From the NCBI GenBank assembly GCA_025350815.1, contig JANXXE010000063.1, positions 1-63,798 on the forward strand: a stretch of 63,798 nucleotides of DNA. Direction: 5' to 3'. The position numbers were made by a program, and so were the translations under genes. Every line of letters begins with the position of its first letter. Within the stretch, counting starts at the first letter, position 1. The notes under the pieces are model-generated. The model saw only the letters and a program-made list of their open reading frames with translations, made no database searches and was not told the origin of the DNA. Origin of the DNA: Myxococcales bacterium. GTDB taxonomy: Bacteria > Myxococcota_A > Polyangia > Fen-1088. Shown piece by piece: positions 1 through 63,798 of this stretch.

Positions 1-261
1 AGCACGCGCATCAAGCGCATGAACCTGGCGTCCCAGGTCGCCGAACTCGAAAACGCCATCGCTACGCCCGGCGGCGAGGCGGCGCTGGTCTTGGCGCCCA
101 ACAACGAGCACATCAAGGTGCTGCTTGCGTCGGGCAAGAAGAACCTTGATGTGCTCGTTGTTGGGCGCCAAGACCAGCGCCGCCTCGCCGCCGGGCGTGG
201 CGGTGGCGTTTTCGAGTTCGGCGACCTGGGACGCCAGGTTCATGCGCTTGATGCGCGTGCT
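1..261. repeat. Near-perfect fold-back palindrome at the left edge
   Basis: Base i pairs with base 262-i across the whole stretch, so bases 1-130 are almost exactly the reverse complement of 132-261 with essentially no spacer. I see only a few mismatches (59/203, 63/199, 120/142, 123/139, 129/133). The repeat lies inside a coding sequence (the Wzz-like gene), so the same protein segment can be read on both strands. A spacer-less inverted duplication inside a gene at the very end of a sequence is typical of a chimeric or fold-back read or a mis-assembled contig end. A real inverted duplication is possible but less likely. Confidence 0.9.
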
Positions 262-996
262 GCTCAGAGTGCTACCCAGGGCACCCAGGTCGGTCGCAAG
301 GAGACTCGGCCCCTCCGCGGGTGACACGGACAGCACGTCGTTGTCTCGCTTGAACTGGTTGAGGGCGACCTCTCCGTCGCGCAGCTTGCCCTGAAGCTCT
401 TGCGTCTGTATCTCCAGCCACGACAGCGCCGTGCGCGATGCCTCGGTCTTTTGGTTCAGGTTTCTCTCGATGTACACGTCGGACAGGGTGTTGGCCAGCA
501 GCGCCGCCTGATCCGGGTCCGGGTGCGTGGCGACGATGGTGACAAGCTGGGTGCCCGCCACGGGCTGGATCACGATCCGACTTTTCGCCAGCTCAATGGC
601 ATCGGGGGTGGGTGCGCCCGCTGTGTCGGCCGGGGCGCTCGTCCGGTGCAGCCGGGTGACAGCCTCGGAGATAAGCGAATGGCTGGCCAGGATTTTGTAC
701 TGGGTGTTGTAGTACGGCATGTTGTCGCCGCCGCTGCCCATCTCCTCGACCTCGTTCACATTGGTCAGGACCTTGGGCGCGTTCGGCTCGATCACCAAGG
801 TGGCGCGGGCCTGGTAGTTTGGGGCGAGGCCCTGCGCGTACAGGGCGGCCGCCACGGCTGATGCGACGGTCATGACAAGAACCAGCCACTTGTAGTGCAG
901 GAGGATGCCGATCATCTCGCGCAAGCGAAACGACGGATCCTGGTCGGGAGACGCCGTTTCGGCGCCCGGAGAGACCATCTCCGTCGATTCATTCAT
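131..996 (-). CDS. Wzz/GumC-type polysaccharide chain-length or export protein (3' partial)
   Basis: Reads from an ATG at 996 (protein begins MNESTEMVSPG). A transmembrane segment follows at about residues 34-54 (after the LLHYKW stretch), then a periplasmic region typical of the Wzz domain, with an ATLVIEPNAPKVL-like segment near residue 65 and a coiled-coil stretch from about residue 190 (ALSWLEIQTQELQGKLRD). Such proteins span the inner membrane and control exopolysaccharide or O-antigen chain length; longer members carry a tyrosine kinase. The frame stays open into the fold-back palindrome but the sequence beyond about base 131 is only the reverse complement of itself, so the true C-terminus is missing and a kinase domain cannot be judged. 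Bases 997-1290 upstream hold no gene. Confidence 0.75.
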
Positions 997-1118
997 GAGT
1001 GCGCCTGGCACCCTGATGCGTGTCGACAACGCAGTGGTCTATGGCGGTGCGATAGTTCGTCATCCTCGTGTCAAAGCCCCAGTGCTTACGAGTCGCACTA
1101 TCTTCTATCCTGCCGTGA

Positions 1119-1148
1119 GGTCCCCGACCAATTCCTCACCCGGGGACC
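1119..1148. promoter_or_regulatory. 8-bp perfect inverted repeat upstream of the Wzz-like gene
   Basis: GGTCCCCG at 1119-1126 and CGGGGACC at 1141-1148 form perfect arms around a 14-base spacer. It is in the only non-coding stretch between the Wzz-like gene and the molybdopterin enzyme gene and has no T-run beside it, so an operator is as likely as a hairpin. Chance occurrence in GC-rich DNA cannot be excluded. Confidence 0.3.
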
Positions 1149-1290
1149 GCCGGCTGGAACGAAAAAAGTATCCTTCCTCACATCGTATGTTGTCGATAAT
1201 GTCCGCGCAAGCGGCAAGGACGCGGGCGGTGGGGGGGCCTGTCCCCGGCAAGGCGTTCATGGGGACTCAAGTCGCGCGGCGGCAGTTCCG

Positions 1291-3600
1291 TCACGTGGTC
1301 GAGGCAGTCGGCACGACGCTGATGACGATGGATTTCGAGGTCGGCGTGTTGCTGTGGTCAGCGACGCTGGCAAGCGGGACGAGGACGTTCGTTTCCGGGA
1401 AGTAGCTGGCCGCGCAGCGACGGGGGATTGCGTAGGGCACGACCACGAAACGTTTGGCCACGCGCAGCTCGGCCCCGAAGTGGCTGCGCAGATCCACGAC
1501 CTGTCCGTCGACAAGACCCAGGTCACGGATGTCGTCGGCGTTCAGGAACACCACGCGCCGCCCGCCCCGGATGCCACGGTAGCGATCGTCGAGGCCATAG
1601 ACAGTGGTGTTGAACTGGTCGTGGCTGCGGATGGTCATCATCAGCAGCTGTCCCGGTTCAAGATCGTGCCGGGGCAAGGGGTGCGTGGTGAAGCGCGCCC
1701 GGCCGGTGGCCGTCTCGAATCGGCGCTGGCGGGCGGGGTTCGGCAAGACCAGGCCCGTGCGGCCCCGAACGCGGCTGTTGAAGTTCTCGAAGCCGGGCAC
1801 GACTGCGGCGATGTCGTCCCGGATAAGGTCGTAGTTGCCCGCCAGGCTTTCCCACGCGACGGAATTTCGCGGACCCAAAACCGCGCGCGCCAGCCCCGCC
1901 ACGATCGCCGCCTCGCTGCGCAGGTGGTCGGACGCTGGCGGCAAGGCGCCCTGCGATCGGTGCACGATGCCCATCGAATTTTCTACGGTCACGAACTGCG
2001 GCCCCGCTGCCTGCTGGTCGTGCTCGCTGCGGCCGAGACAAGGTAAGATCAGCGCCTGACGGCCCGTGACCAGGTGGCCGCGGTTCAGCTTGGTCGAAAC
2101 CTGGACGGTCAGCCGGCAGCGGCGCAATGCCTGCGCTGTCGCTTCAGTGTCCGGCGTGGCCGACAGGAAGTTGCCACCGAGGGCAAAGAAGACATCCGCG
2201 CGTCCGTCGGCCATGGCGGAAATGGCGTTGACCGTGTCCAGTCCATGCCGGCGCGGGGGCGAAAAGCCGAAGTGCGCGCCCAGACGGTCCAGGAACGCGT
2301 CGTCCATCCGTTCCCAGATGCCCATCGTGCGATCGCCCTGCACGTTACTGTGGCCGCGCACCGGACAGACGCCGGCGCCAGGACGGCCCAGGTGCCCGCC
2401 GAGCAACAGCAGGTTGACAATCTCCTGGATGTTGGCGACGGCGTTCTTGTGTTGCGTGAGGCCCATGGCCCAGCAGGCGATGGTGCGTTTCGAATTCCAT
2501 GCCACCTCGGCGGCGCGGCGGATGTCGGCGCGTGCAACGCCGCTGTCCGCAACCAGCGTGTCCCAGCCGAGCGCGGCCAGCGCGGCCTTGTAGTCGTCGA
2601 AACCGTCGGTGTGCGCATCAATGAATCGCTGGTCGACGACGTCGCCGGACCGTCGGGCTTCCTCTTCCAGGATTTCCTTGCAGATGCCTTGTAAGAGGGC
2701 GACGTCGCCGTTGATACGAACGGGCAGATGCAACGTTGCGATGGGCGTCCCGCCACCCGCAAACGCCCACGGCTCTTGCGGATGCTGAAAACGGTTCAGC
2801 GCGGCTTCGGGCAACGGGTTGATGCTGACGATGCGGCAGCCGCGGCGGGCGGCCTCTTGCAGCGTCGTCAGCATGCGCGGGTGGTTGGTTCCCGGGTTCT
2901 GTCCGATGACAAAGATGGCGTCGGCCAGCTCGAAATCTTCCAGCTGCACCGTGCCCTTGCCGACGCCGATGGTCTCGCGCAGTGCCCAGCCGCTGGATTC
3001 GTGGCACATGTTCGAGCAATCCGGCAGGTTGTTGGTGCCGAATTGCCGCACGAACAACTGGTACAGGAAGGCCGCTTCGTTGCTGGTCCGCCCCGACGTA
3101 TAGAAGACGGCGTGGTCCGGGCCGGGCAGGGCGCCAAGCTCGTGCGACACAAGGGCGAACGCCTTGTCCCAGGTCACCGGGGCGTAATGTTCGGCGCCCG
3201 CGCGCAACAGCATCGGTTCGGTGAGCCGACCAAGTTGCCCCAGCGCATGATCCGACAGCGCCGCCAGTTGCGCGACGCTGTGCTGGGCAAAATAGGCGGC
3301 ATCGAGGCGCAGCGACGTCGCTTCCGCGGCGACGGCTTTGGCGCCGTTTTCACAGAACTCGAATTCCGAGCGGTGCTCGTGTGGCTCGGGCCAGGCGCAG
3401 CCGGGACAGTCGAAACCTTCGGGCTGGTTCACGGCCAGCAATGCGCGCGTGCCGGTCAGCCATCCGGTTTGCGCGCGTAGTTGCGCCAGGCTGGCGCGCA
3501 CAGCAGGAAATCCCCCGGCCACCGACGGCGCCTGCGCGATCCGCACGTTGGCCGTGTCGTCAGGGGGCTGCGCGGCGGGAACGCGGTGATCGTCGGCCAT
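1291..3600 (-). CDS. FdhF/YdeP-type molybdopterin oxidoreductase, alpha subunit
   Basis: A 769-residue protein of the formate-dehydrogenase-like molybdopterin family, closest in layout to the YdeP/FdhF2 group (about 760 residues). Visible are the N-terminal CPGCAWPEP and CENGAKA segments (residues about 65-88) typical of that group, and a Cys-His pair at 199-200 (NMCHESSGWAL) where formate dehydrogenases have their Mo-ligand Cys/Sec and His. The C-terminus is a typical molydopterin dinucleotide-binding domain. No classical N-terminal four-Cys [4Fe-4S] motif is apparent. It should bind bis-MGD; the substrate is unknown, with formate or an acid-resistance role possible. It lies 18 bp downstream of fdhD, the sulfurtransferase needed to mature such enzymes, in the same direction. 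Family assignment is firm, substrate is not. Confidence 0.88.
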   Translation of the reverse strand: MADDHRVPAAQPPDDTANVRIAQAPSVAGGFPAVRASLAQLRAQTGWLTGTRALLAVNQPEGFDCPGCAWPEPHEHRSEFEFCENGAKAVAAEATSLRLDAAYFAQHSVAQLAALSDHALGQLGRLTEPMLLRAGAEHYAPVTWDKAFALVSHELGALPGPDHAVFYTSGRTSNEAAFLYQLFVRQFGTNNLPDCSNMCHESSGWALRETIGVGKGTVQLEDFELADAIFVIGQNPGTNHPRMLTTLQEAARRGCRIVSINPLPEAALNRFQHPQEPWAFAGGGTPIATLHLPVRINGDVALLQGICKEILEEEARRSGDVVDQRFIDAHTDGFDDYKAALAALGWDTLVADSGVARADIRRAAEVAWNSKRTIACWAMGLTQHKNAVANIQEIVNLLLLGGHLGRPGAGVCPVRGHSNVQGDRTMGIWERMDDAFLDRLGAHFGFSPPRRHGLDTVNAISAMADGRADVFFALGGNFLSATPDTEATAQALRRCRLTVQVSTKLNRGHLVTGRQALILPCLGRSEHDQQAAGPQFVTVENSMGIVHRSQGALPPASDHLRSEAAIVAGLARAVLGPRNSVAWESLAGNYDLIRDDIAAVVPGFENFNSRVRGRTGLVLPNPARQRRFETATGRARFTTHPLPRHDLEPGQLLMMTIRSHDQFNTTVYGLDDRYRGIRGGRRVVFLNADDIRDLGLVDGQVVDLRSHFGAELRVAKRFVVVPYAIPRRCAASYFPETNVLVPLASVADHSNTPTSKSIVISVVPTASTT

Positions 3601-3618
3601 GGCCGGCGCAGTCTAGCG

Positions 3619-4437
3619 TCAGGGGTGGGGAAGCGCGAGGCGTCCGGCGTCGCTGTAGACGTTGAAGCGCCCGTCGCGCACAAAGCCCAGCAGCGTCATG
3701 CCGGCCTCGGCGGCCAGTGCGGCGGACAGGCTGGAGGGCGCGCCCACGGCGGCGAAAATCGGGATCTGCGCCATGATTGCTTTTTGCACCAACTCGAAGC
3801 CGGCGCGGCCGCTGACCATAAGGATGCCAGTCGTCGCGGGCAGCGCCCCGGCGATGAACAGCGCGCCTACGACCTTGTCGACGGCGTTGTGGCGGCCCAC
3901 ATCCTCGCGCAGCAGCGTCAGGCGGCCAGTGATGTCGAACAGACCGGCGGCGTGCAGGCCCCCCGTGGATGCGAACGCCGCCTGTTGCTGGCGCAATAGG
4001 CCGGGCAGCGCGTGAATGAACGCCGCGCTGACGACGGGCTGTCCTGGCGGCAACGGGCCGGGCGGCGCCACGCGAAGCTCGTCGAGGGAACTTTTGCCGC
4101 ACAACCCGCAGGCGGATGTCATCGTGAAGGCGCGCACGCCCGGTCGCGCAGACAGGGTCGCGCCCGCCGCCAGGGTCACGACCACGGTGTTGTCGGATGG
4201 CGTGTCGATGTTTGCCACCTGCGCATGCGTTCGCAGCAGCCCTTCGCTAAACAGGAAGCCGGCTGCGAGTTCGGCGTCATCGCCGGGCGTGCGCATGGTG
4301 ACGGACAGGGTTTGTTCGCCGCCGGCATCCGAGCGAACGCGGATTTCAAGCGGCTCCTCGACAGCCAGGTGGTCGGGCGACGTGCGCTCGATGTCCCCAC
4401 GAATCTCGCGGACGGAAATCGATTGCGTCTTCCTCAT
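3619..4437 (-). CDS. fdhD: FdhD, formate dehydrogenase accessory sulfurtransferase
   Basis: A 272-residue FdhD-family protein. The signature CGLCG motif lies at residues 110-114; the Cys pair C110/C113 carries persulfide sulfur from the IscS-type desulfurase to the molybdenum cofactor. The conserved E-E-P-L segment (about 27-30), the GFLFSEGLL segment (about 60-68) and the C-terminal SGRAGFELVQKA segment are all present, and length is normal. It is directly upstream of the FdhF-like oxidoreductase gene, which is the expected client. The downstream edge of the sigma factor gene is only 10 bp away, so all three minus-strand genes may be one transcript. Confidence 0.93.
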   Translation of the reverse strand: MRKTQSISVREIRGDIERTSPDHLAVEEPLEIRVRSDAGGEQTLSVTMRTPGDDAELAAGFLFSEGLLRTHAQVANIDTPSDNTVVVTLAAGATLSARPGVRAFTMTSACGLCGKSSLDELRVAPPGPLPPGQPVVSAAFIHALPGLLRQQQAAFASTGGLHAAGLFDITGRLTLLREDVGRHNAVDKVVGALFIAGALPATTGILMVSGRAGFELVQKAIMAQIPIFAAVGAPSSLSAALAAEAGMTLLGFVRDGRFNVYSDAGRLALPHP

Positions 4438-4446
4438 GGGAGGCGC

Positions 4447-5475
4447 CTAGTGCCGGCCGCCGGCTTGCCACGACATCTGGATGTCGGCGCCCAGTTCCTT
4501 GACGATCTCCTCCCGGAAGCGCTTCTTCATCTTGTCGGCGATCTGCCCCATGCGCTGCTTGGATACGCCAAAACGTTCGCCGAGGCTGCCAAGCGGCGCC
4601 GGCTCAGCGTCGGTGGCCAGGTGCTCGCGCCAGATGGCGCGCTCGCGCTCGTCCGTTAGTGACTTCTCGAAACGCGTCATCAGGGTCCGCACGGCCTCGC
4701 CCAGTTCGCTGCGTGCGGCGTTGTCTTCGGGCGACGATTCGTGGCCCGAGATTCGCTCGGCGAACGAGCCGCCCTCTTCGTCGGGTCGCGGGTCGATCGA
4801 AACTTCGCGCGACGACAGATGCGCCGAGACCTCGATGACGTCTTTCTCGGCGACGTCCAGCTTGGCCGCCAGCAGCTTCGGTGTCGGGTCGAAACCGGCG
4901 GCCAGCAATTTCTGCCGTTCCTTGTCCAGGCGGAAGAACAGCTTGCGTCCGGCGCGCGTATTTCCGACGTGGATCAGACGTGCGTTGGTCATCAAGAAGC
5001 GCAGGACGTAGGCACGAATCCAGTACCCCGCGTACGACCCAAAACGCGTGCCGACGTTGGGATCCCAGCGCTTGACCGCCTCCATCAGGCCGACGCTGCC
5101 TTCTTGAAACAGGTCCAGCATGCTGAGCCAGGCCTGCCGGTACTGGTAAGCGATGGTCACGACCAGACGCAGGTTGTGCACCACCAGTTTGCGCGCGGCC
5201 GCCAGATCGCCCTGTTCGCGCAGCGCCAGAATGAGGGCGCGCTCTTCCTCCTCGGTCAGACGCGGGTAGCGCCGCGCCTCCGACAGAAAGCGCCGCAGGG
5301 GATCGCGCGGCAGGGCAACGTCGTGGGTCAGTTCCAGCGCGACTGTGGTGTCGTCAGCCGGTGTCGTGCCGGGTGCGCCATCGGCCATGGTCTCGTCGGG
5401 CGCGAGCGGTTCTTCGCCCTCGGGCTCGCCGTCGTCGGCGTCGTCGTCTTGCTTGTCTTCGCGGCTCTTGGTCAT
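4447..5475 (-). CDS. Alternative sigma factor of the RpoH/sigma-70 family
   Basis: Contains sigma-70 region 1.2 (PLRRFLSEARRYP), region 2 with the core-binding and -10 segments (LVVHNLRLVVTIAYQY, LDLFQEGSVGLMEAVKRWDP, GTRFGSYAGYWIRAYV), and region 4 at the C-terminus with a helix-turn-helix (LGERFGVSKQRMGQIADKM). This is the RpoH/sigma-32-like layout. An acidic low-complexity N-terminus (about residues 1-50) is an extension. I take the ATG at 5475 (MTKSREDK), preceded by GGGA; an earlier in-frame ATG at 5508 would put a TATATA that looks like a -10 element inside the gene. The gene is divergent from the HupE-like gene, with a 10-bp inverted repeat between them. Confidence 0.88.
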   Translation of the reverse strand: MTKSREDKQDDDADDGEPEGEEPLAPDETMADGAPGTTPADDTTVALELTHDVALPRDPLRRFLSEARRYPRLTEEEERALILALREQGDLAAARKLVVHNLRLVVTIAYQYRQAWLSMLDLFQEGSVGLMEAVKRWDPNVGTRFGSYAGYWIRAYVLRFLMTNARLIHVGNTRAGRKLFFRLDKERQKLLAAGFDPTPKLLAAKLDVAEKDVIEVSAHLSSREVSIDPRPDEEGGSFAERISGHESSPEDNAARSELGEAVRTLMTRFEKSLTDERERAIWREHLATDAEPAPLGSLGERFGVSKQRMGQIADKMKKRFREEIVKELGADIQMSWQAGGRH

Positions 5476-5550
5476 CGATCGCCGTCCCGCGTGGTTATAT
5501 ATCGGCATTCGGGGCCCGGCCGCCGTTTGTCGTAGCTGTGGCCCGGTGGC

Positions 5551-5582
5551 GTTATACGCCGTGGCATACTGGGGCGTATAAC
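5551..5582. promoter_or_regulatory. Perfect 10-bp inverted repeat, candidate operator
   Basis: GTTATACGCC at 5551-5560 and GGCGTATAAC at 5573-5582 are exact reverse complements with a 12-base spacer. The centre-to-centre distance of about 22 bp is two helical turns, as for many dimeric regulator sites. The element lies between the divergent starts of the sigma factor gene (5475, minus) and the HupE-like gene (5676, plus), and a TATATA at about 5497-5502 could be the -10 of the sigma factor promoter. No T-run follows, so a terminator is unlikely. Which gene it controls is not known. Confidence 0.55.
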
Positions 5583-5675
5583 CGTGGCAGACGTCGGGGT
5601 GCTCCTCGGTGGCTCGGGCGTCCTGGTGAATGTCCCCCGGCCGGGTGTGTCAGGTCGGGAGCGCCGCCGTTTGCG

Positions 5676-6809
5676 ATGAGTCTCAACAGAATTGTCCCCT
5701 GCGTCGTCGCCTTGGCCCTGGGCCCGGGCGTGGGCGCGGCCGTTGCCCACAGCCGCACGTCCACCTTCAGCGAGATCGCCGTGGCCGCCCGCTCGGTCAC
5801 CTGGCGCATACGTATTCGCACCGCCGATCTGGCCGTGCCCGTCGGTCTTTCCGAGGGCGCCCTGCCATCGGTCAGCGTCATTGCCGCGCGGGCGGCGGCG
5901 GTTGGCCGTTATGTCAGCGGGCGCCTAGGGGTGTATGCGCGGGCCGAGCCCTGCCAGTCGTTTTTCGACGAACTGACGCCGGCCCCCGAGGCGCCCGAGC
6001 CCACGGTGGCGCTGACCCTGCGTTTCGATTGTTCGCAGCGGGTCGAGGCGTTGCGTCTGCGCTACGATCTGTTCTTCGACCTGGATGATTTGCACAGTGG
6101 TTTCGTCAAGCTGGTCCTGGACGCCGACCGGGTGACCACGACGATCTTTCGCAGCGGCATGCGCGAGATTTCGGTGCAGCGCCCCGTCTCGCCGTGGGCC
6201 AGTGCGCATGACTACCTGGTGCTGGGCCTGGAACACATCTTTACCGGCACCGATCACTTGGCGTTTTTGGCCGCGTTGTTGCTGGCCGTGGGACTTTCGC
6301 GGCGCAGTGGTCCTGGCGTCGCGCCACTGGCGGCCAGTTCGGGCGCCGCGGTGGTGGGCACGCTGAAGTTGGTCTCGGCGTTCACAGTCGCGCATTCCCT
6401 GACGCTGATCGCATCCGCCCTGCGCCCGGGCCTGCTGCCCACCTTCTGGGTCGAGCCGGCCATCGCGCTGTCGGTGGCCTACGTCGCGGTCGAGAACCTG
6501 ACGCGCCGACAGCCGCGCCGCCGCTGGGTGCTGGTGTTTGCCTTCGGTCTGGTCCACGGATTCGGGTTCGCGTCGGTGCTGGCCGAGATTGGTCTGCCCG
6601 ACCAAGGCCTGCTGCTGTCGCTGTTGTCGTTCAATCTGGGCGTCGAGTTGGGGCAACTGGCGGTGGTCGCGGTGACCCTGCCTGTGCTGTTGCTTTTCGC
6701 CCGGCGCAATCCCCACGGGTTCGAACAGGCGGCGGTGACCGCGGGGTCGGCGCTGCTGGGCGTGGCGGGTTTGACCTGGTTCGTGATCCGCGTCGTGGCC
6801 CTTTTGTAG
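5676..6809 (+). CDS. HupE/UreJ-type integral membrane protein
   Basis: A 377-residue membrane protein with an N-terminal signal segment, an extracytoplasmic domain of about 150 residues, and a C-terminal membrane domain. The signature LGLEHIFTGTDHLAFL lies at the start of the membrane part, with later FTVAHSLTL and GLVHGFGFASVL segments; these His-rich motifs define the HupE/UreJ_2 family, whose studied members are linked to nickel or cobalt uptake. Several hydrophobic helices follow to the end. Start chosen at the ATG at 5676 because the upstream open frame is Arg-rich and unlike protein. No hydrogenase or urease genes are nearby, so the metal substrate is unknown. Confidence 0.85.
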   Translation: MSLNRIVPCVVALALGPGVGAAVAHSRTSTFSEIAVAARSVTWRIRIRTADLAVPVGLSEGALPSVSVIAARAAAVGRYVSGRLGVYARAEPCQSFFDELTPAPEAPEPTVALTLRFDCSQRVEALRLRYDLFFDLDDLHSGFVKLVLDADRVTTTIFRSGMREISVQRPVSPWASAHDYLVLGLEHIFTGTDHLAFLAALLLAVGLSRRSGPGVAPLAASSGAAVVGTLKLVSAFTVAHSLTLIASALRPGLLPTFWVEPAIALSVAYVAVENLTRRQPRRRWVLVFAFGLVHGFGFASVLAEIGLPDQGLLLSLLSFNLGVELGQLAVVAVTLPVLLLFARRNPHGFEQAAVTAGSALLGVAGLTWFVIRVVALL

Positions 6810-6873
6810 CGGGCATCGCACGTGGTTAGAGCAGGCGCGTGACCGTTCTGTCGCGTGTAGTACGATTGCCGCG

Positions 6874-8556
6874 ATGATCGGTCCGCTGTCTGCCGGCCCT
6901 TTGCGCGCGCTGGTCCTGCTGTTCGCCGTGCTGCTGCTGGGCCAGTGCCGGCGGCGCGGGGATGTCGGCGCCGCGCTGCCGCTTGGCGAGGTGCCGGCCG
7001 CCCGCGGCAAGGTCATCAGTCTGCTGTATGTGTCGAACGCGCGCGGCGAATACGAGCCCTGCGGCTGTCCGGTGCATCCGCTGGGTGGTCTGGCCCGCAT
7101 GGGCACGGTGACGGACGTCGCCCGCAGCGAGGCGGACGCCGTCGTCCAAGTAGACGCGGGCGATCTGGTGACGGCGCCGCCCATCCACGGTTCTGACCTG
7201 CGGCCGCCGGATGCGGGTGAACGGGAACGACGCGCCCGCCTGTTGCTGGCGGGGGCCGCGCGGCGCGGGTTGACGGCGTTTGCACCCGGGGAAACGGATC
7301 TGGGCATCGGTCCCGGGCGCCTGGTGAACCTGCTGCGCGAATTCAAGGTGCCGACGGTGTCGGCCAATCTGGTCGACGGCACGGGCCGCTTGTTGTTCGA
7401 CGCCGACCGTCTGGTCGAGGCCGCCGGCATCAAGATCGGGATTTTTGGCGTGCTGGCCTCGCCCGTCGCTGACGGCGAGCCGTGGAAGTCCTGGGACGTG
7501 ACGCTGACCGATCCCGCGCAGGCGGCGGCCCGCGAGGTCAAGTCTCTGCGCGCACGCGGCGCCCAGATTGTGATCGCGCTTTTGCATATGCCGGGGGGAC
7601 CTTCAGCCGCGCGCAAGCTGCTGGCCGCCGCGCCCGGGATCGACTGGGCGGTGCTGGGACACGATGGGTCGATCCTTGAAACGCCCGAGGACGCGGGCGA
7701 GGCACGCATGGTCGAGGCCTTCCAGATGGGCAAGAATCTGGGCCGCCTGGACTTGCACGTCGTCGGTGGCAGCCTGCGCTTTGTCGATCGTGGCCAGCGC
7801 GCGCAGGTTGCCACCATCGTTGCTGACCACGGGCGGCAACTGAGCGATGTGCGTACGCGTGCGGCCGAAAACAGCGCGGCCAGCATGAAGGAATATTTCG
7901 ATCGCCAGACGAAGGTGCTGGAAGACGCCATACGGCGCGAAACGCAGTTGCTGGAATCCCTGCCCGACAAGGTCACGGGAAGCTGGTTCGAGAATCGAAT
8001 CTTCCCCCTGGACGCCGCCGTCCCCGATCAGCCGGGGCTGGCGATGCTGGTCAGCCAGTACAACCAGGAAAGTCAGCGCCGTGCCGTCCGTGGCCTGCCC
8101 GTCGGCATCGCCTACACCGCCGCGGGCGCCACTGCGTCGCCCGTTGCTGCGGCGCAGTCGCCGCTGACTTACGCCGGGACGCAGGCCTGCGGCACCTGCC
8201 ACGCCGCCGCGCTGAAGTTCTGGCAAGGCACGAAGCACGCGCACGCGATGGAACCGTTGCGGGCCAAGTCGCGCGACGGTGATCCCGCCTGCGTCGGCTG
8301 TCATTCGACGGGCTACCTGCAGGCGGGCGGCACGCCTGACATCAAATTGGCGCAGACCCGTTACGCGAACGTGGGGTGCGAATCCTGCCATGGCCCGGGG
8401 CTGGAACACATCACGGCCGTCGACAAGAAGACGTCCACGCGGCGCGCGGTCGGCGCCGTCACGTGCCTGGGCTGTCACACGCCCGATCAGACGAACAACG
8501 GTTTCGATTTCACGCTGTTCCGACGCGCCGTCGTCGGCCCCGGCCACGGCGGGTAG
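6874..8556 (+). CDS. Metallophosphatase (UshA-like) fused to a multiheme cytochrome domain
   Basis: A 560-residue exported protein, possibly a lipoprotein (hydrophobic N-terminus ending LLLGQC). The first about 330 residues resemble UshA/5'-nucleotidase-type metallophosphatases (SNARGEYEPCGCPVHPLGG, VDAGDL, FAPGETDLG, LLHMPGG). A linker of about 70 residues is predicted helical. The C-terminal part has four CxxCH haem-binding motifs (CGTCH, CVGCH, CESCH, CLGCH), as in cytochrome c554-type proteins. This fusion type is known in deltaproteobacteria but its substrate is not. It should act in the periplasm or on the outer face of a membrane, in electron transfer coupled to an unknown hydrolytic or binding role. 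The gene ends 5 bp before the convergent hisC stop. Confidence 0.82.
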   Translation: MIGPLSAGPLRALVLLFAVLLLGQCRRRGDVGAALPLGEVPAARGKVISLLYVSNARGEYEPCGCPVHPLGGLARMGTVTDVARSEADAVVQVDAGDLVTAPPIHGSDLRPPDAGERERRARLLLAGAARRGLTAFAPGETDLGIGPGRLVNLLREFKVPTVSANLVDGTGRLLFDADRLVEAAGIKIGIFGVLASPVADGEPWKSWDVTLTDPAQAAAREVKSLRARGAQIVIALLHMPGGPSAARKLLAAAPGIDWAVLGHDGSILETPEDAGEARMVEAFQMGKNLGRLDLHVVGGSLRFVDRGQRAQVATIVADHGRQLSDVRTRAAENSAASMKEYFDRQTKVLEDAIRRETQLLESLPDKVTGSWFENRIFPLDAAVPDQPGLAMLVSQYNQESQRRAVRGLPVGIAYTAAGATASPVAAAQSPLTYAGTQACGTCHAAALKFWQGTKHAHAMEPLRAKSRDGDPACVGCHSTGYLQAGGTPDIKLAQTRYANVGCESCHGPGLEHITAVDKKTSTRRAVGAVTCLGCHTPDQTNNGFDFTLFRRAVVGPGHGG

Positions 8557-8560
8557 GCGA

Positions 8561-9610
8561 TTACCCCGGCAGTGCGGCCAGCAGCGCGTCGTTTTCGGCG
8601 CGGGTGCCGATGGTGATGCGCAGCTTGTCGTCAAGGCCGGGCTTGTCGAAGAAGCGAACCAGGATGCCCCGCTGTTTGAGCGCGCGGTAAAGATCGCCGG
8701 CCTTGCCGCCGGGGCAGGCCGCCAGCAGAAAATTCGTGTGGCTGGGGATGACCGTCCAGCCCCGCTGCGACAGCTCGTGCGCCAGGCGCTGCCGTTCGGC
8801 GCGCACGTGGTCCCAGGTCATGCGCGCATACGTTTGATCGTCCAGCGCGGCCGTCGCGGCGATGATCGAAACTGCGTCGCAGTTGTAACTGTCCTTGACC
8901 TTCATCATCTCGGCCACCAGCGCGGGGGCCGCCACCGCATAACCGAAACGCATTCCGGCCAGCGAGTACGCCTTGCTCAGCGTTCGGCTAATGATGACGT
9001 TCGGACAGGTGCGCAGCAGGCCCAGGCAGTTGGTGTCCGCGAAATCCGCGTACGCCTCGTCCACCAGCACCACGCCGGCAAAGCCCTCGGCCAGCGCCCG
9101 CACGTCGGCGGGGGCGACCAGCGTGCCCGACGGGGCGTTGGGGTTGGCGAAGAAAACCGCGCGCGCGCCGGTGCCAATCAGGCCGGCGGTGGGCAACGTC
9201 CAGTCGGCGTCCCAGGGGACGGTGTTGACCGTGATATCGGCAATCTCGGCCAGCACCGGGTACAGCGAATAGGTCGGATCGGGAAAGGCCAGCGTGTCGC
9301 CCGCTGCAAGGAACGTTCGCAGCGCAATCGCCAGAATGTCGTCGCTGCCATTGCCGGCCAAAATCATCTCGGGCGTGACGCCCAGCAAGCGGGCCGCGCG
9401 TTCGCGAAACTCGTCGGCGGTGGGATTCGGATAGCGCCGCAGGCGATTGGGGTCGAGGCTGCGAATCGCCTCGATGACCCGGGGGCTGGGCGGGAAGGGA
9501 TTTTCGTTCGTGTTGAGCTTGATGACCGTCTGGCCGGGCAGGGGCTGCTCGCCAGGGGTGTAGCCTGACATCTTTTCGACGGCAGGACGGGCGCGGGGCG
9601 TGCTGTTCAT
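8561..9610 (-). CDS. hisC: Histidinol-phosphate aminotransferase
   Basis: A 349-residue fold-type I PLP enzyme that converts imidazole acetol phosphate and glutamate to histidinol phosphate. Visible are the N-terminal KLNTNENPFPPSP motif, the substrate/PLP segment FANPNAPSGT, the aspartate-tyrosine pair in VLVDEAYADF, and the PLP-lysine segment SRTLSKAYSLAGMRFGY. Length is normal. The first ATG (9610) is only about 7 bases after a terminator-like hairpin that follows ahpC, leaving no room for a ribosome binding site. The internal ATG at 9571 (MSGYTPGEQP) may therefore be the true start. The gene is not beside other his genes except hisD, which is 24 kb away on the other strand. Confidence 0.93.
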   Translation of the reverse strand: MNSTPRARPAVEKMSGYTPGEQPLPGQTVIKLNTNENPFPPSPRVIEAIRSLDPNRLRRYPNPTADEFRERAARLLGVTPEMILAGNGSDDILAIALRTFLAAGDTLAFPDPTYSLYPVLAEIADITVNTVPWDADWTLPTAGLIGTGARAVFFANPNAPSGTLVAPADVRALAEGFAGVVLVDEAYADFADTNCLGLLRTCPNVIISRTLSKAYSLAGMRFGYAVAAPALVAEMMKVKDSYNCDAVSIIAATAALDDQTYARMTWDHVRAERQRLAHELSQRGWTVIPSHTNFLLAACPGGKAGDLYRALKQRGILVRFFDKPGLDDKLRITIGTRAENDALLAALPG

Positions 9611-9617
9611 GACAAAA

Positions 9618-9659
9618 CCTCGACGACGCGGGACCCGAAAGCCCGCGTCGTCGTCGAGG
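9618..9659 (-). terminator. Rho-independent terminator-like hairpin after ahpC
   Basis: On the minus strand, CCTCGACGAC and neighbouring bases pair with GTCGTCGAGG in a GC-rich stem of about 15 bp with a three-base bulge and a short loop. TTTT follows directly. The hairpin starts 12 bases after the ahpC stop and ends just before the annotated hisC start, so it should stop ahpC transcription and separate the two genes. Confidence 0.75.
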
Positions 9660-9670
9660 GAATATCCGCG

Positions 9671-10198
9671 CTAGGTGCCGGGCTTGCCCAGGGTCTTGGC
9701 CCCGGGCTTCCAGTCGACGGGGCAGCGCTCGCCGGTCTGCGCGGCCTGCAGCAGGCGCAGGGTTTCGCCGACCGACCGTCCCAGAAGGTCCGAGTTGTAC
9801 GACGCCTGCACGATGGTGCCTTTGTCGTCGATGATGAAGGTCGCGCGCTGGGCCACGCCGTCCGGCTCAAGGCAGTCGTAGTCACGAGCGATGGTCTTGT
9901 TGAAGTCGGCAAGCAGCGCGTGATTGAGGCGCCCGAGGCCACCCTTGATCCACGCCTTGTGCGAATGTTTTGAATCGGTCGAGCAGCCCAACACAACCGC
10001 GTTCAGTTCCTTGAACTCGGCGTCGCGCTTCGAGAACTCGGTGATCTCGGTGGGGCAGATGAACGTGAAGTCGGCCGGGTAGAAAAATAGGACAACCCAT
10101 TTCCCCTTGTAGTCGCCCAGGGAGATCTCCTTGACCTCGCCGTCGCCGACCACGGCCTGCGTCTTGAAATCCGGTGCTTTTTTGCCAACGATGCTCAT
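9671..10198 (-). CDS. ahpC: Peroxiredoxin, AhpC/2-Cys Prx type
   Basis: A 175-residue thiol peroxidase that reduces hydrogen peroxide and organic peroxides. The peroxidatic cysteine is C48 in FTFICPTEITEFS, and the resolving cysteine is in ERCPVDW near residue 159. The characteristic WVVLFFYPADF strand precedes the active site. No ahpF partner is adjacent, so reduction probably relies on thioredoxin. An AGGATT-like ribosome site (minus strand) precedes the ATG at 10198. Function is firm; the exact subfamily name is less so. Confidence 0.95.
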   Translation of the reverse strand: MSIVGKKAPDFKTQAVVGDGEVKEISLGDYKGKWVVLFFYPADFTFICPTEITEFSKRDAEFKELNAVVLGCSTDSKHSHKAWIKGGLGRLNHALLADFNKTIARDYDCLEPDGVAQRATFIIDDKGTIVQASYNSDLLGRSVGETLRLLQAAQTGERCPVDWKPGAKTLGKPGT

Positions 10199-10286
10199 GA
10201 ATCCTCCGTACGAAGAAAATGGAATGCGATCCGCTTGCGAGGCGGAAAGACTAGCACGACTTGGCCGGGGCGCTGCCCGGTGACGG

Positions 10287-11519
10287 CTACTTCTGCGCCG
10301 GCCGAACGACCAGGATGTTGGGCGATGACGCCTTGCCGGTGGTCGCCGCCACCGACTGATGCGCGTCGCGCGCCTCGGTGTAGTACTGCAACGTTTTGCC
10401 GCTGATCTTGCGGCCGGGGATCACGGCGGTGGACCAGCCCTTCTTCGACGGGTCCATCACGATCGCGCTGAACACCGAGACGCCGCTTGGCCGGTAGTAA
10501 AAGGCGATTTCCTTGGCCTTGATGCCCGGCTGGGTCACGCAGTGCACGTACAGATCTGTGCCGGCCTGGGCCTCGTCAGGCAGGGCGCAAAACAGCGGCT
10601 CGGGTATCCGGGCGGGGACGTCGGGACCGGCCGCCAGCTTCTCGCGGTCCACCTTCTCTTTGTCCAGGGTGGCCTTGCGCTCTTTGTCGCGCGCTTGCAG
10701 ATCCGTCATGTTGCGCTCGAACTTCTCCCTGGCCTCGCGTTCGGTCTTCTCGCGGGCCAGGGCGTCGGCCACCTGCCGGTCCTTCGCCGACCGTTCCCTG
10801 TCGATCTGTTGCAGGCGATCTTTTGCGTCCGCCACAAATCGCTGCATCTCTTGCGCCTGCGTTTCCAGTCTCTCCCTGGTTTCACTCTGCCGGGTCAGAC
10901 GCCGGTTCGCGTCGGCCAGCAGGCGTTGATTCTCGGTGTTCTCTTGTTGCGTCTGCCGCAGTTGCTGCTTGATCTGGTTTAGTTCCGCCTGCAGGTTGCC
11001 GATTTCCACCCGCGCCTGGTCGGCCTGCTTCCTGGCCGCCGCGCTCACCTTCGTGACGGGCTTCTCGGATTCCTGTGGCTCGGGCGCTGCCGACGGCGCT
11101 TGTGCTTCTTGCGGCGCCGTCTCGGCGGCCGGGGCGCGCGCCGCCTCGAATGCGGCGGTGACATTGGGGCTGACCATCGGCCCGGTGACCGCGATGTCGG
11201 GGTTGATCTTCAAGGCCCTGGCAAAAAAACCGACCGCCTTGCCGCGGTTGTTGTAGCCGGCGGCCCACAGCACGCCCAGGTTCAGGTAGGTCCGCGCCAT
11301 CATCTTGTGCGTGCCGAGAACGTCCTTGCCCGCCTGTGCTGCCTGTTCGAGGTCTTTTCTCATTTTGGCGAAGTTCAGCTCGCCAAAGGCCGCGACGGCC
11401 GTCCTGTTCAGCGCCGTTACCTTCTGCAGGACCGCGTCCTGGTTTGCCGCCCGTGCCCCGTGCGCGGTCAGCAGGCAGAACGACAACACCCCGATTGCCC
11501 AAACAGATCGAGTGGCCAT
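10287..11519 (-). CDS. Exported coiled-coil protein of unknown function
   Basis: A 410-residue protein with an N-terminal signal peptide (MATRSVWAIGVLSFCLLTAHGAR) and predicted cleavage after ARA. Residues about 25-120 look like TPR-type helical pairs (YLNLGVLWAAGYNNRGKAV, FFARALKINPD). An Ala/Pro/Glu-rich linker follows, then a long Gln/Glu/Arg-rich coiled coil from about residue 165 to 290 (RVEIGNLQAELNQIKQQL). The last 110 residues form a globular end with IPEPLFCALPDEAQ. This layout is common in Myxococcota periplasmic proteins but I recognise no named family and cannot assign a function. Confidence 0.7.
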   Translation of the reverse strand: MATRSVWAIGVLSFCLLTAHGARAANQDAVLQKVTALNRTAVAAFGELNFAKMRKDLEQAAQAGKDVLGTHKMMARTYLNLGVLWAAGYNNRGKAVGFFARALKINPDIAVTGPMVSPNVTAAFEAARAPAAETAPQEAQAPSAAPEPQESEKPVTKVSAAARKQADQARVEIGNLQAELNQIKQQLRQTQQENTENQRLLADANRRLTRQSETRERLETQAQEMQRFVADAKDRLQQIDRERSAKDRQVADALAREKTEREAREKFERNMTDLQARDKERKATLDKEKVDREKLAAGPDVPARIPEPLFCALPDEAQAGTDLYVHCVTQPGIKAKEIAFYYRPSGVSVFSAIVMDPSKKGWSTAVIPGRKISGKTLQYYTEARDAHQSVAATTGKASSPNILVVRPAQK

Positions 11520-11661
11520 GGGTGCAACGCTAAGCCGGGGACGGTGCTGCGTGCAACTGACTGCCGCCGCCGGGGCATGAAAGGCGCTTCCGTGCTGCGA
11601 GTTCCGTCACGCCGGCTGCGTTGAGATCTGGCTGCGCGCAGCGACGATTGACGGGTTCGGC

Positions 11662-12171
11662 TCAGCGCGTGTCGGAGGGCGGCGGCGTGATTTGCAGCGT
11701 CGTCGTCGCCAGCGCGGCCAGGCGCGCTTCCAGCTCGTCGACGCGGGCCTGCAACTTGTTGTGGGCCAGACGCATGGCGCCCAGCGCGCGAATCAGCGCG
11801 TCCACGTCGGGCCCGGAAACGGTCGTCGGCGGTTCAGGACGCGGTGGCGCGGGCGGGGGCAGCGAAACGGTCACGTTTTCCGTCGACCAAATAGGCGCCC
11901 AGCTTTCGCCCACCACCTCGAAGACCGGCGCTGCGGTCTGGTTCGGCAGGCTGGTGTCGCGCATCAGTTGCGTGGCGCTGCGGCCAAGTGCAATCGATGC
12001 CGGGTTGCGCGACAGGTACTGCACGATCACGGTTTCGCCCTGAAGGCGTTCCATCTTGGGGCGCAGCACGCCCTGGCCCAGCGACACGAAACGTTCGACG
12101 TCCAGCGTCCATACGCCGTCGTGGCGGTGCAGCCGGGTGGGTTTGGCTTCGTGAAGGCGGTCGATGGCCAT
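11662..12171 (-). CDS. Hypothetical protein with C-terminal coiled coil
   Basis: A 169-residue protein starting at an ATG at 12171, preceded by AAGGG at good spacing. A longer open frame exists upstream but would run into the divergent cysH gene. The N-terminal about 110 residues are globular, and a Pro-rich spacer (SLPPPAPPRPEPP) leads to a 35-residue coiled coil (HNKLQARVDELEARLAALA). The family is not recognised. The gene is divergent from cysH, with only 63 bp between starts, so both promoters share that gap. Confidence 0.55.
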   Translation of the reverse strand: MAIDRLHEAKPTRLHRHDGVWTLDVERFVSLGQGVLRPKMERLQGETVIVQYLSRNPASIALGRSATQLMRDTSLPNQTAAPVFEVVGESWAPIWSTENVTVSLPPPAPPRPEPPTTVSGPDVDALIRALGAMRLAHNKLQARVDELEARLAALATTTLQITPPPSDTR

Positions 12172-12234
12172 GCGGTATGCCCTTGGTCTACCTTTCGGCA
12201 CGCCGTCCGGGGATCTTAAGGGGCCGCATGCCGG

Positions 12235-13005
12235 ATGATGCGGTATATACGCCCCACGTTCATGAAAGCGGACAGATCTGAAATTGATGCCGCCGTTGCG
12301 CAGCTGGCCGGCGCGGATCCCGCGGCTGTGTTGACGTGGGCGCTGCACCGATTCGGGCGGCAACTGGCTGTCGCGTCCAGCTTCTCGTTGGAGGATTGCG
12401 TGGTCATTCACATGGCGCACGCGATTGCGCCTGACATCCGGGTGTTCGCGCTCGATACCGGTCGCCTGCCGGAGGAGACGTATCAGACGGCCGATCGCGT
12501 GCGCGACAAATACGGCATCGCGATTGAATGGCAGTTCCCCGAAAGGCAGCCGGTCGAGACGTTGATCCGGACCAAGGGGCTGTTCAGCTTCATGGAGTCG
12601 CTGGAGAATCGGCACGAATGCTGCGGCCTGCGCAAGGTGGCGCCGCTTGGGCGCGTCCTCGGGGCCCTGGAAGCCTGGGTGACCGGGCTGCGGCGCGACC
12701 AGGCGGTCACGCGCACCGACACCCCTGCGGTCGAACTGGACGACGGACACGGCGGTATCGCCAAGGTGAATCCGATCATCGCGTGGTCAGAAACTGAATT
12801 GAGGGCCTACGCGGATTCGCACAAGGTTCCCGTTCACCCGCTGCACAACAGGGGCTACCCGTCGATCGGATGCAGCCCCTGCACGCGCGCCACCAAGCCC
12901 GGCGAGCATCCGCGCGCCGGGCGTTGGTGGTGGGAAAATCCCGAATCCAAGGAATGCGGGCTGCACCCGGCGGGTGCTACGGGCGGGCCTCCATCACAAG
13001 GTTGA
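12235..13005 (+). CDS. cysH: Assimilatory APS/PAPS reductase (CysH), iron-sulfur type
   Basis: A 256-residue CysH-family protein that reduces activated sulfate to sulfite. The N-terminal SSFSLEDCVVIH and VFALDTGRLPEETY segments form the nucleotide-binding domain. A CC pair at 129-130 (ECCGLRKV) plus CxxC at 213-216 (GCSPCTRA) match the [4Fe-4S] cluster of bacterial APS reductases. The catalytic Cys is C241 in ECGLH. The cluster cysteines favour APS over PAPS as substrate. I use the ATG at 12235, preceded by AAGGGG; ATG at 12262 is an alternative. The 3' end overlaps the convergent methyltransferase gene by 29 bp. No other cys genes are adjacent. Confidence 0.9.
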   Translation: MMRYIRPTFMKADRSEIDAAVAQLAGADPAAVLTWALHRFGRQLAVASSFSLEDCVVIHMAHAIAPDIRVFALDTGRLPEETYQTADRVRDKYGIAIEWQFPERQPVETLIRTKGLFSFMESLENRHECCGLRKVAPLGRVLGALEAWVTGLRRDQAVTRTDTPAVELDDGHGGIAKVNPIIAWSETELRAYADSHKVPVHPLHNRGYPSIGCSPCTRATKPGEHPRAGRWWWENPESKECGLHPAGATGGPPSQG

Positions 13006-14038
13006 AGGCCGTGGCGGTGGCGCGCCGGAAGCGCGTGAAGCCGCCTTCAAGCGCGACGCTGCGCAGGCGACCCTCGCCCGCCTGTGCGCCCAACGCGACA
13101 CCCTCGGCGGCCATCGAGTTCGGCACGCACAGCATGGTTGACGCCGCGTAGTACACGCGGCCGATCGGGTTCAGGTTGTCCTCGATCTTGTCGCCCGCGT
13201 ACGGCTCGACCATCATCCACGTCCCGTCGGCCGCCAACGTCTTGCGCACGTAGCGCGCCGCCGCGATGGGATCGCCCATGTCGTGCAGGCAATCGAAATG
13301 GGCCACAAGATCATACCCGGTCCCCGGGTAGTCCGTCGCTTTGGCCACCTCGAAAGTGATGCGATCGGCGACGCCCGCTTCGTCCGCCCGCTTACGCGCA
13401 AGTTCTATCGACGCCGGATGCACGTCGAAGCCGAAGAAACGCGACGCCGGGAAGGCCTTGGCCAGCAAGATGGTCGACGCGCCCAGGCCGCAGCCGACGT
13501 CGGCGACCTTTGCGCCGCGTTTTAGTTTCGCCTCGACACCGTCCAGCGCCGGGATCCATTGGGCGGTCAGGTTGCCGATGTAGCCCGGACGAAAGAAGCG
13601 CTCGGTGCCCTCGAACAGGCAGTGCGCGTGTTCGCCCCACGGCATGCCCTTGCCGGTGCGGAAGTTGTCCACCATGCGCTCTTCCGCGCGCGTCGCGGCC
13701 TCGACCACCTGGAAGAAGCCGGGCACAAATGCCGGACTGTCGTCGACCGCCAGCGCGAACGCCTGCTCGGCCGGCAGCGTGAAGCGTCCGGTCGCCGCGT
13801 CGTACGTGACGTAGCCGCCGGCCGCCTGGGCGCACAGCCATTCACGCACATAACGTTCGTGCGTGCCGGTCTTGCGGGCAAGCTCGGCCGGTGTCAGCGC
13901 GCCTGCGCCCGCCATGCCCTTGTACAGCCCCAGTTTGTCGCCGATGACAACGAGGACGGCGCTCATCGCCGCCCCCATGTCACCGACCACCCGTCCGAGG
14001 AACTGATTCAATTTGGTCTCGTCGATTTGCATGTTCAT
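12977..14038 (-). CDS. Class I SAM-dependent methyltransferase with N-terminal winged helix
   Basis: A 353-residue protein of the Rv2258c/O-methyltransferase-like type. Residues about 1-105 form a winged-helix dimerisation/substrate region (LTPAELARKTGTHERYVREWL). The SAM-binding motif I is KVADVGCGLGASTILLAKAF near residue 180, followed by ITFEVAKATDYPG and the acidic VAHFDCLHDMGDP segment. The substrate cannot be read from the sequence. The only minus-strand neighbour upstream is a small secreted protein, 28 bp away across the start, so the two could be cotranscribed. Convergent with cysH. Confidence 0.85.
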   Translation of the reverse strand: MNMQIDETKLNQFLGRVVGDMGAAMSAVLVVIGDKLGLYKGMAGAGALTPAELARKTGTHERYVREWLCAQAAGGYVTYDAATGRFTLPAEQAFALAVDDSPAFVPGFFQVVEAATRAEERMVDNFRTGKGMPWGEHAHCLFEGTERFFRPGYIGNLTAQWIPALDGVEAKLKRGAKVADVGCGLGASTILLAKAFPASRFFGFDVHPASIELARKRADEAGVADRITFEVAKATDYPGTGYDLVAHFDCLHDMGDPIAAARYVRKTLAADGTWMMVEPYAGDKIEDNLNPIGRVYYAASTMLCVPNSMAAEGVALGAQAGEGRLRSVALEGGFTRFRRATATAFNLVMEARP

Positions 14039-14065
14039 GGTCCTTTCCTGCGGACGGGCGATTGC

Positions 14066-14359
14066 CTACTTCTTCCCCAGGGCGGTCAGGACTTCCTCGG
14101 CCGATTTGTACGTGCCCTCGGCCAGGTGGTCGGCGAACCATTTCTTCTCGGCGTCAGAGAAGTCCATCAGGTCCTTGCACGATGCCAGCAGGGCGGCGCG
14201 CGTCGCCGGGTAGGTCTGGTGATTCTTCAGGTGATCGGTCGTCTTGGCCCAGTCGACCTTGACGGCGGCGGGCTTGGCCTGGGCGGTTCCGCCCACGAGG
14301 GCCGGGGTGGTCAGGGTCAGGGCGAGGGCGACGGTGAGGCTCTTGATGACGTTGCGCAT
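14066..14359 (-). CDS. Small exported protein of unknown function
   Basis: A 97-residue protein with a clear signal peptide (MRNVIKSLTVALALTLTTPA, likely cleaved near AQAK). The mature part of about 68 residues is Lys-rich and predicted all-helical (WAKTTDHLKNHQTYPATRAA). One Cys is present in it. An AGGAGAACACC ribosome site sits before the ATG. No family recognised. It lies just upstream of the methyltransferase gene in the same direction and divergent from the BTAD regulator. Confidence 0.75.
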   Translation of the reverse strand: MRNVIKSLTVALALTLTTPALVGGTAQAKPAAVKVDWAKTTDHLKNHQTYPATRAALLASCKDLMDFSDAEKKWFADHLAEGTYKSAEEVLTALGKK

Positions 14360-14480
14360 GGTGTTCTCCTGTTTCGCTGCGTTGCGGCCGGTTCGTCCCG
14401 GCCGTGGAATGAAGGTCGCCCCGTATCGTTGGAAGGCGCGTTGGCGTCACCGTTGTATTGTGGGAAGGTCATTCGTCGAC

Positions 14481-17400
14481 ATGAGGCGGGGGGACGCAAA
14501 GCAGCCGGGCCTGCAGATCCGCTTGCTGGGCGAGCTGGCCGTCCTGCGCGACGGTGTTCCGCAGGTTTTGCCGCCGTCGAAGAAGACGCGTGCATTGCTG
14601 GCCTATCTGGTCGCCACCGGCCGGCCGCAGCAGCGGGAACACTTGTGTGGCCTTCTGTGGGACGGCCCCGATGATCCGCGGGCCGCCCTACGCTGGGGTT
14701 TGACCAAGATGCGCCCGCTACTGGACGAAGCGCGCGTCGAACGTTTGCACGCCGATCGCGAGCATGTGTCCTTCCTTGCGCACGGCGCGGATATCGATCT
14801 GCGCGCGGTGGAAAGTCTGGCGGGCGTGCGTCTGGGCGATGCGTCCACAGACGAACTGGTCGCCGCGGCGGCGCGCTTTTCGGGGGCTGTGCTGGAGGGT
14901 CTGGATCTGCCTGGTTGCCACCGCTACCACGCCTGGTGCGTCGGCCTGCGCGAGGACATGCACGCCCTTCACGTCGCAATTCGGTCGACGCTGATTGCCC
15001 GTCTGCGTACGACGCCCGAGGACGCCTTGCGCCACGCGCGCGTGCTGCTGGGTCTGGATCCGCTGGCCGAGTCTTCGCACATCAGTGTGGTGCGTCTGCT
15101 GGGTGAGCTCGGCCGAACGCGCGAGGCGATCGAGCAGTACGATCGCTGTCGCCAGTTGCTGGAACGCGAATTGGGGGCCAAGCCGTCGCGCGATCTGGAG
15201 GACGCACGGCGCGCGCTGTCGCGTGCGGCGCCCATCGCTGCGGTGAAGCCGGTGGCCCCGCAGGCGGCACCCGAGGTCGCCGGGGTTTCGGCATTTGTCG
15301 CCCGCCGGGTAGAACGTGCGACGCTGGCGGCGACGCTGGACGACGTGGGCGCCGGTCGGGGGGCGCCGGTGGTCCTGGTCGTGGGCGAGGCCGGCGTCGG
15401 CAAGTCACGCCTGCTTGAGGAGCTGGTGTCGATGACCCGCGCGGGCGGCGGACAGGTGCTGGCGGGGCGCGCCTTCGAGGCCGAACTGGTGCGCCCTTAT
15501 GGCGCCTGGGTCGATGCCCTGCGTTCGGGCGCAGGCAGCGCGCCGGCGTCCGCCGACCTTGCGCCCTTGTTGCCGGAGCTGGGCCAGGCTGCGCCCGCGG
15601 GCGGCGGCGATCGCAATCGGTTGTTCGAGGCGGTGACAGCTTTTCTACGCCAGCGTGCCGCCAGCGCCGGTCCGTTGCTGCTGCTGCTTGACGACATCCA
15701 GTGGCTCGACGAGGCGTCCGCGGCGCTGTTGCACTTTGTCGTCCGTGCCCTGCAAGGCGAGCCGGTGCTGATCGCCTGCGCCGCGCGCGGCGGCGAGCTG
15801 GGTGACAATGTCGCCGTGCTGCGCCTGGTGCGGGCGCTGGCGCGCGATCGCCGCCTGCATCAGATCGATCTGGCGCCGCTCGATGCCGCCGCCACCGCGT
15901 TGCTGGTCCAGTCGGTCGACCGGGATCTTGATGCCGGCGCCGTCTTCGCCGAATCCGAGGGAAATCCCCTGTTCACCCTCGAGATTGCGCGTGCGCGCCT
16001 GGCGGGCGACGGCGATGTCTCGCAGACCCTGGTTGCGCTCATAGCCGACCGCCTGGAACGACTGGACGACAAGGCACGCGCCCTGGTGCCGTGGGCGGCG
16101 GCGCTGGGTCGCAGTTTCGACCCGCAGATCCTGGCCCACGTCAGTGGCACGCCGGTGTCCGAGTTGCTGGTCAGCCTCGATGAGCTGGAGCGCCGGGGCG
16201 TTGTTCGCGGAACCGGCGGGTCGACCTATGACTTTTCGCACGATCTGATCAGACGCACGGCGTACCAGCGACTGTCCCAGCCGCGGCGGCGCCTGGCGCA
16301 TTTGCAGGTGGCGCGGGCGCTTGCGACCCTGCCTGATACCGATGGGTCGTTGGCCGGCGACATCGCCCATCACGCGGGCCTCGGCGGTGACAGCGAGCTG
16401 GCCGCCCGAAGTTGCTTGCAGGCCGGGCAACGCTGCCTGCGGATGTTTGCGGCGGTCGAGGCGCGCGAGTTGGCGCAGCGGGGCCTCGAACACGCCCGGC
16501 CGCTGCCGCGCGAGGCGCGTATCAGACTGTGTCTGGGGTTCGTCGAACTGGAGCTGGATTCGCTGCCGTCGCCCCGCCGCTTTCGCGATCTGGAGCGTGA
16601 GCTGACGCGGGCAACGGTCGAGGCCGAGGAGGCCGGCATGCACGCCGAGACGGCCAAGGGTCTTTACCTGCGGTCGGTCATCCAGTATCGCGAAGGGGAC
16701 ACCGCGGGGGCCCACCAAAGCAGCACGCGGGTTCACGAGGTAGCCCAGGATGTGGACGTGGTCACGCGCGCGCGGGCTCTGGGCGAAGCGGCCCGGTGTT
16801 TGACCTTGCTCGAACGCGAGATGCCCCGGGCCAAACAGATGCTGGACGAAGCGGAGCTGTTGCTGGGCGACGGCGATGCCTTCGTCGAAATGATCTGGGC
16901 GCGGGGCCTTTTGCACCGCTTTGGCGGCGACAGGGCGAAAGGCGTGAGTGAGCTCGAGCGTTCGCGGACCATTGCGCGTCGAACCGGGGCGCACTGGCAA
17001 GAAACTGAATGCCTGCGCCATCTGGCGATGATGGATCTCGAAGGCGGCCAGTCCGAGGAGGCGATCGCGCGCTGCCGCGAACTGGCGGATGCCGCCGCCC
17101 GGACGGGCGAGGGTCCCGAAGGTGTTTACGCCGCGGCCCTGGGCGCCCTGGCCCGTCTGCGTCGTGGGGATGCGGATGCCGCGCAACAGTTGGAGGCGGC
17201 GGTGCAGGCGGTGCGCGGTGCCGACAACAAGGCCTTGCTGGCGTTCCTGCAGAACCTGGCGGCCGAGCGTTGTCTGGATGACGGCCGCACGGACGATGCC
17301 GAGCAGCGTGCCGCAGAGGCGTTGAAGGCTGCCACCGCGGTTGATCGCCGCAGCCAAATGGCGATTGCGCGCGCGCTGTTGTCCCGGGTTCACACTGCCC

Positions 17401-17594
17401 GGGGCGATCGCGAAGCCGCCCGGGCCGAACTTGCCGTCGTCGAACCTGAACTGGCGGTACCGGCGGCGCTGGCGTCCATGGCGCGACAGGCGATCGAGAC
17501 AGCGCGCGCGGCCCTGTCGGCCCTATTGTCAGCCCCCCTTGCCGTCGCGCCCGATAGCGGGCAGAAAGGCCCCCATGCCGTACCTCATCGTTGA
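14481..17594 (+). CDS. Large BTAD-domain ATPase transcriptional regulator (SARP/AfsR-like)
   Basis: A protein of 1037 residues from ATG 14481. It starts with an OmpR/BTAD-type DNA-binding domain (IRLLGELAVLRDGVPQ), then a bacterial transcriptional activator domain (residues about 90-250; GELGRTREAIEQYDRCRQLL). An AAA/STAND ATPase follows, with Walker A GEAGVGKSRLLEEL near 320 and Walker B LLLLLDDIQWLDEAS near 410. About 500 residues of TPR-like helical repeats form the rest. This is the AfsR/BTAD-STAND design in which nucleotide state and an unknown ligand control DNA binding. No LuxR HTH is seen at the C-terminus. Targets are unknown. The upstream part of the long open frame lacks coding character, so this start is used. 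Confidence 0.85.
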   Translation: MRRGDAKQPGLQIRLLGELAVLRDGVPQVLPPSKKTRALLAYLVATGRPQQREHLCGLLWDGPDDPRAALRWGLTKMRPLLDEARVERLHADREHVSFLAHGADIDLRAVESLAGVRLGDASTDELVAAAARFSGAVLEGLDLPGCHRYHAWCVGLREDMHALHVAIRSTLIARLRTTPEDALRHARVLLGLDPLAESSHISVVRLLGELGRTREAIEQYDRCRQLLERELGAKPSRDLEDARRALSRAAPIAAVKPVAPQAAPEVAGVSAFVARRVERATLAATLDDVGAGRGAPVVLVVGEAGVGKSRLLEELVSMTRAGGGQVLAGRAFEAELVRPYGAWVDALRSGAGSAPASADLAPLLPELGQAAPAGGGDRNRLFEAVTAFLRQRAASAGPLLLLLDDIQWLDEASAALLHFVVRALQGEPVLIACAARGGELGDNVAVLRLVRALARDRRLHQIDLAPLDAAATALLVQSVDRDLDAGAVFAESEGNPLFTLEIARARLAGDGDVSQTLVALIADRLERLDDKARALVPWAAALGRSFDPQILAHVSGTPVSELLVSLDELERRGVVRGTGGSTYDFSHDLIRRTAYQRLSQPRRRLAHLQVARALATLPDTDGSLAGDIAHHAGLGGDSELAARSCLQAGQRCLRMFAAVEARELAQRGLEHARPLPREARIRLCLGFVELELDSLPSPRRFRDLERELTRATVEAEEAGMHAETAKGLYLRSVIQYREGDTAGAHQSSTRVHEVAQDVDVVTRARALGEAARCLTLLEREMPRAKQMLDEAELLLGDGDAFVEMIWARGLLHRFGGDRAKGVSELERSRTIARRTGAHWQETECLRHLAMMDLEGGQSEEAIARCRELADAAARTGEGPEGVYAAALGALARLRRGDADAAQQLEAAVQAVRGADNKALLAFLQNLAAERCLDDGRTDDAEQRAAEALKAATAVDRRSQMAIARALLSRVHTARGDREAARAELAVVEPELAVPAALASMARQAIETARAALSALLSAPLAVAPDSGQKGPHAVPHR

Positions 17595-17859
17595 ATACGA
17601 TCACGATCCCCCCATCAGCGACGAGCAACTGGTCGCGCACAGTCAGTCGCTGGAACCGTGTATCACGGCCCGCAACATCAAACGCCTGCGCAGCTGGATT
17701 TCCGTCGATCGCAAGAAGGGTTGTTGCGAGTACCACGCGCCGGATGCGGAATCCCTGCGCGAGGCCTACCATTCGGCGAAGGTGAAATTCGCCCGTGTGT
17801 GGCCCGCCATGCTGTTCGAGGGCGAGGCGCCGCCCGACATCTGGCCGGGCGCGTCCTAG
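17575..17859 (+). CDS. DUF4242-family small protein
   Basis: A 94-residue protein of the DUF4242 (nickel-binding SCO4226-like) type. The fold is ferredoxin-like; visible are MPYLIVEYDHDPPIS at the N-terminus, RRSWISVDRKKGCC-like residues (LRSWISVDRKKGCCEY) in the middle and a LREAYHSAKV helix. Members often bind a metal but the role is unclear. The ATG at 17575 follows AAAGG at 6 bp and overlaps the end of the large regulator by 20 bp, so translational coupling is likely. Confidence 0.75.
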   Translation: MPYLIVEYDHDPPISDEQLVAHSQSLEPCITARNIKRLRSWISVDRKKGCCEYHAPDAESLREAYHSAKVKFARVWPAMLFEGEAPPDIWPGAS

Positions 17860-17875
17860 TAACCAGACTGCCGGG

Positions 17876-19429
17876 CTACTTGTTCGCCGTCGCCGTTCGG
17901 CGGACGTAATAGTGAATGCCGCTGCGCGGGCTCTCCAGACGAACGGCGATTGCGCGATCGCCCGTGCCGGGCCGGTCAGCTTGCCCATGAAAGCGGCCGT
18001 GCGCGTCGATGGCCAGGGGTTTGCCGTTGATGGCCGCGGTGGACCCTTCGAGGGCAATCCCAGCGACTTCGATCGAGGCCTCCGCGGGGAACGCGCCTTC
18101 CGCCGGCGATTGAAGCTGCGCCGTGGCCGCGGCGTTGTCGAAGCGCACGACCAACGGCGTTTGTGCCGATGTGGTCTTGCCGTCAGGCGTGCTGAACCAC
18201 CAGCGGTGGCTGCCTTCGGCGATCGCGCCCGAGGGCAGGGTGTGCCGTGGGCCGGGCGTGGCAAAGACGCGTTCCTTGCCATCGGTCTCAAGGTGCAGGA
18301 CGCAGTCGGTGGTTCCTGCCGCCCGCGGCCAGACGAAGGTCAAGGTGGGCAGGCGGTTCTGGTACAGCACGGTGTACTTGCGCCCGTCGGCGTCGATGGT
18401 GTTCCGCGGTGGTGTGCGTGGGATGGCTGCGGTGCCAGCATCCGATTTCAGCATCAAGGTGCCGCCGGCCGTTGCGCCATGCCCGTCGCCGCAGGCCACG
18501 CGGTACCGGTGGCGCCCGGGTTTGAGCACGACGACAGCGTTTGTCTTGCCCGTCGAACGCTGGGCCGGCCGCCGGAAGGATCCCGTTGGTCCCGCTGTCT
18601 CGACGATGCCCCCGGTCGCCGCGCACACTTGCTCGAAGGTGATGCGCACCGCCACGGGGCCATGTGGCTCGTGGATCACGGCTGTCTCGCCCGCGGGAAC
18701 GGTCACATCGACGGGCGGCGCGGGATGTTCGATGCTCGCGCGGATCTGGTTGGGCTCCAGGATCACAGTCTGCGCGGCAGGTGGGGCGGCTTCTGCGCGG
18801 CGGGCATCCGGGGCCGCTGCCGCGCCGGCGTCCGGACCGGCCAGGCGCTCGGCCGCGCCAACGTCCACCTTGTAGCGTTCGACGCGCGCGCCACCGATCG
18901 CGATTTCCAGGCCTTCACCTGCGCCCCACGCTGTCTGGTCGGTCGCATCCAGCAGCGTCGCGCGGCCCACCAGCACGTCATAGCGTGTGGCCTGGGTAGA
19001 CGCGCGCAGTCGGACGCGCGTTCCCGGTTCAAGTCGCGCGAAGCCCAGCGTGGTCGATAGATAGAAGAAGCCAGCGCCGTCGCGTTCGACCTCGATCTCG
19101 GCTTCGCCGAACTCGGCGCTCAGCGCAGCCTCGTTTCCTTTTTGTCCGGCCAGCAGTCGCACAAGAGCGCGCTCACCCAGGCGCAACACGCTGCCGGTCG
19201 CGAATTTCACACGCGCGCGCGAGGCGTCGCCCGTTCGCACCGCGTCCCCGAGCGAGAACGCGATACCGACGGGGACCGGCAGATAGGATCCGCCATGTCC
19301 CCGTTCAACGCTGCCGACGGCCTCGATTAGGGTCGCCAGCGGCGGCGCGCCCGGCCCGCGCCGACAGCCGAGGCCCGCCACGAGGCCAAGGGCGATGATG
19401 GGGTGCAACCAGGATCGCCATGGCCTCAC
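17876..19429 (-). CDS. FecR-domain lipoprotein
   Basis: A 517-residue protein with a lipobox (LVAGLGC, Cys about residue 22), so anchored to a membrane from outside. Residues about 30-145 match the FecR domain (ATLIEAVGSVERG, GIAFSLGDAVRTGDASRARV, LRLGERALVRLL). After an Ala/Pro-rich linker there are repeated beta-sandwich-like stretches (RRRVACGDG-like and FVWPRAAGTTDCVLHLE). FecR domains act in cell-surface signalling or in peptidoglycan-associated complexes; in Myxococcota such lipoproteins often pair with OmpA or PEGA proteins. It ends 16 bp from the convergent DUF4242 gene and overlaps the start of its own upstream neighbour by 4 bp, forming an operon with the two genes to its right. Confidence 0.75.
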   Translation of the reverse strand: MRPWRSWLHPIIALGLVAGLGCRRGPGAPPLATLIEAVGSVERGHGGSYLPVPVGIAFSLGDAVRTGDASRARVKFATGSVLRLGERALVRLLAGQKGNEAALSAEFGEAEIEVERDGAGFFYLSTTLGFARLEPGTRVRLRASTQATRYDVLVGRATLLDATDQTAWGAGEGLEIAIGGARVERYKVDVGAAERLAGPDAGAAAAPDARRAEAAPPAAQTVILEPNQIRASIEHPAPPVDVTVPAGETAVIHEPHGPVAVRITFEQVCAATGGIVETAGPTGSFRRPAQRSTGKTNAVVVLKPGRHRYRVACGDGHGATAGGTLMLKSDAGTAAIPRTPPRNTIDADGRKYTVLYQNRLPTLTFVWPRAAGTTDCVLHLETDGKERVFATPGPRHTLPSGAIAEGSHRWWFSTPDGKTTSAQTPLVVRFDNAAATAQLQSPAEGAFPAEASIEVAGIALEGSTAAINGKPLAIDAHGRFHGQADRPGTGDRAIAVRLESPRSGIHYYVRRTATANK

Positions 19430-20700
19430 TGTGCTCTCCGCAGATCGGCATTGAGAACGGTGACGCCGTTTTCCTCGACGCGCACGACGCGCGTCTGCGA
19501 CGCATAGCCCGGCGCTTCGAGGGTCACGTTGTACGGGCCGGGGGGAACTTCAATCTCGAAGGCGCCGTCCTTGCTGCGGATCTCGCGAACCTCCCCCGCC
19601 GAGATCACGTCGGGCCGCGCGGGTGACACCCGCACAGTCGCGTCGATGGGTCTGCCGGTGAAGGAACGGACGCTGCCGCGAATCTGACCGGACGGGGCCT
19701 TTGGCGCGGGCGCCTCGACAGCGTCCGCCGGCATCGGCGGGGCGACGACGGGCACGGGTGCGGCCGGGCGGGGCGCCTGTCCGCCGAACCAGGTCACGAA
19801 ACCGAAGGTGATGGCAAACGACGGCGGTACAGGAACCAGCGGTCCGTCGATCGCCGTCGACGGGCGTGCGCTGGGACTTACGGTCACGGAGGCCTCAAGC
19901 GCGGCGTGGCGGCGCAGGCCATAGCGCAGGCCACCACCGAGCAGCATCGGCGAACTTCCCGGCGACGGCGCGCCTGCGCCCAGCAGGACGTCCCACGTCC
20001 ATTCGGCAAATAGCTGCAAATCCCCCCGCCGGTACAACGCCCCCAATCCCAGCAGCGCGGCGTCGAAGGCACTGAGCCCCAGGGCCAGTCGATCAGCCCG
20101 GCTCAGCGTTGCCGCGTCGGGTGCGGACTTCGCGCTGCGATCCAGGCGGTACCCGGCGTTCGCGGTCAAAACCCACGGCGACTGGTCAGGCGCGAAGCTG
20201 ACGAGGCCAAGAATTTCCGGTGTCACGGCGGATGTTGTGATGGACGGTGCGTGCTGCCCGGGCAGCCACAACGAGGCCCGCGCGCCGATGCTGGTGCCCG
20301 CGCCGACCGCGTGGTCAGCCCGTGCGAACACGCGCGGATCCCCGGTCCAGCCATCGTCGTCGGGGACGCCCGGGGCACTGTGTCGGTCGTAGCGGCCATC
20401 GAGGCGCAGTCCAAGGCCCAGCCACGGCCGAAGGGCGCTTTCGATCGCCAGAGCACCCTTCACCCGGTGGTGGCCATCCCCCATTCCGAGGACCGATTCG
20501 GTGTGGCCGTAGCCGCTGCCCAAAGTCAGCGTGAACGGCTCGCTCGGGCGCGGGCCGCTGGGCGTCACCATCGCAACAGCGGAGAGGGATGCCGTCGGCA
20601 CGCCGGCCAGCGGATCTTTGTCCTGGGCGTCTGCGGTGCCGTCGGTGCCGAGCACGACCAGAAAAAGGAAGCCACCGACGGCCCCGACGCGATCATTCAT
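19426..20700 (-). CDS. Outer-membrane beta-barrel-like protein with C-terminal PEGA/carboxypeptidase-like domain
   Basis: A 424-residue exported protein. The ATG at 20700 overlaps the kinase stop (ATGA). A signal peptide (VGGFLFLVVLGTDGTADAQ) precedes alternating beta-strand sequence with many Gly and aromatic residues (about residues 50-300), suggesting a barrel or a secreted beta-rich protein. After a Pro-rich spacer, the last 90 residues form a carboxypeptidase-regulatory-like beta-sandwich (GSVRSFTGRPIDATVRV, PGPYNVTLEAPGYASQT). Such domains often sit in the envelope. Together with the FecR lipoprotein and the Ser/Thr kinase it forms a three-gene coupled unit that may sense or build an envelope structure. 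Confidence 0.6.
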   Translation of the reverse strand: MNDRVGAVGGFLFLVVLGTDGTADAQDKDPLAGVPTASLSAVAMVTPSGPRPSEPFTLTLGSGYGHTESVLGMGDGHHRVKGALAIESALRPWLGLGLRLDGRYDRHSAPGVPDDDGWTGDPRVFARADHAVGAGTSIGARASLWLPGQHAPSITTSAVTPEILGLVSFAPDQSPWVLTANAGYRLDRSAKSAPDAATLSRADRLALGLSAFDAALLGLGALYRRGDLQLFAEWTWDVLLGAGAPSPGSSPMLLGGGLRYGLRRHAALEASVTVSPSARPSTAIDGPLVPVPPSFAITFGFVTWFGGQAPRPAAPVPVVAPPMPADAVEAPAPKAPSGQIRGSVRSFTGRPIDATVRVSPARPDVISAGEVREIRSKDGAFEIEVPPGPYNVTLEAPGYASQTRVVRVEENGVTVLNADLRRAQ

Positions 20701-22442
20701 GGGCGCAAGTTGAAGCCTACACGACCGACGGTCAAGGGGATGCGGAAAGCGACCGGCCCGCGCTGGGGGGCAAAGCGCGTCGACGCGGCGACGCGGGCCA
20801 CGCATTCACCAAACTTGGTGTTGGCTGCCTCGGAGGGGAAAATCTCGGCGGCCGTCACGTGACCGTCGGTCCCAGTGCGAAAGCGAATCGACAGCTGCAT
20901 CTTTCGAATGTCGTCGTTGGGGTACTGGGCGAGACAGCGCGAGATCTCGGGCTTGCGCCGCGCGAATGCGGCCGAGAACCCCTGGTCAGTCGTATTCTGA
21001 ACGCGGGCACCGCGGGTTGTTCGCGGGGTCCCTCCCTTGTGGGGCCGGGGCGTGTTGGCGGCAGACGGAATGGGCGCGTCCGCCAGCGGCACGATCTCGG
21101 GAGCCAGAGGCGGCGCGTGCGGTGTAGTGCCACCCGGGGGCTCCAGGGCCACCTCGCCCGACTGTCGCAGCAGCACGACAGAATTGCTGGCCGCCGCCGT
21201 CGGTGCAGACGTCAAATCATCCTTGCCTTCCCGCCCGGCGAGCCACACCGCCACGACTGCCACCACGGCCCCGGCCGCTGCGCCGATGGCCCGCCGGTGC
21301 GTTCGGGGTGGCGGCGGAAAAGTCAGCTGTTTGGTTTCACTGTGGTCCATCCCGGGTGCGCGTGCCGCGATGGTGGGAAGGTCCGACAGATCGACTTCCG
21401 CAGGCGCGGCCACCGTTATCGGGATCTCGGTCGCCGTGGTGACGGCAGCTCGCGCGGCGGCACCTTCGGCGTCCATGCGCCACGGTTCGATCTTGGGGCC
21501 GAAGGTCAGCTCCATCCATTCGCCGAGCAGGGCCGACGAGGTGACCAATCCGGAATCGCCGACGAAGGCTTCGAGGGCCACCTGCAGATCGCGCGCGGTC
21601 GCGTAGCGATCCTCGGGTTCGGCGCGAAGGGCCTTCATGACGATGGCTTCCAGTGCGGGTGAATAACCCGGCACGCGCGACGACGGTGGGGGGACGATCG
21701 CGTCGGTGACCAGACGGATCGTCTCGACCTCGCTGTCGGACTTGAACAGGCGCGTGTGCGTCGTCAGTTCGTAAAGGACGATGCCCATTGAAAACACGTC
21801 GCTGCGCCGATCAAGCGGCAGCGATCGGCACTGCTGTGGCGACATGTACGCAAGCTTGCCCTTGAGCCGGCCGGTGCCGGTCAGCTCGCTGACGCTGGTG
21901 GCTTTGGCGATGCCGAAATCGACCAGTTTGACCCCGCCTTCGAAGGTGACGACGACGTTGGACAGGGACACATCCCGGTGCACGATGCCGAGGGGTTTTC
22001 CGTCGGGTCCGCGCTTTTCGTGCGCGGCGTGCAGGCCCGCCGCGACGCCGATGCAGATCGTCAGCGCGTGTTCCAGCGGCAGGCGCTGCTTCCACTTCAT
22101 CAGCTGCCGGAAGATGTAGCGCGTGTCCTCGCCGTGCAGGTACTCCATCGTGAAGAAGTACGTGCCGTCTGCCTGATCGATGTCATAGACGTTGGCGACG
22201 TTCGGGTGATCCAGCGTGGCCGCCAGTCGCGCCTCGTTGAGAAACAGGCGGACGAAACTTTCTTCCCGCGCGAGGTGCGGCAGGATGCGCTTCATGACGA
22301 CGTACTTTTCGAAGCCGCCGAAGCTGGTGGCCTTGGCGAGGTAGATCTCCGCCATCCCCCCGGTCGCCAACTTCCCGACCACCTGGTACTTACCCACCTG
22401 CCGACCCGGCGCAAGCGGGTCGGCGAAGGTCAGAGACGCCAC
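20697..22442 (-). CDS. Hanks-type Ser/Thr protein kinase with TonB-like C-terminal tail
   Basis: A 581-residue kinase. The N-lobe has GKLATGGMAEIYLA (glycine loop) and VVMKRIL (ATP lysine). The catalytic loop is HRDVSLSN, with Ser replacing the usual Lys, and DFGIAKA follows, so catalytic Asp is kept but the loop Lys is not, as in some myxobacterial kinases. A single membrane segment (about residues 395-415, GAAAGAVVAVVAVWLAG) separates it from an extracytoplasmic tail whose last about 100 residues (RRKPEISRCLAQYPN, MQLSIRFRTGTDGHV) look like the AgmX/TonB-type C-terminal domain of gliding/envelope proteins. It overlaps the beta-rich protein gene and starts 97 bp after the acyltransferase gene, which may still be the same transcript. 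Confidence 0.85.
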   Translation of the reverse strand: MASLTFADPLAPGRQVGKYQVVGKLATGGMAEIYLAKATSFGGFEKYVVMKRILPHLAREESFVRLFLNEARLAATLDHPNVANVYDIDQADGTYFFTMEYLHGEDTRYIFRQLMKWKQRLPLEHALTICIGVAAGLHAAHEKRGPDGKPLGIVHRDVSLSNVVVTFEGGVKLVDFGIAKATSVSELTGTGRLKGKLAYMSPQQCRSLPLDRRSDVFSMGIVLYELTTHTRLFKSDSEVETIRLVTDAIVPPPSSRVPGYSPALEAIVMKALRAEPEDRYATARDLQVALEAFVGDSGLVTSSALLGEWMELTFGPKIEPWRMDAEGAAARAAVTTATEIPITVAAPAEVDLSDLPTIAARAPGMDHSETKQLTFPPPPRTHRRAIGAAAGAVVAVVAVWLAGREGKDDLTSAPTAAASNSVVLLRQSGEVALEPPGGTTPHAPPLAPEIVPLADAPIPSAANTPRPHKGGTPRTTRGARVQNTTDQGFSAAFARRKPEISRCLAQYPNDDIRKMQLSIRFRTGTDGHVTAAEIFPSEAANTKFGECVARVAASTRFAPQRGPVAFRIPLTVGRVGFNLRP

Positions 22443-22539
22443 AGCGTGAGTTTAACGCCGGACGGCTTCCAGCGCGAACGACCAAAACGCCCGCCCCGAC
22501 TGTGCGGCGAGGTGCGACCTGTGCGCCCGCGTCCGTCGG

Positions 22540-23697
22540 TCAGGTTGGGGCAAAGAAGCGCTTTAGCGCCAGCACGCGCTTTTCGATCAGGTGCCATGAC
22601 ACCGTGGCCAGGCCGAAGCTGACGGCCGTCATCGTCGCGAAATAGACCAGCATGTGCAGCGTGTGGCGCCCGTCGTCCGTGGCCGGCACCAGGCGCCCCA
22701 GCAGCTGTCCGGTCACCCAAATGTGCAGCGGCAGGTGGAAAATGTAGATGGCGTAGCTGACCTTTCCGAAGGCCCGAAAGGGGGCGAAGGACAGCGCGCG
22801 CGCCAGTCGGCCGCCGGGGCCTGATTGAATGGCCACGGTCAGTACCACGAGCGCGAAGAGCAATCCCATCAGGGTCAGTCCCACCGTCTGCGTCAGTACG
22901 TTGAGGCGGGGCAGTCCCCGGCTTGCCGCGGCGACAATCGCCAGTGAGGTCAGAACCCCCAGCGTGGCCTGGCCCAGTCGGGGTCCAAGCCACGCCACCG
23001 CCCGCGGCTGGCGCAGTGCCAGCGCGCCCAGGGCGCCCAGGGCCAATGCATCCATGCGGCAGAACGTGGCCACGTACACGACGTCGGCGTGTTCACCGGT
23101 CACGCGCAGGGCAATGCGCGCCAACAGCGCGGCGCTTGCGATGGCGATGCACAGGAACGCAAGCCCCCGGTCGCCCAGGCGTCGCACCACGGGTGGCCAC
23201 GCCAGATAGAATTGTTCCTCGACAGCCAACGACCAGCAGTGGCCGAGACCCCCGACGGCTGTGCTCGCGGCGCCCAAGAATGTCCAGTTCGACAGATACA
23301 GCCAGTACCAGGCCTGGCGGCGCATCTCGATCGCCGGCGCGATGGCAGCGGCAGGGGCCAGAACGAAAGCGCCGATCAGCAAAAGGTAATAGAGCGGAAA
23401 GATGCGCAGCACGCGCCGCATGTAGAAGGTGCGTAGGTAAGTGGCGCGTCGGCGGCTGTCCATGAGGATCCCGGTGATGAGGAAGCCCGACAGGACGAAG
23501 AACAGGTGCACCCCGGACCACCCCAGTTCGAACGCGGCGTCGAGTGCCTTGCCCACCAGCGACGTGCTTGTGCCGTCGAGGTGAAACTGGTGGGCCAGCA
23601 CCAGCAAGATGGCGATGCCCCGCACGCCGTCGAGAGCCGCAATGCGCGCCGGGGCCAGCACGTGATCGTGTTCAGGATCGCTCGACCGCGCAGGCAT
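22540..23697 (-). CDS. Acyltransferase-3 (OafA/YrhL-like) membrane protein
   Basis: A 385-residue polytopic membrane enzyme of the acyltransferase-3 family. It has the N-terminal LDGVRGIAILLVLAHQF segment (with the essential His), the WSGVHLFFVLSGFLITGIL segment with an Arg/Ser-Gly-Phe motif, and later RVLRIFPLYYLLL, LSNWTFLG and WSLAVEEQFYLAWP. About ten helices are expected. Members transfer acyl groups from a donor to sugars or lipids at the membrane. It is the last gene of the operon that carries the amino-acid:carrier-protein ligase, 9 bp after the hydrolase stop, so its donor may be a carrier-bound or CoA-bound product of that pathway. Confidence 0.9.
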   Translation of the reverse strand: MPARSSDPEHDHVLAPARIAALDGVRGIAILLVLAHQFHLDGTSTSLVGKALDAAFELGWSGVHLFFVLSGFLITGILMDSRRRATYLRTFYMRRVLRIFPLYYLLLIGAFVLAPAAAIAPAIEMRRQAWYWLYLSNWTFLGAASTAVGGLGHCWSLAVEEQFYLAWPPVVRRLGDRGLAFLCIAIASAALLARIALRVTGEHADVVYVATFCRMDALALGALGALALRQPRAVAWLGPRLGQATLGVLTSLAIVAAASRGLPRLNVLTQTVGLTLMGLLFALVVLTVAIQSGPGGRLARALSFAPFRAFGKVSYAIYIFHLPLHIWVTGQLLGRLVPATDDGRHTLHMLVYFATMTAVSFGLATVSWHLIEKRVLALKRFFAPT

Positions 23698-23706
23698 GGG
23701 GTGGGA

Positions 23707-25485
23707 TCAGGGGCGATCGACGACGTGCTTGGTCAAAAGTTCAGACAGCAGTTTTTGGGCCCACAAGGGTGTGAATGTGTGATCGGGCCCGTCGATGATC
23801 TCGACGGTGACGGAGTTGCTTTCGGGCAGACGCCGCAAACCCTCGCCTAGATGCGCGTGTAGATAGTCGAGCCCCGGGTCGTCCCGGCACAGTAGCAGGA
23901 CAGTCTGCACCCCGCAGGCGATGGTGGCGCGCATGGCCGTCAGTACCTCGTTCTCGGGTTCCAGACCCAGGGCCTGGCGCAGGGGCGACAGTTTGTCCTG
24001 CGCGTGAAACACGATCCGGCTGCCGACAAGATCGAGGGCACGGGGGATGTCCACGTCGCCGCGGGCAAGCTTCAACCAGCTTTCGGTCCGGAACAAAGAG
24101 CGCTTGTAATGTTGCGCGGCCTGAAAGGTTCGGCGTCGGACATCGATGGTGTCTCCTTCCTTCCAGAACAGCGTCTGCGGGTTGATGAGAACCGTGCGCT
24201 CCACGGCGGGGTCGGCCATCGCGGTGTGAAACGCCACATATGCGCCAGAGCAAAGTCCGACCAGGGTGACGCGCTTGACGCCAGCGCGGGCTTGTAAGAA
24301 CGCGATCGCCGCCCGGGCGTCGGGCACAGCCAGCATGGAATAGATTCGTCCACCGGTGGCCCCGCCGCCATCGCTGTCTCCGAGTGAGCCGAGATCGAGA
24401 CGCAGCGACGTGATCCCCCGGGTGGCCCACTGGCGTGTCAGGGGTACGTGCAGCCGGTTGGGTCCAACACTTCGAATGGCCCCTGCGTTCAGCAAGATCA
24501 CCGCTCGTTCCGCGTCTGCCGCTGGAGAGGCCGGTTCGGTCAGCATCCCTGACAGGAGACGCCCGCCAGCCTCGATGAAGACGGATTCTTCGCGCACGGT
24601 CACGCCTGCCGGGGCATCCGGTACGGGGACTGCGGCTGACGTGACCGTACTTGGCCGACCTGCGGTCCTGACAGCCAGTTCGTGGCTGTCGGCGAGCAGC
24701 CAGTCTCGGATGCGGTCGAGCGTTCCATCGGGAATTTCCGACCTGTGGGGATCCTGCATCAGGTCGCGATAGCCGGGGAGGGGTTCGTTTCTCACCTGCG
24801 CGCCCAGCGACTCGAGATGTTGCGGCAGGCGCGGCTCGTCTGGCATGTCGTCGCGCCCGATGATCAGCGCCGCCGCTGCGGGGCATTGCTTGATCTCCAG
24901 CAGATTCAGGGCACGCAGAGATTCCATCGTGGCGGCGGATAGCAAGAAGCCCGCGGCCTCCTCGTCGTTGTCACCGCGGACCGAAGCGGGCGGAAGGTTC
25001 GGCGTCTTCATCTCGCTTTCGGCCGTCAGACGAATCATCTTCATCTCGCGTAGAAAATTTCGTCCGGCAAGACAGGGCGCCCACAGCACCAGGGCGGAGA
25101 CGTCGCGTCTGCCGGTGGCGGCGATCATCGCCAGCGTCGCGCCCAGACGCAGCCCCACCAGGCTTACCGAGGCGACTTCGGACCGATTCATTAGCTCGTC
25201 GGCCGCCGTTCCTATGCTGTCCAACCACGCGCGGACCCGGTCGGGGTCGCGATCGTCGCCCGCTGAGTTGCCGGTGCCATGATAGTCGAAGCGCATGACC
25301 GGCAGACCCGCCTCGGCCAGTCGCATCGCCAGTGCCCGCAGGGTCCGATGGGTGCAGATGGCCTCGTAGCCGAACGGTGGACACAGAACCACCCCGGGGC
25401 CCCGGGCCGGCGCCCGCTCGGGTGGGTGGTACCAGCCGAACAGGGGTTCTTCGGGCCGACCGAACCAAACGGGCTGCATACTCAC
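23707..25485 (-). CDS. Tandem alpha/beta-hydrolase protein (exosortase-associated hydrolase-like)
   Basis: A 592-residue protein with two alpha/beta-hydrolase domains in a row. The first (about residues 1-230) has VVLCPPFGYE and MRFDYHGTGNSAG, but its nucleophile elbow reads GLRLG (Arg where Ser is expected), so it may be inactive. The second (about 290-590) has the elbow GLCSG, with Cys at the nucleophile place, and a late DHTFTPL His segment. These resemble the two hydrolases that often accompany exosortase-linked polysaccharide loci. A Cys nucleophile could cleave a thioester, which fits a carrier-protein pathway, but this is inference. The gene overlaps the GH2 gene by 4 bp and lies in the aminoacyl-carrier operon. 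Confidence 0.75.
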   Translation of the reverse strand: MSMQPVWFGRPEEPLFGWYHPPERAPARGPGVVLCPPFGYEAICTHRTLRALAMRLAEAGLPVMRFDYHGTGNSAGDDRDPDRVRAWLDSIGTAADELMNRSEVASVSLVGLRLGATLAMIAATGRRDVSALVLWAPCLAGRNFLREMKMIRLTAESEMKTPNLPPASVRGDNDEEAAGFLLSAATMESLRALNLLEIKQCPAAAALIIGRDDMPDEPRLPQHLESLGAQVRNEPLPGYRDLMQDPHRSEIPDGTLDRIRDWLLADSHELAVRTAGRPSTVTSAAVPVPDAPAGVTVREESVFIEAGGRLLSGMLTEPASPAADAERAVILLNAGAIRSVGPNRLHVPLTRQWATRGITSLRLDLGSLGDSDGGGATGGRIYSMLAVPDARAAIAFLQARAGVKRVTLVGLCSGAYVAFHTAMADPAVERTVLINPQTLFWKEGDTIDVRRRTFQAAQHYKRSLFRTESWLKLARGDVDIPRALDLVGSRIVFHAQDKLSPLRQALGLEPENEVLTAMRATIACGVQTVLLLCRDDPGLDYLHAHLGEGLRRLPESNSVTVEIIDGPDHTFTPLWAQKLLSELLTKHVVDRP

Positions 25486-28028
25486 GACGGCCGCACCCGG
25501 ATGCGCGTGGAGGTTTCGCTGTTGAGCGCCCGGAGGGAGCCGCGCACCGGGGGATCAGTTCGGGTGGCGTGCAACCGGATGGTTCGCGTCCCGCCCGGCG
25601 CCAGATGGAAATAGTTGTCCGACGGGCGCAGATCGCCGGCGTCGATCGCGATCGCCTGGGCAAAGCGCCGCGAGCGCACAGTCAGGGCGTAGCCACCGTC
25701 GACCGATGCCACGGCCTCGGCCTCCATTCCCACGTCGGCCTCACGCTGCGCGGGAAGGCCTGCGGGAAAGTGAAAGGCCTCGCCCAGTGTTTCCCCGGTC
25801 GCTGACAACAGCGTTGCGACGGTCAGCTCGTGTGCCGGCGGGCCGAATCGATATGCGCGCGTTATATCGACGAAGCCGTCCAGCAACGCCGCCGCCGTCA
25901 GGGTGATGCCCCCCCGGGGCGCCACCTGAACCGGTGTCTCAACGTGCGCGACCGTTGTCTCGCCCCGCCCGTACAGAGCCAGACGCAGTCGTGCGGCGAT
26001 CGGCGCGGCCGTGTCATTTACGACGTGCACGGACACGCCATTGAGGCCTTCGTCTGAAAAGAAGACTGTCACAGGTGCCAGAATCCGGCGCAGGTAGTGA
26101 TAGGCCGCCTTCGGCCACCCGGTTGCATCCACCACGCCCCATCCGGCCCCCGGCCACAGGTCGCGCAGGAAGTACACCAGCGCGCCCCGGCACGTCGACC
26201 CTGGCCTGCGCCATTCGGCGAAGGCGGCGGCCATGACCTCGCCTGTGACCACACGACCAAGCGCCAGGTATCGCTCATGATCCGTCGCGCGCAGTTCCAG
26301 GGGATCGACACCGAACAGCAAGCGCAAGTAGTGATCCCGTATGTCGTCGAAATCCCAGCCAGCGCCCAGATCGCGGGGCACACGCGCTTTCCACGCCGGC
26401 TGGTGCACGCGCAGGGCTGTGCCGTCGGGCGACACCAAACTCAATGTGCGCTCGTCCGGAATGTTGGCGAATCCCAGGCACTCGGAGGCAAAGCGGACAT
26501 TCGAGCGGCGCGCGTCGTCCATTGATCGACGGTAGGCACCGACGCCGTAGTATGAACTGGTCCCGACGTCGACCTGATGGGGGAAGTCGCCGCCGCTGGC
26601 GCTCGATGGCCAGTAGGGGACGTCGGGGCACGTCCGCGCGCACAGGGCCGGGAACTCGCTGCGGAATACAGGTCGGTTCCAGTCGGCGCGCGGGGCGCCC
26701 CACATGGCGGCCTGTTGCTCGCCCTCGCTGTCGCCGCAAAGCAGGGCCAGCGACGGATGCGCGCGCAAGCGCTCAAGGGTCTGTGTGACTTCCCTGAGGG
26801 CGGACGCTGTCCAGTCGCTGTCCCCTTCTGGGTAGTCCATGTTGGCGAACATGAAATCTTGCCACACGAGAATGCCCAACTCGTCGCACAGTTCGTGAAA
26901 GTCCGCGCATTCGTAAACCAGTGGCCCGCCCACGCGCAGCATGTTCATCCCGGCATCGCGCACCATCTGCAAGGCCTCGTGGTAGGCCGCACGCGGCGAG
27001 GACAGCGTCACCACGTCGAGCGGCGTCCAGCACGCGCCCCGGCAGAAAATGGGCACGCCGTTGACGGCGATACCGAAGGACGGATCATCCGGCGTGGGCC
27101 GGTGCAAGTCGACGGTCCTGAATCCGACGCGTCCCGCTGGCAGGTCGATCGGGCCGGTGGCGGCGTCGACGGCGACCGATACACGGTACAAAGGCTGGTC
27201 CCCGTGGCTGTGCGGCCACCACAGGGCGACCTGCGGGACGACAACCGTCCCCGTCAACAACACTGTCCCGTCGCTTTGTCGCTGGGTGCGCAGGGGTTGT
27301 GTATGGATTCCATCGGGCCCGGCCACAGTGGCGCTTGCGCCGTCGACTGTCCCCGCGGCAGCCGGCTGCAGCGTGGCGGTCAGTTCCAGTGTGCCGTCGG
27401 TGCCGCTGACACGCGGGCGCAGGTTGATACCCGCCAGGGACGGGCGGGAACGGTATTCCAGGCGGATGTCGCGCCACGGGCCCACTGGCGCTGCCGGGGG
27501 CGACCAGCCGGGCGTGCGACCAAGAAGGGTGGTGCGGAACCAGCGCAACTGCTGGTGCTCGACCATGGGTGCACGCCAGCGTGGGCGTGGGCGTCGGATC
27601 GCCAGCAGGGGATCGAGGGCCTTGAAGCGAATGCACAGTTCGTTGCTGGAGCCCCGTCGCAGGGCCGCGGTCACGTCGACCTCGTGGGCGACGAACATGT
27701 TCTCCGAATGCAGGACAGCCCGCCCGTTGAGCCACACGTCCGCCACGGTTGCGAGACCGTCCAGGCACAGCACGGCGGGCCCGTCGGTCGTCGCGGCTAG
27801 GAAGCGGCAGCGGTACCACCAGTCGCTGCCATCAAAGCGTCGGGGTGGCCCGTCCCACGTCCACTGCCCGGCGGCGCGCAGGGCGTCGGCCACCGTCCCT
27901 GGCACGGATGCCGGAATCCACGCCGAATCAGCGACGGCCAGCGCCCCTGGATCGACCGCCTGGCCGGGGTCTGTGGCGCACACCTGCCAGCCGTTTGCGA
28001 GGTGCTCGAACAACGGCGCCTCAGCCAC
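25482..28028 (-). CDS. GH2-family glycoside hydrolase, beta-mannosidase-like
   Basis: An 848-residue protein with the order of beta-mannosidases: sugar-binding domain (about 1-190; VPGTVADALRAAGQ, DWWYRCRF, VWLNGRAV), immunoglobulin-like domain (VGPWRDIRLE) and a TIM barrel (about 300-600), then C-terminal sandwich domains. The expected catalytic acid/base lies in CGDSEGEQQ near residue 425, where canonical enzymes have Asn before the Glu; here Ser is in that place. A nucleophile Glu is plausible in FASECLG. No signal peptide is evident, so it acts in the cytoplasm or is exported by another route. It overlaps both neighbours by a few bases within the operon, which points to a sugar substrate in the pathway, perhaps editing a glycan precursor. 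Confidence 0.85.
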   Translation of the reverse strand: MAEAPLFEHLANGWQVCATDPGQAVDPGALAVADSAWIPASVPGTVADALRAAGQWTWDGPPRRFDGSDWWYRCRFLAATTDGPAVLCLDGLATVADVWLNGRAVLHSENMFVAHEVDVTAALRRGSSNELCIRFKALDPLLAIRRPRPRWRAPMVEHQQLRWFRTTLLGRTPGWSPPAAPVGPWRDIRLEYRSRPSLAGINLRPRVSGTDGTLELTATLQPAAAGTVDGASATVAGPDGIHTQPLRTQRQSDGTVLLTGTVVVPQVALWWPHSHGDQPLYRVSVAVDAATGPIDLPAGRVGFRTVDLHRPTPDDPSFGIAVNGVPIFCRGACWTPLDVVTLSSPRAAYHEALQMVRDAGMNMLRVGGPLVYECADFHELCDELGILVWQDFMFANMDYPEGDSDWTASALREVTQTLERLRAHPSLALLCGDSEGEQQAAMWGAPRADWNRPVFRSEFPALCARTCPDVPYWPSSASGGDFPHQVDVGTSSYYGVGAYRRSMDDARRSNVRFASECLGFANIPDERTLSLVSPDGTALRVHQPAWKARVPRDLGAGWDFDDIRDHYLRLLFGVDPLELRATDHERYLALGRVVTGEVMAAAFAEWRRPGSTCRGALVYFLRDLWPGAGWGVVDATGWPKAAYHYLRRILAPVTVFFSDEGLNGVSVHVVNDTAAPIAARLRLALYGRGETTVAHVETPVQVAPRGGITLTAAALLDGFVDITRAYRFGPPAHELTVATLLSATGETLGEAFHFPAGLPAQREADVGMEAEAVASVDGGYALTVRSRRFAQAIAIDAGDLRPSDNYFHLAPGGTRTIRLHATRTDPPVRGSLRALNSETSTRIRVRPS

Positions 28029-28263
28029 CCGCGGTCAGTTGCTCCACGGCGGCGCGGATCGCGGCGATGCTCTCGAAGACGCTGCGTTTGAGCATGCTGT
28101 CGGGGAATTCAATGTTGAAGGTCCCCTCGATGGCCAGCATGACATTGACGCTGGCGTGGGAGGTCATCCCCGCCTGGTACAGATCGGCGTCTTCGGGCAG
28201 CGTGGCCGCGTCCTTCGACAGGCGGCCGTGTTCCTTCAGGATGTTCCGTATGCGTTCGGTCAT
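28021..28263 (-). CDS. Small acyl/aminoacyl carrier protein
   Basis: An 80-residue carrier protein. The phosphopantetheine attachment serine is S35 in AGMTSHASVNVML, where typical acyl carrier proteins have a D-S pair and here T-S. Predicted four-helix fold with acidic surface. The GMTS form of the motif is what I know from the carrier partners of amino acid:[carrier protein] ligases, and the ligase is three genes upstream. The 4-base overlap with the phosphopantetheinyl transferase gene and overlap with the GH2 gene show tight coupling. It probably receives an amino acid on its pantetheine arm. Confidence 0.87.
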   Translation of the reverse strand: MTERIRNILKEHGRLSKDAATLPEDADLYQAGMTSHASVNVMLAIEGTFNIEFPDSMLKRSVFESIAAIRAAVEQLTAGG

Positions 28264-28679
28264 GGCGGCGAGTCGACACTTTCCTGTTTTTTGCCCGCGA
28301 GCGCCACCACCATCGCGATCGCGTAGTCACCTTCGTGGCTGAGACTGACGGACCAGGAACCGAGGTGCGCGGCGTCCGCGTGCCCGCGGGCGGCCCCGTG
28401 CAGGGTCAGGCTGCACGCACCCGAGGCAGAACGGCGGACCTCGACGCCCCTCGGATCAAGACCGCCGTCGGCAACACCCAGTGCCTTGAAGGTCGCTTCC
28501 TTGGCCGCCATGCGTGCCGCGAACCGACCGGGGGCGGTGGCCGGGTCGGTGCCGCAGTAGCGGATTTCGTCGTCGGTGAAAAGGCGCCGCGTGAAGGCTT
28601 CGCCAAAGCGATCGATGGAATTCGCCACCTGACTTATCTGGACGAGATCCACTCCGATACGCAAGGGCCCGGCTGCCAC
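28260..28679 (-). CDS. AcpS-type 4'-phosphopantetheinyl transferase
   Basis: A 139-residue protein if read from GTG at 28679 (a TTG at 28688 is an alternative; the longer frame from 28742 overlaps the DUF1839 gene). The family marks are visible: IGVDLVQISQVANSI with the metal-binding Asp, RLFTDDEIRYC, and RFAARMAAKEATFKALG with the catalytic Glu-Ala-x-x-Lys. SVSLSHEGDYAIAMV closes the fold. It loads the CoA-derived phosphopantetheine arm on a carrier protein; the carrier protein gene directly follows with a 4-base overlap and is the obvious target. This looks like a dedicated, not the housekeeping, AcpS. Confidence 0.88.
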   Translation of the reverse strand: MAAGPLRIGVDLVQISQVANSIDRFGEAFTRRLFTDDEIRYCGTDPATAPGRFAARMAAKEATFKALGVADGGLDPRGVEVRRSASGACSLTLHGAARGHADAAHLGSWSVSLSHEGDYAIAMVVALAGKKQESVDSPP

Positions 28680-28684
28680 GTCCG

Positions 28685-29713
28685 TCAAATCTCTGCGCCC
28701 CCGGCGTACCGGGCGAGCAATACATTCATGCCCCGCTCCCACGCAAGCGCCATCTCATCAAAGTGCGGCCCGAAGTCGACCGTTCGCTTGCCCATCACCG
28801 TTCGTGCGGCCTTGAGGATCAAGGTCTTCGCCGACGTTGAGATCGCCCCGAAGGCCGCGATCGCGGGATCCAAATCCTCGTCGCCCTCGGACCGCAGCCA
28901 CTCCAGATACTGCGCCGCCACCTCGAACGCCGCCCCCAACTGCCGCACGGTCGCGAAGGCGTAGGCGTGGTAGGTCGCCAGCCCCTGTTCCTGCAGATGG
29001 GGGATGTCCTGCGTGAATTGCTGGCAGAACGCCGCGATTGGGTTGCGCGCGGGCAGCCGTCGCAGATGCCGGGTCAGCAGCCTGCGCGAGTGCGCCGCCA
29101 ACGCCGGCGTCGGCAATCTTTTCAAACGGTCGATGCGGATGAGTTCGGCAAACAGCGGCATGAAGGTCGGGTCGGGCGCCGCGCCCAGTCGGAACAGGTG
29201 GCTGAAGTCGTCGCCCTCAAGTGTGTAGTACCCGGCGTTGTGAAAATAGCCGAGGCGCCGCTGTTCCACATCGACGTCCTGAATGACGATGGTGGTCTTC
29301 GTGTGTTGTGTGCGGTAGTCGGTGCCCCGCGTGTCGGGCAAGAAGAACGCATCCGCCTCCGTGCTGACTAACTTGCCTGCCGCCAGGTGGGTGAGCGACT
29401 GGTCGAGGATGGGTCGCCAGACGTTGAGCTCTTGTACGTCGATGCCGTACAGATCCCACAGGTCGGCCGCGGGTGGCTTGAAGAAGGTCCACTGGTCGGT
29501 TTCAAAATCGACGGCCAGTGTGAACGGCAACATGGCCAGGGGTTCCAGCCCCAGCGCGTGCACGACTTCGATCCAGATGTCGACGTAGCAGTTCTTTTCG
29601 ATCCAGGCGCGATCGTCGGCGTGCAGCGCGTGGCGCCGATAGGTGGCGGGATCCAGCGACAGGACCGCCGCGCGGCTCACGGCCACAGTTGCTCGCGCAC
29701 CGTTTTGGGCCAC
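28685..29713 (-). CDS. DUF1839-family protein
   Basis: A 342-residue protein of the DUF1839 family, known mainly as a genomic companion of amino acid:[carrier protein] ligases. Conserved-looking stretches are ALHADDRAWIEKNCYVDIW near residue 30, DFETDQWTFFKPP near 75, ADAFFLPDTRGTDYRT near 122 and YFHNAGYYTLEGDDF near 155. Residues 122-135 plus the paired Asp residues hint at an enzyme or a transferase acceptor fold, but no catalytic role is established. It overlaps the ligase gene by 37 bases. A role in moving the amino acid from the carrier to its acceptor is a fair guess from context. Confidence 0.85.
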   Translation of the reverse strand: MAQNGARATVAVSRAAVLSLDPATYRRHALHADDRAWIEKNCYVDIWIEVVHALGLEPLAMLPFTLAVDFETDQWTFFKPPAADLWDLYGIDVQELNVWRPILDQSLTHLAAGKLVSTEADAFFLPDTRGTDYRTQHTKTTIVIQDVDVEQRRLGYFHNAGYYTLEGDDFSHLFRLGAAPDPTFMPLFAELIRIDRLKRLPTPALAAHSRRLLTRHLRRLPARNPIAAFCQQFTQDIPHLQEQGLATYHAYAFATVRQLGAAFEVAAQYLEWLRSEGDEDLDPAIAAFGAISTSAKTLILKAARTVMGKRTVDFGPHFDEMALAWERGMNVLLARYAGGAEI

Positions 29714-30606
29714 TGCGATGGCACGAAACCGTGCGTCTTGAACAGCGCCATCACCACGCGTTCAAGGCCGAAACCCAAGCAGGCCGTGTGCGCCACCTCG
29801 CCCGAGGGCAGCTTGATGCCGAAGATTTTCCCGAAATGGTCCTGGTGGTAGTTGAATGAACAGACGGCGGTCGGCTTTTCGCGCGAGATAACCGGGATCA
29901 ACACCTCGAACTTCAGTTTCTGGTCCTTCTGCCCCTTTGCCAGCATGCGCCCGCCGCGGCCGAAGAACGGGTCGGTCGCCACGTCCGCCTGCGCGGGAAG
30001 CTCCAGCGCGCGCAGCAAGTCCACGCCCCGTTGCAGCCACATGTCGCGCCAGGTGACCACCATGTCCGGCGTACCCACGCGCACAAACTCGCGCACGCGG
30101 AATGCCTGCATGCGCGTGGGTTCTGGCGAGGGTTCGTGCCGAAACACCCAGTTCTGCATGTCGACAAGGCGGCCGTCGGCCGGAACCACGCCGGTGAAGC
30201 TGGGGTAGACCGGATAACACGCCGCCGGAATCAGGACGACGTCTGTCATCCCCTGTAGATGCGCCCAGGGTTTGTCCTCGTGAAGGCACGACTGCAATTC
30301 CAGGTGATGCGCCTCCGTGCCGAAAAAACTGAAGACCGTGCCGGCGAGCTGGGGGAAGGAATCCAAAAACTCGCTGTCCTGCAATACCTTGCGATTGAGG
30401 ATCGGGGGGAACAGCATCTTTTCGGCGCCGTCGTCGCGGGCCACCCGTGTCACGGCGTCGTCGAAGCGCGCCAGGACATCCTCGAATACGTGGTTGCGGC
30501 CGAACGCGCCGGGCACGCCGACCGGGATGATCAGTTTGTGTCGGACCAGCTCGTCGTGAAACTTTGCCGGATCGAAATCGTCGAGACGGGTGTTGGATGA
30601 CGTCAT
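29677..30606 (-). CDS. Amino acid:[carrier protein] ligase (SerRS-like class II synthetase homologue)
   Basis: A 309-residue enzyme like the catalytic core of atypical seryl-tRNA synthetases but without the tRNA-binding arm. Class II motif 2 is WVFRHEPSPEPTRMQAFRVRE (residues about 153-173, quoted only as FRHEPSPEPTRMQ) and motif 3 is CLGFGLERVVMALF (276-289). C130, E173 and C276 are placed to be the zinc ligands that bind the amino acid amino group in this family. Studied homologues adenylate Gly or Ala and pass it to the pantetheine of a small carrier protein. Both the carrier and its phosphopantetheinyl transferase are in the same operon. The gene begins 4 bp after the dehydrogenase stop. 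Confidence 0.92.
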   Translation of the reverse strand: MTSSNTRLDDFDPAKFHDELVRHKLIIPVGVPGAFGRNHVFEDVLARFDDAVTRVARDDGAEKMLFPPILNRKVLQDSEFLDSFPQLAGTVFSFFGTEAHHLELQSCLHEDKPWAHLQGMTDVVLIPAACYPVYPSFTGVVPADGRLVDMQNWVFRHEPSPEPTRMQAFRVREFVRVGTPDMVVTWRDMWLQRGVDLLRALELPAQADVATDPFFGRGGRMLAKGQKDQKLKFEVLIPVISREKPTAVCSFNYHQDHFGKIFGIKLPSGEVAHTACLGFGLERVVMALFKTHGFVPSQWPKTVREQLWP

Positions 30607-30610
30607 GGAA

Positions 30611-31765
30611 TCATCTGTTCTTGAAGACCATCAGCATCGATGCGTTCTTGGCGTAGATGCGGTCGTTGCCAATCATCAGGGCGGCCGAGTGGGCGTCGCG
30701 CAACTGTCGCCCCAGACTGAAGTCCGAGTCGTTCTTGTATCCCATGATCCCGCAAATCAAGAGCGCCTTGTGTACGATCTCGGCGACCAACTCGGAGCAC
30801 GAGATCTTCAGGTTGTTCATCTTCAGCGCGAAACCCATCGTCAGCAGGGCCTCGTTGCCCTCGGGTGACTTCAGCAGGGTGTCGCATTCCGCGGTCACGT
30901 CGTGCACGTTGGCGCGCATCGATTGCAGCTTCGCCGACAGTTCGGCGAGACGCAACGCAGTTGGTGGCAACTGTCCCGGTTTCTGGCGGGCCTGCGCCGA
31001 TACGAAGGCGCTGGCGCGTGCGACTGCATCCGCGGCAATGCCCAGCCACACGCCCGACCACAGGATATGTGAGAACGGCACCATCGTCTGGCTGGAAGAA
31101 TCGGCGAACGAGCCGGGCACGATCTGTTCCTCCGCTCCGGAGGACAGCATCTTGAATCCGGGGCTGCACGTTCCGCGCATGCCCAATGTGTCCCACGACG
31201 TCGTCTGCGCGATCGTGTAGTCAGTCTTGCGAAGAAGCACCAGAACCTGATCCCCGCCCGGGGCTTCGGGATCCCGACGAGCGGTTACCAGCAACGCGTC
31301 AGCGTGCTGGCCGTAGGAAATCGTCGTGGCGTCTTTGTTCAGGGTGAACCGGCCGCCCGCACGTTCGACCGCGCATACGCTTGTTCGGGTGTCACCGCCC
31401 ACGCCGACCTCGGACGTGACCGAAGCGATCAGTCCCTGGTCCCGTGCGAGATCTTGCAAGTACTGCCGAAAGAAGGGGGACGTCAGACCGTGGCGCACGA
31501 GACACGCGACCTGAATCTGGTGCATGGCGAACACCATCCCGGTCGAAGCACACTGCTGCGACAGGGCCGTGCACATCGCCGCCAGATCCGCGATGCCGCA
31601 GCCCAGACCGCCGAGATCCCGCGGCACGAAGGTGGCCAGTAGGCGTTCTTCCCGAAGTGCGTCCAGCGCCTCGCGGGGGAACCGCGCCTTGGCGTCGACA
31701 TCGGCGGCATGTGGTGCGGCCACGCGGGCGGCTATGCGTTGCACACGGTCCAGCGGATCGTTCAC
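30611..31765 (-). CDS. Acyl-CoA dehydrogenase family flavoprotein
   Basis: A 384-residue FAD-dependent dehydrogenase of the acyl-CoA dehydrogenase fold: N-terminal helical domain (PRDLGGLGCGIADLAAMC), central beta domain (GLIASVTSEVGVG, FTLNKDATTISYG), and C-terminal four-helix domain (LQSMRANVHDVTAECD, ELVAEIVHKALLICGIMGY, YKNDSDFSLGRQLRDAH). It is first in the operon with the amino acid:carrier ligase. Members of this fold oxidise aminoacyl groups on carrier proteins in natural-product paths (prolyl-carrier oxidation is the known case), so an aminoacyl-carrier substrate fits better than fatty acyl-CoA. The catalytic base was not confirmed. Note no electron-transfer flavoprotein gene beside it. 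Confidence 0.88.
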   Translation of the reverse strand: MNDPLDRVQRIAARVAAPHAADVDAKARFPREALDALREERLLATFVPRDLGGLGCGIADLAAMCTALSQQCASTGMVFAMHQIQVACLVRHGLTSPFFRQYLQDLARDQGLIASVTSEVGVGGDTRTSVCAVERAGGRFTLNKDATTISYGQHADALLVTARRDPEAPGGDQVLVLLRKTDYTIAQTTSWDTLGMRGTCSPGFKMLSSGAEEQIVPGSFADSSSQTMVPFSHILWSGVWLGIAADAVARASAFVSAQARQKPGQLPPTALRLAELSAKLQSMRANVHDVTAECDTLLKSPEGNEALLTMGFALKMNNLKISCSELVAEIVHKALLICGIMGYKNDSDFSLGRQLRDAHSAALMIGNDRIYAKNASMLMVFKNR

Positions 31766-31799
31766 GGGGACACTATACGGCAGGGCCGCTCGGCTCGCC

Positions 31800-32015
31800 C
31801 TAGTTCAGGTGTTCGGCGCGGAAGCGTTCAACGTCTTCGAGGTCGACGTCGATGTCGGTTTCGCAGTCGGTGCACTTGACCAAAGGGGGGCGCGCCCCCA
31901 CGAACACCGTGGGCATTCCGCAGGTCGGGCAGATCACGCCGTCGTAGACGTTGCCGGCCCGAAGGGATTGCGCCTTCTTGGTGTCGATGAGGAGACGGTG
32001 TGTTCGTCTATTCAC
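31800..32015 (-). CDS. Small zinc-ribbon-like protein
   Basis: A 71-residue protein with two Cys pairs (CPTC near residue 30 and CTDC near 48) that form a likely zinc ribbon, followed by an acidic helix (DIDVDLEDVERFRAEHLN). The start is GTG at 32015; no good ribosome site is visible. It lies 34 bp upstream of the acyl-CoA dehydrogenase and could be the first gene of that operon, or independent. Function unknown; zinc ribbons of this size often bind RNA or partner proteins. Confidence 0.65.
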   Translation of the reverse strand: MNRRTHRLLIDTKKAQSLRAGNVYDGVICPTCGMPTVFVGARPPLVKCTDCETDIDVDLEDVERFRAEHLN

Positions 32016-32102
32016 TTACTGTTTGTCGGCGGGTTGGGGATTTTCCTGAACCGCGGCGGCACGCGCGTCTTTGCGCCTTTCGGACCACTGCACAAAGAGA
32101 AA

Positions 32103-32126
32103 CGGCGCCGGATTGCTCCGACGCCG
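32103..32126 (-). terminator. Rho-independent terminator with GCAA loop
   Basis: On the minus strand a 10-bp GC-rich stem (CGGCGTCGGA paired with TCCGGCGCCG, one G-T pair) is closed by a GCAA tetraloop and followed by TTTCTCTTT. This is a good intrinsic terminator for minus-strand transcription. It lies 375 bases past the rnhB stop but only 7 bases past the stop of the small ORF at 32134-32349, so it may end either transcript. Confidence 0.7.
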
Positions 32127-32133
32127 CATTCGT

Positions 32134-32349
32134 TCATCCTACCCGCCGCCGCCCAGCCACCACCTGACCCGCCGCCTCTAGCGTTCTGTCCTCCCCCGCC
32201 TCCCGCTTCAACCATTTTCCCGACGACGCCCGCCCTGACACCCTTTCCTTGCCGTCCTCCCCATCTCTGTCTTCCCCATCTCTGTCTTCCCCATCTCCGT
32301 CCTCCCCTTCGTCGCCGGTCGCCGCCCGCCGCCGCCCGTCACCCGCCAC
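32134..32349 (-). CDS. Possible small protein with acidic/basic repeats
   Basis: A 71-residue open frame from GTG at 32349. Its middle is repetitive (DGEDRDGEDRDGEDG), encoded by the purine-rich tandem repeat, and its ends are Arg-rich. Support for it is the terminator hairpin just 7 bases after the stop. Against it, the sequence is low-complexity and GTG is a weak start. It may instead be a purine-rich untranslated RNA. Confidence 0.3.
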   Translation of the reverse strand: MAGDGRRRAATGDEGEDGDGEDRDGEDRDGEDGKERVSGRASSGKWLKREAGEDRTLEAAGQVVAGRRRVG

Positions 32350-32500
32350 TCATTTGCACCACCGCAACCTCCACTTTCAGAACGCTCAACAGTCTACGGA
32401 CCTGGATCAAGAACGCTCGGATTTTCTGCCCGGTGCCGTCACTTTTGGGCGTGTGAGTAGCAAGGCAGACCACAGTACTCACATCGCCGCATGTGCGGAC

Positions 32501-33196
32501 TTAGAACAAAGTCATCTGTTGCGCGGGCGCCGTGCCGACGCGAAAAAGCGTTGCGCTGGTGCGCCAGCCCCAACTTGCCCGCACTTCAGGAGGAAGCTCA
32601 CCAAATTTTTCCAGGAAGTTGTTCACCCAGCTTTGCGATCCCTCGCCGTAGCCGGCGCCCGCGATCGGCCCGTGCGTCGCAAGGTATCGCTGCTCGACGC
32701 AGGCAAAAAGTTCGTCCCGCCGAACCTTGGCGCACACACTGGCCGCAGCGACGGCCACGTGAATTGATTCGCCGCCGTCGTGCGCTTCCAGTTGCGGATA
32801 GACCGCCTTCAGGGGCGCAAACAGCGTCGCGCCGTCGGCCACGATGCGGGCGCACTGTGGGCCACGTCGGATGAGACAAACGGCGCGCTCGCGTTCGAGC
32901 ACGTTCAATCGCCGCCGCGCGACGTAGTTGTCGATGGTGGCGACGTCGCACACCTCGACGGCGACGAAGGTCGCGGCGCGTTCGATTTCCACGACCAGCG
33001 CCACCCGACGGGCGTGGGCCTGGACGCCGCTGCCAAAGGCCTTTGAATCCGTGACGCCGAGGGCGGTCAGGTGCGCGCTGGCCGTGGGGTCCAGGGCAAC
33101 GGCGGCCAGCACCATGGGACCGAGCGCCGGCCCCCGTCCCGCTTCGTCGATTCCCAGGACGAGATCCCGCTGATGCACACCGGTCGCGTTGTTCAT
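32501..33196 (-). CDS. rnhB: Ribonuclease HII
   Basis: A 231-residue enzyme that cleaves RNA in RNA/DNA hybrids and removes single ribonucleotides from DNA. The N-terminal LGIDEAGRGPALGPMV carries the metal-binding Asp-Glu pair; VTDSKAFGSG and IVADGATLF supply further segments, and AVAAASVCAKVRRDELF is the usual helix with the fourth acidic region. The start is put at ATG 33196 because the upstream open frame to 33481 runs into the hisD promoter and has no homology-like sequence. The central segment is shorter and more divergent than in the E. coli enzyme. It is divergent from hisD. Confidence 0.88.
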   Translation of the reverse strand: MNNATGVHQRDLVLGIDEAGRGPALGPMVLAAVALDPTASAHLTALGVTDSKAFGSGVQAHARRVALVVEIERAATFVAVEVCDVATIDNYVARRRLNVLERERAVCLIRRGPQCARIVADGATLFAPLKAVYPQLEAHDGGESIHVAVAAASVCAKVRRDELFACVEQRYLATHGPIAGAGYGEGSQSWVNNFLEKFGELPPEVRASWGWRTSATLFRVGTAPAQQMTLF

Positions 33197-33294
33197 GGCC
33201 AGTGGCCCGGCATCATATACAGCCGGGCGCCCGGGGCCCCGGAATCGCCCGGCCCCTTTGAATCGGCACAAAGGCGCGGCAAAGTAGCGGCACC

Positions 33295-34620
33295 ATGCCG
33301 ACCGCCCGGTTGCTGTCCCACGATGAACCTGCCTTTGCCGCCGAGGTGGACGCCCTGCGTGCGCTGTTGCGTGGTGGCGCGCTGACCGCCGCGTCTGAAC
33401 GTGGCGACCTGGATGTGCCGAAGATCGTGCGCGACATCCTTGAACAGGTGCGGCGCGGGGGCGATGCCGCCGTGGCGACATTGGTGACGAGGCTTGATCG
33501 CGCGCCCGTCACGCCCGCCACATTGCGCGTACCGCCCGCGACGCTACAGGCCGCGCACGCCGCCGCTGATCCGGAATTTCTGGCCATCATGCGGCAAGCG
33601 ATCACGAACATTCGGGAGTACCAGGAACACATTCGCGTTCGCGCGCCGCAGGCGTTGAAGCGGGGTGGGCGGCAACTGGGCGTGCGTTACACGCCGATCG
33701 ATCGCGTGGGCGTGTACGTTCCGGGCGGCCGCGCCCTTTACCCATCGACGGTCCTCATGACCGTGGTTCCCGCGCAGGTGGCAGGGGTGCGCGAGATCGT
33801 CATGGTCAGCCCGCCCACCGGCGGCGAGATCAACCCGTTGGCGCTGGCGCTGGCGGCCGAACTGGGGATAGACGAGGTGTATCGAATGGGTGGCGCCGTC
33901 GCGGTTGCGGCCCTGGCATTTGGGACCGAGACCATCCGCGCCGTGCACAAGATCGTCGGCCCGGGGAACGCCTTTGTCGCCGAGGCGAAGCGGCAGCTAT
34001 TCGGGCGTGTGGGCATCGATTCGATCGCTGGACCAAGCGAGGTCTTCATCGTCGCCGATGACGTGGCGAATCCCGAATGGGTCGCCGCCGATCTGCTGGC
34101 GCAGGCTGAACACGATCCTGGTTCCGCCGTGTTGGCCACGCCGTCTCGGTCGCTGGCGCTTGCCGTGTTGGCGGCGGTGGATCGTCAGCTTGCTGAACTT
34201 GATCGGCGCGACGCGATCAGGGCCGCGTTGACGAAGTACAGCGCCGTCATCGTCACACGCACGCTGGACGACGCCTGCGATCTGGCTGACGCCTTCGCCG
34301 CTGAACACTTGCAAATCATGACCAGCGCCGACGCGCGCTGTGTGTCGCGCATCCGGCACGCCGGCGCCATCTTCGTGGGACCGCACACCCCTGTGCCCCT
34401 GGGCGACTATTTCGCTGGCCCCTCGCACGTTCTGCCCACCGGCGGGACCGCGCAGTTCTTCGGACCGCTTTCGTGCAACGACTTCCTCAAGGCGTCCAGT
34501 CTGATCCAGTACGACGCGGCGGCGCTGGGCGAGGACGGGCCGCAGGTTGAGGCCTTCGCGACCCGCGAGGGGCTGACCGCCCATGCCGCCGCCGTCCGTC
34601 GTCGGCGTCCGCTGGCCTGA
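33295..34620 (+). CDS. hisD: Histidinol dehydrogenase
   Basis: A 441-residue zinc enzyme that oxidises L-histidinol to histidine in two NAD-dependent steps. Family marks include GVYVPGGRALYPSTVLM, EVYRMGGAVAVAALAFGTE, KIVGPGNAFVAEAKRQLFG, IAGPSEVFIVADD, and QAEHDPGSAVLAT, with the catalytic AAEHLQIM segment and GAIFVGPHTPVPLGDYFAGP later. Length is normal. It is not in a his operon; hisC is on the other strand about 24 kb away. The start at ATG 33295 is close to the divergent rnhB start (98 bp gap). Confidence 0.95.
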   Translation: MPTARLLSHDEPAFAAEVDALRALLRGGALTAASERGDLDVPKIVRDILEQVRRGGDAAVATLVTRLDRAPVTPATLRVPPATLQAAHAAADPEFLAIMRQAITNIREYQEHIRVRAPQALKRGGRQLGVRYTPIDRVGVYVPGGRALYPSTVLMTVVPAQVAGVREIVMVSPPTGGEINPLALALAAELGIDEVYRMGGAVAVAALAFGTETIRAVHKIVGPGNAFVAEAKRQLFGRVGIDSIAGPSEVFIVADDVANPEWVAADLLAQAEHDPGSAVLATPSRSLALAVLAAVDRQLAELDRRDAIRAALTKYSAVIVTRTLDDACDLADAFAAEHLQIMTSADARCVSRIRHAGAIFVGPHTPVPLGDYFAGPSHVLPTGGTAQFFGPLSCNDFLKASSLIQYDAAALGEDGPQVEAFATREGLTAHAAAVRRRRPLA

Positions 34621-34669
34621 TGCGCAAGGTGGCGTGACGTTCCGGGACCGCATCGTCCCTATTTACGCG

Positions 34670-35041
34670 ATGACTCACGAGGCGCCGCCTTCCCGATCTT
34701 CCTCACGTTACTGGGTGCCCATGCTGGGCCATTCGTTCCGTGTACTAGATGCGCTGCGACACGTCGACGAGGATCTCAGCCTTCAGGAGGTAACAGCGCG
34801 GGTCCGGGTCACCAAGACCTCGGCCTTTCGCATTCTGTTCACCCTTGAGCACCTCGGTTACGTCCAAAAGCACCCCAAAACGGCCCGCTACCGCCTGGCA
34901 CCCAAGGCGTCCGACGCGGCCGAACAACCCGCGGCATTGCCCAGCAGCCTGGGCGACACCCTCAAGGAAATTGTTAGAAGTTACGGGTCGCGCCTGATCG
35001 GACAGCGGCCGGCTCGAACGACAGCAGCTTCCCAACCCTGA
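34670..35041 (+). CDS. IclR-type HTH protein lacking an effector domain
   Basis: A 123-residue protein with an N-terminal winged helix-turn-helix (HSFRVLDALRHVDEDLSLQEV then VTARVRVTKTSAFRILFTLE and HLGYVQKHPKTARYRLA), as in IclR regulators. IclR proteins are normally about 250 residues with a C-terminal ligand-binding domain; this one ends with only about 40 Ser/Pro-rich residues. It is therefore either a one-domain regulator or a truncated one. The gene follows hisD by 49 bp and precedes the DUF1592 lipoprotein. Target unknown. Confidence 0.7.
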   Translation: MTHEAPPSRSSSRYWVPMLGHSFRVLDALRHVDEDLSLQEVTARVRVTKTSAFRILFTLEHLGYVQKHPKTARYRLAPKASDAAEQPAALPSSLGDTLKEIVRSYGSRLIGQRPARTTAASQP

Positions 35042-35097
35042 TTCTCGGGGATAAGATCACTGCGGGAATGCCAACGTACCGCGGCCAGGAAACACGC

Positions 35098-36795
35098 ATG
35101 CGAAACAGACTTTTGCTGACCACACTGGCGCTGTCTGGCTGCACCGGTCTTATCGGCATGTCCGAATACCCGCCCGGTGATCGCGGGACTGACATGACCA
35201 AGAAGCCGGGCGCCGGTCCGACCACCCCAACGGCCAACGTGCCGCCGGCCGCGGGTGTCGCCAGTTTGCTGGAACCCGGCCTGTTCGGGAAAAGCGGTCT
35301 GCGTCGGCTGTCACGGGCCGAGTACCGGACGACGATCGAGGATCTCACGGGTGTCGATGTGACGGCCGACCTGGCCCTGCTGCCGGGCGATGCGGCGTCG
35401 ACATACTTCGATAACGACTACACCTCACAAGTGGCGTCCGCGGCCCTGGTCGAAGCCCTGAAGGCGATCGCGGACCATGTGGGGGAACGCGTGGCGTCCG
35501 ACCCGGTGCTGCGCGCGCGCGTGGTTCCTTGCACGCCCATCGGCCCCGGAGACGGTGCCTGTTTCCGGACGTTCATTCGCACGTTCGGCCGTCGGGTCCT
35601 GCGGCGCCCGCTGGCCGATGATCTGGTGGAACGCTACGCTACGTTGCAACGTTTCGCCGTGCAGGACGCCAGCTTCGCGTCCGGCGTGCAACTGGTCGTG
35701 CGGGCGATGCTGCAGGATCTGGAATTCCTGTATCGGGTCGAGATTGGCACCCCCGTGGCCGACGCACCGGGCCTGTTTCGCCTCGACGGCTGGGAACTGG
35801 CGACGCGGCTTTCCTACTTGCTGTGGGGCAGCGCGCCCGACGACGAACTGCTGGGCCGTGTCGACACCAAGAAGCTGGACGCGCCGGCCGACGTGCGTGC
35901 GGCGGCCGTGAAGATGTTAGGGGATCCGCGTGCCGTGGCCCGCGTCGCGCGCATGCACGCCCTGTGGCTGGCCTATGATCGATTGCCCCACGATCCCGCG
36001 TTAGCGACGGCCATGCGCACCGAAAGCGATGCGCTGATCAAGCGCGTGGTGTTCACGGACAAACGCCCCTGGACGGATCTGTTCAGCGCCACGAACACAT
36101 TTGTCGACGCGGGGCTGGCCAAGCACTATGGATTGCCGGCACCGGCGGGCAACGCGGCGGCCTGGGTGGACTACGGCAGCAACGGGCGCCGCGGCATCCT
36201 GTCCCACGGCAGCGTGCTGTCGAATGGGCTGAAATTCGGCGATACCAGCCCCGTGCAGCGGGGGATCTTCTTGCGCAACCGGTTGTTCTGTCAGGACATC
36301 CCGCTGCCCAGCGCATCGACCGTCAAGGTCAACGTCGACCAGCCGCCTCAGGGCGGCGACAAGAACGCGTGCAAGGCCGACCGCTATGCCGAGCACCGCA
36401 TGGAGGTGGCCTGCGCCGGTTGCCACCGCTTGATGGATCCGCTGGGCATGGGTCTGGAAAACTACGACGGCCTCGGTCGTTTTCGCACCGTCGAGCCGGG
36501 CAAACCCGAGTGCAAGATCGACGGCGCGGGCGAGGTCCAGGGAATCACCGGTCCGAACACCTTCAACGGTCCGGGCGAACTGGGCGATCTCGCCATTCGT
36601 TCGGGCGCGCTGGGTCCGTGTTTCGTGTCGCAGATGTACCAGTTTGCGCTGGGCCGCCCGGTGCGCGATCAGGACGACGGGCAGGTCCTCAAAGCCCTGG
36701 CGGCGCGCTTTTCAGCGGATGGGCGCTTTCGCCTGGACGATCTTCTGCTGGATCTCGTCTCCGCGCCCGCCTTCCGTCACCGCGTGGCCGAATAG
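35098..36795 (+). CDS. DUF1592/DUF1588/DUF1585-type lipoprotein
   Basis: A 565-residue protein. The start at ATG 35098 (after AGGAAA) gives a lipobox (LALSGC at about 13), so it is an outer-surface or periplasmic lipoprotein. The order of segments is RRLSRAEYRTTIEDLTG, FLYRVEIG, LFRLDGWELATRLSYLLWG, a DUF1588-like GRRGILSHGSVLSNG and DQPPQGG region, and a CxxCH-like CAGCHRLMDPLGMGLENYD haem-type motif. Such proteins are common in Planctomycetes and Myxococcota beside DUF1552 proteins, as here. Function is unknown; degradation of polymers has been proposed by others. Confidence 0.85.
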   Translation: MRNRLLLTTLALSGCTGLIGMSEYPPGDRGTDMTKKPGAGPTTPTANVPPAAGVASLLEPGLFGKSGLRRLSRAEYRTTIEDLTGVDVTADLALLPGDAASTYFDNDYTSQVASAALVEALKAIADHVGERVASDPVLRARVVPCTPIGPGDGACFRTFIRTFGRRVLRRPLADDLVERYATLQRFAVQDASFASGVQLVVRAMLQDLEFLYRVEIGTPVADAPGLFRLDGWELATRLSYLLWGSAPDDELLGRVDTKKLDAPADVRAAAVKMLGDPRAVARVARMHALWLAYDRLPHDPALATAMRTESDALIKRVVFTDKRPWTDLFSATNTFVDAGLAKHYGLPAPAGNAAAWVDYGSNGRRGILSHGSVLSNGLKFGDTSPVQRGIFLRNRLFCQDIPLPSASTVKVNVDQPPQGGDKNACKADRYAEHRMEVACAGCHRLMDPLGMGLENYDGLGRFRTVEPGKPECKIDGAGEVQGITGPNTFNGPGELGDLAIRSGALGPCFVSQMYQFALGRPVRDQDDGQVLKALAARFSADGRFRLDDLLLDLVSAPAFRHRVAE

Positions 36796-36799
36796 GAGC

Positions 36800-38269
36800 A
36801 TGAACATGGTACGGACCATCAGCCGACGAGCCATCCTGCGCGGTGCTGGGGGGACAGCCATGGCGCTGCCGTTCTTGGACATCATGACGCCCCGGCGCGT
36901 CGCCGCGCAGGTTGCCAAGCCGATGCGGTACTTCGTCGGTTTCTGTGGATCGTCCATCGCCAACAAGGTGGATTTCTACACGCCCAAGAAGACGGGCCGC
37001 GATTTCGAGCTGACCGTTGCGCTGCAGGCGTTGGGTGGGCGTACGGTCGATGCCATGAAGTACCCCTGGGACAGCCTGGCCGGCGAGACGTCGGTGGTCT
37101 CCAATCTGAAGATTCCCTGGGAGCCCAATATGCCGGGAGGGCGGCCCGCGGTGTTTCATTCCTCCAGCCCCGGGCCACTGCTGTCCGGCGTCCGTTCAAC
37201 CGACAGCATTCCCGACTGCCGTGGCGTGACCTCCGACGAGGTGGTCGCCGCCGCCGTCGCAGGTAAACAGAAATTGCGCTTTCGGTCGTTGGCGTATCGC
37301 GTGCAACCCGAGCGTTACCGAACGAGTTATCCCGGCAACAAAGGGTACATGTCCTTCCGCAATGCTGCGGCCGGCGGCATCGAGCCGAACACGCCCATTG
37401 TCAGTCCGCGCCTGGCGTACGATCAGATGTTTTCGGGCTTCAAGCCGGCCGACGAAAAGGACGCAACGGTCCGGCTTTACGCACTGGAGAAGAATCGCAG
37501 CGTGCTGGATCTGGTGCGCGACAACAGCGATCGCTTGCTCAGGCGCCTGGGCACCGGCGACCGGCAGCGGCTGCAACGTCATTTTGACGAGATCCGCGAT
37601 CTGGAGACGCGCCTGGTGCAGATCCCCGAGATGATGCCGGCGATGTCGTGTCAGGTGTTGCCTGATCCCGGCAGCGAGCCCACCGCCGTTACGGGCCTGA
37701 CGAATACCTACGCCGCCGATCGTCCGGTCGGATACACCGGCGAAGATCAGCGCGCCCGCGTGCTGTCCGATCTTGTGTACATGGCGTTTGCCTGCGACAT
37801 GACGCGCGTCGCGACCCTGATGTTCACCTTCCCGATGTGCTTCATGAGCGTCGAGCCACTGATTGGCAAGAAGGTCGACCTTCACGATTTGGGTCACGGT
37901 GGCGGCAACGACCAGAACATCGGCGAGGCCATCGGCTGGCACATCAAACACGTCGCCTACCTGGCGGACAGACTGCGCCGCACGACCGAGGGCGACGGCA
38001 ACCTGCTGGACCGCAGCGCCCTGGTGTTCGTGAATGAAGGTGGCGTCGGCTTCGACCCCGAACAGAACGCGACGTCCTCCACGCATTCGACCGACAGCAT
38101 GACGGCCCTGATCATGGGTGGGCGGGCCGGCGGGTTGAAGCCCGGTCAGCACGTCGCGACCAGCAAGCGCCATCCCGCCGAGGTGTTGATCACCGCGATG
38201 AACGCGGTCGGCGTCACCACGGACACGCTGGGCGAGGTCAAGGGTGGCGTGCGCGAATTGATGATGTAG
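36800..38269 (+). CDS. DUF1552 secreted protein with twin-arginine signal
   Basis: A 489-residue protein starting at ATG 36800; ATG 36806 is equally possible because the ribosome site AGGAG sits at 36794-36798. The N-terminus has the twin-arginine motif SRRAILRGAGG, so Tat export in folded form is expected. The body matches DUF1552 (MRYFVGFCGSSIAN, SRFRNAAAGG-like residues, and HDLGHGGGNDQNIG). It starts 4 bases after the DUF1592 stop, and the pairing of these two families is very common in Myxococcota. A Zn or other metal enzyme is likely but unproven. Confidence 0.87.
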   Translation: MNMVRTISRRAILRGAGGTAMALPFLDIMTPRRVAAQVAKPMRYFVGFCGSSIANKVDFYTPKKTGRDFELTVALQALGGRTVDAMKYPWDSLAGETSVVSNLKIPWEPNMPGGRPAVFHSSSPGPLLSGVRSTDSIPDCRGVTSDEVVAAAVAGKQKLRFRSLAYRVQPERYRTSYPGNKGYMSFRNAAAGGIEPNTPIVSPRLAYDQMFSGFKPADEKDATVRLYALEKNRSVLDLVRDNSDRLLRRLGTGDRQRLQRHFDEIRDLETRLVQIPEMMPAMSCQVLPDPGSEPTAVTGLTNTYAADRPVGYTGEDQRARVLSDLVYMAFACDMTRVATLMFTFPMCFMSVEPLIGKKVDLHDLGHGGGNDQNIGEAIGWHIKHVAYLADRLRRTTEGDGNLLDRSALVFVNEGGVGFDPEQNATSSTHSTDSMTALIMGGRAGGLKPGQHVATSKRHPAEVLITAMNAVGVTTDTLGEVKGGVRELMM

Positions 38270-38358
38270 TTTTTTTTCCGGTGACGGTGTGGGTGTTCGC
38301 ACGTCATTCCCCTGTGGCGCCGGGCGAGCAAGCGGGCGCACGAAAGGACTGAACCCCG

Positions 38359-39678
38359 ATGTGCAAGACGCCGACTGCCGATGCGACTCCAACCCTGATG
38401 GTGAGGGGACTTTGCGTGGCCGCGATGGCCCTGGCCTGCGGCTGTTCGGGGTCGATGTCCTCGCCAGCACCGGATCCGGCCGCGACGGACGACGCGACGC
38501 CGGCCCCGAAAGCGCGTGACGCGGGCACCGGCGGCACCACGGTTGCGACCATGCCGCCCGACGCAGCGGTTGCCGCGGCCGATCGCCCCGCCCAGACGCC
38601 CGTGGCGTCCGATGCCGCCACGACAACACCAACGGGCACGTCCGATGCCTCGTCGTCCGATCTGCCTGTCACGCCCGTGATGGGCTCGACCCTGGCGTTC
38701 GTTGGTGGCGACGATGGCAATGTGTTCGTCTTCGCGTTCGACACCACCAACTGCACCCTTACCCAGAAAAGCATGCTGCTGGCGGTGAAGGACGCCTGGT
38801 ACGGCGCGGTCGATCCCACGGGTCAGCGCCTGTACATCGGCAGCCTGGCGGGAAGCAAGGTTCTGGCCTACACCATCGATCGCACCGCGGCGACGCTGAC
38901 CTTGATCAACAGCGTGGCCGTCGGGGGACCGGCCCACATATCACTGGATCGCCGGGGCAAGTTCTTGTTCGCGGCCGGGTTCGGCGCGGGCAGGGTCACC
39001 GTTCTGCCCATTCGCGCCGACGGGGGCCTGGACCCGGGAATGTCCTGGCCCGTCGGCAGCAGCCCGCATTCGACGGCCATCGATCCCAGCAACAAATACC
39101 TGTTCGTTCAGAACATGGGATCGGACGCCATCAGCCAGTTCACCTTCGACCAGCAGGCCGGATCACTGGCGGCGAACACACCGGCGACGCTGATGCTGGC
39201 CGCCAAGATCGGTCCGCGCAATGGCGCTTTCCATCCGACGCTGCCGTACTACTACACGGCCAACGAGATCAGCAATACGGTGTCGACCTACAGCCTGGCC
39301 GGCAACGGGACCCTGACTGTGATCGAGACGCAAACCGCCGTGCCACCGGGTTTCGCCAGCACCACCTACGTGGCCGAGGTTCATGTGGCCCCATCGGGGA
39401 AGTTCGCCTATGTGTCGAACCGCGGGGCCGACACGATCGCCGTGTTCGGGATCGATCAGGCGACCGGCAAGCTAACGCCGCTGGGCCAGGCCGCAACGGG
39501 GGGAAACTTCCCGCAGTCGCAGAATTGGGACGCCACCGGGCAGCATTTGCTGAGCGCCAACGTCGGGGGCAAGAGCGTGACCTGCTTTGCTGTCGACCAG
39601 GCCACGGGGGCCCTGACCAAGAAGAGCGTGGCGACCCTGAGCGCGAAGGCCCTGTGGGTGGGCGTGCTGCCCCGCTGA
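38359..39678 (+). CDS. Lactonase-type seven-bladed beta-propeller lipoprotein
   Basis: A 439-residue lipoprotein (lipobox LACGC). After a Thr/Pro/Ala-rich linker of about 85 residues, the rest matches the 6-phosphogluconolactonase/lactonase-like propeller (PF10282): repeated strands such as RLYIGSLAGSKVLAYTID, KFLFAAGFGAGRVTVLP, YYYTANEISNTVSTY and KFAYVSNRGADTIAVFG. Members may be lactonases or simply binding propellers. It lies 90 bp after the DUF1552 gene and could be in the same unit. Confidence 0.82.
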   Translation: MCKTPTADATPTLMVRGLCVAAMALACGCSGSMSSPAPDPAATDDATPAPKARDAGTGGTTVATMPPDAAVAAADRPAQTPVASDAATTTPTGTSDASSSDLPVTPVMGSTLAFVGGDDGNVFVFAFDTTNCTLTQKSMLLAVKDAWYGAVDPTGQRLYIGSLAGSKVLAYTIDRTAATLTLINSVAVGGPAHISLDRRGKFLFAAGFGAGRVTVLPIRADGGLDPGMSWPVGSSPHSTAIDPSNKYLFVQNMGSDAISQFTFDQQAGSLAANTPATLMLAAKIGPRNGAFHPTLPYYYTANEISNTVSTYSLAGNGTLTVIETQTAVPPGFASTTYVAEVHVAPSGKFAYVSNRGADTIAVFGIDQATGKLTPLGQAATGGNFPQSQNWDATGQHLLSANVGGKSVTCFAVDQATGALTKKSVATLSAKALWVGVLPR

Positions 39679-39742
39679 TCGCGTTGTATCCGCCACGACC
39701 ATCTTGTCGGCCGGCGGTCTTGTGTGACAATCTGTATGCAGC

Positions 39743-40216
39743 GTGGGGACATTCGGGGACTGGCTGGTCAAGGTGCTGACAGGGAAGGAGAAGCGCAAGG
39801 CGCCGTCTCTGGTGCCGCCGCCATTGCCCCTGGTCCTTGAGGCGCAATCCGGAACCTGGAATTCCGTCACCGGGCCGGACGGTCGGAACTACGTCGATCT
39901 CAGCGGCGAGATTTCGGTGGTCAACCCCAACCGCGAGCCGATCGAGATCGTCCAGATCGGAATTCGACGAGCCGGCGTCATCGGGGCGGCGTCCGACGTC
40001 GCGACCGAGTTCAAGCCCTGCGAGATTTTACCCGGTGCAAGGGCGAGGTTGCTGTTCACCGTGCAGCTACCGGCGTTTTTGCCGTCGGAGGGCGATTGCC
40101 TGCTGGCCGACGTGATGGTGTGGGACGCCCAGCGGCGCCGACAGAAATTTCTCAAGGCCCGGTTCCGCGCCGCCGCTGCGTCTGATCGCGCCGGCGACCA
40201 AAGAACCGTCGGGTAG
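39743..40216 (+). CDS. Hypothetical cytoplasmic beta-rich protein
   Basis: A 157-residue protein read from GTG 39743 (ATG 39736 is out of frame). After a short basic start (FGDWLVKVLTGKEKRKA) and a Pro-rich segment, residues about 35-135 look like a beta-sandwich (YVDLSGEISVVNPNREPIEIV, LFTVQLPAFLPSEGDCLL). No named family. A C2-type or DUF4115-like fold is possible but not supported further. It is isolated between the propeller lipoprotein and the mutarotase. Confidence 0.5.
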   Translation: MGTFGDWLVKVLTGKEKRKAPSLVPPPLPLVLEAQSGTWNSVTGPDGRNYVDLSGEISVVNPNREPIEIVQIGIRRAGVIGAASDVATEFKPCEILPGARARLLFTVQLPAFLPSEGDCLLADVMVWDAQRRRQKFLKARFRAAAASDRAGDQRTVG

Positions 40217-40317
40217 ACAGACTCAGGTCGGTCGCTCGCGCATCCGGGGGTGTTGACAGCTGCCGCACAGCGACCTGGGCGATGACCTGAGGCCCGATTG
40301 CGGTATCGTGCGTGCCC

Positions 40318-41193
40318 ATGGGGTCGCTTCTTTCTTTGCCTCCCACCGTTACCGAGGTCAGCGGCGACTTGCCAGCGGTCACCGTGTGCAACCGCCACGC
40401 GCGCGCCAAGGTCTTCCTTCAGGGCGCACATGTCGCGTCTTTCCGACCCGTCGGGCAGGGCGAACTGCTGTGGATGAGCGTGCGCAGCCTGTTCGCGCCG
40501 GGCAAGCCCATCCGCGGCGGGATCCCTGTCTGTTTCCCCTGGTTCGGCATGCACGCGGGGCGGCCCGAGTTGCCGGCGCATGGCATCGCGCGCCTGCTGC
40601 CGTGGACCCTGACGGGCGCCGAGGACTTGCCCGACGGCAGCACGCGGCTGGTGCTGGGGTTGCAATCGTCGGTCGAGACGGCGGCGTCCTGGCCGCAATC
40701 GTTCGCGCTGACCTACAGCGTGTCCGTCGGCGCCGCGCTGAACGTGGCGCTGGAAGTCCGCAACACGGGTGCGCAGCCCCTGGTATTCGAGGAAGCGCTG
40801 CATACGTACCTGGACGTGGCCGACGTTCGCCGCGTGGGCGTCGAGGGACTGGCGGGTGCGCGTTACCTCGACAAGGTGGACGGCGGCATCGAAAAAACGC
40901 AGACGGGCACGCTGACGTTCACGGCCGAGACCGACCGTGTGTTTCCGGGCACCACGGGCACCTGCCGCGTCGACGATCCGGTGCTGGGCCGTCGAATCGT
41001 CGTCGCCAAGACGGGATCCGCCACCACGGTGATCTGGAACCCCTGGATCGCCAAGGCCGCCCGCATGCCCGACTTCGGCGACGAGGAATGGCCGGGCATG
41101 CTGTGCATCGAGGCGGCCAATGCCGCAGCCGACCATCTGACACTGGCGCCTGGCCAGACGCAGGTCATGGCGCAGACGATTTCCGTCGGGTGA
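40318..41193 (+). CDS. D-hexose-6-phosphate mutarotase (aldose-1-epimerase type)
   Basis: A 291-residue protein of the YeaD family. Visible are GAHVASFRPVGQGELLWMS, RGGIPVCFPWFG (typical PWFG loop), PAHGIARLLPW, EEALHTYLDVAD and a VIWNPWIAK near the end. It interconverts anomers of hexose 6-phosphates. The start is ATG 40318 (a GTG six bases upstream is less likely). It ends 58 bp before the PEP mutase gene and is in the same direction. It may be unrelated to the phosphonate operon. Confidence 0.88.
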   Translation: MGSLLSLPPTVTEVSGDLPAVTVCNRHARAKVFLQGAHVASFRPVGQGELLWMSVRSLFAPGKPIRGGIPVCFPWFGMHAGRPELPAHGIARLLPWTLTGAEDLPDGSTRLVLGLQSSVETAASWPQSFALTYSVSVGAALNVALEVRNTGAQPLVFEEALHTYLDVADVRRVGVEGLAGARYLDKVDGGIEKTQTGTLTFTAETDRVFPGTTGTCRVDDPVLGRRIVVAKTGSATTVIWNPWIAKAARMPDFGDEEWPGMLCIEAANAAADHLTLAPGQTQVMAQTISVG

Positions 41194-41251
41194 TGGTAAT
41201 TCGATTGTTTTCAATGTTTGATCCCCCTCAGTGGTAGTAACAGCGGCGGCC

Positions 41252-42163
41252 ATGAAGAAAACCACGCAGTTTCGCCGCCTCCTCGCGTCGCCCCAGGTGG
41301 AATTCCTGATGGAGGCGCACAATGGCCTGTCCGCCAAGATCGTCGAGGAAGCCGGATTCAAGGGCATCTGGGCCAGTGGCCTGGCCATGTCGGCGGGGCT
41401 GGGCGTGCGCGACAACAACGAGGCGAGCTGGACGCAGGTGGTGGAAACGGTCGAGTTCATGGCGGATGCCACGACCGTTCCCATCCTGATGGATGCGGAC
41501 ACCGGCTACGGCAACTTCAACAACGTGCGTCGCCTGGTGCGCAAGCTGGAATCGCGCGGCGTCGCGGCGATGTGCATCGAGGACAAGCTATTTCCCAAGA
41601 CCAACTCGTTCATCCGCGGCGAGCAACAGCCGCTGGCCCGGATGGATGAATTCGCGGGCAAGATTCGCGCTGCCAAGGACACCCAGGTGGATCCCGACTT
41701 CACGGTGGTCGCGCGGGTCGAGGCGCTGATCGCCGGTTGGAGCATGGACGAGGCCCTGCGCCGCGCCTATGCCTACCGAGAGGCGGGGGTCGACGCGATC
41801 CTGATCCACAGCAAGCAATCGAGCCCCGACCAGATCCTCGAATTCTTACGCAACTGGGACACGGGCTGTCCGGTTGTCATCGTGCCGACCATTTACTTTG
41901 CCACACCGTCCAGCGTGTTCGAGCAGGCGGGGGTGAGCCTGGTCATCTGGGCGAACCATCTGATGCGTTCGGCGATCACCGCGATGCAGGCGACGGCCGC
42001 GACCATCATGCGCGAGCGGTCCGTGGCCAGCCTCGAACCCAAGATTGCCTCGCTGGCCGAGGTATTTCGCCTGCAGGGCGAGGCCGAGTTGGCCGCCGCC
42101 GAGGAAAAGTTCCTGCCCAAGACCGCCCCGATAGTGACTGACAAGGTGCCGGGTGCTGTCTGA
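41252..42163 (+). CDS. pepM: Phosphoenolpyruvate mutase (C-P bond forming)
   Basis: A 303-residue enzyme that rearranges phosphoenolpyruvate to phosphonopyruvate, the entry step of nearly all phosphonate synthesis. The diagnostic [11 protein letters not shown] motif lies at residues 110-120. Other expected residues align with those known for the mussel enzyme at a constant offset: D54 (RDNNE), D81 and D83 ([12 protein letters not shown]), E110, N118 and R155 (VARVEA). The [10 protein letters not shown] segment near the end is also typical. The motif separates it from methylisocitrate and oxaloacetate lyases. Start at ATG 41252; a GTG at 41231 is an alternative. The next gene overlaps by 11 bases. 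Confidence 0.95.
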
Positions 42164-43343
42164 CCGCGCGCGCGCGCTGACCGGTTCGCAGACGTCGGGG
42201 ATGCGCAACCGCGCCCGCAAGCTGCGCGCCGAGGGTGTCCACGTCATCAATTTTGCGGCCGGCGAGCTGGATCAGGACACCAGCGATTCGATCAAGGGCG
42301 CCGCCCGGCAGGCCATCGACGCGCGCCGCAACCAGTACACCGACACGCTGGGCATTCGTGAGCTGCGTGAGCGCCTGGCCGCGCGGGTCACGCACAAGAC
42401 CGGCGCGACCTATGCCGCCGAAGAGGTGGGCTTCACCGCAGGTGCGAAACAGGCGCTGTTCAACGCTGTTTTCGTGTCGTTCCAGGGCAACGACGAGGTC
42501 ATCATTCCGGCGCCCTATTGGGTGACGTTCCCCGAGCAGGTGCGGCTGGCCGGCGCAACGCCGGTGTTTCTGCCCACGGCGCACAACGACTTTCGCATCG
42601 ACACCGACGAGCTGGCGCGCGCGATCACGCCGCGCACCCGGGGCATCATTCTGAACACGCCGCACAACCCGACGGGCGCGGTTTGTTCGGCGGCGGTGCT
42701 GGAGGGGCTGGCCAGGCTGGCCCTGCAGCACGATCTGACCGTCGTCTTCGACGAATGCTACGACGAGCTGGTTTACGAGCCGGCGGTCCACCACAACATC
42801 GTGAAGCTGGTGCCCCAGATGAAGGCGCGCACCATCTTGATAGGCTCGTTTTCGAAGACCTATTGCATGGCTGGCTGGCGCGCGGGGTACATCGCGGGGC
42901 CCCAGGCGACAGTGAAGGCCGTCGCGAATCTGCAAAGCCACACGGCGTCGAATGCCTGCAACATCGTCCAGTACGCCACGCTGGCCGCCCTTGAGCCAGG
43001 CAACGACAAGTTCGTCGCTGGCATTCGCGCGCAACTGCGCGAGCAACGGTCCGTGGCACAGGCCTGTCTGGCCGCCATCCCCGAGCTGTCGTGTGTCGCC
43101 CCCGAGGGCGCCTTCTATGTGTTTCCCGATGTGAGCCGCCTGCTGACGATGTCCTTCCGCGGCCAGCGACCAGAAAACGTCGACACCCTGGCGGAGATGC
43201 TGCTGGAACACGCGCACATTGCCGTTGTCCCGGGCTCCGCGTTCGGTTCCGACCGCCATGTCCGCATCTCGTACGCGATCCCGGCCGACGAGATCAAGAC
43301 GGGCTTTGCGCGCCTCGCAGGTTTTGTTAAGTCCTTGGTGTGA
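42153..43343 (+). CDS. Class I PLP aminotransferase, likely acting on phosphonopyruvate
   Basis: A 396-residue fold-type I aminotransferase from GTG 42153. The PLP lysine is K235 in [21 protein letters not shown] (171-175) and D200/Y203 ([10 protein letters not shown]) bind the cofactor, and R in SYAIPADEI-adjacent HVRISYA binds the carboxylate. It resembles aspartate/aromatic aminotransferases. Because it overlaps the PEP mutase gene and no decarboxylase is present, I infer it converts phosphonopyruvate to phosphonoalanine, driving the unfavourable mutase step. The gene's stop overlaps the next start (GTGA). Substrate identity is inference. Confidence 0.88.
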
Positions 43344-44617
43344 GCCTGGATTCCCCAAAATCGCACGGGCCCGCCCCGACCCCGGGTGTGGTCCTGTTCA
43401 TGGGCATGGTCCGCCGGGGCGAATTCGAGGCCCTGCAGCGCCGGGGCCTGGCGCTGGGCGTTCTGGTCGACACCAACAGCAAGCACCGCCTGGCTGACGT
43501 GTCGGGTTTTGCGCTGGTCGAACGATTCGATTTTTCGCGACCGCTGGCCGAACTTATCGAAGCCGTCCGTGGCATTCGGGCGCGCGTTGGCGTCGCGTGC
43601 CTGTTCAACGTGATTGAATTCTACGTGGCCCAGACGGCCGACGTTGCCGCCGCCCTGGGCCTGCCCAGTATTTCGCCGGCGGCGGCGCGCCTGTGCCTGG
43701 ACAAAAGCATCATGCGCCAGCGCTTCCAGGAAAGGATCGCCACCGGGGCGGCCGCGCGGTTCCAGGTCGTCGCCTCCGAGGCCGACTTGCTGGCCGTGGC
43801 CGACAGATTCGGATACCCGGTGTTTCTGCAGCCGTCGAACGTCTCGGCCAGCATGTGGTCGACGCGCAACAACGATGCCCAGACGTTGCTGGGCAACTAC
43901 CGGACGATTTGTAACGACGTGCCTGCCTATTACGAAAGGCTGGGGCAGAAGGGCAAAAGCCTCGACGTTGTCGTGGCCGAGTATCTCGATGGTGGCAACA
44001 CGTCGATAGACTGCCTGGTCGAACAGTCGGGCCAGGTGCACACGACGCCGGTGGTCGATGTGTTGACCGGCCAGGACGTGGGCATCGACGACTTTCACCA
44101 TTTTGCCCGGCTGTTGCCGTCGCGATTGCCAGCCGCCGGGCAGCACGAACTGGACCGGCTGGCGGTGGCGGGCGTGCAGGCGCTGGACATCACAGCGTGC
44201 GCCTCGCACGTCGAATTCATCGGCAACCGCCTGGGGGAAATTGCCGCGCGGCCCGGCGGCAACCGCCCGCGCATTTTGGAACTGGCGTACGGCATCGACG
44301 AGCTGTTCGCGTACCACCAGATACTTCGTGGTCAGCGCCCCGATCTGCGCGGCGATCGCAACCTGGCGGCGGCCGTCGTCACGCCGTTCCCCGCGCGGGC
44401 CGGCACCTTGCGGTCAATTCGGCACCTCGACCGGCTGGTCACCCTGCCAGGCTACCTGTACCACGAGCTGCGCGGGCAACCCGGTCAGGCGGTGGGCCTG
44501 GCCAAGGGCGGTTACCGCGCGCCGCTTTACGTCGAGCTGTCGTCGCCGGACGCCGAAACGGTCCGGGGCAGCGTGTACGAAATCGCCTCCTGGACGGATC
44601 TGTACGAGCTGGACTGA
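43340..44617 (+). CDS. ATP-grasp ligase
   Basis: A 425-residue protein of the ATP-grasp superfamily. An N-terminal preATP-grasp domain (VVLFMGMVRRGEFEALQ, and LGVLVDTNSKHR) is followed by the two-lobe ATP-binding fold: PSISPAAARLCLDKSIMRQRF near 120, FGYPVFLQPSN near 160, VVAEYLDGGNTSIDCLV near 215 with acidic metal ligands, and HVEFIGNRLGEIAARPGGNR (about 292-311) in the second lobe. This layout is shared with L-amino-acid ligases such as BacD. Next to the PEP mutase and aminotransferase, it likely forms a peptide or amide bond on phosphonoalanine. It starts at GTG in a 4-base overlap. Confidence 0.87.
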   Translation: MSLDSPKSHGPAPTPGVVLFMGMVRRGEFEALQRRGLALGVLVDTNSKHRLADVSGFALVERFDFSRPLAELIEAVRGIRARVGVACLFNVIEFYVAQTADVAAALGLPSISPAAARLCLDKSIMRQRFQERIATGAAARFQVVASEADLLAVADRFGYPVFLQPSNVSASMWSTRNNDAQTLLGNYRTICNDVPAYYERLGQKGKSLDVVVAEYLDGGNTSIDCLVEQSGQVHTTPVVDVLTGQDVGIDDFHHFARLLPSRLPAAGQHELDRLAVAGVQALDITACASHVEFIGNRLGEIAARPGGNRPRILELAYGIDELFAYHQILRGQRPDLRGDRNLAAAVVTPFPARAGTLRSIRHLDRLVTLPGYLYHELRGQPGQAVGLAKGGYRAPLYVELSSPDAETVRGSVYEIASWTDLYELD

Positions 44618-44618
44618 A

Positions 44619-45824
44619 ATGCGGTGGCGCTCGGATTCGGCGGCGACCATCTGGCTTGTGTGCGTCGGCATCGGGTTGCTGTTTGTGGTACGCGGGGCGT
44701 TCGTTCCCTATGCCTTCCCGCTGTTCGAGCACCTGGGCGGACTGTCGTACGCGCAAATTGCCCTGTTGCTGAACGGTTATGTGATGGCGCAATCGGTCTG
44801 CGCGCCGCTGGCCGGCTGGTACACCGATCGAACATCGGTGCGCGTGGCCCTGGGCACCAGCATTGCCTTCGGTCTGGTCAGCTTTCTCGTTATCTCGACG
44901 GCGCCGGGGCTGGCGCTGTCGGCGGTCGCCGTATTTGGTGCGGGCCTGGCCTTCGTGCTGGGCAAGATCGCGCTGAACACCTTGCTGGTGCTGCATTCCA
45001 GTGCCGAGAACCTTCGCAGGTCTGTGGCCAAGCGCGCGACGCTGCTGAATCTGGGTTCGTTCTTTGGCAACAGCACGGCGCTGCAGATGACCACTCGGTT
45101 CGGTTACGGCGCGCACGCGGTCTTATTGGCGCTGCTGCATCTGCCGCTGGCGATTGGGCTGGCGGCGGCGCCGGTCCCCGCGCCTGAACGCCGCGAGGTC
45201 TGGAATATGGCGGGGCTGAAGACCCTGTGCGCCAGTCGCGGTTTTCAGGCCGACAGCCTGCGGCGCTTCGCCATGGTCCTTCCCTATGGTTGCTGGGGCA
45301 CCATCATTCCCAAGTACGTCATCGATCAGTACGGATCGAACAGTCCGGTGTGGATCGTTTACCTGACCAGCCTGTGCACGACCATCGCGGGCGCGCACGT
45401 TCTGTCGGTGCATCTGTCGGCGTACCTGTACCGCCGCGGGTTCAAGTGGCACTGGTGGTCGATGGTCTCGGTGGTGCTGTACTGCACGGGCCTGGCGTTG
45501 TTGATGTTCGCGCGCAATCCCGTGATGCTGCCCCTGGCGGTGGTGATCTTCATCTGTGGCGAGGTGGTCATGACCCCGTGTTTCGACGAGACGGCGAAGA
45601 CGCACGCGGGGACGGCCGGCATGGCGACGTGTCTGGGCCTCCTGCATCTGGTGGACGGATTCGGCCGCATGCTGGGCGCCGCGTTTGCGCTGGCTGTGTA
45701 CGGCTGGACGAGACACACCGTCTACCAGCCGCTGTTCTGGCCCGTGGTGGTTGCGGCCTTCCTCTGCGTCTCGTCGGCGCTGCACGTCGTTGCGTACGCA
45801 CGCCATGGTAAGGCGGCGACGTGA
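44619..45824 (+). CDS. MFS transporter, probable phosphonopeptide exporter
   Basis: A 401-residue polytopic protein with the signature of the major facilitator superfamily: about twelve hydrophobic helices, with APLAGWYTDRTSVRVALG between helices 2 and 3 and a FVLGKIALNTLLVLHS helix. It starts 2 bases after the ATP-grasp stop (TGAAATG), so it is coupled to the biosynthetic genes. Export of the product or self-protection is the natural role; an importer is possible. Frame was resolved using ATG 44619; longer upstream reading lies inside the ATP-grasp gene. Confidence 0.85.
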   Translation: MRWRSDSAATIWLVCVGIGLLFVVRGAFVPYAFPLFEHLGGLSYAQIALLLNGYVMAQSVCAPLAGWYTDRTSVRVALGTSIAFGLVSFLVISTAPGLALSAVAVFGAGLAFVLGKIALNTLLVLHSSAENLRRSVAKRATLLNLGSFFGNSTALQMTTRFGYGAHAVLLALLHLPLAIGLAAAPVPAPERREVWNMAGLKTLCASRGFQADSLRRFAMVLPYGCWGTIIPKYVIDQYGSNSPVWIVYLTSLCTTIAGAHVLSVHLSAYLYRRGFKWHWWSMVSVVLYCTGLALLMFARNPVMLPLAVVIFICGEVVMTPCFDETAKTHAGTAGMATCLGLLHLVDGFGRMLGAAFALAVYGWTRHTVYQPLFWPVVVAAFLCVSSALHVVAYARHGKAAT

Positions 45825-47545
45825 CGGCGTTTCGGCGGGCGGTCCTGGTCGTCCTGCTGCTATTGCCGGCGTACGCCTGCAAGCGCCGCGCGGACACGCC
45901 GGATGCGGCGCCTACCTTCAAGGAACATCCCGCGCAGGTCGTCGAAGGCCATCAAGGCGTCGTGGTGTCGGTGTCGCGCCCCGCGTCCGACGTGGGTCTG
46001 GCCATCCTGAAGGCCGGGGGCAACGCCGTCGATGCCGCGACTGCGACCGCCTTCGCGCTGGCTGTCTCCTATCCGCCCGCGGGCAATTTGGGGGGCGGCG
46101 GCGTCTTGCTGGTTCACCCCGCGCCGGGACAGGGCCCGCCGGTGGCGTTTGACTACCGCGAAACCGCACCCGCCGCTGCGTGGCCGACGATGTTTCGCAA
46201 GGACGAAACACAGTTCAGTCACAAGGCTGTCGCCGTGCCCGGGACAGTTCGTGGATTCGCGTTGGCGCACAGGCGTTTCGGTAGCCTGACCTGGGCGGCG
46301 CTGCTGGCCCCGGCGATTGACCTGGCGGCGGGCGGGTTTCCCATCGACGCCAATCTTGTCGAATCGCTGAATACGACGCTAGCCACCTCGCCGGGTATGG
46401 CCGAACTTCAGCGCGTGTACGGCAAGCCGGGCGGCGGTCGCTGGAAGCTGGGCGACAGACTGGTGCAACCGGATCTGGCGCGGACGTTGCGCCAGCTTGC
46501 CGATCTTGGGCCCGACGCTTTTTACAAAGGACCGATAGCCGCTGCCATCGTCGCTGACATGGTCCGGGGCAAGGGCCTCATCACGGCCGAAGATCTGGCC
46601 GGCTACCGGGCCATCGAGCGCAAGCCGTTGACGACGCGCTATCGCGGTCGCTACGACGTCTTCGTTCCGCCACCACCCAGTTCGGGGGGTGTCTGTCTTC
46701 TGGAAGAACTGAACATGCTCGATGCCTTCGACTTCAAGGGCTGGGGTCGCTGGTCGCCCGAACTTCTGCACCTTTTGGCCGAGGTCATGCGCCGGGCGAA
46801 TTACGACCGCGCCCGGTACCTTGGTGATCCGGCCTTCGCCGCGCTACCCGACAAGCTGACGGATCCCGCCTACGGCCGGCAGTTGGCGAAAACCATAGAC
46901 CGGGCCAAGGCCACGCGCAGCCGCGATCTGGCGACGGACATCGCGATGTCGCCCGAGGGCGAGAACACGACGCATTTTTCGATTATCGACACGCGCGGGA
47001 TGGCGGCCGCGAACACGTACACGCTGGAACGGCGCTGGGGCTCGCGCATCGTGGTGAAGGACATGGGCTTCCTGCTCAACAACGACATGTTCGCCTTCAA
47101 CTTGGTTCCGGGCAGCACGACCGCGACGGGGGACATCGGAACCGCGCCCAACACCATCGCGCCGGGCAAGCGCCCGCTGACCTCGCAAACACCGACCATC
47201 GTCGCCGAGGGCGGCCGCGTGAAACTGGTAACGGGCAGTCCGGGCAGCCGGGCCATACCGCACACCATCCTGGGCATTGTCGTCAGCGTTTTCGACTTCG
47301 GCATGCCCCTGCCCGCGGCGGTCGAGGCGCCGCGTCTGTCGCACCAATGGTTTCCCGATCAGATCACGTTCGAGACGCCCGAACGCTACCCCGACACGGT
47401 CAGGGCGCTCAGGGCGTTGGGCCACACGGTCATTCGCTCCGGGCCGTTGCCCCAGGGGGATGCGCACAGCATCTGGGTGGCGGGGCCCGGGCGCTACGTC
47501 GGCGTCGCTGACTGGCGCATCAGTGGCGCGGCGGCCGGCTACTGA
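45821..47545 (+). CDS. Gamma-glutamyltransferase-family exported enzyme
   Basis: A 574-residue GGT-type Ntn-hydrolase. The hydrophobic N-terminus ends PAYACKRR, a weak lipobox or signal. Large-subunit marks are GGNAVDAATATAFALAV, YPPAGNLGGGG, FDYRETAP and PGTVRGFALAHRRFG. The autocleavage site and Thr nucleophile are in GENTTHFSIIDTRG, followed by LNNDMFAFN. Length is normal. It overlaps the transporter gene (GTGA). GGT cleaves gamma-glutamyl amides, so in this operon it may trim a gamma-glutamyl group from a phosphonopeptide outside the cell, or be a housekeeping gene that shares the transcript. Confidence 0.9.
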   Translation: MTAFRRAVLVVLLLLPAYACKRRADTPDAAPTFKEHPAQVVEGHQGVVVSVSRPASDVGLAILKAGGNAVDAATATAFALAVSYPPAGNLGGGGVLLVHPAPGQGPPVAFDYRETAPAAAWPTMFRKDETQFSHKAVAVPGTVRGFALAHRRFGSLTWAALLAPAIDLAAGGFPIDANLVESLNTTLATSPGMAELQRVYGKPGGGRWKLGDRLVQPDLARTLRQLADLGPDAFYKGPIAAAIVADMVRGKGLITAEDLAGYRAIERKPLTTRYRGRYDVFVPPPPSSGGVCLLEELNMLDAFDFKGWGRWSPELLHLLAEVMRRANYDRARYLGDPAFAALPDKLTDPAYGRQLAKTIDRAKATRSRDLATDIAMSPEGENTTHFSIIDTRGMAAANTYTLERRWGSRIVVKDMGFLLNNDMFAFNLVPGSTTATGDIGTAPNTIAPGKRPLTSQTPTIVAEGGRVKLVTGSPGSRAIPHTILGIVVSVFDFGMPLPAAVEAPRLSHQWFPDQITFETPERYPDTVRALRALGHTVIRSGPLPQGDAHSIWVAGPGRYVGVADWRISGAAAGY

Positions 47546-47799
47546 CCGCGGCGATTCTTCTGCGCGATGCCGAAGATGATCAAGGTGAAGGCGACCAGAC
47601 GTCCGACGTAGTAGTAGTGGTGGGTTTCGTCTGCGGGGCCGGCCAAGGAAAGTGCCAGCCAAGTCAGTGACATCACCCAGAAGGCGGCTGCGAAAATCAG
47701 CAACAGCCGGTCCTTCGATGTCCGCCAGAACCGCAGAAACAGCAGGCCCGCCATTGCGCTGGCCATGGTGAGGGCGCCCCAAACGAACTGAAGTGTCAT
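47539..47799 (-). CDS. DUF5985-family membrane protein (copy 2)
   Basis: An 86-residue protein with three hydrophobic helices (FVWGALTMASAMAGLLFLRF, LLLIFAAAFWVMSLTWLAL, VGRLVAFTLIIFGIAQ). It looks like a DUF5985 protein. It starts one base after the stop of a similar protein and both are of the same size, so the pair probably arose by duplication and work together. It ends 3' of GGT in convergent orientation, overlapping by 7 bases. Confidence 0.7.
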   Translation of the reverse strand: MTLQFVWGALTMASAMAGLLFLRFWRTSKDRLLLIFAAAFWVMSLTWLALSLAGPADETHHYYYVGRLVAFTLIIFGIAQKNRRGQ

Positions 47800-47800
47800 G

Positions 47801-48058
47801 TCACAGGGCTTCCCAGATGAGGCCGAACACCAGCAGGCATAGCGCGACGAGGGCGATGCAGGCGCGCCACAGTGAGAGGTCGACGGTGGGCGCCATGACC
47901 AGGTCAACGAACAGGACGATGTTGTTCAGCGCAAGACCCAGGAAGCACAGGCTGCTCCACAGCAGCAAGCGCGTGCGGTTCTTCCGGTAACTTCTGGTCA
48001 ACATCGCGGCGCAGATCATGCTTGTGATGGCGCACAAGACATAGACCGCCTCAGCCAT
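47801..48058 (-). CDS. DUF5985-family membrane protein (copy 1)
   Basis: An 85-residue protein with three hydrophobic helices (AVYVLCAITSMICAAMLTR, RLLLWSSLCFLGLALNNIVLF, and IALVALCLLVFGLIW). The short basic loop YRKNRTR after helix 1 parallels WRTSKDR of copy 2, supporting a paralogous pair. The gene overlaps the upstream HTH regulator gene by 8 bases, so the three are cotranscribed. Confidence 0.7.
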   Translation of the reverse strand: MAEAVYVLCAITSMICAAMLTRSYRKNRTRLLLWSSLCFLGLALNNIVLFVDLVMAPTVDLSLWRACIALVALCLLVFGLIWEAL

Positions 48059-48458
48059 TCTTCTTCCTGTTGTCGACGCGGAAGGCGTCCGAGAACGATT
48101 GAATGGCCGATTCGCGCGGTCGACCCTTCGGTCTTGTGTCTTCCGGGGCGGTGTCCCGCGCGGGTTGGTACTTGTATTGCCGGATTCGCCCGTCGCTGCC
48201 CGATTCGACGACGCTGTGGCGGCGCAGGCTTTCGGCGGTGTGAAAGGCCGCCTGCGGCGCGATCTTCAGGGCCCGGGCGATTTCGCGGATCGTCCAGAAG
48301 CGATTCGGTTCACTGCGCAGTAAAAGCAGCAGTTCCAGGTGCTCGGGCGTTTCCAGGCGTTCGCGAAAGAAATCGCGCACGTCGGGGGAACGATCCACGC
48401 CGCGCAGCAGCCGCACGAAGTCGAGCAGGCCGGCCAGCCCCGGGATCCCGTGAATCAT
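48051..48458 (-). CDS. Winged-helix transcriptional regulator
   Basis: A 135-residue protein. Residues about 40-100 form a winged helix (LELLLLLRSEPNRFWTI, REIARALKIAPQAAFHTAES, LRRHSVVESGSDGRIRQYKY). A basic tail follows. It is the first gene of the three-gene unit with the DUF5985 pair and probably regulates them. It is divergent from the DUF6572-like gene across 101 bp, which may contain both promoters. Confidence 0.75.
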   Translation of the reverse strand: MIHGIPGLAGLLDFVRLLRGVDRSPDVRDFFRERLETPEHLELLLLLRSEPNRFWTIREIARALKIAPQAAFHTAESLRRHSVVESGSDGRIRQYKYQPARDTAPEDTRPKGRPRESAIQSFSDAFRVDNRKKNG

Positions 48459-48559
48459 CCTTCTTCATAGAATCACGAACGGGTGCATCCGTCGATTCCC
48501 AACACCGCCTTTGTCTCCACGGCATCCGGGGCTGTTAGACTGCACCCACAGGTAAGTAA

Positions 48560-48937
48560 ATGGACCGCATGAAGCGTGAGGAAATGGTCGCCGAGTTTGG
48601 CGAGCCCGGTGTGCAGAACGCCCGGATGGTGGATCTGATCACCGTCGACAAGGGGTCCGATGCGGTCGTGCTGGTGATGATCGAGCGTCGGCCCTGGAAC
48701 GCCAGCCCCCAGCAATTCGGGCAGATCGAGGAGAAGATCAACCGCTACCTGGGCTACGTATTGGATGGCTTCCTGGCCGGGCAGTACCCGCAGTATGAAG
48801 GCAAGCGCGTCCAGCTGCGTCTCGACTGTGCCGAGGCGCCCCACGGCGATGCCGTGAGATTCGTGAACGCGGCCGGGCACGCCGTCCGGGCACAGGGCCT
48901 GGATTTCGTTGTCAACGTGACTGCGGCGCAGGCCTAG
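48560..48937 (+). CDS. DUF6572-domain protein
   Basis: A 125-residue protein. NARMVDLITVDKGSDAVVL, RRPWNASPQQFGQIEEKIN and YLGYVLDGFLAGQYPQYEG match DUF6572 proteins as I know them. It is predicted cytoplasmic with alternating helix and strand. Function unknown. Preceded by a weak ribosome site (AGGTAAGTAA) before the ATG. Confidence 0.7.
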   Translation: MDRMKREEMVAEFGEPGVQNARMVDLITVDKGSDAVVLVMIERRPWNASPQQFGQIEEKINRYLGYVLDGFLAGQYPQYEGKRVQLRLDCAEAPHGDAVRFVNAAGHAVRAQGLDFVVNVTAAQA

Positions 48938-48991
48938 CCACCGCGTCCCTGTGCGGATATGGTGGCGGGCTCAACAACGAAGGAGAACGAC

Positions 48992-49939
48992 ATGACAAAG
49001 AAGACAATCGTGGTGCTGGGTGCAACCGGGGCCCAGGGTGGCGGCCTCGTCCGGGCCATCCTGGCGGACCGCAGCGGCGACTTCGCTGTTCGCGCCGTGA
49101 CCCGCGATCCGAAGTCCGACAAGGCGCAGGAACTGGCGCGACTTGGGGCCGAGGTCGTGGCGGCGGATCTGGACGATGTGGAAAGTCTGGCGCGCGTCTT
49201 CAATGGCGCGTACGGGGCCTTTGGCGTGACGTTCTTCTGGGCGCACTTCTCGGTTGAAAAAGAGCAGGCCGAGGCACGCAACATCGCGGTTGCCGCCAAG
49301 CGAGCGGGCCTCAAGCACGTCATCTGGTCGACGCTGGAGGACACGCGCAAGTGGATTCCGCTGTCAGACAGCCGGATGCCGACCCTGCAGGGCAAGTACA
49401 AGGTTCCGCATTTCGACGGTAAGGGTGAGGCGAACCGGTTCTTCGCGCAGGAGGGCGTTCCGACGACATGCCTGAACACGTCCTTCTTCTGGGAGAACTT
49501 CGTGATGTTCGGGATGGGCCCCAAGAAGGGGCCCGACGGCAAGGCCGCGATCACGCTGCCGATGGGCGACAAGAAGCTGCCCGGGATCGCCGTCGCCGAC
49601 ATCGGCAAGTGCGCGCTGGCCATCTTCAAGAAAGGTGACGCCTTCATCGGCAAGACCGTCGGCATTGCCGGCGAACACCTTAGCGGGGGGCAGATGGCCG
49701 CCGCGTTTTCGAAGGCGCTGGGTCAGGACGTCGTGTACAACGCCGTTTCGCCCGAGATGTATCGCAGCTTTGGTTTCCCGGGCGCCGATGATCTGGGCAA
49801 CATGTTTCAATTCAATCGCGACTTCGAGGCCGACTATTGTGGGGGCCGGCCACTGGACGCGACGCGCGCGCTGAATCCGGAACTGCTGTCGTTCGAGGCC
49901 TGGCTGGGGGCCAACAAGGGCCGCATCACCGTCGGGTAG
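48992..49939 (+). CDS. NmrA-family NAD(P)-binding protein
   Basis: A 315-residue Rossmann-fold protein. The ATG at 48992 follows a good AAGGAG at 12 bp. The dinucleotide-binding motif is VVLGATGAQGGG, and VRAVTRDPKSDKA follows with basic residues suited to NADPH. NmrA-like proteins act as redox sensors or as reductases; the missing Tyr-x-x-x-Lys suggests a sensor role rather than catalysis. It stands alone between DUF6572 and a convergent lipoprotein gene. Confidence 0.85.
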   Translation: MTKKTIVVLGATGAQGGGLVRAILADRSGDFAVRAVTRDPKSDKAQELARLGAEVVAADLDDVESLARVFNGAYGAFGVTFFWAHFSVEKEQAEARNIAVAAKRAGLKHVIWSTLEDTRKWIPLSDSRMPTLQGKYKVPHFDGKGEANRFFAQEGVPTTCLNTSFFWENFVMFGMGPKKGPDGKAAITLPMGDKKLPGIAVADIGKCALAIFKKGDAFIGKTVGIAGEHLSGGQMAAAFSKALGQDVVYNAVSPEMYRSFGFPGADDLGNMFQFNRDFEADYCGGRPLDATRALNPELLSFEAWLGANKGRITVG

Positions 49940-49952
49940 GGTTCGCCGGGTC

Positions 49953-51506
49953 CTAAGGCGCGCGCGCGATCCCGGGCAGCACGGCGGTTCCTTCCAGCCT
50001 GACCGCATCGAGCAGCCCGGGGTCGAGGCCGAGGGCCTGTAGCGCGGTCGGGGCCACTTGCCGGGTTTCGACCGGCTGCATGACGACGTTCGGGGTGATT
50101 CGACCGCCGGCCACCACCAGCATCACTTTGCGGTCGTCGTTGCTGTTGCCGCCGTGCTCGCCCCCCTTGGCCTTGTCCGCGTAGATGATCCCCAGCTTCA
50201 CGGTGGCGACGAGATCGGGCACGCGCGAGTCAGTCAGCGGGTCGGCAAATTGCGCCTTGAGCGCGTCGCCCGACAGAACCGCCTCGATTCCCAGGTCGGC
50301 TGCCTTGGCCAGCAAGGCCTTGGATACCGCGTCGGTCATTGTCTGGTCGGAAAGCCACAGCAAGGCGACAGCATCGGCGGTTGCGTGGGCCAACAGTTTT
50401 GGCTTGATGGCGTTGACAGTGTCCGCCAACAGCGACGGGCTGATGGTCTTGACCAGGGCCGGGTCGATGGGTGCCTGACCGTGAACAGCCGTTACCACCA
50501 ACGTGGTTGAATCCCACATGCCGCCATCCTTGATGGCGCTGACGATTCGACCGAGGGACGCGTCCGTGCGATCGAAAGCCATCATCAGGTTTGCGGTTGG
50601 CGTCGCGGCAGCGTCGGCGTAGGCGCCACCGACGGTCTTTTGGGCAACGCTGACCGCCTGAAAGTCCATGCCGAACAGCGTGGGAACACCCGGGGTCGTC
50701 GCGCCTGTGTGATCCTTGCCGGCCAGCAACTTCAGCAGGCCCGCCGCCTTCCGATCGTCGTAGTCGAGGACGCCCGTCATGGTCTTGTTCCCCTTGGCGG
50801 CGACCTCGGGGTTCCACAAATCGTCCACGCCCGCGCCCGATGGTCCGTTGAGCACGTCGTAGGTCAGATGTTTGTCGAACCAGGCCGTGCGCAGGCCGGC
50901 GTGCTTGACCACCTCGAAGGTTGTGTTGACCCGCAGAAACTGGTGCGGGTAGACCGGCTTGCAGCCGTTTGCCGGATCTCGCGGTAGTGCCGCTACGGAA
51001 AATCCACCACCGCCGTCTTCTTGATTTTGATTCACGTCGGAATTTTCGGTGAAATCCACGACCGCGCCTTTGGCCGCGCAGTCCGAGCCCGGCGGGGAAA
51101 GTCTGCGGTCGTACGAAAGGTCATAATAGACGCCCGTGGTTTTCGGCGTACCACCGGTGCTGATGGCGATCTGGCCGGGAAAGGAATCGGACGGAAACGG
51201 GGTGGAGACATCGGTATAGCGAACGCCATTCTTTGCCAGCATGGCCAGGGTGGAATTTGGCTTGGCCGATATGTAGCGTTCCAGATCGACGCCGTGCATG
51301 CCGTCGATGCTCAGCACGATGACGTGCGGGCCGGCGGCGCCGGCAGGGGGCCCGCCAGAAATCTTCCCGTCGGAGTTTGCGCCCACAATGGGGCCGTCGG
51401 TAGCACTGCCGTCCGAAGTGGTCGGCGCGGAACTGCCACAGCCAAAAGCCAAAAAGGCGACGGTCAAGAACGCAGCAGAGAAAACGGTTCCACGGATTGT
51501 GTTCAC
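49953..51506 (-). CDS. Alkaline-phosphatase-superfamily phosphodiesterase lipoprotein
   Basis: A 517-residue exported protein from GTG 51506, preceded by GGGAG at 6 bp. The lipobox is AFGC at about residue 23. It belongs to the type I phosphodiesterase/nucleotide pyrophosphatase group: HVIVLSIDGMHGVDLERY (metal Asp), TPFPSDSFPGQIAISTGG (Ser in place of the usual Thr nucleophile), GVYYDLSYDR and TLVVTAVHGQAPID for the metal site. The unusual Ser should be confirmed by alignment. Substrate is unknown. Confidence 0.8.
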   Translation of the reverse strand: MNTIRGTVFSAAFLTVAFLAFGCGSSAPTTSDGSATDGPIVGANSDGKISGGPPAGAAGPHVIVLSIDGMHGVDLERYISAKPNSTLAMLAKNGVRYTDVSTPFPSDSFPGQIAISTGGTPKTTGVYYDLSYDRRLSPPGSDCAAKGAVVDFTENSDVNQNQEDGGGGFSVAALPRDPANGCKPVYPHQFLRVNTTFEVVKHAGLRTAWFDKHLTYDVLNGPSGAGVDDLWNPEVAAKGNKTMTGVLDYDDRKAAGLLKLLAGKDHTGATTPGVPTLFGMDFQAVSVAQKTVGGAYADAAATPTANLMMAFDRTDASLGRIVSAIKDGGMWDSTTLVVTAVHGQAPIDPALVKTISPSLLADTVNAIKPKLLAHATADAVALLWLSDQTMTDAVSKALLAKAADLGIEAVLSGDALKAQFADPLTDSRVPDLVATVKLGIIYADKAKGGEHGGNSNDDRKVMLVVAGGRITPNVVMQPVETRQVAPTALQALGLDPGLLDAVRLEGTAVLPGIARAP

Positions 51507-51562
51507 TTGATCTCCCCGATTCGAGGCCCAAGCGTAGCATCCACACCTTGGGCGCGCGGCCT

Positions 51563-51754
51563 TCATTTGCCTGTGGCGTGCGCCGGCTCGACGAAATCCC
51601 AGCCGAAGGCCGCTCCGACCTTGCGAACTCGATTCCGGTCAGCGTGGCGGCATAGGCCCAGGGCGAAAACGAGCCAGATGCTTTCGGCGACAGGGCGGGG
51701 TGCCACCCCGAGCACGTCGAACAATTTAAGGTAACGGTCCGGGTGCGCGGCTGA
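51563..51754 (-). pseudogene. Possible gene remnant
   Basis: A 63-codon stretch with no in-frame ATG, reading DRYLKLFDVLGVAPRPVAES then a hydrophobic stretch and KVGAAFGWDFVEPA before the stop. The composition is protein-like and the stretch is cut off upstream by an in-frame stop (TAG at 51755-51757). It looks like the C-terminal remnant of a lost gene; no family recognised. Confidence 0.35.
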
Positions 51755-51778
51755 CTACCACCCCGTGTCGAGGGCGAG

Positions 51779-52660
51779 TTACTCGGGACGTTGCAGCAGG
51801 CGAGTCACGCTGGCGTCGAAGTCGCTGCTCATGAAGCGCATCAGACTGTCGACCTCGACCTGCCCGACTTGCAGATCATCCACCAAACGACGCTTGGTTT
51901 CGTCGAGCAGCGTCTGGCGCGCATCAACGAGCCACCGCTGCACCGAACGGGCTGTGACCTTGTACAAAGCCGCGATGGCGTCCGCAGGCACGCCTTCGAG
52001 GAAATGCAGCCTCACGACCGTGGCTTCTCGCGAGGGCAGCCCCGCCAGTGTGGCCTCGAAGGCGGCGCGAAACGGGACCCCATAGTGCTGCTTGAAGTGT
52101 GACAGCTCCGGGTCAGGTGACGGCTGAATGACGCCGACCTGGTCAAAGGTCTCGCGCCTGGTCCGCCGTTTGTCGGCCTTGCGCATGTTGAGTGCGAGGC
52201 GCGTCGCTGCGATCCGCACCCACGCCAACAGAGATCCCCGTCCCGAGTAGCTGGCAATGCGGGGCTCGGCATTTCCGTTCGCCACGAGCAGCCGGTTGCG
52301 TAGCCCCTGCTTGACCTCGTCGGCAAAGCCACCCAGCAGTTCGTTCCGTGAAAGACCACGGATGCCTTCGGCGACAAAGTGGCGATCGAATTCCGCCAGG
52401 GCGCTTGCCAAACCCAAGGCACAGCCACAGCCGATGTACAGATCGGCGGCCTCGACGTTGCCAAGCGCGATCTCTGGCTCGGTGTCGCGCGGAACCCGCG
52501 TAGCGAGGTATTGAACGAAGGTCTCGGCCGGAAGCTGAATCTGCGGCCACCTTTGGCAGCCCGCCTGCCACAAGGCCGCCAGAGCGCCCTCGAAGGCAGC
52601 GGCATCCCGGATGGGTGTCCGCCCGGCCGCGTGCTTGACGAAAATGTCGACCAGACTCAC
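51779..52660 (-). CDS. RNA polymerase sigma factor (sigma-70 family, myxobacterial type)
   Basis: A 293-residue protein if read from GTG 52660. Region 2-like sequence (GRGSLLAWVRIAATRLALNM) lies near residue 150, and region 4 (FEATLAGLPSREATVVRLHF then LYKVTARSVQRWLVDARQTLL) near 230. The N-terminal 130 residues are an extra domain as in some large myxobacterial sigma factors. The open frame to 52720 overlaps the divergent kinase start, so a 5' extension is unlikely. It is divergent from the lectin-kinase gene, implying a shared regulatory gap and joint signalling. Confidence 0.78.
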   Translation of the reverse strand: MSLVDIFVKHAAGRTPIRDAAAFEGALAALWQAGCQRWPQIQLPAETFVQYLATRVPRDTEPEIALGNVEAADLYIGCGCALGLASALAEFDRHFVAEGIRGLSRNELLGGFADEVKQGLRNRLLVANGNAEPRIASYSGRGSLLAWVRIAATRLALNMRKADKRRTRRETFDQVGVIQPSPDPELSHFKQHYGVPFRAAFEATLAGLPSREATVVRLHFLEGVPADAIAALYKVTARSVQRWLVDARQTLLDETKRRLVDDLQVGQVEVDSLMRFMSSDFDASVTRLLQRPE

Positions 52661-52719
52661 TGCTTTTGACTTGCCTGGAAAGCCATTAACATGCAAGTGG
52701 CCTGGTCTGCGGCGCGCCA

Positions 52720-54753
52720 ATGGGATGTCTCGACGAGGAAATCACGGCGGCGTTCGCTCGCGGGCAGCTGACAGGAAGCGACCGCGCCGGGGTCGAGTCC
52801 CACATCTCGGGCTGTGAGGACTGCCGATTCCTGGTCGCAACCGCCGTCCGCGACGCCGATGGCGCTGGGGCTCCCGACGACGCGGGCGACGAGGGGGAAC
52901 TTGCCCCGTTTCCGAAGAACGCACCGGCCGAGCCCACGCTCGCGCGGGGCACCTCGATTTCACGTTACGTCGTGGGTGCGCTGATCGGACAGGGCGGTGG
53001 CGGCGCTGTCTACGAAGCCCACGATACCGAACTGAGACGCCGGGTGGGTCTAAAACTTCTGCGTCCGCTGGGGGTGACCGGCCTGTCCGCCGCCACCGAA
53101 CGCGAGCACCTGCTGCGGGAAGCCCGATCGCTGGCACAACTGGCCCATCCCAACGTGGTGGCCGTCCACGACGTCGGGGCCTTCGAGGGTCAGGTCTACG
53201 TGGTGATGGAGTTCGTCGAGGGCGAAACCCTGGGCGCCTGGTTGCGCAGGCCCCATACCTGGCAAGAGAGCGTCGCGGCGCTACTGGAAGCCGGTGCGGG
53301 GATCGAGGCCGCCCACCGCGCGGGGCTGGTCCACCGAGACTTCAAGCCAGACAACGTCCTGGTTGGCGTTGACGGGCGCATTCGCGTGACCGACTTCGGC
53401 CTGGCACGGCCGGCACAGGCACAAGATCGCGGCGAACCTGCCGCATCGACCCTGGGACCGGGGCACCAACACATCGCCCTTCTCACGGGGCTCGCGGGTA
53501 CGCCGGGTTATATGGCGCCCGAGCAGGCGCTCGGTCAGCCAACCGACCAGCGCTCGGACCAGTTCGCTTTCTGTGTGGTGCTGTACCGGGCGCTTTACAA
53601 CCGCCATCCCTTCGGCACGCCCGACGGCACGCGGCCCGCCCCGCCTCCGCCTGGCTCACAGGTTCCCGCCGCCGTGTACCAGGCACTGATGACGGGGCTG
53701 CGCTTTGTTCCCACCGAACGCCATCCCTCGATGTCGGTGCTTCTGGTCGCCCTGTCGCGGGCCGTGACCACCGACGGCCACCAGGCGACGCGCAAAGGCC
53801 GGCGCCGGGCGGTGCGCTGGTCCGTCGCAATGGCGGGCGCGCTGGCCATCCTGTGGCTGTGGGGGCCGTGGCGGCGTGGTGGCGCTGTCCCGGCCTGCGG
53901 CGACGGAGTGGTACGACCGCACGTGGAGGAATGCGACGACGGCAATCGACGGGACGGCGACGGGTGTAGCGCGCAATGCCTGGCCTGCAAGACCGGCGAC
54001 GAAAGCCTTGTGTGGCCGAACAACGGCCACTGCTACGCGCGCCACGACCAACCCGCGACGTGGGACGAGGCCCGTCTGGCGTGCGCACGCGACGGCGGTG
54101 ATCTGGCCACACTGAACACGGAGCCCGAGCGGACCGAAGCCGCGCGTCTGGTGTCCGGCAATCTCGGGGTGTGGGTGGGGCGACGCCGGACGGGCCTGGC
54201 GCTGTTCTGGGTCACGGGGGATCAGTCCGAACCGACGCTTGAAAAGTACTGGGGCGATGCCCATGACGGCCAGGGCGACCGCAAAGGAGGCGACCGCGCC
54301 GGCGATTGCGTCTCCCTGTCGGGCGGCGACAACACCCCGTGGGGCGCCCGCCCCTGCGACGAACCACGGCCGTTCCTGTGCGAGATTGTTGCGCCTGTCA
54401 TCAGGCCCGGCGACAACCATGCCTACCGAATCCTGCACAGGGCCGTCACGTGGCCCCAGGCGGTCGCGCTGTGTCAGACCTTTGGCGCCCAGCTGGCCAA
54501 GCCCGATGACGCCGACGAAAACGGCTTCGTGGCCGGACAGCTGGCTCTTTCCTATTGGCTTGGGGCCCGCCTGCGCCCCGGATCGAAGCAATTCGCCTGG
54601 CAGGACGGAACGCCCATCACCTTCCACGCCTTCGCGCCCAACGAGCCGGATAACGCGGACGGGCGGTCGGAATGCGTCATGGTGGGCCCGGATCGTCTGT
54701 GGCACGACCGGCCCTGCGACGAGACCCATTCAGTGGTCTGCGAAATCGACTGA
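52720..54753 (+). CDS. Receptor Ser/Thr kinase with zinc-finger N-terminus and two C-type lectin domains
   Basis: A 677-residue protein. Residues 1-40 carry a His-x3-Cys-x2-Cys (HISGCEDC) plus Cys3, a zinc-binding anti-sigma-like motif. The kinase has GALIGQGGGGAVYEA, GLKLLRPL (ATP Lys), HRDFKPDNVLV and DFGLARP. One membrane helix follows (about residues 365-385). Outside the membrane lie a DUF4215-type Cys-rich repeat (ECDDGNRRDGDGCSAQC) and two C-type lectin-like domains (WDEARLACARDGGDLATLN ... RPFLCE and WPQAVALCQTFGAQLAKPD ... VVCEI). It fits a surface sensor that passes a carbohydrate or protein signal to a kinase. Confidence 0.88.
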   Translation: MGCLDEEITAAFARGQLTGSDRAGVESHISGCEDCRFLVATAVRDADGAGAPDDAGDEGELAPFPKNAPAEPTLARGTSISRYVVGALIGQGGGGAVYEAHDTELRRRVGLKLLRPLGVTGLSAATEREHLLREARSLAQLAHPNVVAVHDVGAFEGQVYVVMEFVEGETLGAWLRRPHTWQESVAALLEAGAGIEAAHRAGLVHRDFKPDNVLVGVDGRIRVTDFGLARPAQAQDRGEPAASTLGPGHQHIALLTGLAGTPGYMAPEQALGQPTDQRSDQFAFCVVLYRALYNRHPFGTPDGTRPAPPPPGSQVPAAVYQALMTGLRFVPTERHPSMSVLLVALSRAVTTDGHQATRKGRRRAVRWSVAMAGALAILWLWGPWRRGGAVPACGDGVVRPHVEECDDGNRRDGDGCSAQCLACKTGDESLVWPNNGHCYARHDQPATWDEARLACARDGGDLATLNTEPERTEAARLVSGNLGVWVGRRRTGLALFWVTGDQSEPTLEKYWGDAHDGQGDRKGGDRAGDCVSLSGGDNTPWGARPCDEPRPFLCEIVAPVIRPGDNHAYRILHRAVTWPQAVALCQTFGAQLAKPDDADENGFVAGQLALSYWLGARLRPGSKQFAWQDGTPITFHAFAPNEPDNADGRSECVMVGPDRLWHDRPCDETHSVVCEID

Positions 54754-54834
54754 CGAAATCATGGCAGTAGAACGATTTCTACGTCGCCTGGCGTGCCCCT
54801 CGTTGTCTAAGGGCTGAGGGGGGCAGATCAAGCC

Positions 54835-56946
54835 ATGTCAGATTCCGCTAACACGATGCGCACCTCGACCGTTTTGGCATTTCTGACTGCCCTGTGCTCC
54901 CTGTTTGCTGTGGGTTGCGCCGGCACGGTCGACAAAGGCGGGGGTGAGCCGCAACCGCCCGCATCACCCAGCCCGCCTGGGGTTGCAACTGCGGGCACCG
55001 GTGTCGCCGGCGTGCCGACCAACACGATCGCGCCCCCTGCGGGATCGCCCGCCGTGGGATCGCCCGTCGCCACGCCCACGTCCACCGGCGCGGCCGTGCG
55101 CGGCATCCTGGATTGTCCGACGGTGCCGTACCCGGGCACCAGCATCACCGACACGACCAGGATGACGATGTCCGAACCCTTCACCAAAGTGTGCTCGACC
55201 TGCCACGGTGGCGCCGGCGAGGGCAAGGGCGCCTATCCGCCACTGCCGGGGATGTTGTCGCAGGCGGACTTCGTTGCCCGGGTGCGTGCGGGTACTGCAA
55301 ACATGCCGGCGTTCTCGCGTGAACTGATCGACGACGCCGCCCTGGCGCGCGACTATCAGGCACTCAAGGCGCGCACGCAGCAGGGCATCGACGGCACCCA
55401 TCCGTCGCAGCGCTGGTCGGCGGCCGAGATCGCCGCCAAGCGAACGGCGGGCCTGGCGATATGGCGCAAGCCCGACAGCGAGGGGGCGGCGTGCGCCAAC
55501 TGCCACAGCCCGGACGCCATCGATCTGGCGGTCATCGGCTATGCGGACGCCGAAATCATGCGGCGAGGTCTTGTGCATCTGGCCGCCAGCGACGCGCTGG
55601 CGATCATCGATTTCGTGCACGCGCAACGGCGTTTTTTCAACATCGAGCGGCCGTGCTCGCCCGACTGGCGCGTGTTCCAACCGGGCGGCGAGGTGTTGCC
55701 TGGAAACACCTTCAAGGAACAGGACGAGGCGCTGTGGGCCGAGTTGGTTCGGCGCGACCTGTTCGTTGCCACCGGCAAGGTGATGACCGTCGAAGACGCC
55801 GACAAGGCGTGGAACGAGCTTGCGACGCTCAACATGCGAAAGATGCGCATCGGCATCCCGCTGGCGCGCTGGACCGAGGATCGCTTCAACGGTGACGAGC
55901 ACAATACGATCAACGACTGGATAACGGCGGTTCCCCGCATGCCGGTCGGGCCAGCGTGGTACGCGCTGGTCGATCAGTATTTGGCCGATCCGACCACCGA
56001 TCGCATGGTCGGCCTTCTGAGCAGCGTGGACAAGCTGACCCAGGACGGCGGCTTCTCGAAGATCAACGGCGGTAACGGCGACATGTCCGCCGTGATGACG
56101 TCGAAGTACCACGGGGTGCAGCTTGGCTCGCACTATTTCAGGCTGGCGTTGCTGGGCAAACCGGGCTGGTTCGAGACCGCCGAAAACCCACCGGCCGTGC
56201 CCAGCACGCGGGGCGAGGGCACCAGCAATTCGTTCAGCGGCATCGGCTTCGCCTTCCAGGAAAACCATTGCTACAACCAGACCGCGTGTCCGCCGGCGCA
56301 GTTCAACTCGCTGCCGGCCTTCGCCAAGGTCGAGTTCGACGCAGTACAGGCATCGATGCCATCAGGCAGCGGCGGGCTGGGCTTCAACGCCATGATGCAA
56401 AAGGCACTGACCCACCCGTGGTGGACCCTGGCAACAATTTTCGATCCGTCGTTCAACGGTGGCCGCGGTTTGGTGATGCACTACTGGCTTGAGAACGCCT
56501 TGCCAGGGGGCGGGGTCAACTTCCCACAGCGCACCTACCACCGGCCGTTCATGATGGGCGTGACCATGGTCAAGCGGGCCATCGCCCTCGAAAAGTCCAA
56601 CGCCGCCCTGGGCGTTCCGGGGGTCCTGTTCGGCAACACGATGATGGGGTTCGAGAACACAATCGGGTCGGGCGTGGGCACGACACCCGAAAACACGCGG
56701 CTGACGTCCAATCTGATGCGCATGACCCTGCTGCGCATGAAGCGCGACCTGGCTGCCGGCGCGCCGGTGGCGAATCCGCTCCTTTTCACATCCGCCAACG
56801 GCATGGGTGACTGGGCGGGCGGGCTTGATCGCGCCAGCAAGACGGGCAAGTTCGACACCGACTATTTGAACAGCACTTCGGCCCTCGCGCGTGAGGTGCT
56901 GGGGCTGATCGGCAAGGCGCCGGTGGCCCTGATGACCAATCCCTAG
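54835..56946 (+). CDS. Large cytochrome-c-type lipoprotein
   Basis: A 703-residue protein with lipobox (LFAVGC at about residue 28). A Pro/Thr-rich linker is followed by two c-haem motifs, CSTCH (about residue 120) with GGAGEGKGAYPPLPGML, and CANCH (about residue 220), then about 450 residues of mostly helical sequence. This is a periplasmic or surface electron-transfer or oxidase-like protein seen in Myxococcota. The start is ATG 54835 with AGGGGGG upstream; ATG 54856 is also possible. It lies after the lectin kinase by 81 bp and may be separate. Confidence 0.75.
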   Translation: MSDSANTMRTSTVLAFLTALCSLFAVGCAGTVDKGGGEPQPPASPSPPGVATAGTGVAGVPTNTIAPPAGSPAVGSPVATPTSTGAAVRGILDCPTVPYPGTSITDTTRMTMSEPFTKVCSTCHGGAGEGKGAYPPLPGMLSQADFVARVRAGTANMPAFSRELIDDAALARDYQALKARTQQGIDGTHPSQRWSAAEIAAKRTAGLAIWRKPDSEGAACANCHSPDAIDLAVIGYADAEIMRRGLVHLAASDALAIIDFVHAQRRFFNIERPCSPDWRVFQPGGEVLPGNTFKEQDEALWAELVRRDLFVATGKVMTVEDADKAWNELATLNMRKMRIGIPLARWTEDRFNGDEHNTINDWITAVPRMPVGPAWYALVDQYLADPTTDRMVGLLSSVDKLTQDGGFSKINGGNGDMSAVMTSKYHGVQLGSHYFRLALLGKPGWFETAENPPAVPSTRGEGTSNSFSGIGFAFQENHCYNQTACPPAQFNSLPAFAKVEFDAVQASMPSGSGGLGFNAMMQKALTHPWWTLATIFDPSFNGGRGLVMHYWLENALPGGGVNFPQRTYHRPFMMGVTMVKRAIALEKSNAALGVPGVLFGNTMMGFENTIGSGVGTTPENTRLTSNLMRMTLLRMKRDLAAGAPVANPLLFTSANGMGDWAGGLDRASKTGKFDTDYLNSTSALAREVLGLIGKAPVALMTNP

Positions 56947-56976
56947 CAGCGCAGCCCGACCCCGGCTGGTTAACTT

Positions 56977-56993
56977 GTAGGCGGGACAGGGAT
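56977..56993. repeat. 17-bp repeat copy (left)
   Basis: GTAGGCGGGACAGGGAT occurs here and again, in the same orientation, at 63479-63495, where it forms the outer end of an imperfect hairpin element. GGTTA precedes both copies, separated by 4 extra bases here. The left copy lies at the cut end of a TPR remnant. Confidence 0.85.
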
Positions 56994-57002
56994 AGACAGG
57001 GC

Positions 57003-57195
57003 AGTGCTCGAGAGCCTCTTCAAACCGCGCCTGCTCTCTTAGAAGATCGGCCAAGCCCAGGTGCGCGCGCCGATCACCGGCGTCGCTTTGCAGGGCCTGC
57101 CGGTAGTGGCGTTCCGCCTCGGGAAACCGCCTGGGCTTTACCAATGCGTTGGCGAGGTTCCGATGGGCCTCGGCGAATTCTGGGAGAATCCTCCT
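57003..57195 (-). pseudogene. TPR-protein fragment
   Basis: An open stretch encoding about two TPR-like repeats (LPEFAEAHRNLANALVKP, RRFPEAERHYRQALQSDAGD, RRAHLGLADLLREQARFEEA). It has no usable start, because the upstream end runs into the HprK-like gene, and no proper stop, because the frame runs through the 17-bp repeat and on into antisense of the cytochrome gene. Both ends therefore look cut, so it is a remnant left by a rearrangement. Confidence 0.6.
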
Positions 57196-57211
57196 CGTCC
57201 AGCCTTGAGCC

Positions 57212-58129
57212 CTACCCAGGTAGCGATTGAAGAACAAAATCGATCGCGTCGTCGTCTGGCCGGAACCCGAACTCCACACAGGGACAGTGGGCCACGATTT
57301 CGCTTAACAATCGAAGACTGAACTCAAGACCGGCCGCGTCATGAAAGGGCGTGAAACTACACGCAAAAATACGAGCCACGGCCGTGCCGGGTGCGATCGG
57401 CATGACCCGGTTTTCCGGCGCGTGCCGGAGCAGAAAGATCTGCGCCAGCGGCACCCGGCCCGGGCTGGCCAGCCGCCCCTCCCCGTGCCAGGGGGTGCCG
57501 TACATCCAGATGACTCCCCCCTCGCTGCGCAGGATGACCCGCTCATCGCTGAGGATGGTGACGCCGGGCTGCCCGCGCCAAAGGTTCGCCATGGTGGTCT
57601 TGCCGGCACCCGACTGGCCGGCGAAGAGCAGGCCGCGCCCATCTCCGGTGACGATGCCGCTGGCATGGATCTCGATGCCCCGGCCCTGCGACAGAAGATG
57701 CACCATCAAGAGCTCATCCAGCGGGTACTCGAGCGGATAAAGCGGCACCCGGGGTAGGAAGACATCTCGTCGCAGACGAACGTGGGCGTGCCGGTAGGAA
57801 GGGTCGAAGGTGGCGTCCTGATAGGGGGCCGGCCCCAGCACGGGCGACGTGAGCACGAAGCGATGGCAACCCCGCTCGTTGTAAAGACGCCACAGGCCAC
57901 CGCCCGAATCGAAGAGTAAATCGGCGGCAGCGCCCGGTGAGGGCGATCCCCAGCCCACGTGGATGTCCAGGTCCGCAGCTTCCGTGGAGGTGGCAAACTT
58001 GGCGGCCGTACCGGTGGGAATAAGCCCAATCGCCGGATCCTCGGAGGTGACGGTCACCCGGATGCCGGCTATGTCCAGGCCGAACCCCGATGGGCGGGGC
58101 CCAGCGAGGACGGGGTCGCCTGGGATCAT
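57212..58129 (-). CDS. HprK-like ATP/GTP-binding kinase of a RiPP cluster
   Basis: A 305-residue protein related to the C-terminal domain of HPr kinase. Walker A is AGQSGAGKTTMANLW near residue 170; ILSDERVILRSEGG follows as the Asp/Glu metal region, and GTPWHGEG is also in the expected place. HprK homologues are known to accompany RiPP genes and in lasso-peptide clusters phosphorylate precursor residues. The ATG overlaps the precursor stop (ATGA), making the two coupled. Target residue unknown. Confidence 0.85.
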   Translation of the reverse strand: MIPGDPVLAGPRPSGFGLDIAGIRVTVTSEDPAIGLIPTGTAAKFATSTEAADLDIHVGWGSPSPGAAADLLFDSGGGLWRLYNERGCHRFVLTSPVLGPAPYQDATFDPSYRHAHVRLRRDVFLPRVPLYPLEYPLDELLMVHLLSQGRGIEIHASGIVTGDGRGLLFAGQSGAGKTTMANLWRGQPGVTILSDERVILRSEGGVIWMYGTPWHGEGRLASPGRVPLAQIFLLRHAPENRVMPIAPGTAVARIFACSFTPFHDAAGLEFSLRLLSEIVAHCPCVEFGFRPDDDAIDFVLQSLPG

Positions 58130-58314
58130 GAACCGGCGGTGCTGCAGCTCAGATCAGTGCAATCGGCGCTCGCGGGTCCGGCCACGCCGGACATCTTGCA
58201 GCTTCCCAGAACGGCCTCCTGGGGACGCAGCGCCACCTGGGACAGGCGGGGCTTTTCGTAGGGTTTACGCTTTCCATCATCGGGCCCGCCCGGCGGGCTG
58301 GTGCTTTGGCTCAT
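58126..58314 (-). CDS. RiPP precursor peptide with Cys-containing core
   Basis: A 62-residue peptide from ATG 58314. The leader is charged (GKRKPYEKPRLSQVALRPQE) and ends in a motif EAVLGSCK. The last about 27 residues have three Cys (SCK, DCT, SCS) amid Ser, Ala, Gly and Thr, as expected for a core. Leader of K-x-Y-x-x-P form is seen in radical-SAM/PqqD-type precursors. It starts 5 bases after the radical SAM stop and is followed at once by the kinase, so the operon order is PqqD, rSAM, precursor, kinase. Confidence 0.8.
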   Translation of the reverse strand: MSQSTSPPGGPDDGKRKPYEKPRLSQVALRPQEAVLGSCKMSGVAGPASADCTDLSCSTAGS

Positions 58315-58318
58315 CTGA

Positions 58319-59635
58319 TCACGCTGCCTCGTCGGTGTTTGCCGTTGTGCTGCAAGATCCACAGCCGCCGCTGCCGCAATCGGCGGAAGGCGGGCTCTTC
58401 GCTGCTACGATCTGGGGTAGAAAAACCATGGGCCGGCGAGCGGCAGGGTGGTGGCTCCCGCTCGCAATCTGCCGAAGGGGCCCGACCTTTTGCAACAGGG
58501 ACTCGTGGGCCGCCCCGCCCTCACAGTACTCACAGTCGCCGTGCGCGGGCGGCACGAAGCCAAGGGCCTGGGCGCGCAGGTGGGCCACCTCGCAAAAGAA
58601 GCTGACCGGGGTCTCCGGATCGCCGTTTTCCAACTCGGCCGTCGCCGCACAGGTCGAGCACAGGGCGCGTATGTGGCACGACGCGCACTTCGATGCCTGC
58701 CGAGTGACCTTCTTGCCGCGCACCTTCAGCAGAAACTGTTCCCACCCTTCCCGGAAACTTCCCTTGCGCAGGTCGAACGTGTCCGCGTGGGACAGCACGC
58801 AGATACTCATCTTTCCTTGTGGATCGATGGCAAACGCGCTGAGGCCGCCGCCGCAATGATAGACGTCGCCGATGCCCTTTCGCGGGGGCCCGGTGTGGTC
58901 GCGCACCAGCCGCGCCCACTCTCCCCGTCTGGGGGCGTCCTCCATGTCCAGGGCGACCAGGTCCTCGGCGCGAAGCCGGGTGCCGAGCGGGCTCGACGAG
59001 CAGTCGATGCGCGCGTTGATCATGCCGTCAAATTTGAACTCGACCCCCAGTTCCTCCTCGGCGAAGCGCTTCATGTCCCAGATCTCGTGGCGGTTGACGT
59101 TCACCGCGACGGTCTTGAGCTTCAGCGGCAATCCCCGCTCCATGAGCAGGGCGATGCCGCGCATGCATCGGTCGTAGGAACCCGGGACCTGGGTCAGCCG
59201 TTCGTAGGTTTCGCGCGTGCGGCCGTAAAGGGTGATCTCGATGGCGAAGGGGCGGAACCTGACCAGGTGATCGGCGATCTCCGGTGTGATCATCGTCCCG
59301 TTCGTGAACAGGGTCACCAGCAGGCCTCGTTTTTTGGCGTGGGTGTAGATCTCGAGGAAGTCCTTGCGGGCGAGGATCTCGCCTCCAGTGAGCAGCAGCC
59401 AGAGGCATCCGGCCTCGACCATCTCGTCGATAATGCGGCGGTGCTCGTCGGTGGTCAGCTCGCCCAGGCGCGCCTCACTGTCGCCGATGGGGAGATTGTT
59501 GTAGCAGTGCGAGCAGGCGAGGGGACAGCGGTTGGACAGCTCGATGGTGCCATTGAGGGGAATGCGGGTCTGCTGGCCGCGGGCGTGCACCGCAAGGCTG
59601 AGCTGCCCGTAGCTGCGTTCCTCGAATGCGCTCAT
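58319..59635 (-). CDS. Radical SAM/SPASM peptide-modifying enzyme
   Basis: A 438-residue radical SAM enzyme. The cluster-binding CxxxCxxC is CPLACSHCYN (about residues 37-45). TGGEILARKDF and FTNGTMI are the expected later strands. C-terminal Cys clusters (CGGGLSAF, ASKCASCHIRALCSTC, CEYCEGG) form a SPASM domain with extra [4Fe-4S] clusters. The last residues are also Cys-rich (CGSGGCGSC), an unusual tail. Members install thioether or C-C crosslinks in RiPPs. It overlaps the PqqD-like gene by 4 bases. Confidence 0.92.
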   Translation of the reverse strand: MSAFEERSYGQLSLAVHARGQQTRIPLNGTIELSNRCPLACSHCYNNLPIGDSEARLGELTTDEHRRIIDEMVEAGCLWLLLTGGEILARKDFLEIYTHAKKRGLLVTLFTNGTMITPEIADHLVRFRPFAIEITLYGRTRETYERLTQVPGSYDRCMRGIALLMERGLPLKLKTVAVNVNRHEIWDMKRFAEEELGVEFKFDGMINARIDCSSSPLGTRLRAEDLVALDMEDAPRRGEWARLVRDHTGPPRKGIGDVYHCGGGLSAFAIDPQGKMSICVLSHADTFDLRKGSFREGWEQFLLKVRGKKVTRQASKCASCHIRALCSTCAATAELENGDPETPVSFFCEVAHLRAQALGFVPPAHGDCEYCEGGAAHESLLQKVGPLRQIASGSHHPAARRPMVFLPQIVAAKSPPSADCGSGGCGSCSTTANTDEAA

Positions 59636-59961
59636 GGTACCGACCCCGCCGCGACCACCAACCCCTTGCTTTTCAGAATGCCCAAGAACTCGCTGACGTC
59701 TTGGCGGGCTTCGGCCTCGTCAACATCGTATTCACGGGCGATAACCGCGGCGACAGCCTCGGTGGCCGTTCGCCCATCGAGCAACTGCCAGATGGCCCCG
59801 CCCACTTCGTTCAAGGTGAAGATGGCTTCGAGGTTTCCGACACCGTTGCTGACCGGGACGATGATCGTCTCTCCAGCAACGTTTCGGGTGACCACGTTGC
59901 CAGATTTCGCCAGCAAGGCGCCCCCAACGTGTCTTTCGCAGTCCAGGTCCAAACCACCCAT
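59632..59961 (-). CDS. PqqD-like RiPP recognition element
   Basis: A 109-residue protein with PqqD fold: NLEAIFTLNEVGGAIWQLLD (typical GGxIWxLLDG), RTATEAVAAVIAREYDVDEA and VSEFLGILKSKGLV. Such domains bind the leader peptide and bring it to the radical SAM enzyme. The ATG at 59961 follows GGGA; longer frames upstream cover only the unconserved region with a tandem repeat. First gene of the RiPP operon. Confidence 0.87.
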   Translation of the reverse strand: MGGLDLDCERHVGGALLAKSGNVVTRNVAGETIIVPVSNGVGNLEAIFTLNEVGGAIWQLLDGRTATEAVAAVIAREYDVDEAEARQDVSEFLGILKSKGLVVAAGSVP

Positions 59962-59970
59962 CTTATCATC

Positions 59971-60000
59971 CCAGGCGCATGCCAGCCAGGCGCATGCCAG
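59971..60000. repeat. 15-bp tandem duplication upstream of the PqqD-like gene
   Basis: CCAGGCGCATGCCAG occurs twice in a row (59971-59985 and 59986-60000), 10 bases before the PqqD-like start. It sits where the leader and ribosome site should be, so it may affect expression, or be a recent slippage event. Confidence 0.8.
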
Positions 60001-60065
60001 GGAGGGCCTGCCCCCCCGACGCGCAACCAGCCCTGGCCATCGGACGAATTCCGGCGCGCGCTTCC

Positions 60066-60200
60066 ATGGAGGCCGAGGGGATTGTCGACAAGATCCGCAG
60101 CGCCGGCGACGATCGCCTCGACAAGACGGGCCTGCTGGCAGCGTTGAACACCGGACCGCTGCTGATCGCCCTGGCCACAGTTCCGCGGCGTCGGCGTTAG
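60066..60200 (+). CDS. Possible short ORF or gene fragment
   Basis: A 44-residue open frame (MEAEGIVDKIRSAGDDRLDK, then a hydrophobic TGPLLIALATVPRRRR end). It reads protein-like but is short and lies in the gap upstream of the PqqD-like gene. It may be a 3' end of a deleted gene. No family seen. Confidence 0.25.
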   Translation: MEAEGIVDKIRSAGDDRLDKTGLLAALNTGPLLIALATVPRRRR

Positions 60201-60259
60201 AGCCCTGCCGCCGACACTGGCTCGGCGACATTCTCCAGCAGATCAGGGCCGAAGCACGT

Positions 60260-61861
60260 CTACTTGTCCCCTAGACCGAACATCGGTCGGCGCACCTGCC
60301 GGTAGGTGAAATGCGCCGGGTTCACATCAGTGGCCCCCGGTGTATTCACCTCGACAATTCGTGCAGCAACGGGCTCATAGGCCGCCCGCGGCGCCGTGGT
60401 GCCCTTGGCCACCAGGATGCGCTGCCGCGCAGGGTAGACGCCGTTGCTGATGATCTCATGGAGGCTAAGCGGCATGCTCGGCGTCCTTGTGAGAAGCAGG
60501 ATGTTCGGCAAATCCGCCGTCGAACCCGCAGCCTCGATCACCGCTGTCAGACCCATTTGGAAATAGCGACGGCCCGCGTGCCGGACCTCGGTTTCTATGA
60601 AGTTTCCGTCGGTCAACGCCTTGACACGGCCGCGAACGCGCACCGGCACGCCGTGCATCTTGTCCGTTCTTGCCCCGACCAGCATGTCGAAGGCGCCACC
60701 CACACCGGCCTTGAACGCGGCCTCGTTGGCCTGCGCGTCCGATATCGTCATCACCCAGCCCGTCGCATTCTGCCGGATCAGCTGATCGAGAATCGCCGTG
60801 CCGTCGCCCGCCGATCCGCCGCCGATGTTGTCACCGGTGTCCATCAGGACGACGGGAAACTTGTCGTTCTGCATCGCCTGGCGCACGGCCGTGGCCGCGT
60901 CGGGGGCGCGCAGCACCAGACTCTCACGAAGTGCCCACAGGGAATCAGACAGACGCTGGGCTTCGCGCCGGGCAAGTTCCAGATCCCCGTCGGTCGCCAC
61001 GATCACGCTCGGCCCCATCTGCGGCACGTCCGCGTACTGGTATCCCGCAGGAACGCTGACAGCCAGGATCTTTGGATTCTCTTGTTCCAGCCGCCGACTC
61101 TCCTGCACGATCGCCTTCATGGGACCGTGGAAGGTGTCCTGATAGACGATGTTCAATAGCATGGGCGGTTTGACCAACACCTGGACCGGGTGAATCTTTC
61201 CCGCAAGCATTTTGCTAATGATCGTCGCTGCTTGAACCCCGCGCGCTTTGGTATCGACGTGAGGATTGTCCTTGAAGGTGATCAGGACGTCGGAATTCTC
61301 GACGATCTCAGGCGCCACATTCGCGTGGAAATCCTGCGTGACCACAATCGGAAACTTCTTCCCCATTGCCACCCGCACGCGCCGTACCAACTCCGCGTCA
61401 GCGTGCGGAAAGCCCTCAGCAACCATAGCCCCGTGCAGCGCCAGGATGACACCCTGAAACGGCGGCGACGCGTCCTTGAGATCCGCCACCAGCCTACCAA
61501 CGTGAGCCTCGAAGCTGTCACGAGTAATCGACCCCAGCGACGAGGCGGTCGCCGCATGCACAGGATAGATGTCCAGGCCCAAGCTCGCAGCAGCCTCGAC
61601 CACGCCGCTTGCGACCGTGTTCGACCTGGACGCCACCTGCAGCCACTGTATCCGTTCCGGCGGCTTGTCGGAGCCCGTCAGGGGCACCAGACGCGGGTAA
61701 AGGGAGTTCGACTCGGCATAGATTGCCCCAACAGCCACGCGCGCCATGGGTGCGCGTTCGGCGGGGACGCCTGCCAAGGCCATGAACAGCAACAGAATTG
61801 ATTGCAATGCAGATCCTCCAAAGATCAGTAAGTGGGCGCGTCTAGCTTGTTTTTTCCTCAT
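60260..61861 (-). CDS. M81-family metallopeptidase (MlrC-like), exported
   Basis: A 533-residue protein from ATG 61861. The N-terminus is basic then hydrophobic (RRAHLLIFGGSALQSILLLF), a signal or anchor. The body matches the M81/MlrC family: RVAVGAIYAESNSLYP, GVILALHGAMVAEGFPHADAE, VTQDFHANVAPEIVENSDV, and MDTGDNIGGGSAGDGT. Acidic and His residues in these segments are the expected metal ligands. MlrC enzymes cleave linear peptides such as tetrapeptides of microcystin; the substrate here is unknown. Confidence 0.85.
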   Translation of the reverse strand: MRKKQARRAHLLIFGGSALQSILLLFMALAGVPAERAPMARVAVGAIYAESNSLYPRLVPLTGSDKPPERIQWLQVASRSNTVASGVVEAAASLGLDIYPVHAATASSLGSITRDSFEAHVGRLVADLKDASPPFQGVILALHGAMVAEGFPHADAELVRRVRVAMGKKFPIVVTQDFHANVAPEIVENSDVLITFKDNPHVDTKARGVQAATIISKMLAGKIHPVQVLVKPPMLLNIVYQDTFHGPMKAIVQESRRLEQENPKILAVSVPAGYQYADVPQMGPSVIVATDGDLELARREAQRLSDSLWALRESLVLRAPDAATAVRQAMQNDKFPVVLMDTGDNIGGGSAGDGTAILDQLIRQNATGWVMTISDAQANEAAFKAGVGGAFDMLVGARTDKMHGVPVRVRGRVKALTDGNFIETEVRHAGRRYFQMGLTAVIEAAGSTADLPNILLLTRTPSMPLSLHEIISNGVYPARQRILVAKGTTAPRAAYEPVAARIVEVNTPGATDVNPAHFTYRQVRRPMFGLGDK

Positions 61862-62019
61862 AGCTAGCACGTTCGATCGTCCCCAGCGATGGCCCAGTTG
61901 CGGCGTCCATCGGATGGACGTCGATTCCTGCCGACAACGCCGCAATGGATTACATCGAGGTCCGCGACAAGAAAGGACGTCGACTACACTGACCAACTGA
62001 TGCTGACGGAAATTGCTAT

Positions 62020-62208
62020 CTAAACCGTCCACCAAAACGGATCAGGCCCATCGCCGGCGGCCGTTGCACAGGCGCGATCACTCAGGGGGCGCAGCTTCTG
62101 GGCATCGTCAGAGTACGTGCTTCCTCGGGTCACGCGCGAATCCGCAAAAACACCAACCACGCCTTGGTCATCCTGATCGAATCCTGCGAACGCTCCGGAT
62201 ATGGTCAT
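62020..62208 (-). pseudogene. Truncated Ntn-hydrolase (proteasome-like) fragment
   Basis: A 62-residue open frame starting at an ATGA overlap with the upstream gene. The stretch GVVGVFADSRVTRGSTYSDD with DAQKLRPLSD resembles the start of 20S proteasome-like Ntn hydrolases, which are normally above 180 residues. The frame then ends at a stop after a Trp-rich tail, so the gene appears cut short. The 158 bases to the M81 gene hold nothing further. Confidence 0.5.
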
Positions 62209-62933
62209 GAGGTACTGCCTTCTCTCCGACGTGTCGTCTCCAGCTCAAGAGCTATGTCACGTTGCAGGTCGAAGTAGAAAACGCGGTTGAACAGCGTCGG
62301 GTAGGCGTACTGAGTGGCGGTTTGAGGCAGCACTCCACCGTGAACGGTACCGGCAACCATCAACAGCCAGAACGCATCGGCGTCCGGCAGGTTCAGCCGG
62401 TATCGGCCAAGCTGGTCGTCCTTCCTTCGAATCTTCTCGTCGAGGAACACGAATCCACGTCCCGATCCCGTATGACCCGAGGTGATCCTGGGTTGGTCAG
62501 ACCGGCGAATGCTCAGCCGCTTGATATACGGCGCTCCCGCCGCCTGGAGTTCGTCTTCTTCGAAGTCCACAGCGACGCCATCCCCGGGAACGTTGGAGCA
62601 GATCAGGTTGGCTAGGGCGTCTACGTGCGCTCGCTTGGTCGTCACGGGTGCGATCAGTTCTGAACATGCTTCGAAGAACGAGACGTGCGCGTACACCGGC
62701 ACCTGCTTCGCGACCAACCGATCCTTGAGAGAGAGACAGAATCGGCCCATCGAGGGCTGACCGCTAGCCACGCCCTCATCGACTGCCTCGGCGACTTCGA
62801 GGCCAACGGTACGTCCGCCCGCGAACTCCAACTCGAAATCAGGGCTCTCACGGTCTCGGATTGTGACTGGGTGCCACCCGAATCGGGCGGAAGCACTCTG
62901 AACGAACTCGCGCTCACGTACCTTGTCCGCCAC
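62205..62933 (-). CDS. Hypothetical protein, possibly nuclease-like
   Basis: A 242-residue protein not assigned to a family. SPDFELEFAGGRTVGLEVAEAV near the N-terminus places an acidic pair and an E-x-E that is reminiscent of PD-(D/E)xK nuclease folds, but the Lys is absent. Later parts are mixed strand and helix (DDQLGRYRLNLPDADAFWLL). It is coupled by ATGA to the truncated Ntn-hydrolase fragment. A defence or mobile-element role is possible, weakly supported. Confidence 0.45.
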   Translation of the reverse strand: MADKVREREFVQSASARFGWHPVTIRDRESPDFELEFAGGRTVGLEVAEAVDEGVASGQPSMGRFCLSLKDRLVAKQVPVYAHVSFFEACSELIAPVTTKRAHVDALANLICSNVPGDGVAVDFEEDELQAAGAPYIKRLSIRRSDQPRITSGHTGSGRGFVFLDEKIRRKDDQLGRYRLNLPDADAFWLLMVAGTVHGGVLPQTATQYAYPTLFNRVFYFDLQRDIALELETTRRREGSTS

Positions 62934-63134
62934 GCCCCGACTTTAAGCCGGAACTTCGGCAGCTCACCGACTTTTCGATGGCGTGGCTGGCCGGGTCCTC
63001 GGCGGGGCGGTCTCGGGACCAGGGGAGGCCGAGGACCTTGTTGGTGGTCAAGGAGGGATCGGCGCGGACTCCGCCGGCGGCGGGGCGCGGGCGGCAGTGA
63101 CCTGCCCCCAATTTCTATGACAGCTCGAAGTTAG

Positions 63135-63425
63135 CTGGCAACGCAGAACGAAAGCCGGCGCGAGCGCCACCGTGCCGCCATCTGCCGGCGCCGCGAACTC
63201 GTCGCAGCCCAGGCCATGAACGAGCCGGTGCCGATGCTGGAGGCCCGGCAGGAGCTGCGGCTGGTGCAGGCGCTGCTCCCTGAGACGGAGGGGGTGCTGC
63301 TGACGGACCTCGGTGCAGGAAGCGGCTACGCCGAGTTGGCCGCCCGCGCGGGCGTGACGGAGGGCGCGTTGCGCGTGCGGGCGCAGCGCGCTCGCATGAA
63401 GACCGTGCCGCTGCGCGCGGCCTAG
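63135..63425 (+). pseudogene. ECF sigma-factor remnant (regions 2-4 end)
   Basis: A 96-residue open stretch without a proper start. It has ERHRAAICRRRELVAAQAMN, then ARQELRLVQALLPETEGVLLT and a sigma region 4 helix-turn-helix (SGYAELAARAGVTEGALRVRAQR). The N-terminal region 2 is missing and an in-frame stop precedes it. It is a fragment of an ECF-type sigma factor. Confidence 0.6.
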
Positions 63426-63478
63426 AGGCACCGCGCTACACCACGATCTCGATGGGAACCACTATTTGGAAAGGGTTA

Positions 63479-63591
63479 GTAGGCGGGACAGGGATTGAAC
63501 TTGACCGGCTCAGCCGGGGAAAACACTGGTGAGACGCGGCCTTGCGTTCACTTCCCCAGCAGAGTCGGCAAGTTCGACCCTGGTCGCTGAC
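63479..63591. repeat. Imperfect inverted-repeat element
   Basis: The left arm (63479-63521) and the right arm (63552-63591) are related as imperfect reverse complements. CAGGG-GAACTTG-CCG-GGGGAA type blocks match on both sides, around a loop of about 30 bases. The outer 17 bases of the left arm are the same as the repeat at 56977-56993. It has the size of a MITE or of a structured RNA hairpin. No transposase is present. Confidence 0.6.
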
Positions 63592-63706
63592 TCCGTCTGA
63601 ATCCGCCTCGCTCCGTGTCGCCCCGACTGAATCCGGGTCGCCCTGCATAGCTGGTGCAAAAGAGGTCCAGCCACCCTAACGAATCCGGGAGAAGCCGTGA
63701 GAGGGG

Positions 63707-63796
63707 CTATCCTCCGGGATGACTGGTCGGCCCGTCGCCGCGTCGAAGTAGTGCCCTCAGCTCCTCACGAAGCGCACGTCCACTTCGACCAACCAA
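63707..63796 (-). CDS. C-terminal end of a gene entering from the right edge (partial)
   Basis: An open frame from the window end to a stop at 63707-63709, encoding 29 residues (LVGRSGRALREELRALLRRG then DGPTSHPGG). It has helix-like Leu/Arg pattern. It could be the C-terminus of a larger protein; no family is seen. Confidence 0.3.
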   Translation of the reverse strand: MVGRSGRALREELRALLRRGDGPTSHPGG

Positions 63797-63798
63797 GA

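Follow-up and report, generated by a model that had tools for sequence, protein, structure and literature searches.

The eight genes described here are one copy of a widespread and conserved amino acid:carrier-protein-ligase cassette, and the set probably charges a carrier protein with a small amino acid, which is then oxidised and linked to an amine that may belong to a sugar. The cassette lies in a stretch of 63,798 nucleotides from a Myxococcales bacterium (hereafter, the window). Its six core parts, namely the carrier, an acyl-CoA dehydrogenase (ACAD)-fold flavoprotein, the ligase, a DUF1839 protein, a GH2 glycosidase and a double alpha/beta hydrolase, were found together in 55 of the 68 loci of our main sample, in agreement with the co-inherited set that an initial annotation of this DNA had proposed. 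The operon is real, conserved and of a known but uncharacterised kind, and the mechanism proposed for it is now sharper and testable.

The operon and its recurrence

Positions 22540 to 31765 of the minus strand hold a tight operon of eight genes (Table 1); the earlier reading of eight overlapping genes as one operon was borne out for the position, strand and family of each. The intergenic gaps, in operon order, are +4, -37, -58, -4, -8, -4 and +9 nt, and since the gene starts are those of the ORF list, the larger overlaps may be start-site artefacts. In a simple hydropathy scan of the eight proteins, an N-terminal hydrophobic segment was found in the acyltransferase only, and therefore the chemistry is probably cytosolic. 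No C or A domains of modular NRPS were reported among the eight proteins by a Pfam search, and the sugar-related content, given in the plural by the initial annotation, comes down to the single GH2 gene. An ORF of 71 aa without Pfam match lies upstream of the operon and a Ser/Thr kinase gene follows it; on reading the ORF list, RNase HII-like and HisD-like ORFs also precede it. The window's genome contains one match each for the ligase and DUF1839.

Table 1. Genes of the operon, in operon order from 31765 to 22540.
Product	Position	Strand	Basis
ACAD-fold flavoprotein, probably oxygenase/oxidase of carrier-bound amino acid	30611..31765	-	PF02771/PF00441, residues, PDB matches
Amino acid:carrier protein ligase, SerRS-like, without tRNA-binding domain	29677..30606	-	NF005479 413 bits
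DUF1839 protein, proposed Cys-His carrier-dependent amide synthase	28685..29713	-	PF08893 370 bits, fold, residues
AcpS-type phosphopantetheinyl transferase (PPTase)	28260..28742	-	PF01648, TIGR00556
Carrier protein, Ppant serine Ser35	28021..28263	-	NF005480 108 bits
GH2 glycosidase, beta-mannosidase-like, start not signal peptide-like	25482..28028	-	PF22666/PF00703/PF17753, PDB 6bye
Double alpha/beta hydrolase (N half Arg at nucleophile place; C half Cys412, His569)	23707..25485	-	TIGR03101/TIGR03100 below cut-off, residues, folds
Membrane acyltransferase-3, optional part	22540..23697	-	Acyl_transf_3 PF01757 95 bits

Within the window's phylum, the ligase was found over its cut-off in 21 of 377 genomes and DUF1839 in 20, with 19 genomes common to both against about one expected (our own arithmetic). 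DUF1839 lacks an over-cut-off ligase in one genome (G070), and the ligase lacks DUF1839 in two, G011 and G258; in G258 it lies on a contig of 3.5 kb. A scan of genome contigs gave at least 576 confirmed stretches, of which the best 80 were used, so that the sample leans towards loci close to the query and includes related species that are not independent of one another; among plasmids, 94 records were obtained at E <= 1e-5. Copies of the core set occur in Alpha-, Beta- and Gammaproteobacteria, in Myxococcota and in one actinomycete MAG. In annotated plasmids of Azospirillum, Shinella and Mycetohabitans the carrier, ACAD, ligase, DUF1839 and GH2 genes stand in one run, joined by the hydrolase in two of the three, and in a Steroidobacter MAG (L092) all eight window genes lie on one strand in a different order. 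This recurrence across groups places the eight-gene grouping far from chance.

For the counts, 113 ligase loci (L032-L144) were modelled, with genes called by our own codon-bias procedure, and the 102 whose ligase scored at least 380 bits against a model of our own were counted. Nine loci with below-cut-off ligases (L036-L044, out of 13 below-cut-off matches) were kept apart, and two were dropped beforehand (L066, which shares a contig with L055, and L119, an Azospirillum locus at a contig edge that was presumed redundant). The main sample consists of the 68 loci in which 8 kb of sequence is available to either side of the ligase. It contains the carrier in 67 loci, ACAD in 66, DUF1839 in 64, GH2 in 63, the N and C halves of the hydrolase in 58 and 55, the PPTase in 26 and a window-like acyltransferase-3 in four. 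The nine loci kept apart show no DUF1839, GH2 or hydrolase match, one ACAD match of 141 bits and four carrier matches of 23-29 bits. The conservation counts use only homologues above self-set score thresholds and therefore lean to conserved copies.

Furthermore, the pairwise distance matrices of the ligase, DUF1839, GH2, ACAD and hydrolase correlate at 0.42-0.79 (0/200 label permutations each), for example for DUF1839-ACAD (0.79), ligase-DUF1839 (0.74) and DUF1839-GH2 (0.70), and most weakly for the hydrolase; for pairs that include the carrier or the PPTase the values run from 0.21 (hydrolase C half-PPTase, 5/200 permutations) to 0.84. As no neutral marker served as control, these values may include shared host descent. 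A constant acceptor-making gene, for an amino sugar or a diamine, was not found among 116 neighbour genes of 13 loci, chosen from 262 genes of 27 loci, and the NCBIfam and Pfam tallies of the 116 are too spread for one constant partner. Clustering of the neighbours was based on stop-to-stop ORFs, many of them out of frame, and was used for leads only.

Probable loading and oxidation of the amino acid

The ligase scores over the cut-off of its curated model (413 against 357 bits) and matches the solved structures 3mey (E 3e-71) and 4h2w (E 3e-73). It is 309 aa long, and residues 22-306 align to 3mey 44-329, giving a class II SerRS-like core without the tRNA-binding domain. C130, E173 and C276, kept at 93% or more of 105 sequences, are presumably its Zn ligands. 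The carrier likewise exceeds its cut-off (108 against 72 bits) and has the Ppant serine in 92 of 92 sequences. A phosphopantetheinyl transferase was correctly recognised by the initial annotation; its type is AcpS, and it adjoins the set in 26 of the 68 loci. Loading of an amino acid on a carrier has been shown in the literature for homologues of the ligase, and PMC9437257 tabulates Ala, Gly and Ser for such ligases and states that their role is not known. By family, the AcpS-type enzyme would make the holo-carrier, and the ligase would adenylate a small amino acid, likely Gly or Ala, and load it on the Ppant thiol of the carrier.

The next enzyme matches both the N- and the C-terminal ACAD domains, and its PDB matches include DnmZ (4zxv, E 4.6e-15). 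In all of 97 homologues, the two canonical catalytic Glu positions, located by alignment to 4o5m and 7w0j and taken to be those of the catalytic bases of acyl-CoA dehydrogenases, are non-acidic, being Ser/Ala/Thr at one and Ile/Val at the other; an acyl-CoA dehydrogenase proper has the catalytic Glu at one or other of them. His82, His233 and Asn367 are present in 97/97. A flavin reductase lies near seven of the 102 loci, although none occurs in the window operon: in L076, L092 and L125 it is the set's same-strand neighbour, in L099 a single gene separates it from the set on the same strand, in L087 it stands beside another ACAD-like gene, and in L068 and L116 it is encoded on the opposite strand. 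Because the catalytic acids are lost and a same-strand flavin reductase is present in three loci, an oxygenase is the better guess for this protein than a dehydrogenase. Accepting the aminoacyl group on the carrier, it may carry out N-hydroxylation or Calpha/N oxidation rather than alpha,beta-dehydrogenation. It is unlikely that the enzyme is a true dehydrogenase giving a dehydroaminoacyl carrier, whose acyl group would then be released as a small acid or amide. This alternative concerns the oxidation step only and overlaps with the others discussed below; the fold and weak matches to the prolyl-carrier dehydrogenases RedW (36 bits) and 4irn (29 bits) speak for it, whereas the residues at both Glu positions, the pairing with a flavin reductase and the fact that Gly has no beta carbon argue against it.

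DUF1839 and its partners

A phmmer search of DUF1839 against the PDB gave chance matches only. An AlphaFold2 model built from 46 sequences (pLDDT 94.4) has a CcbD/CtaG-type fold over its whole length. The first 16 Foldseek matches are only AziU3/U2, CtaG and CcbD, and the same proteins alone fill the top 14 VIA matches (Z 15.9-18.9, 266-293 aligned residues; the next match is at 8.6), with CcbD first (Z 18.9, 283 aligned residues, rmsd 3.5), followed by AziU3/U2 (Z 17.4) and CtaG (Z 17.1). BtrH-type structures are absent among the matches listed, which does not exclude them. Among 94 homologues, Cys42 is kept in 92 and His158 in all, a conservation read from sequence; Lys139 and Thr/Ser141 are kept in 93 each and Asp169 in 92. 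The third triad residue may differ, being Glu in CcbD according to PMC12945683 and Thr/Ser in DUF1839 according to PMC10318531. The whole-length fold match and the kept Cys and His point to DUF1839 as a carrier-dependent amide synthase. As described in PMC12945683, CcbD takes carrier-bound proline onto its Cys, which the amine of an amino sugar then attacks; by likeness, the DUF1839 Cys would accept the aminoacyl group and hand it to an amine, forming an amide.

At the level of sequence, a kinship between DUF1839 and CcbD was tried and given up: a 46-row DUF1839 profile found neither CcbD nor CtaG among PDB sequences at E <= 10. DUF1839 is therefore likened to CcbD in its way of working and not placed as a member of its family. 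No link between the two was found in the open-access literature searched. The passages of PMC10318531 consulted do not name CcbD for DUF1839; they assign it a Cys-Thr/Ser-His site within the papain-like superfamily and guess, from context, a role in cell-wall glycans. It is, however, highly unlikely that DUF1839 is a peptidase or amidase processing the cell wall or a glycan, as this papain-like fold and the context remark might suggest, considering that its nearest folds are carrier-using biosynthetic enzymes, that papain-like proteases reach Z 7.2 or less, that it is linked to a ligase and a carrier and that it has no N-terminal hydrophobic segment.

As a putative amide synthase, DUF1839 is also, judging from the model, a better candidate for the transfer enzyme than the acyltransferase-3 favoured by the initial annotation. 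A window-like acyltransferase-3 occurs in only four of the 68 loci (five of 102 overall), two of the four scoring only 64 and 87 bits, and was rejected as the core transferase; the count covers window-like copies, other kinds not having been systematically searched, and in one locus (L034) an acyltransferase-3 unlike that of the window immediately precedes the carrier gene. Of the three neighbours whose conservation was in question, the GH2 gene and the N half of the hydrolase hold, and the acyltransferase does not. It may provide an optional late membrane step. A transfer of an amino-acid-derived acyl group to a sugar-linked amine, the other half of the earlier proposal, remains plausible.

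The GH2 protein, whose closest solved structure is the beta-mannosidase 6bye (E 1.7e-67, 232 bits), resembles GH2 beta-mannosidases in its domains and in both catalytic Glu residues, E435 (81 of 84, with three Asp) and E516 (84/84), which makes it probably active. It differs from 6bye in having SEC instead of SEY at the nucleophile and, from beta-mannosidases, in that its occurrence is tied to that of DUF1839: of the 68 loci, 63 have both, one has DUF1839 only, none has GH2 only and four have neither. Even in the DUF1839-only locus (L060), the contig carries GH2, carrier and hydrolase genes at a distance of about 12 kb. The enzyme might prepare or trim an amine-bearing glycoside.

The loading genes and the DUF1839-GH2 pair form separable modules, as a number of variant loci indicate. 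Two of the four loci with a ligase and without DUF1839 and GH2 lie beside PKS/NRPS genes: L058, adjoined by a divergent NRPS gene, and L101 (Ramlibacter), where the carrier, PPTase, ACAD, ligase and hydrolase are kept next to a PKS gene and to an A-domain gene into which a luciferase-like oxygenase is inserted. DUF1839 and GH2 are likewise missing from L118 and L136, near glycosyltransferases. L108, also from Ramlibacter, is similar, and the 10 kb downstream of its ligase contain no DUF1839; only 1.9 kb of contig precede the ligase, so that GH2 there is not excluded. Conversely, L176 (from G070) has carrier, ACAD, DUF1839, GH2 and hydrolase without a ligase between, and L096 has the set without the ACAD gene. 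The ligase and ACAD beside PKS and A-domain genes in L101 and L108, the NRPS gene of L058 and the nearly equal fit of DUF1839 to CtaG and CcbD would suit a small secreted molecule, made by condensing the amino acid on the carrier with a diamine, in the manner of CtaG, or by feeding it into a PKS/NRPS line, the sugars being incidental. We regard this as possible although doubtful, given the tie of GH2 to DUF1839 and the lack of C or A domains in the window operon.

The double hydrolase was modelled at pLDDT 87.7. The fold of its N half resembles a lipase and feruloyl esterases (Z up to 24.9), and the place of the nucleophilic Ser is taken by Arg in 64 of 71 sequences (Gly in six, Asp in one); its C half folds like the dienelactone hydrolase 2o2g (Z 21.3) and has the Cys and the His each in 68 of 68. 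Across the set, DUF1839, GH2 and the C half retain their catalytic residues, and ACAD and the N half have lost them. Where both halves are seen they are fused (55/55 loci). The same GxRxG / GLCSG pattern recurs in a fused copy adjoining an NRPS gene (L179) and in separate hydrolase pairs that follow a PKS gene (L177) or PKS and NRPS genes (L183), the pairs being a further point for a secreted small product. We infer that the double hydrolase is a unit acting on carrier-bound acyl groups; its Cys-His half may act on the carrier-bound or the released group.

Both halves are also similar to exosortase-A hydrolases 2 and 1, which raises the question whether the operon could belong, as a branch in which the two are fused, to the exosortase-A/PEP-CTERM exopolysaccharide system. 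In addition to this similarity, L076 has near its set an XrtA-type sugar transferase (TIGR03013, 558 bits, cut-off 393) and a PEP-CTERM regulator (TIGR02915, 610, cut-off 503), and a PEP-CTERM protein lies near the set in L092. Such a branch is nevertheless very improbable. Unlike the exosortase-A hydrolases, the window protein is fused and scores below both cut-offs (111.1 against 202.75 bits for TIGR03101 and 130 against 168.45 for TIGR03100), L076 has no double hydrolase within its locus, and the window's genome, a 97.7% complete assembly, gave no exosortase match (TIGR02602, E <= 0.001). Over its cut-off, the exosortase is present in three of the 21 ligase genomes of the phylum (G011, G342 and G356) and in 75 of all 377, which is no enrichment; dependence on an exosortase was ruled out for the window's genome.

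Proposed pathway and comparison with known systems

Taken as a whole, the path from loading and oxidation through amide formation by DUF1839 and glycoside processing by GH2 to the hydrolase and an optional acyltransferase seems to us reasonably likely. More tentatively, since this is a bolder claim that we hold with less than even confidence, a flavin oxygenase, working with the carrier and the SerRS-derived ligase, might furnish an oxidised aminoacyl thioester, which a CcbD-like DUF1839 would pass to a glycosidic amine processed by GH2, yielding new N-(oxidised aminoacyl) amino-sugar conjugates in several phyla. If true, a lincosamide-type condensation would have been re-invented without an adenylation domain, in a widespread class of pathway. 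The assignment of DUF1839 as amide synthase, the GH2 tie and the lost dehydrogenase acids make the pathway directly assayable.

A cassette with an amino acid:carrier protein ligase was reportedly described in Bradyrhizobium and Agrobacterium by Mocibob in 2010. It brings together the same ligase, carrier, redox enzyme, a conserved uncharacterised ORF and a glycosidase. Calling the pathway undescribed, as the initial annotation did, is too strong, because a note added in proof in 2010 already gave the gene neighbourhood and predicted an amide link of the amino acid to a cell-surface amino sugar (PMC2922099), a proposal to which that of the initial annotation comes close. We infer that the conserved ORF of that note is DUF1839; the PPTase, the double hydrolase and the acyltransferase-3 are not mentioned in it. 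No product of the set was found in the open-access literature searched. New here are the fold match to CcbD, CtaG and AziU3, the loss of the dehydrogenase acids, the pairing of DUF1839 with GH2, the characterisation of the double hydrolase and the finding that the acyltransferase is optional.

Among characterised systems, the lincosamide synthetase, in which CcbD/LmbD with its carrier forms the amide to an amino sugar, shares with the cassette the carrier-bound amino acid, the Cys-His condensing enzyme and the whole-length fold. It differs in that the window ligase is SerRS-derived, that no sequence-level similarity is seen and that a flavoprotein and a GH2 enzyme are added. The same fold as in DUF1839 is found in CtaG, which acts in closthioamide formation on a diamine, and in AziU3, which belongs to the aziridine chemistry of azinomycin and is an example of the fold serving reactions other than amide formation; both pathways, like the cassette, are carrier-based.

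Other settings of the ligase module

In Ramlibacter (L101 and L108) the loading module is put to a second use: the amino acid:carrier-protein (aa:CP) ligase and the acyl-CoA-dehydrogenase-fold flavoprotein (ACAD) adjoin a PKS and an adenylation protein into which a luciferase-like oxygenase is inserted. At L176 the contig end cuts the hydrolase, and the ligase model NF005479 had zero matches in the genome carrying this locus.

Features in the window and at loci of other genomes (L)
Location	Strand	Content
L101:8844-20895		aa:CP ligase, ACAD; adjoining PKS, adenylation protein
L108:757-12798		as L101
L138:9896-13350		carrier and ACAD with a ligase gene on either side; actinomycete MAG
L176:6427-12214		carrier, ACAD, DUF1839, GH2, hydrolase; ligase gene absent
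L177:8451-10144		hydrolase-2/hydrolase-1 pair adjoining PKS/NRPS genes
L183:9004-10703		as L177
L179:2828-8942		as L177
L184:8683-14114		two further fused hydrolase copies, tandem; neighbours mostly unannotated
41231-47542	+	PEP-mutase family gene, then aminotransferase, ATP-grasp protein, MFS transporter, gamma-glutamyltranspeptidase
35113-38266	+	DUF1592/1588/1585-type and DUF1552 protein pair

Hydrolase pairs

The hydrolase-2/hydrolase-1 pairs beside PKS/NRPS genes, either fused or separate, carry GxRxG in the N half and GLCSG in the C half, and the pair may be a general carrier-associated unit.

Other genes of the window

The PEP-mutase run looks like a phosphonate pathway; its first gene contains the motif EDK(x5)NS. 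The DUF1592/1588/1585-type and DUF1552 domains are best known from Planctomycetes.

What the first reader, a model, noticed from the sequence alone, without database searches (positions are those of the whole stretch)
41252..47545. Five-gene coupled operon for a phosphonoalanine-containing product, without phosphonopyruvate decarboxylase
PEP mutase, a PLP aminotransferase, an ATP-grasp ligase, an MFS transporter and a GGT follow each other with overlaps of 11, 4, 1-2 spacing and 4 bases. Established: PEP mutase makes phosphonopyruvate, and most pathways pull it by decarboxylation. Here no decarboxylase gene is next to it, so transamination to phosphonoalanine is the simplest second step (inference). 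The ATP-grasp would then join phosphonoalanine to an amino acid. The set looks small and complete enough to make one product.
Basis: partly seen in the sequence, partly recalled or inferred. Interest (0 to 1): 0.9.

Follow-up and report, generated by a model that had tools for sequence, protein, structure and literature searches.

The report
Phosphonoalanine-type biosynthesis operon with altered GGT
Five tightly coupled genes look like a small pathway that makes a carbon-phosphorus analogue of aspartate (phosphonoalanine), probably joins it to an amino acid and exports it; the chemistry is known from Streptomyces and Bacillus, but this gene set was not found elsewhere and two of its enzymes carry unusual active-site changes.

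Summary
PEP mutase, class I/II aminotransferase, ATP-grasp, MFS and GGT-family genes lie on the + strand (41231-47545) with 11- and 4-base overlaps, 1-base spacing and a 4-base overlap. The mutase passes the PEP-mutase model and fails the phosphonopyruvate-hydrolase one. No Ppd was found in the 97.7%-complete genome. Independent evidence for transamination: in 72,556 plasmids, 24 of the 25 best hits of the aminotransferase lie by a PEP mutase in rhizobia, and the window enzyme forms a 100/99-supported clade with these, apart from housekeeping aspartate aminotransferases, own-genome paralogue included. The mutase itself nests among PEP mutases whose neighbour is a 2-hydroxyacid dehydrogenase, not a decarboxylase. 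None of the 80 closest PEP-mutase loci in GTDB, and none of 28 read in its phylum, has this gene set. The ATP-grasp model matches L-amino-acid ligases, but an ATP-binding lysine is Gln. The 'GGT' keeps its catalytic Thr and donor Arg but alone of 32 sequences lost Asp433, Ser462 and Gly484; it is probably an exported acylase/peptidase of other specificity. Best reading: a phosphonoalanine (di)peptide-type product, convergent with the phosphonoalamides. New variant of a known kind.

The parts
41231..42163 (+). PEP mutase (alternative start ATG 41252)
   Evidence: TIGR02320 384 bits vs cut-off 319.6; fails TIGR02321 phosphonopyruvate hydrolase (249 vs 374); 413 bits to mussel PEPM 1m1b, [10 protein letters not shown] motif and Asp/Glu metal site kept
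42153..43343 (+). Class I/II PLP aminotransferase, predicted phosphonopyruvate transaminase (PLP Lys235)
   Evidence: Pfam PF00155; clade with 7 rhizobial PEPM-neighbour ATs at 100/99; best plasmid hits PEPM-linked; shared derived residues
43340..44617 (+). ATP-grasp protein, predicted amino-acid/peptide ligase; ATP-binding Lys replaced by Gln164
   Evidence: PF13535; AlphaFold model pLDDT 75.7, top Foldseek hits L-amino-acid ligases 3vot, 4wd3, BacD; K->Q
44619..45824 (+). MFS transporter, predicted exporter
   Evidence: PF07690 51.8 bits; no plasmid homologue at 1e-5
45821..47545 (+). Divergent GGT-family Ntn hydrolase with an N-terminal signal sequence (lipobox-like PAYAC)
   Evidence: TIGR00066 445 bits vs cut-off 357.9; Thr nucleophile and Arg114 kept, D433A, S462T, G484S, N411E, Y444T
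40312..41193 (+). Aldose-epimerase-like gene directly upstream, 37 bp gap; membership of the operon uncertain
   Evidence: PF01263 132 bits

Best explanation
A biosynthetic operon for a phosphonoalanine (PnAla) product. PEP mutase makes phosphonopyruvate from PEP (family membership shown; activity inferred). The aminotransferase, of a PEPM-associated branch of aspartate-aminotransferase-like enzymes, converts it to PnAla and so pulls the unfavourable first step (inferred from clade, gene linkage and the precedent of PnaA). The ATP-grasp enzyme joins PnAla to an amino acid or peptide (inferred from fold and precedent). The MFS protein exports the product. The GGT-family enzyme, exported and probably membrane-anchored, cleaves or transfers an acyl group that is not a normal gamma-glutamyl group, as a maturation, release or self-protection step (inferred).
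For: Coupled gene order; PEPM over its curated cut-off with the PEPM motif; a single PEPM and no Ppd in the genome; no PhnJ of C-P lyase. AT: 24 of 25 best plasmid hits have a PEPM in the same cluster on the same strand (<=4.5 kb; annotated examples), and the window AT plus these form a 100/99 clade that excludes 51 aspartate aminotransferases and the own-genome paralogue. Shared derived residues (P39 and F41 of GEPDF lost, Y126F, I202C, V233F) with PLP Lys and the S-x-T / G-x-K-Q residues kept. PEPM nests in the clade linked to 2-hydroxyacid dehydrogenase, not Ppd (95 SH-aLRT). The six best fold matches of the ATP-grasp are L-amino-acid ligases. Precedent: pnaABCD suffice for phosphonoalamides, PnaA transaminates phosphonopyruvate, ATP-grasp ligases make the peptides (PMC11867202).
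Against: K164->Q at a lysine kept in BacD and in all relatives compared may disable or alter the ligase; only one ATP-grasp is present where phosphonoalamides need two. The sequences of Streptomyces/Bacillus PnaA could not be fetched, so identity with that enzyme is untested. The product of the rhizobial PEPM-AT clusters is unknown as well. No expression or chemistry data.
Confidence: 0.66

Rival explanations
1. PnAla is made, but the ATP-grasp protein is not a working ligase; the product is free PnAla, or an amide made otherwise, and the GGT-like enzyme does the only acyl chemistry.
For: Gln in place of the ATP-binding Lys; divergent GGT donor site; a second ligase is missing.
Against: Both metal-ligand Glu and the first catalytic Lys (K122) are kept; the ORF is intact and coupled; the fold matches amino-acid ligases.
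Confidence: 0.16
2. The aminotransferase acts later or on another keto acid, and phosphonopyruvate is first reduced or otherwise drained by an enzyme encoded elsewhere.
For: The closest PEPMs (70-75% identity) sit mostly beside a 2-hydroxyacid dehydrogenase; three distant dehydrogenase homologues exist in the genome (30-39% identity).
Against: These are only 30-39% identical and not in the operon; the AT is directly coupled to PEPM and its clade is PEPM-linked.
Confidence: 0.09
3. Catabolic operon: PnAla is deaminated and a phosphonopyruvate-hydrolase-like enzyme releases phosphate (PalB/PalA-like).
For: PEPM-fold protein plus aminotransferase is also the logic of phosphonoalanine degradation (recalled, not tested beyond the family scores).
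Against: TIGR02321 score far below cut-off while TIGR02320 is passed; [10 protein letters not shown] motif; presence of a ligase-like gene and an exporter-like gene.
Confidence: 0.05
4. A missed Ppd makes phosphonoacetaldehyde and the operon leads to an aminoethylphosphonate product.
For: Draft genome, 226 contigs; all six comparison PEPM genomes of its class (family members G292, G295 included) carry Ppd next to PEPM.
Against: No Ppd match at 97.7% completeness; PEPM is not of the Ppd-linked kind; the AT is not class V.
Confidence: 0.04

Closest known systems
Phosphonoalamide (pna) biosynthesis, Streptomyces and Bacillus
   Same: PEPM coupled to an AAT-like aminotransferase without Ppd, ATP-grasp ligation, transporter (PMC11867202)
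   Different: One ATP-grasp instead of two, carrying a Lys-to-Gln change; a GGT-family enzyme is added; different organism group; PEPM in a dehydrogenase-linked clade
Rhizobial plasmid/symbiosis-island pepM-aminotransferase clusters
   Same: AT is of the same clade, directly downstream of PEPM, no Ppd annotated beside it
   Different: Followed by cytidylyltransferase, CDP-alcohol phosphatidyltransferase and often asnB, suggesting a lipid or headgroup; no ATP-grasp/GGT of this kind; PEPM only 55-59% identical
PEPM + 2-hydroxyacid dehydrogenase + other ATP-grasp clusters (Ignavibacteria, Chloroflexota, Planctomycetota)
   Same: Closest PEPMs (65-75%), no Ppd at the locus
   Different: Reductase-like gene instead of aminotransferase; unrelated ATP-grasp
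Gamma-glutamyltranspeptidase (E. coli GGT)
   Same: Ntn-hydrolase family, Thr nucleophile, Arg114
   Different: Donor-site N411, Q430, D433, S462 and G484 all changed

Membership tests
PEP mutase (TIGR02320) | Curated score cut-off | tested here: met
   384 vs 319.55 bits
PEP mutase (TIGR02320) | EDKxxxxxNS motif and catalytic Asp/Glu | tested here: met
   [23 protein letters not shown] aligned to 1m1b
Phosphonopyruvate hydrolase (TIGR02321) | Curated score cut-off | tested here: not met
   249.4 vs 374.4 bits
PEPM-associated aminotransferase clade | Groups with ATs adjacent to pepM, apart from housekeeping AATs | tested here: met
   100/99 support
PEPM-associated aminotransferase clade | Phosphonopyruvate transaminase activity | not testable with these tools
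   needs enzyme assay
Phosphonoalamide BGC | PEPM plus AAT-like aminotransferase, no Ppd | tested here: met
Phosphonoalamide BGC | Two ATP-grasp ligases (PnaB, PnaC) | tested here: not met
   only one ATP-grasp in the operon
Phosphonoalamide BGC | PEPM at least 80% identical to known producers | not tested
   pna sequences could not be fetched; closest PEPM found is 75%
L-amino-acid ligase (BacD/YwfE type) | ATP-grasp fold of this type | tested here: met
   Foldseek top six, E 1e-20 to 1e-22, TM about 0.7
L-amino-acid ligase (BacD/YwfE type) | ATP-binding lysines and metal Glu residues | tested here: inconclusive
   K122 and both Glu kept, second Lys is Gln164
Gamma-glutamyltransferase | Family score and Thr nucleophile | tested here: met
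   TIGR00066 445 vs 357.85; T391 equivalent kept
Gamma-glutamyltransferase | Gamma-glutamyl donor and oxyanion residues (D433, S462, G484) | tested here: not met
   A, T, S; kept in 31 of 31 others

The most novel reading that the evidence does not exclude
A new phosphonopeptide class in which the exported, neofunctionalised GGT-family enzyme removes or transfers a non-glutamyl (perhaps phosphonoalanyl or aspartyl-type) acyl group outside the cell, giving a prodrug-like release step not known for phosphonates.
Probability: 0.25. Interest if true: 0.75.

Novelty: new variant of a known kind. Interest (0 to 1): 0.56.

Why it matters
It supports transamination as a third recurrent way of pulling PEP mutase, ties one aminotransferase clade to PEPM in two unrelated settings (this operon and rhizobial symbiosis plasmids), and so makes PnAla prediction from sequence testable. 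The GGT-family enzyme with a rebuilt donor site inside a phosphonate operon is a concrete lead for new tailoring chemistry.

Tried and rejected
Searches that gave little: ATP-grasp in viral contigs (no relative) and in 284 genomes of the phylum (best about 30% identity apart from itself); MFS in plasmids (none); literature on pepM with GGT (none). Recent gain judged by composition: GC is flat across the region, so no support. Synteny of the upstream epimerase in relatives: only 37-40% homologues in 3 of 19 relatives, uninformative. Promoter/terminator scans at chance level. The G047 AT with the highest pairwise identity (43%) has no PEPM beside it and falls with housekeeping AATs.

Full report
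OBSERVATION. The five ORFs, strands, order and junctions are as described: PEPM 41231/41252-42163, aminotransferase (AT) 42153-43343, ATP-grasp 43340-44617, MFS 44619-45824, GGT family 45821-47545. Pfam and, except for the MFS, NCBIfam support the assignments. Third-position GC is 0.81-0.86 throughout. The upstream epimerase-like gene ends 37 bp before PEPM and may share the transcript.

FIRST STEP. PEPM passes the PEP-mutase equivalog model and fails the phosphonopyruvate-hydrolase model. It aligns over its whole length with the mussel enzyme and keeps the motif and metal-site residues. It is the only PEPM in the genome. Ppd was not found anywhere in the draft (97.7% complete), nor PhnJ of C-P lyase.

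WHERE THE MUTASE COMES FROM. The 80 closest PEPM loci in GTDB r220 fall into two kinds by neighbour: Ppd, mostly with AEP transaminase, or a 2-hydroxyacid dehydrogenase with an unrelated ATP-grasp; six were unassigned, several of them cut by contig ends. None carries homologues of this AT next to it, nor of this ATP-grasp, MFS or GGT. A tree puts the window PEPM inside the dehydrogenase-linked clade (SH-aLRT 95, short search). In the phylum, 41 other genomes of 378 sampled have a PEPM at E<=1e-40. Of 28 further loci read, most show a cytidylyltransferase-like stretch directly after the mutase and a Ppd downstream, and none an AT of this kind. So the window operon is not the usual aminoethylphosphonate arrangement of its phylum.

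SECOND STEP. tblastn of the AT against 72,556 plasmids gives 1837 records with a match. Of the 25 best, 24 have a PEPM in the same cluster, mostly directly upstream (positions; annotation); the remaining one was not checked. A maximum-likelihood tree with 51 aspartate aminotransferases from relatives, sampled genomes of another phylum and the PDB groups the window AT with seven rhizobial PEPM-neighbour ATs at 100/99; the own-genome paralogue lies elsewhere. The clade shares derived residues, among them loss of P and F in the GEPDF motif, Y126F, I202C and V233F, while the PLP lysine and S-x-T / G-x-K-Q positions persist. The latter are remembered as distal-carboxylate contacts of thermophilic AATs (memory, not tested). 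As phosphonopyruvate is an isostere of oxaloacetate, the simplest function is phosphonopyruvate to phosphonoalanine. PnaA of Streptomyces does exactly this and drives PEPM (PMC11867202). Activity of the window enzyme is inferred, not shown.

THIRD STEP. The ATP-grasp has only distant relatives (about 32% at best). An AlphaFold model (pLDDT 75.7) matches L-amino-acid ligases first (3vot, RizA, YwfE/BacD). Against a plain ligase stands K164->Q, where BacD and all the relatives aligned have Lys; K122 and both metal Glu are kept. Ligation of PnAla to an amino acid therefore remains likely but unproven.

EXPORT AND GGT. The GGT-family protein has an N-terminal signal sequence with a lipobox-like PAYAC (sequence reading). 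Against E. coli GGT and 30 GGTs of relatives, own paralogue included, the Thr nucleophile, T409 and R114 are kept, but D433->A, S462->T and G484->S are unique to it; N411->E is shared with one sequence; Q430->D and Y444->T also differ. The alignment near G484 allows a one-residue shift. In the literature D445A of B. subtilis GGT loses transpeptidation but keeps 40% hydrolysis, and D433N/Y444A/G484A in E. coli GGT creates cephalosporin acylase activity (PMC8062742). The operon enzyme is altered at all three of those positions. It is thus most likely a hydrolase/acylase for a donor other than gamma-glutamyl compounds, acting after export.

COMPARISON AND NOVELTY. By chemistry it works like the phosphonoalamide pathway; as membership, the two-ligase feature is not met and PnaA/PnaD sequences could not be fetched. 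By AT lineage it is kin to rhizobial pepM-AT clusters. In M. loti R7A pepM, aatA and asnB were strongly expressed in nodules but not in a nifA2 mutant (PMC3538637); the product is not stated in the passages read. No held paper linking pepM with GGT was found. Hence: new variant of a known kind.

LIMITS. Draft MAG-like genome; no named organism; PEPM tree by short search; plasmid and phylum samples are not the whole of sequence space; no chemistry.

Noticed in passing
L115 7921-9162, L117 7909-9096, L120 7926-9110, L153 5913-7103: Rhizobial plasmids carry pepM, a class I/II AT of the window AT's clade, cytidylyltransferase and often CDP-alcohol phosphatidyltransferase and asnB, with no Ppd annotated beside it; in M. 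loti R7A pepM/aatA/asnB are nodule-expressed and NifA2-dependent (PMC3538637). Possibly a PnAla-derived lipid or headgroup of symbiosis.
   Followed up: partly
L029, L032-L035, L037-L039, L041, L043, L045, L049, L050, L053, L058, L059, L064: Recurrent D-2-hydroxyacid dehydrogenase - PEPM - ATP-grasp clusters across several phyla (Ignavibacteriota, Chloroflexota, Planctomycetota, Acidobacteriota), probably a phosphonolactate branch; glycosyltransferase-like genes nearby in some.
   Followed up: partly
window 45821-47545 versus G000:C90:3576-5180 (L218): The genome has a second, ordinary GGT with all donor-site residues kept; only the operon copy is altered.
   Followed up: yes
window 38359-39678: Seven-bladed beta-propeller lactonase gene upstream of the operon; a lactonase fragment also lies upstream of aepX in S. 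meliloti AK83 (L115). Probably coincidence.
   Followed up: no
window 47539-48058: Two overlapping reading frames on the minus strand both match DUF5985, directly downstream of the operon.
   Followed up: no
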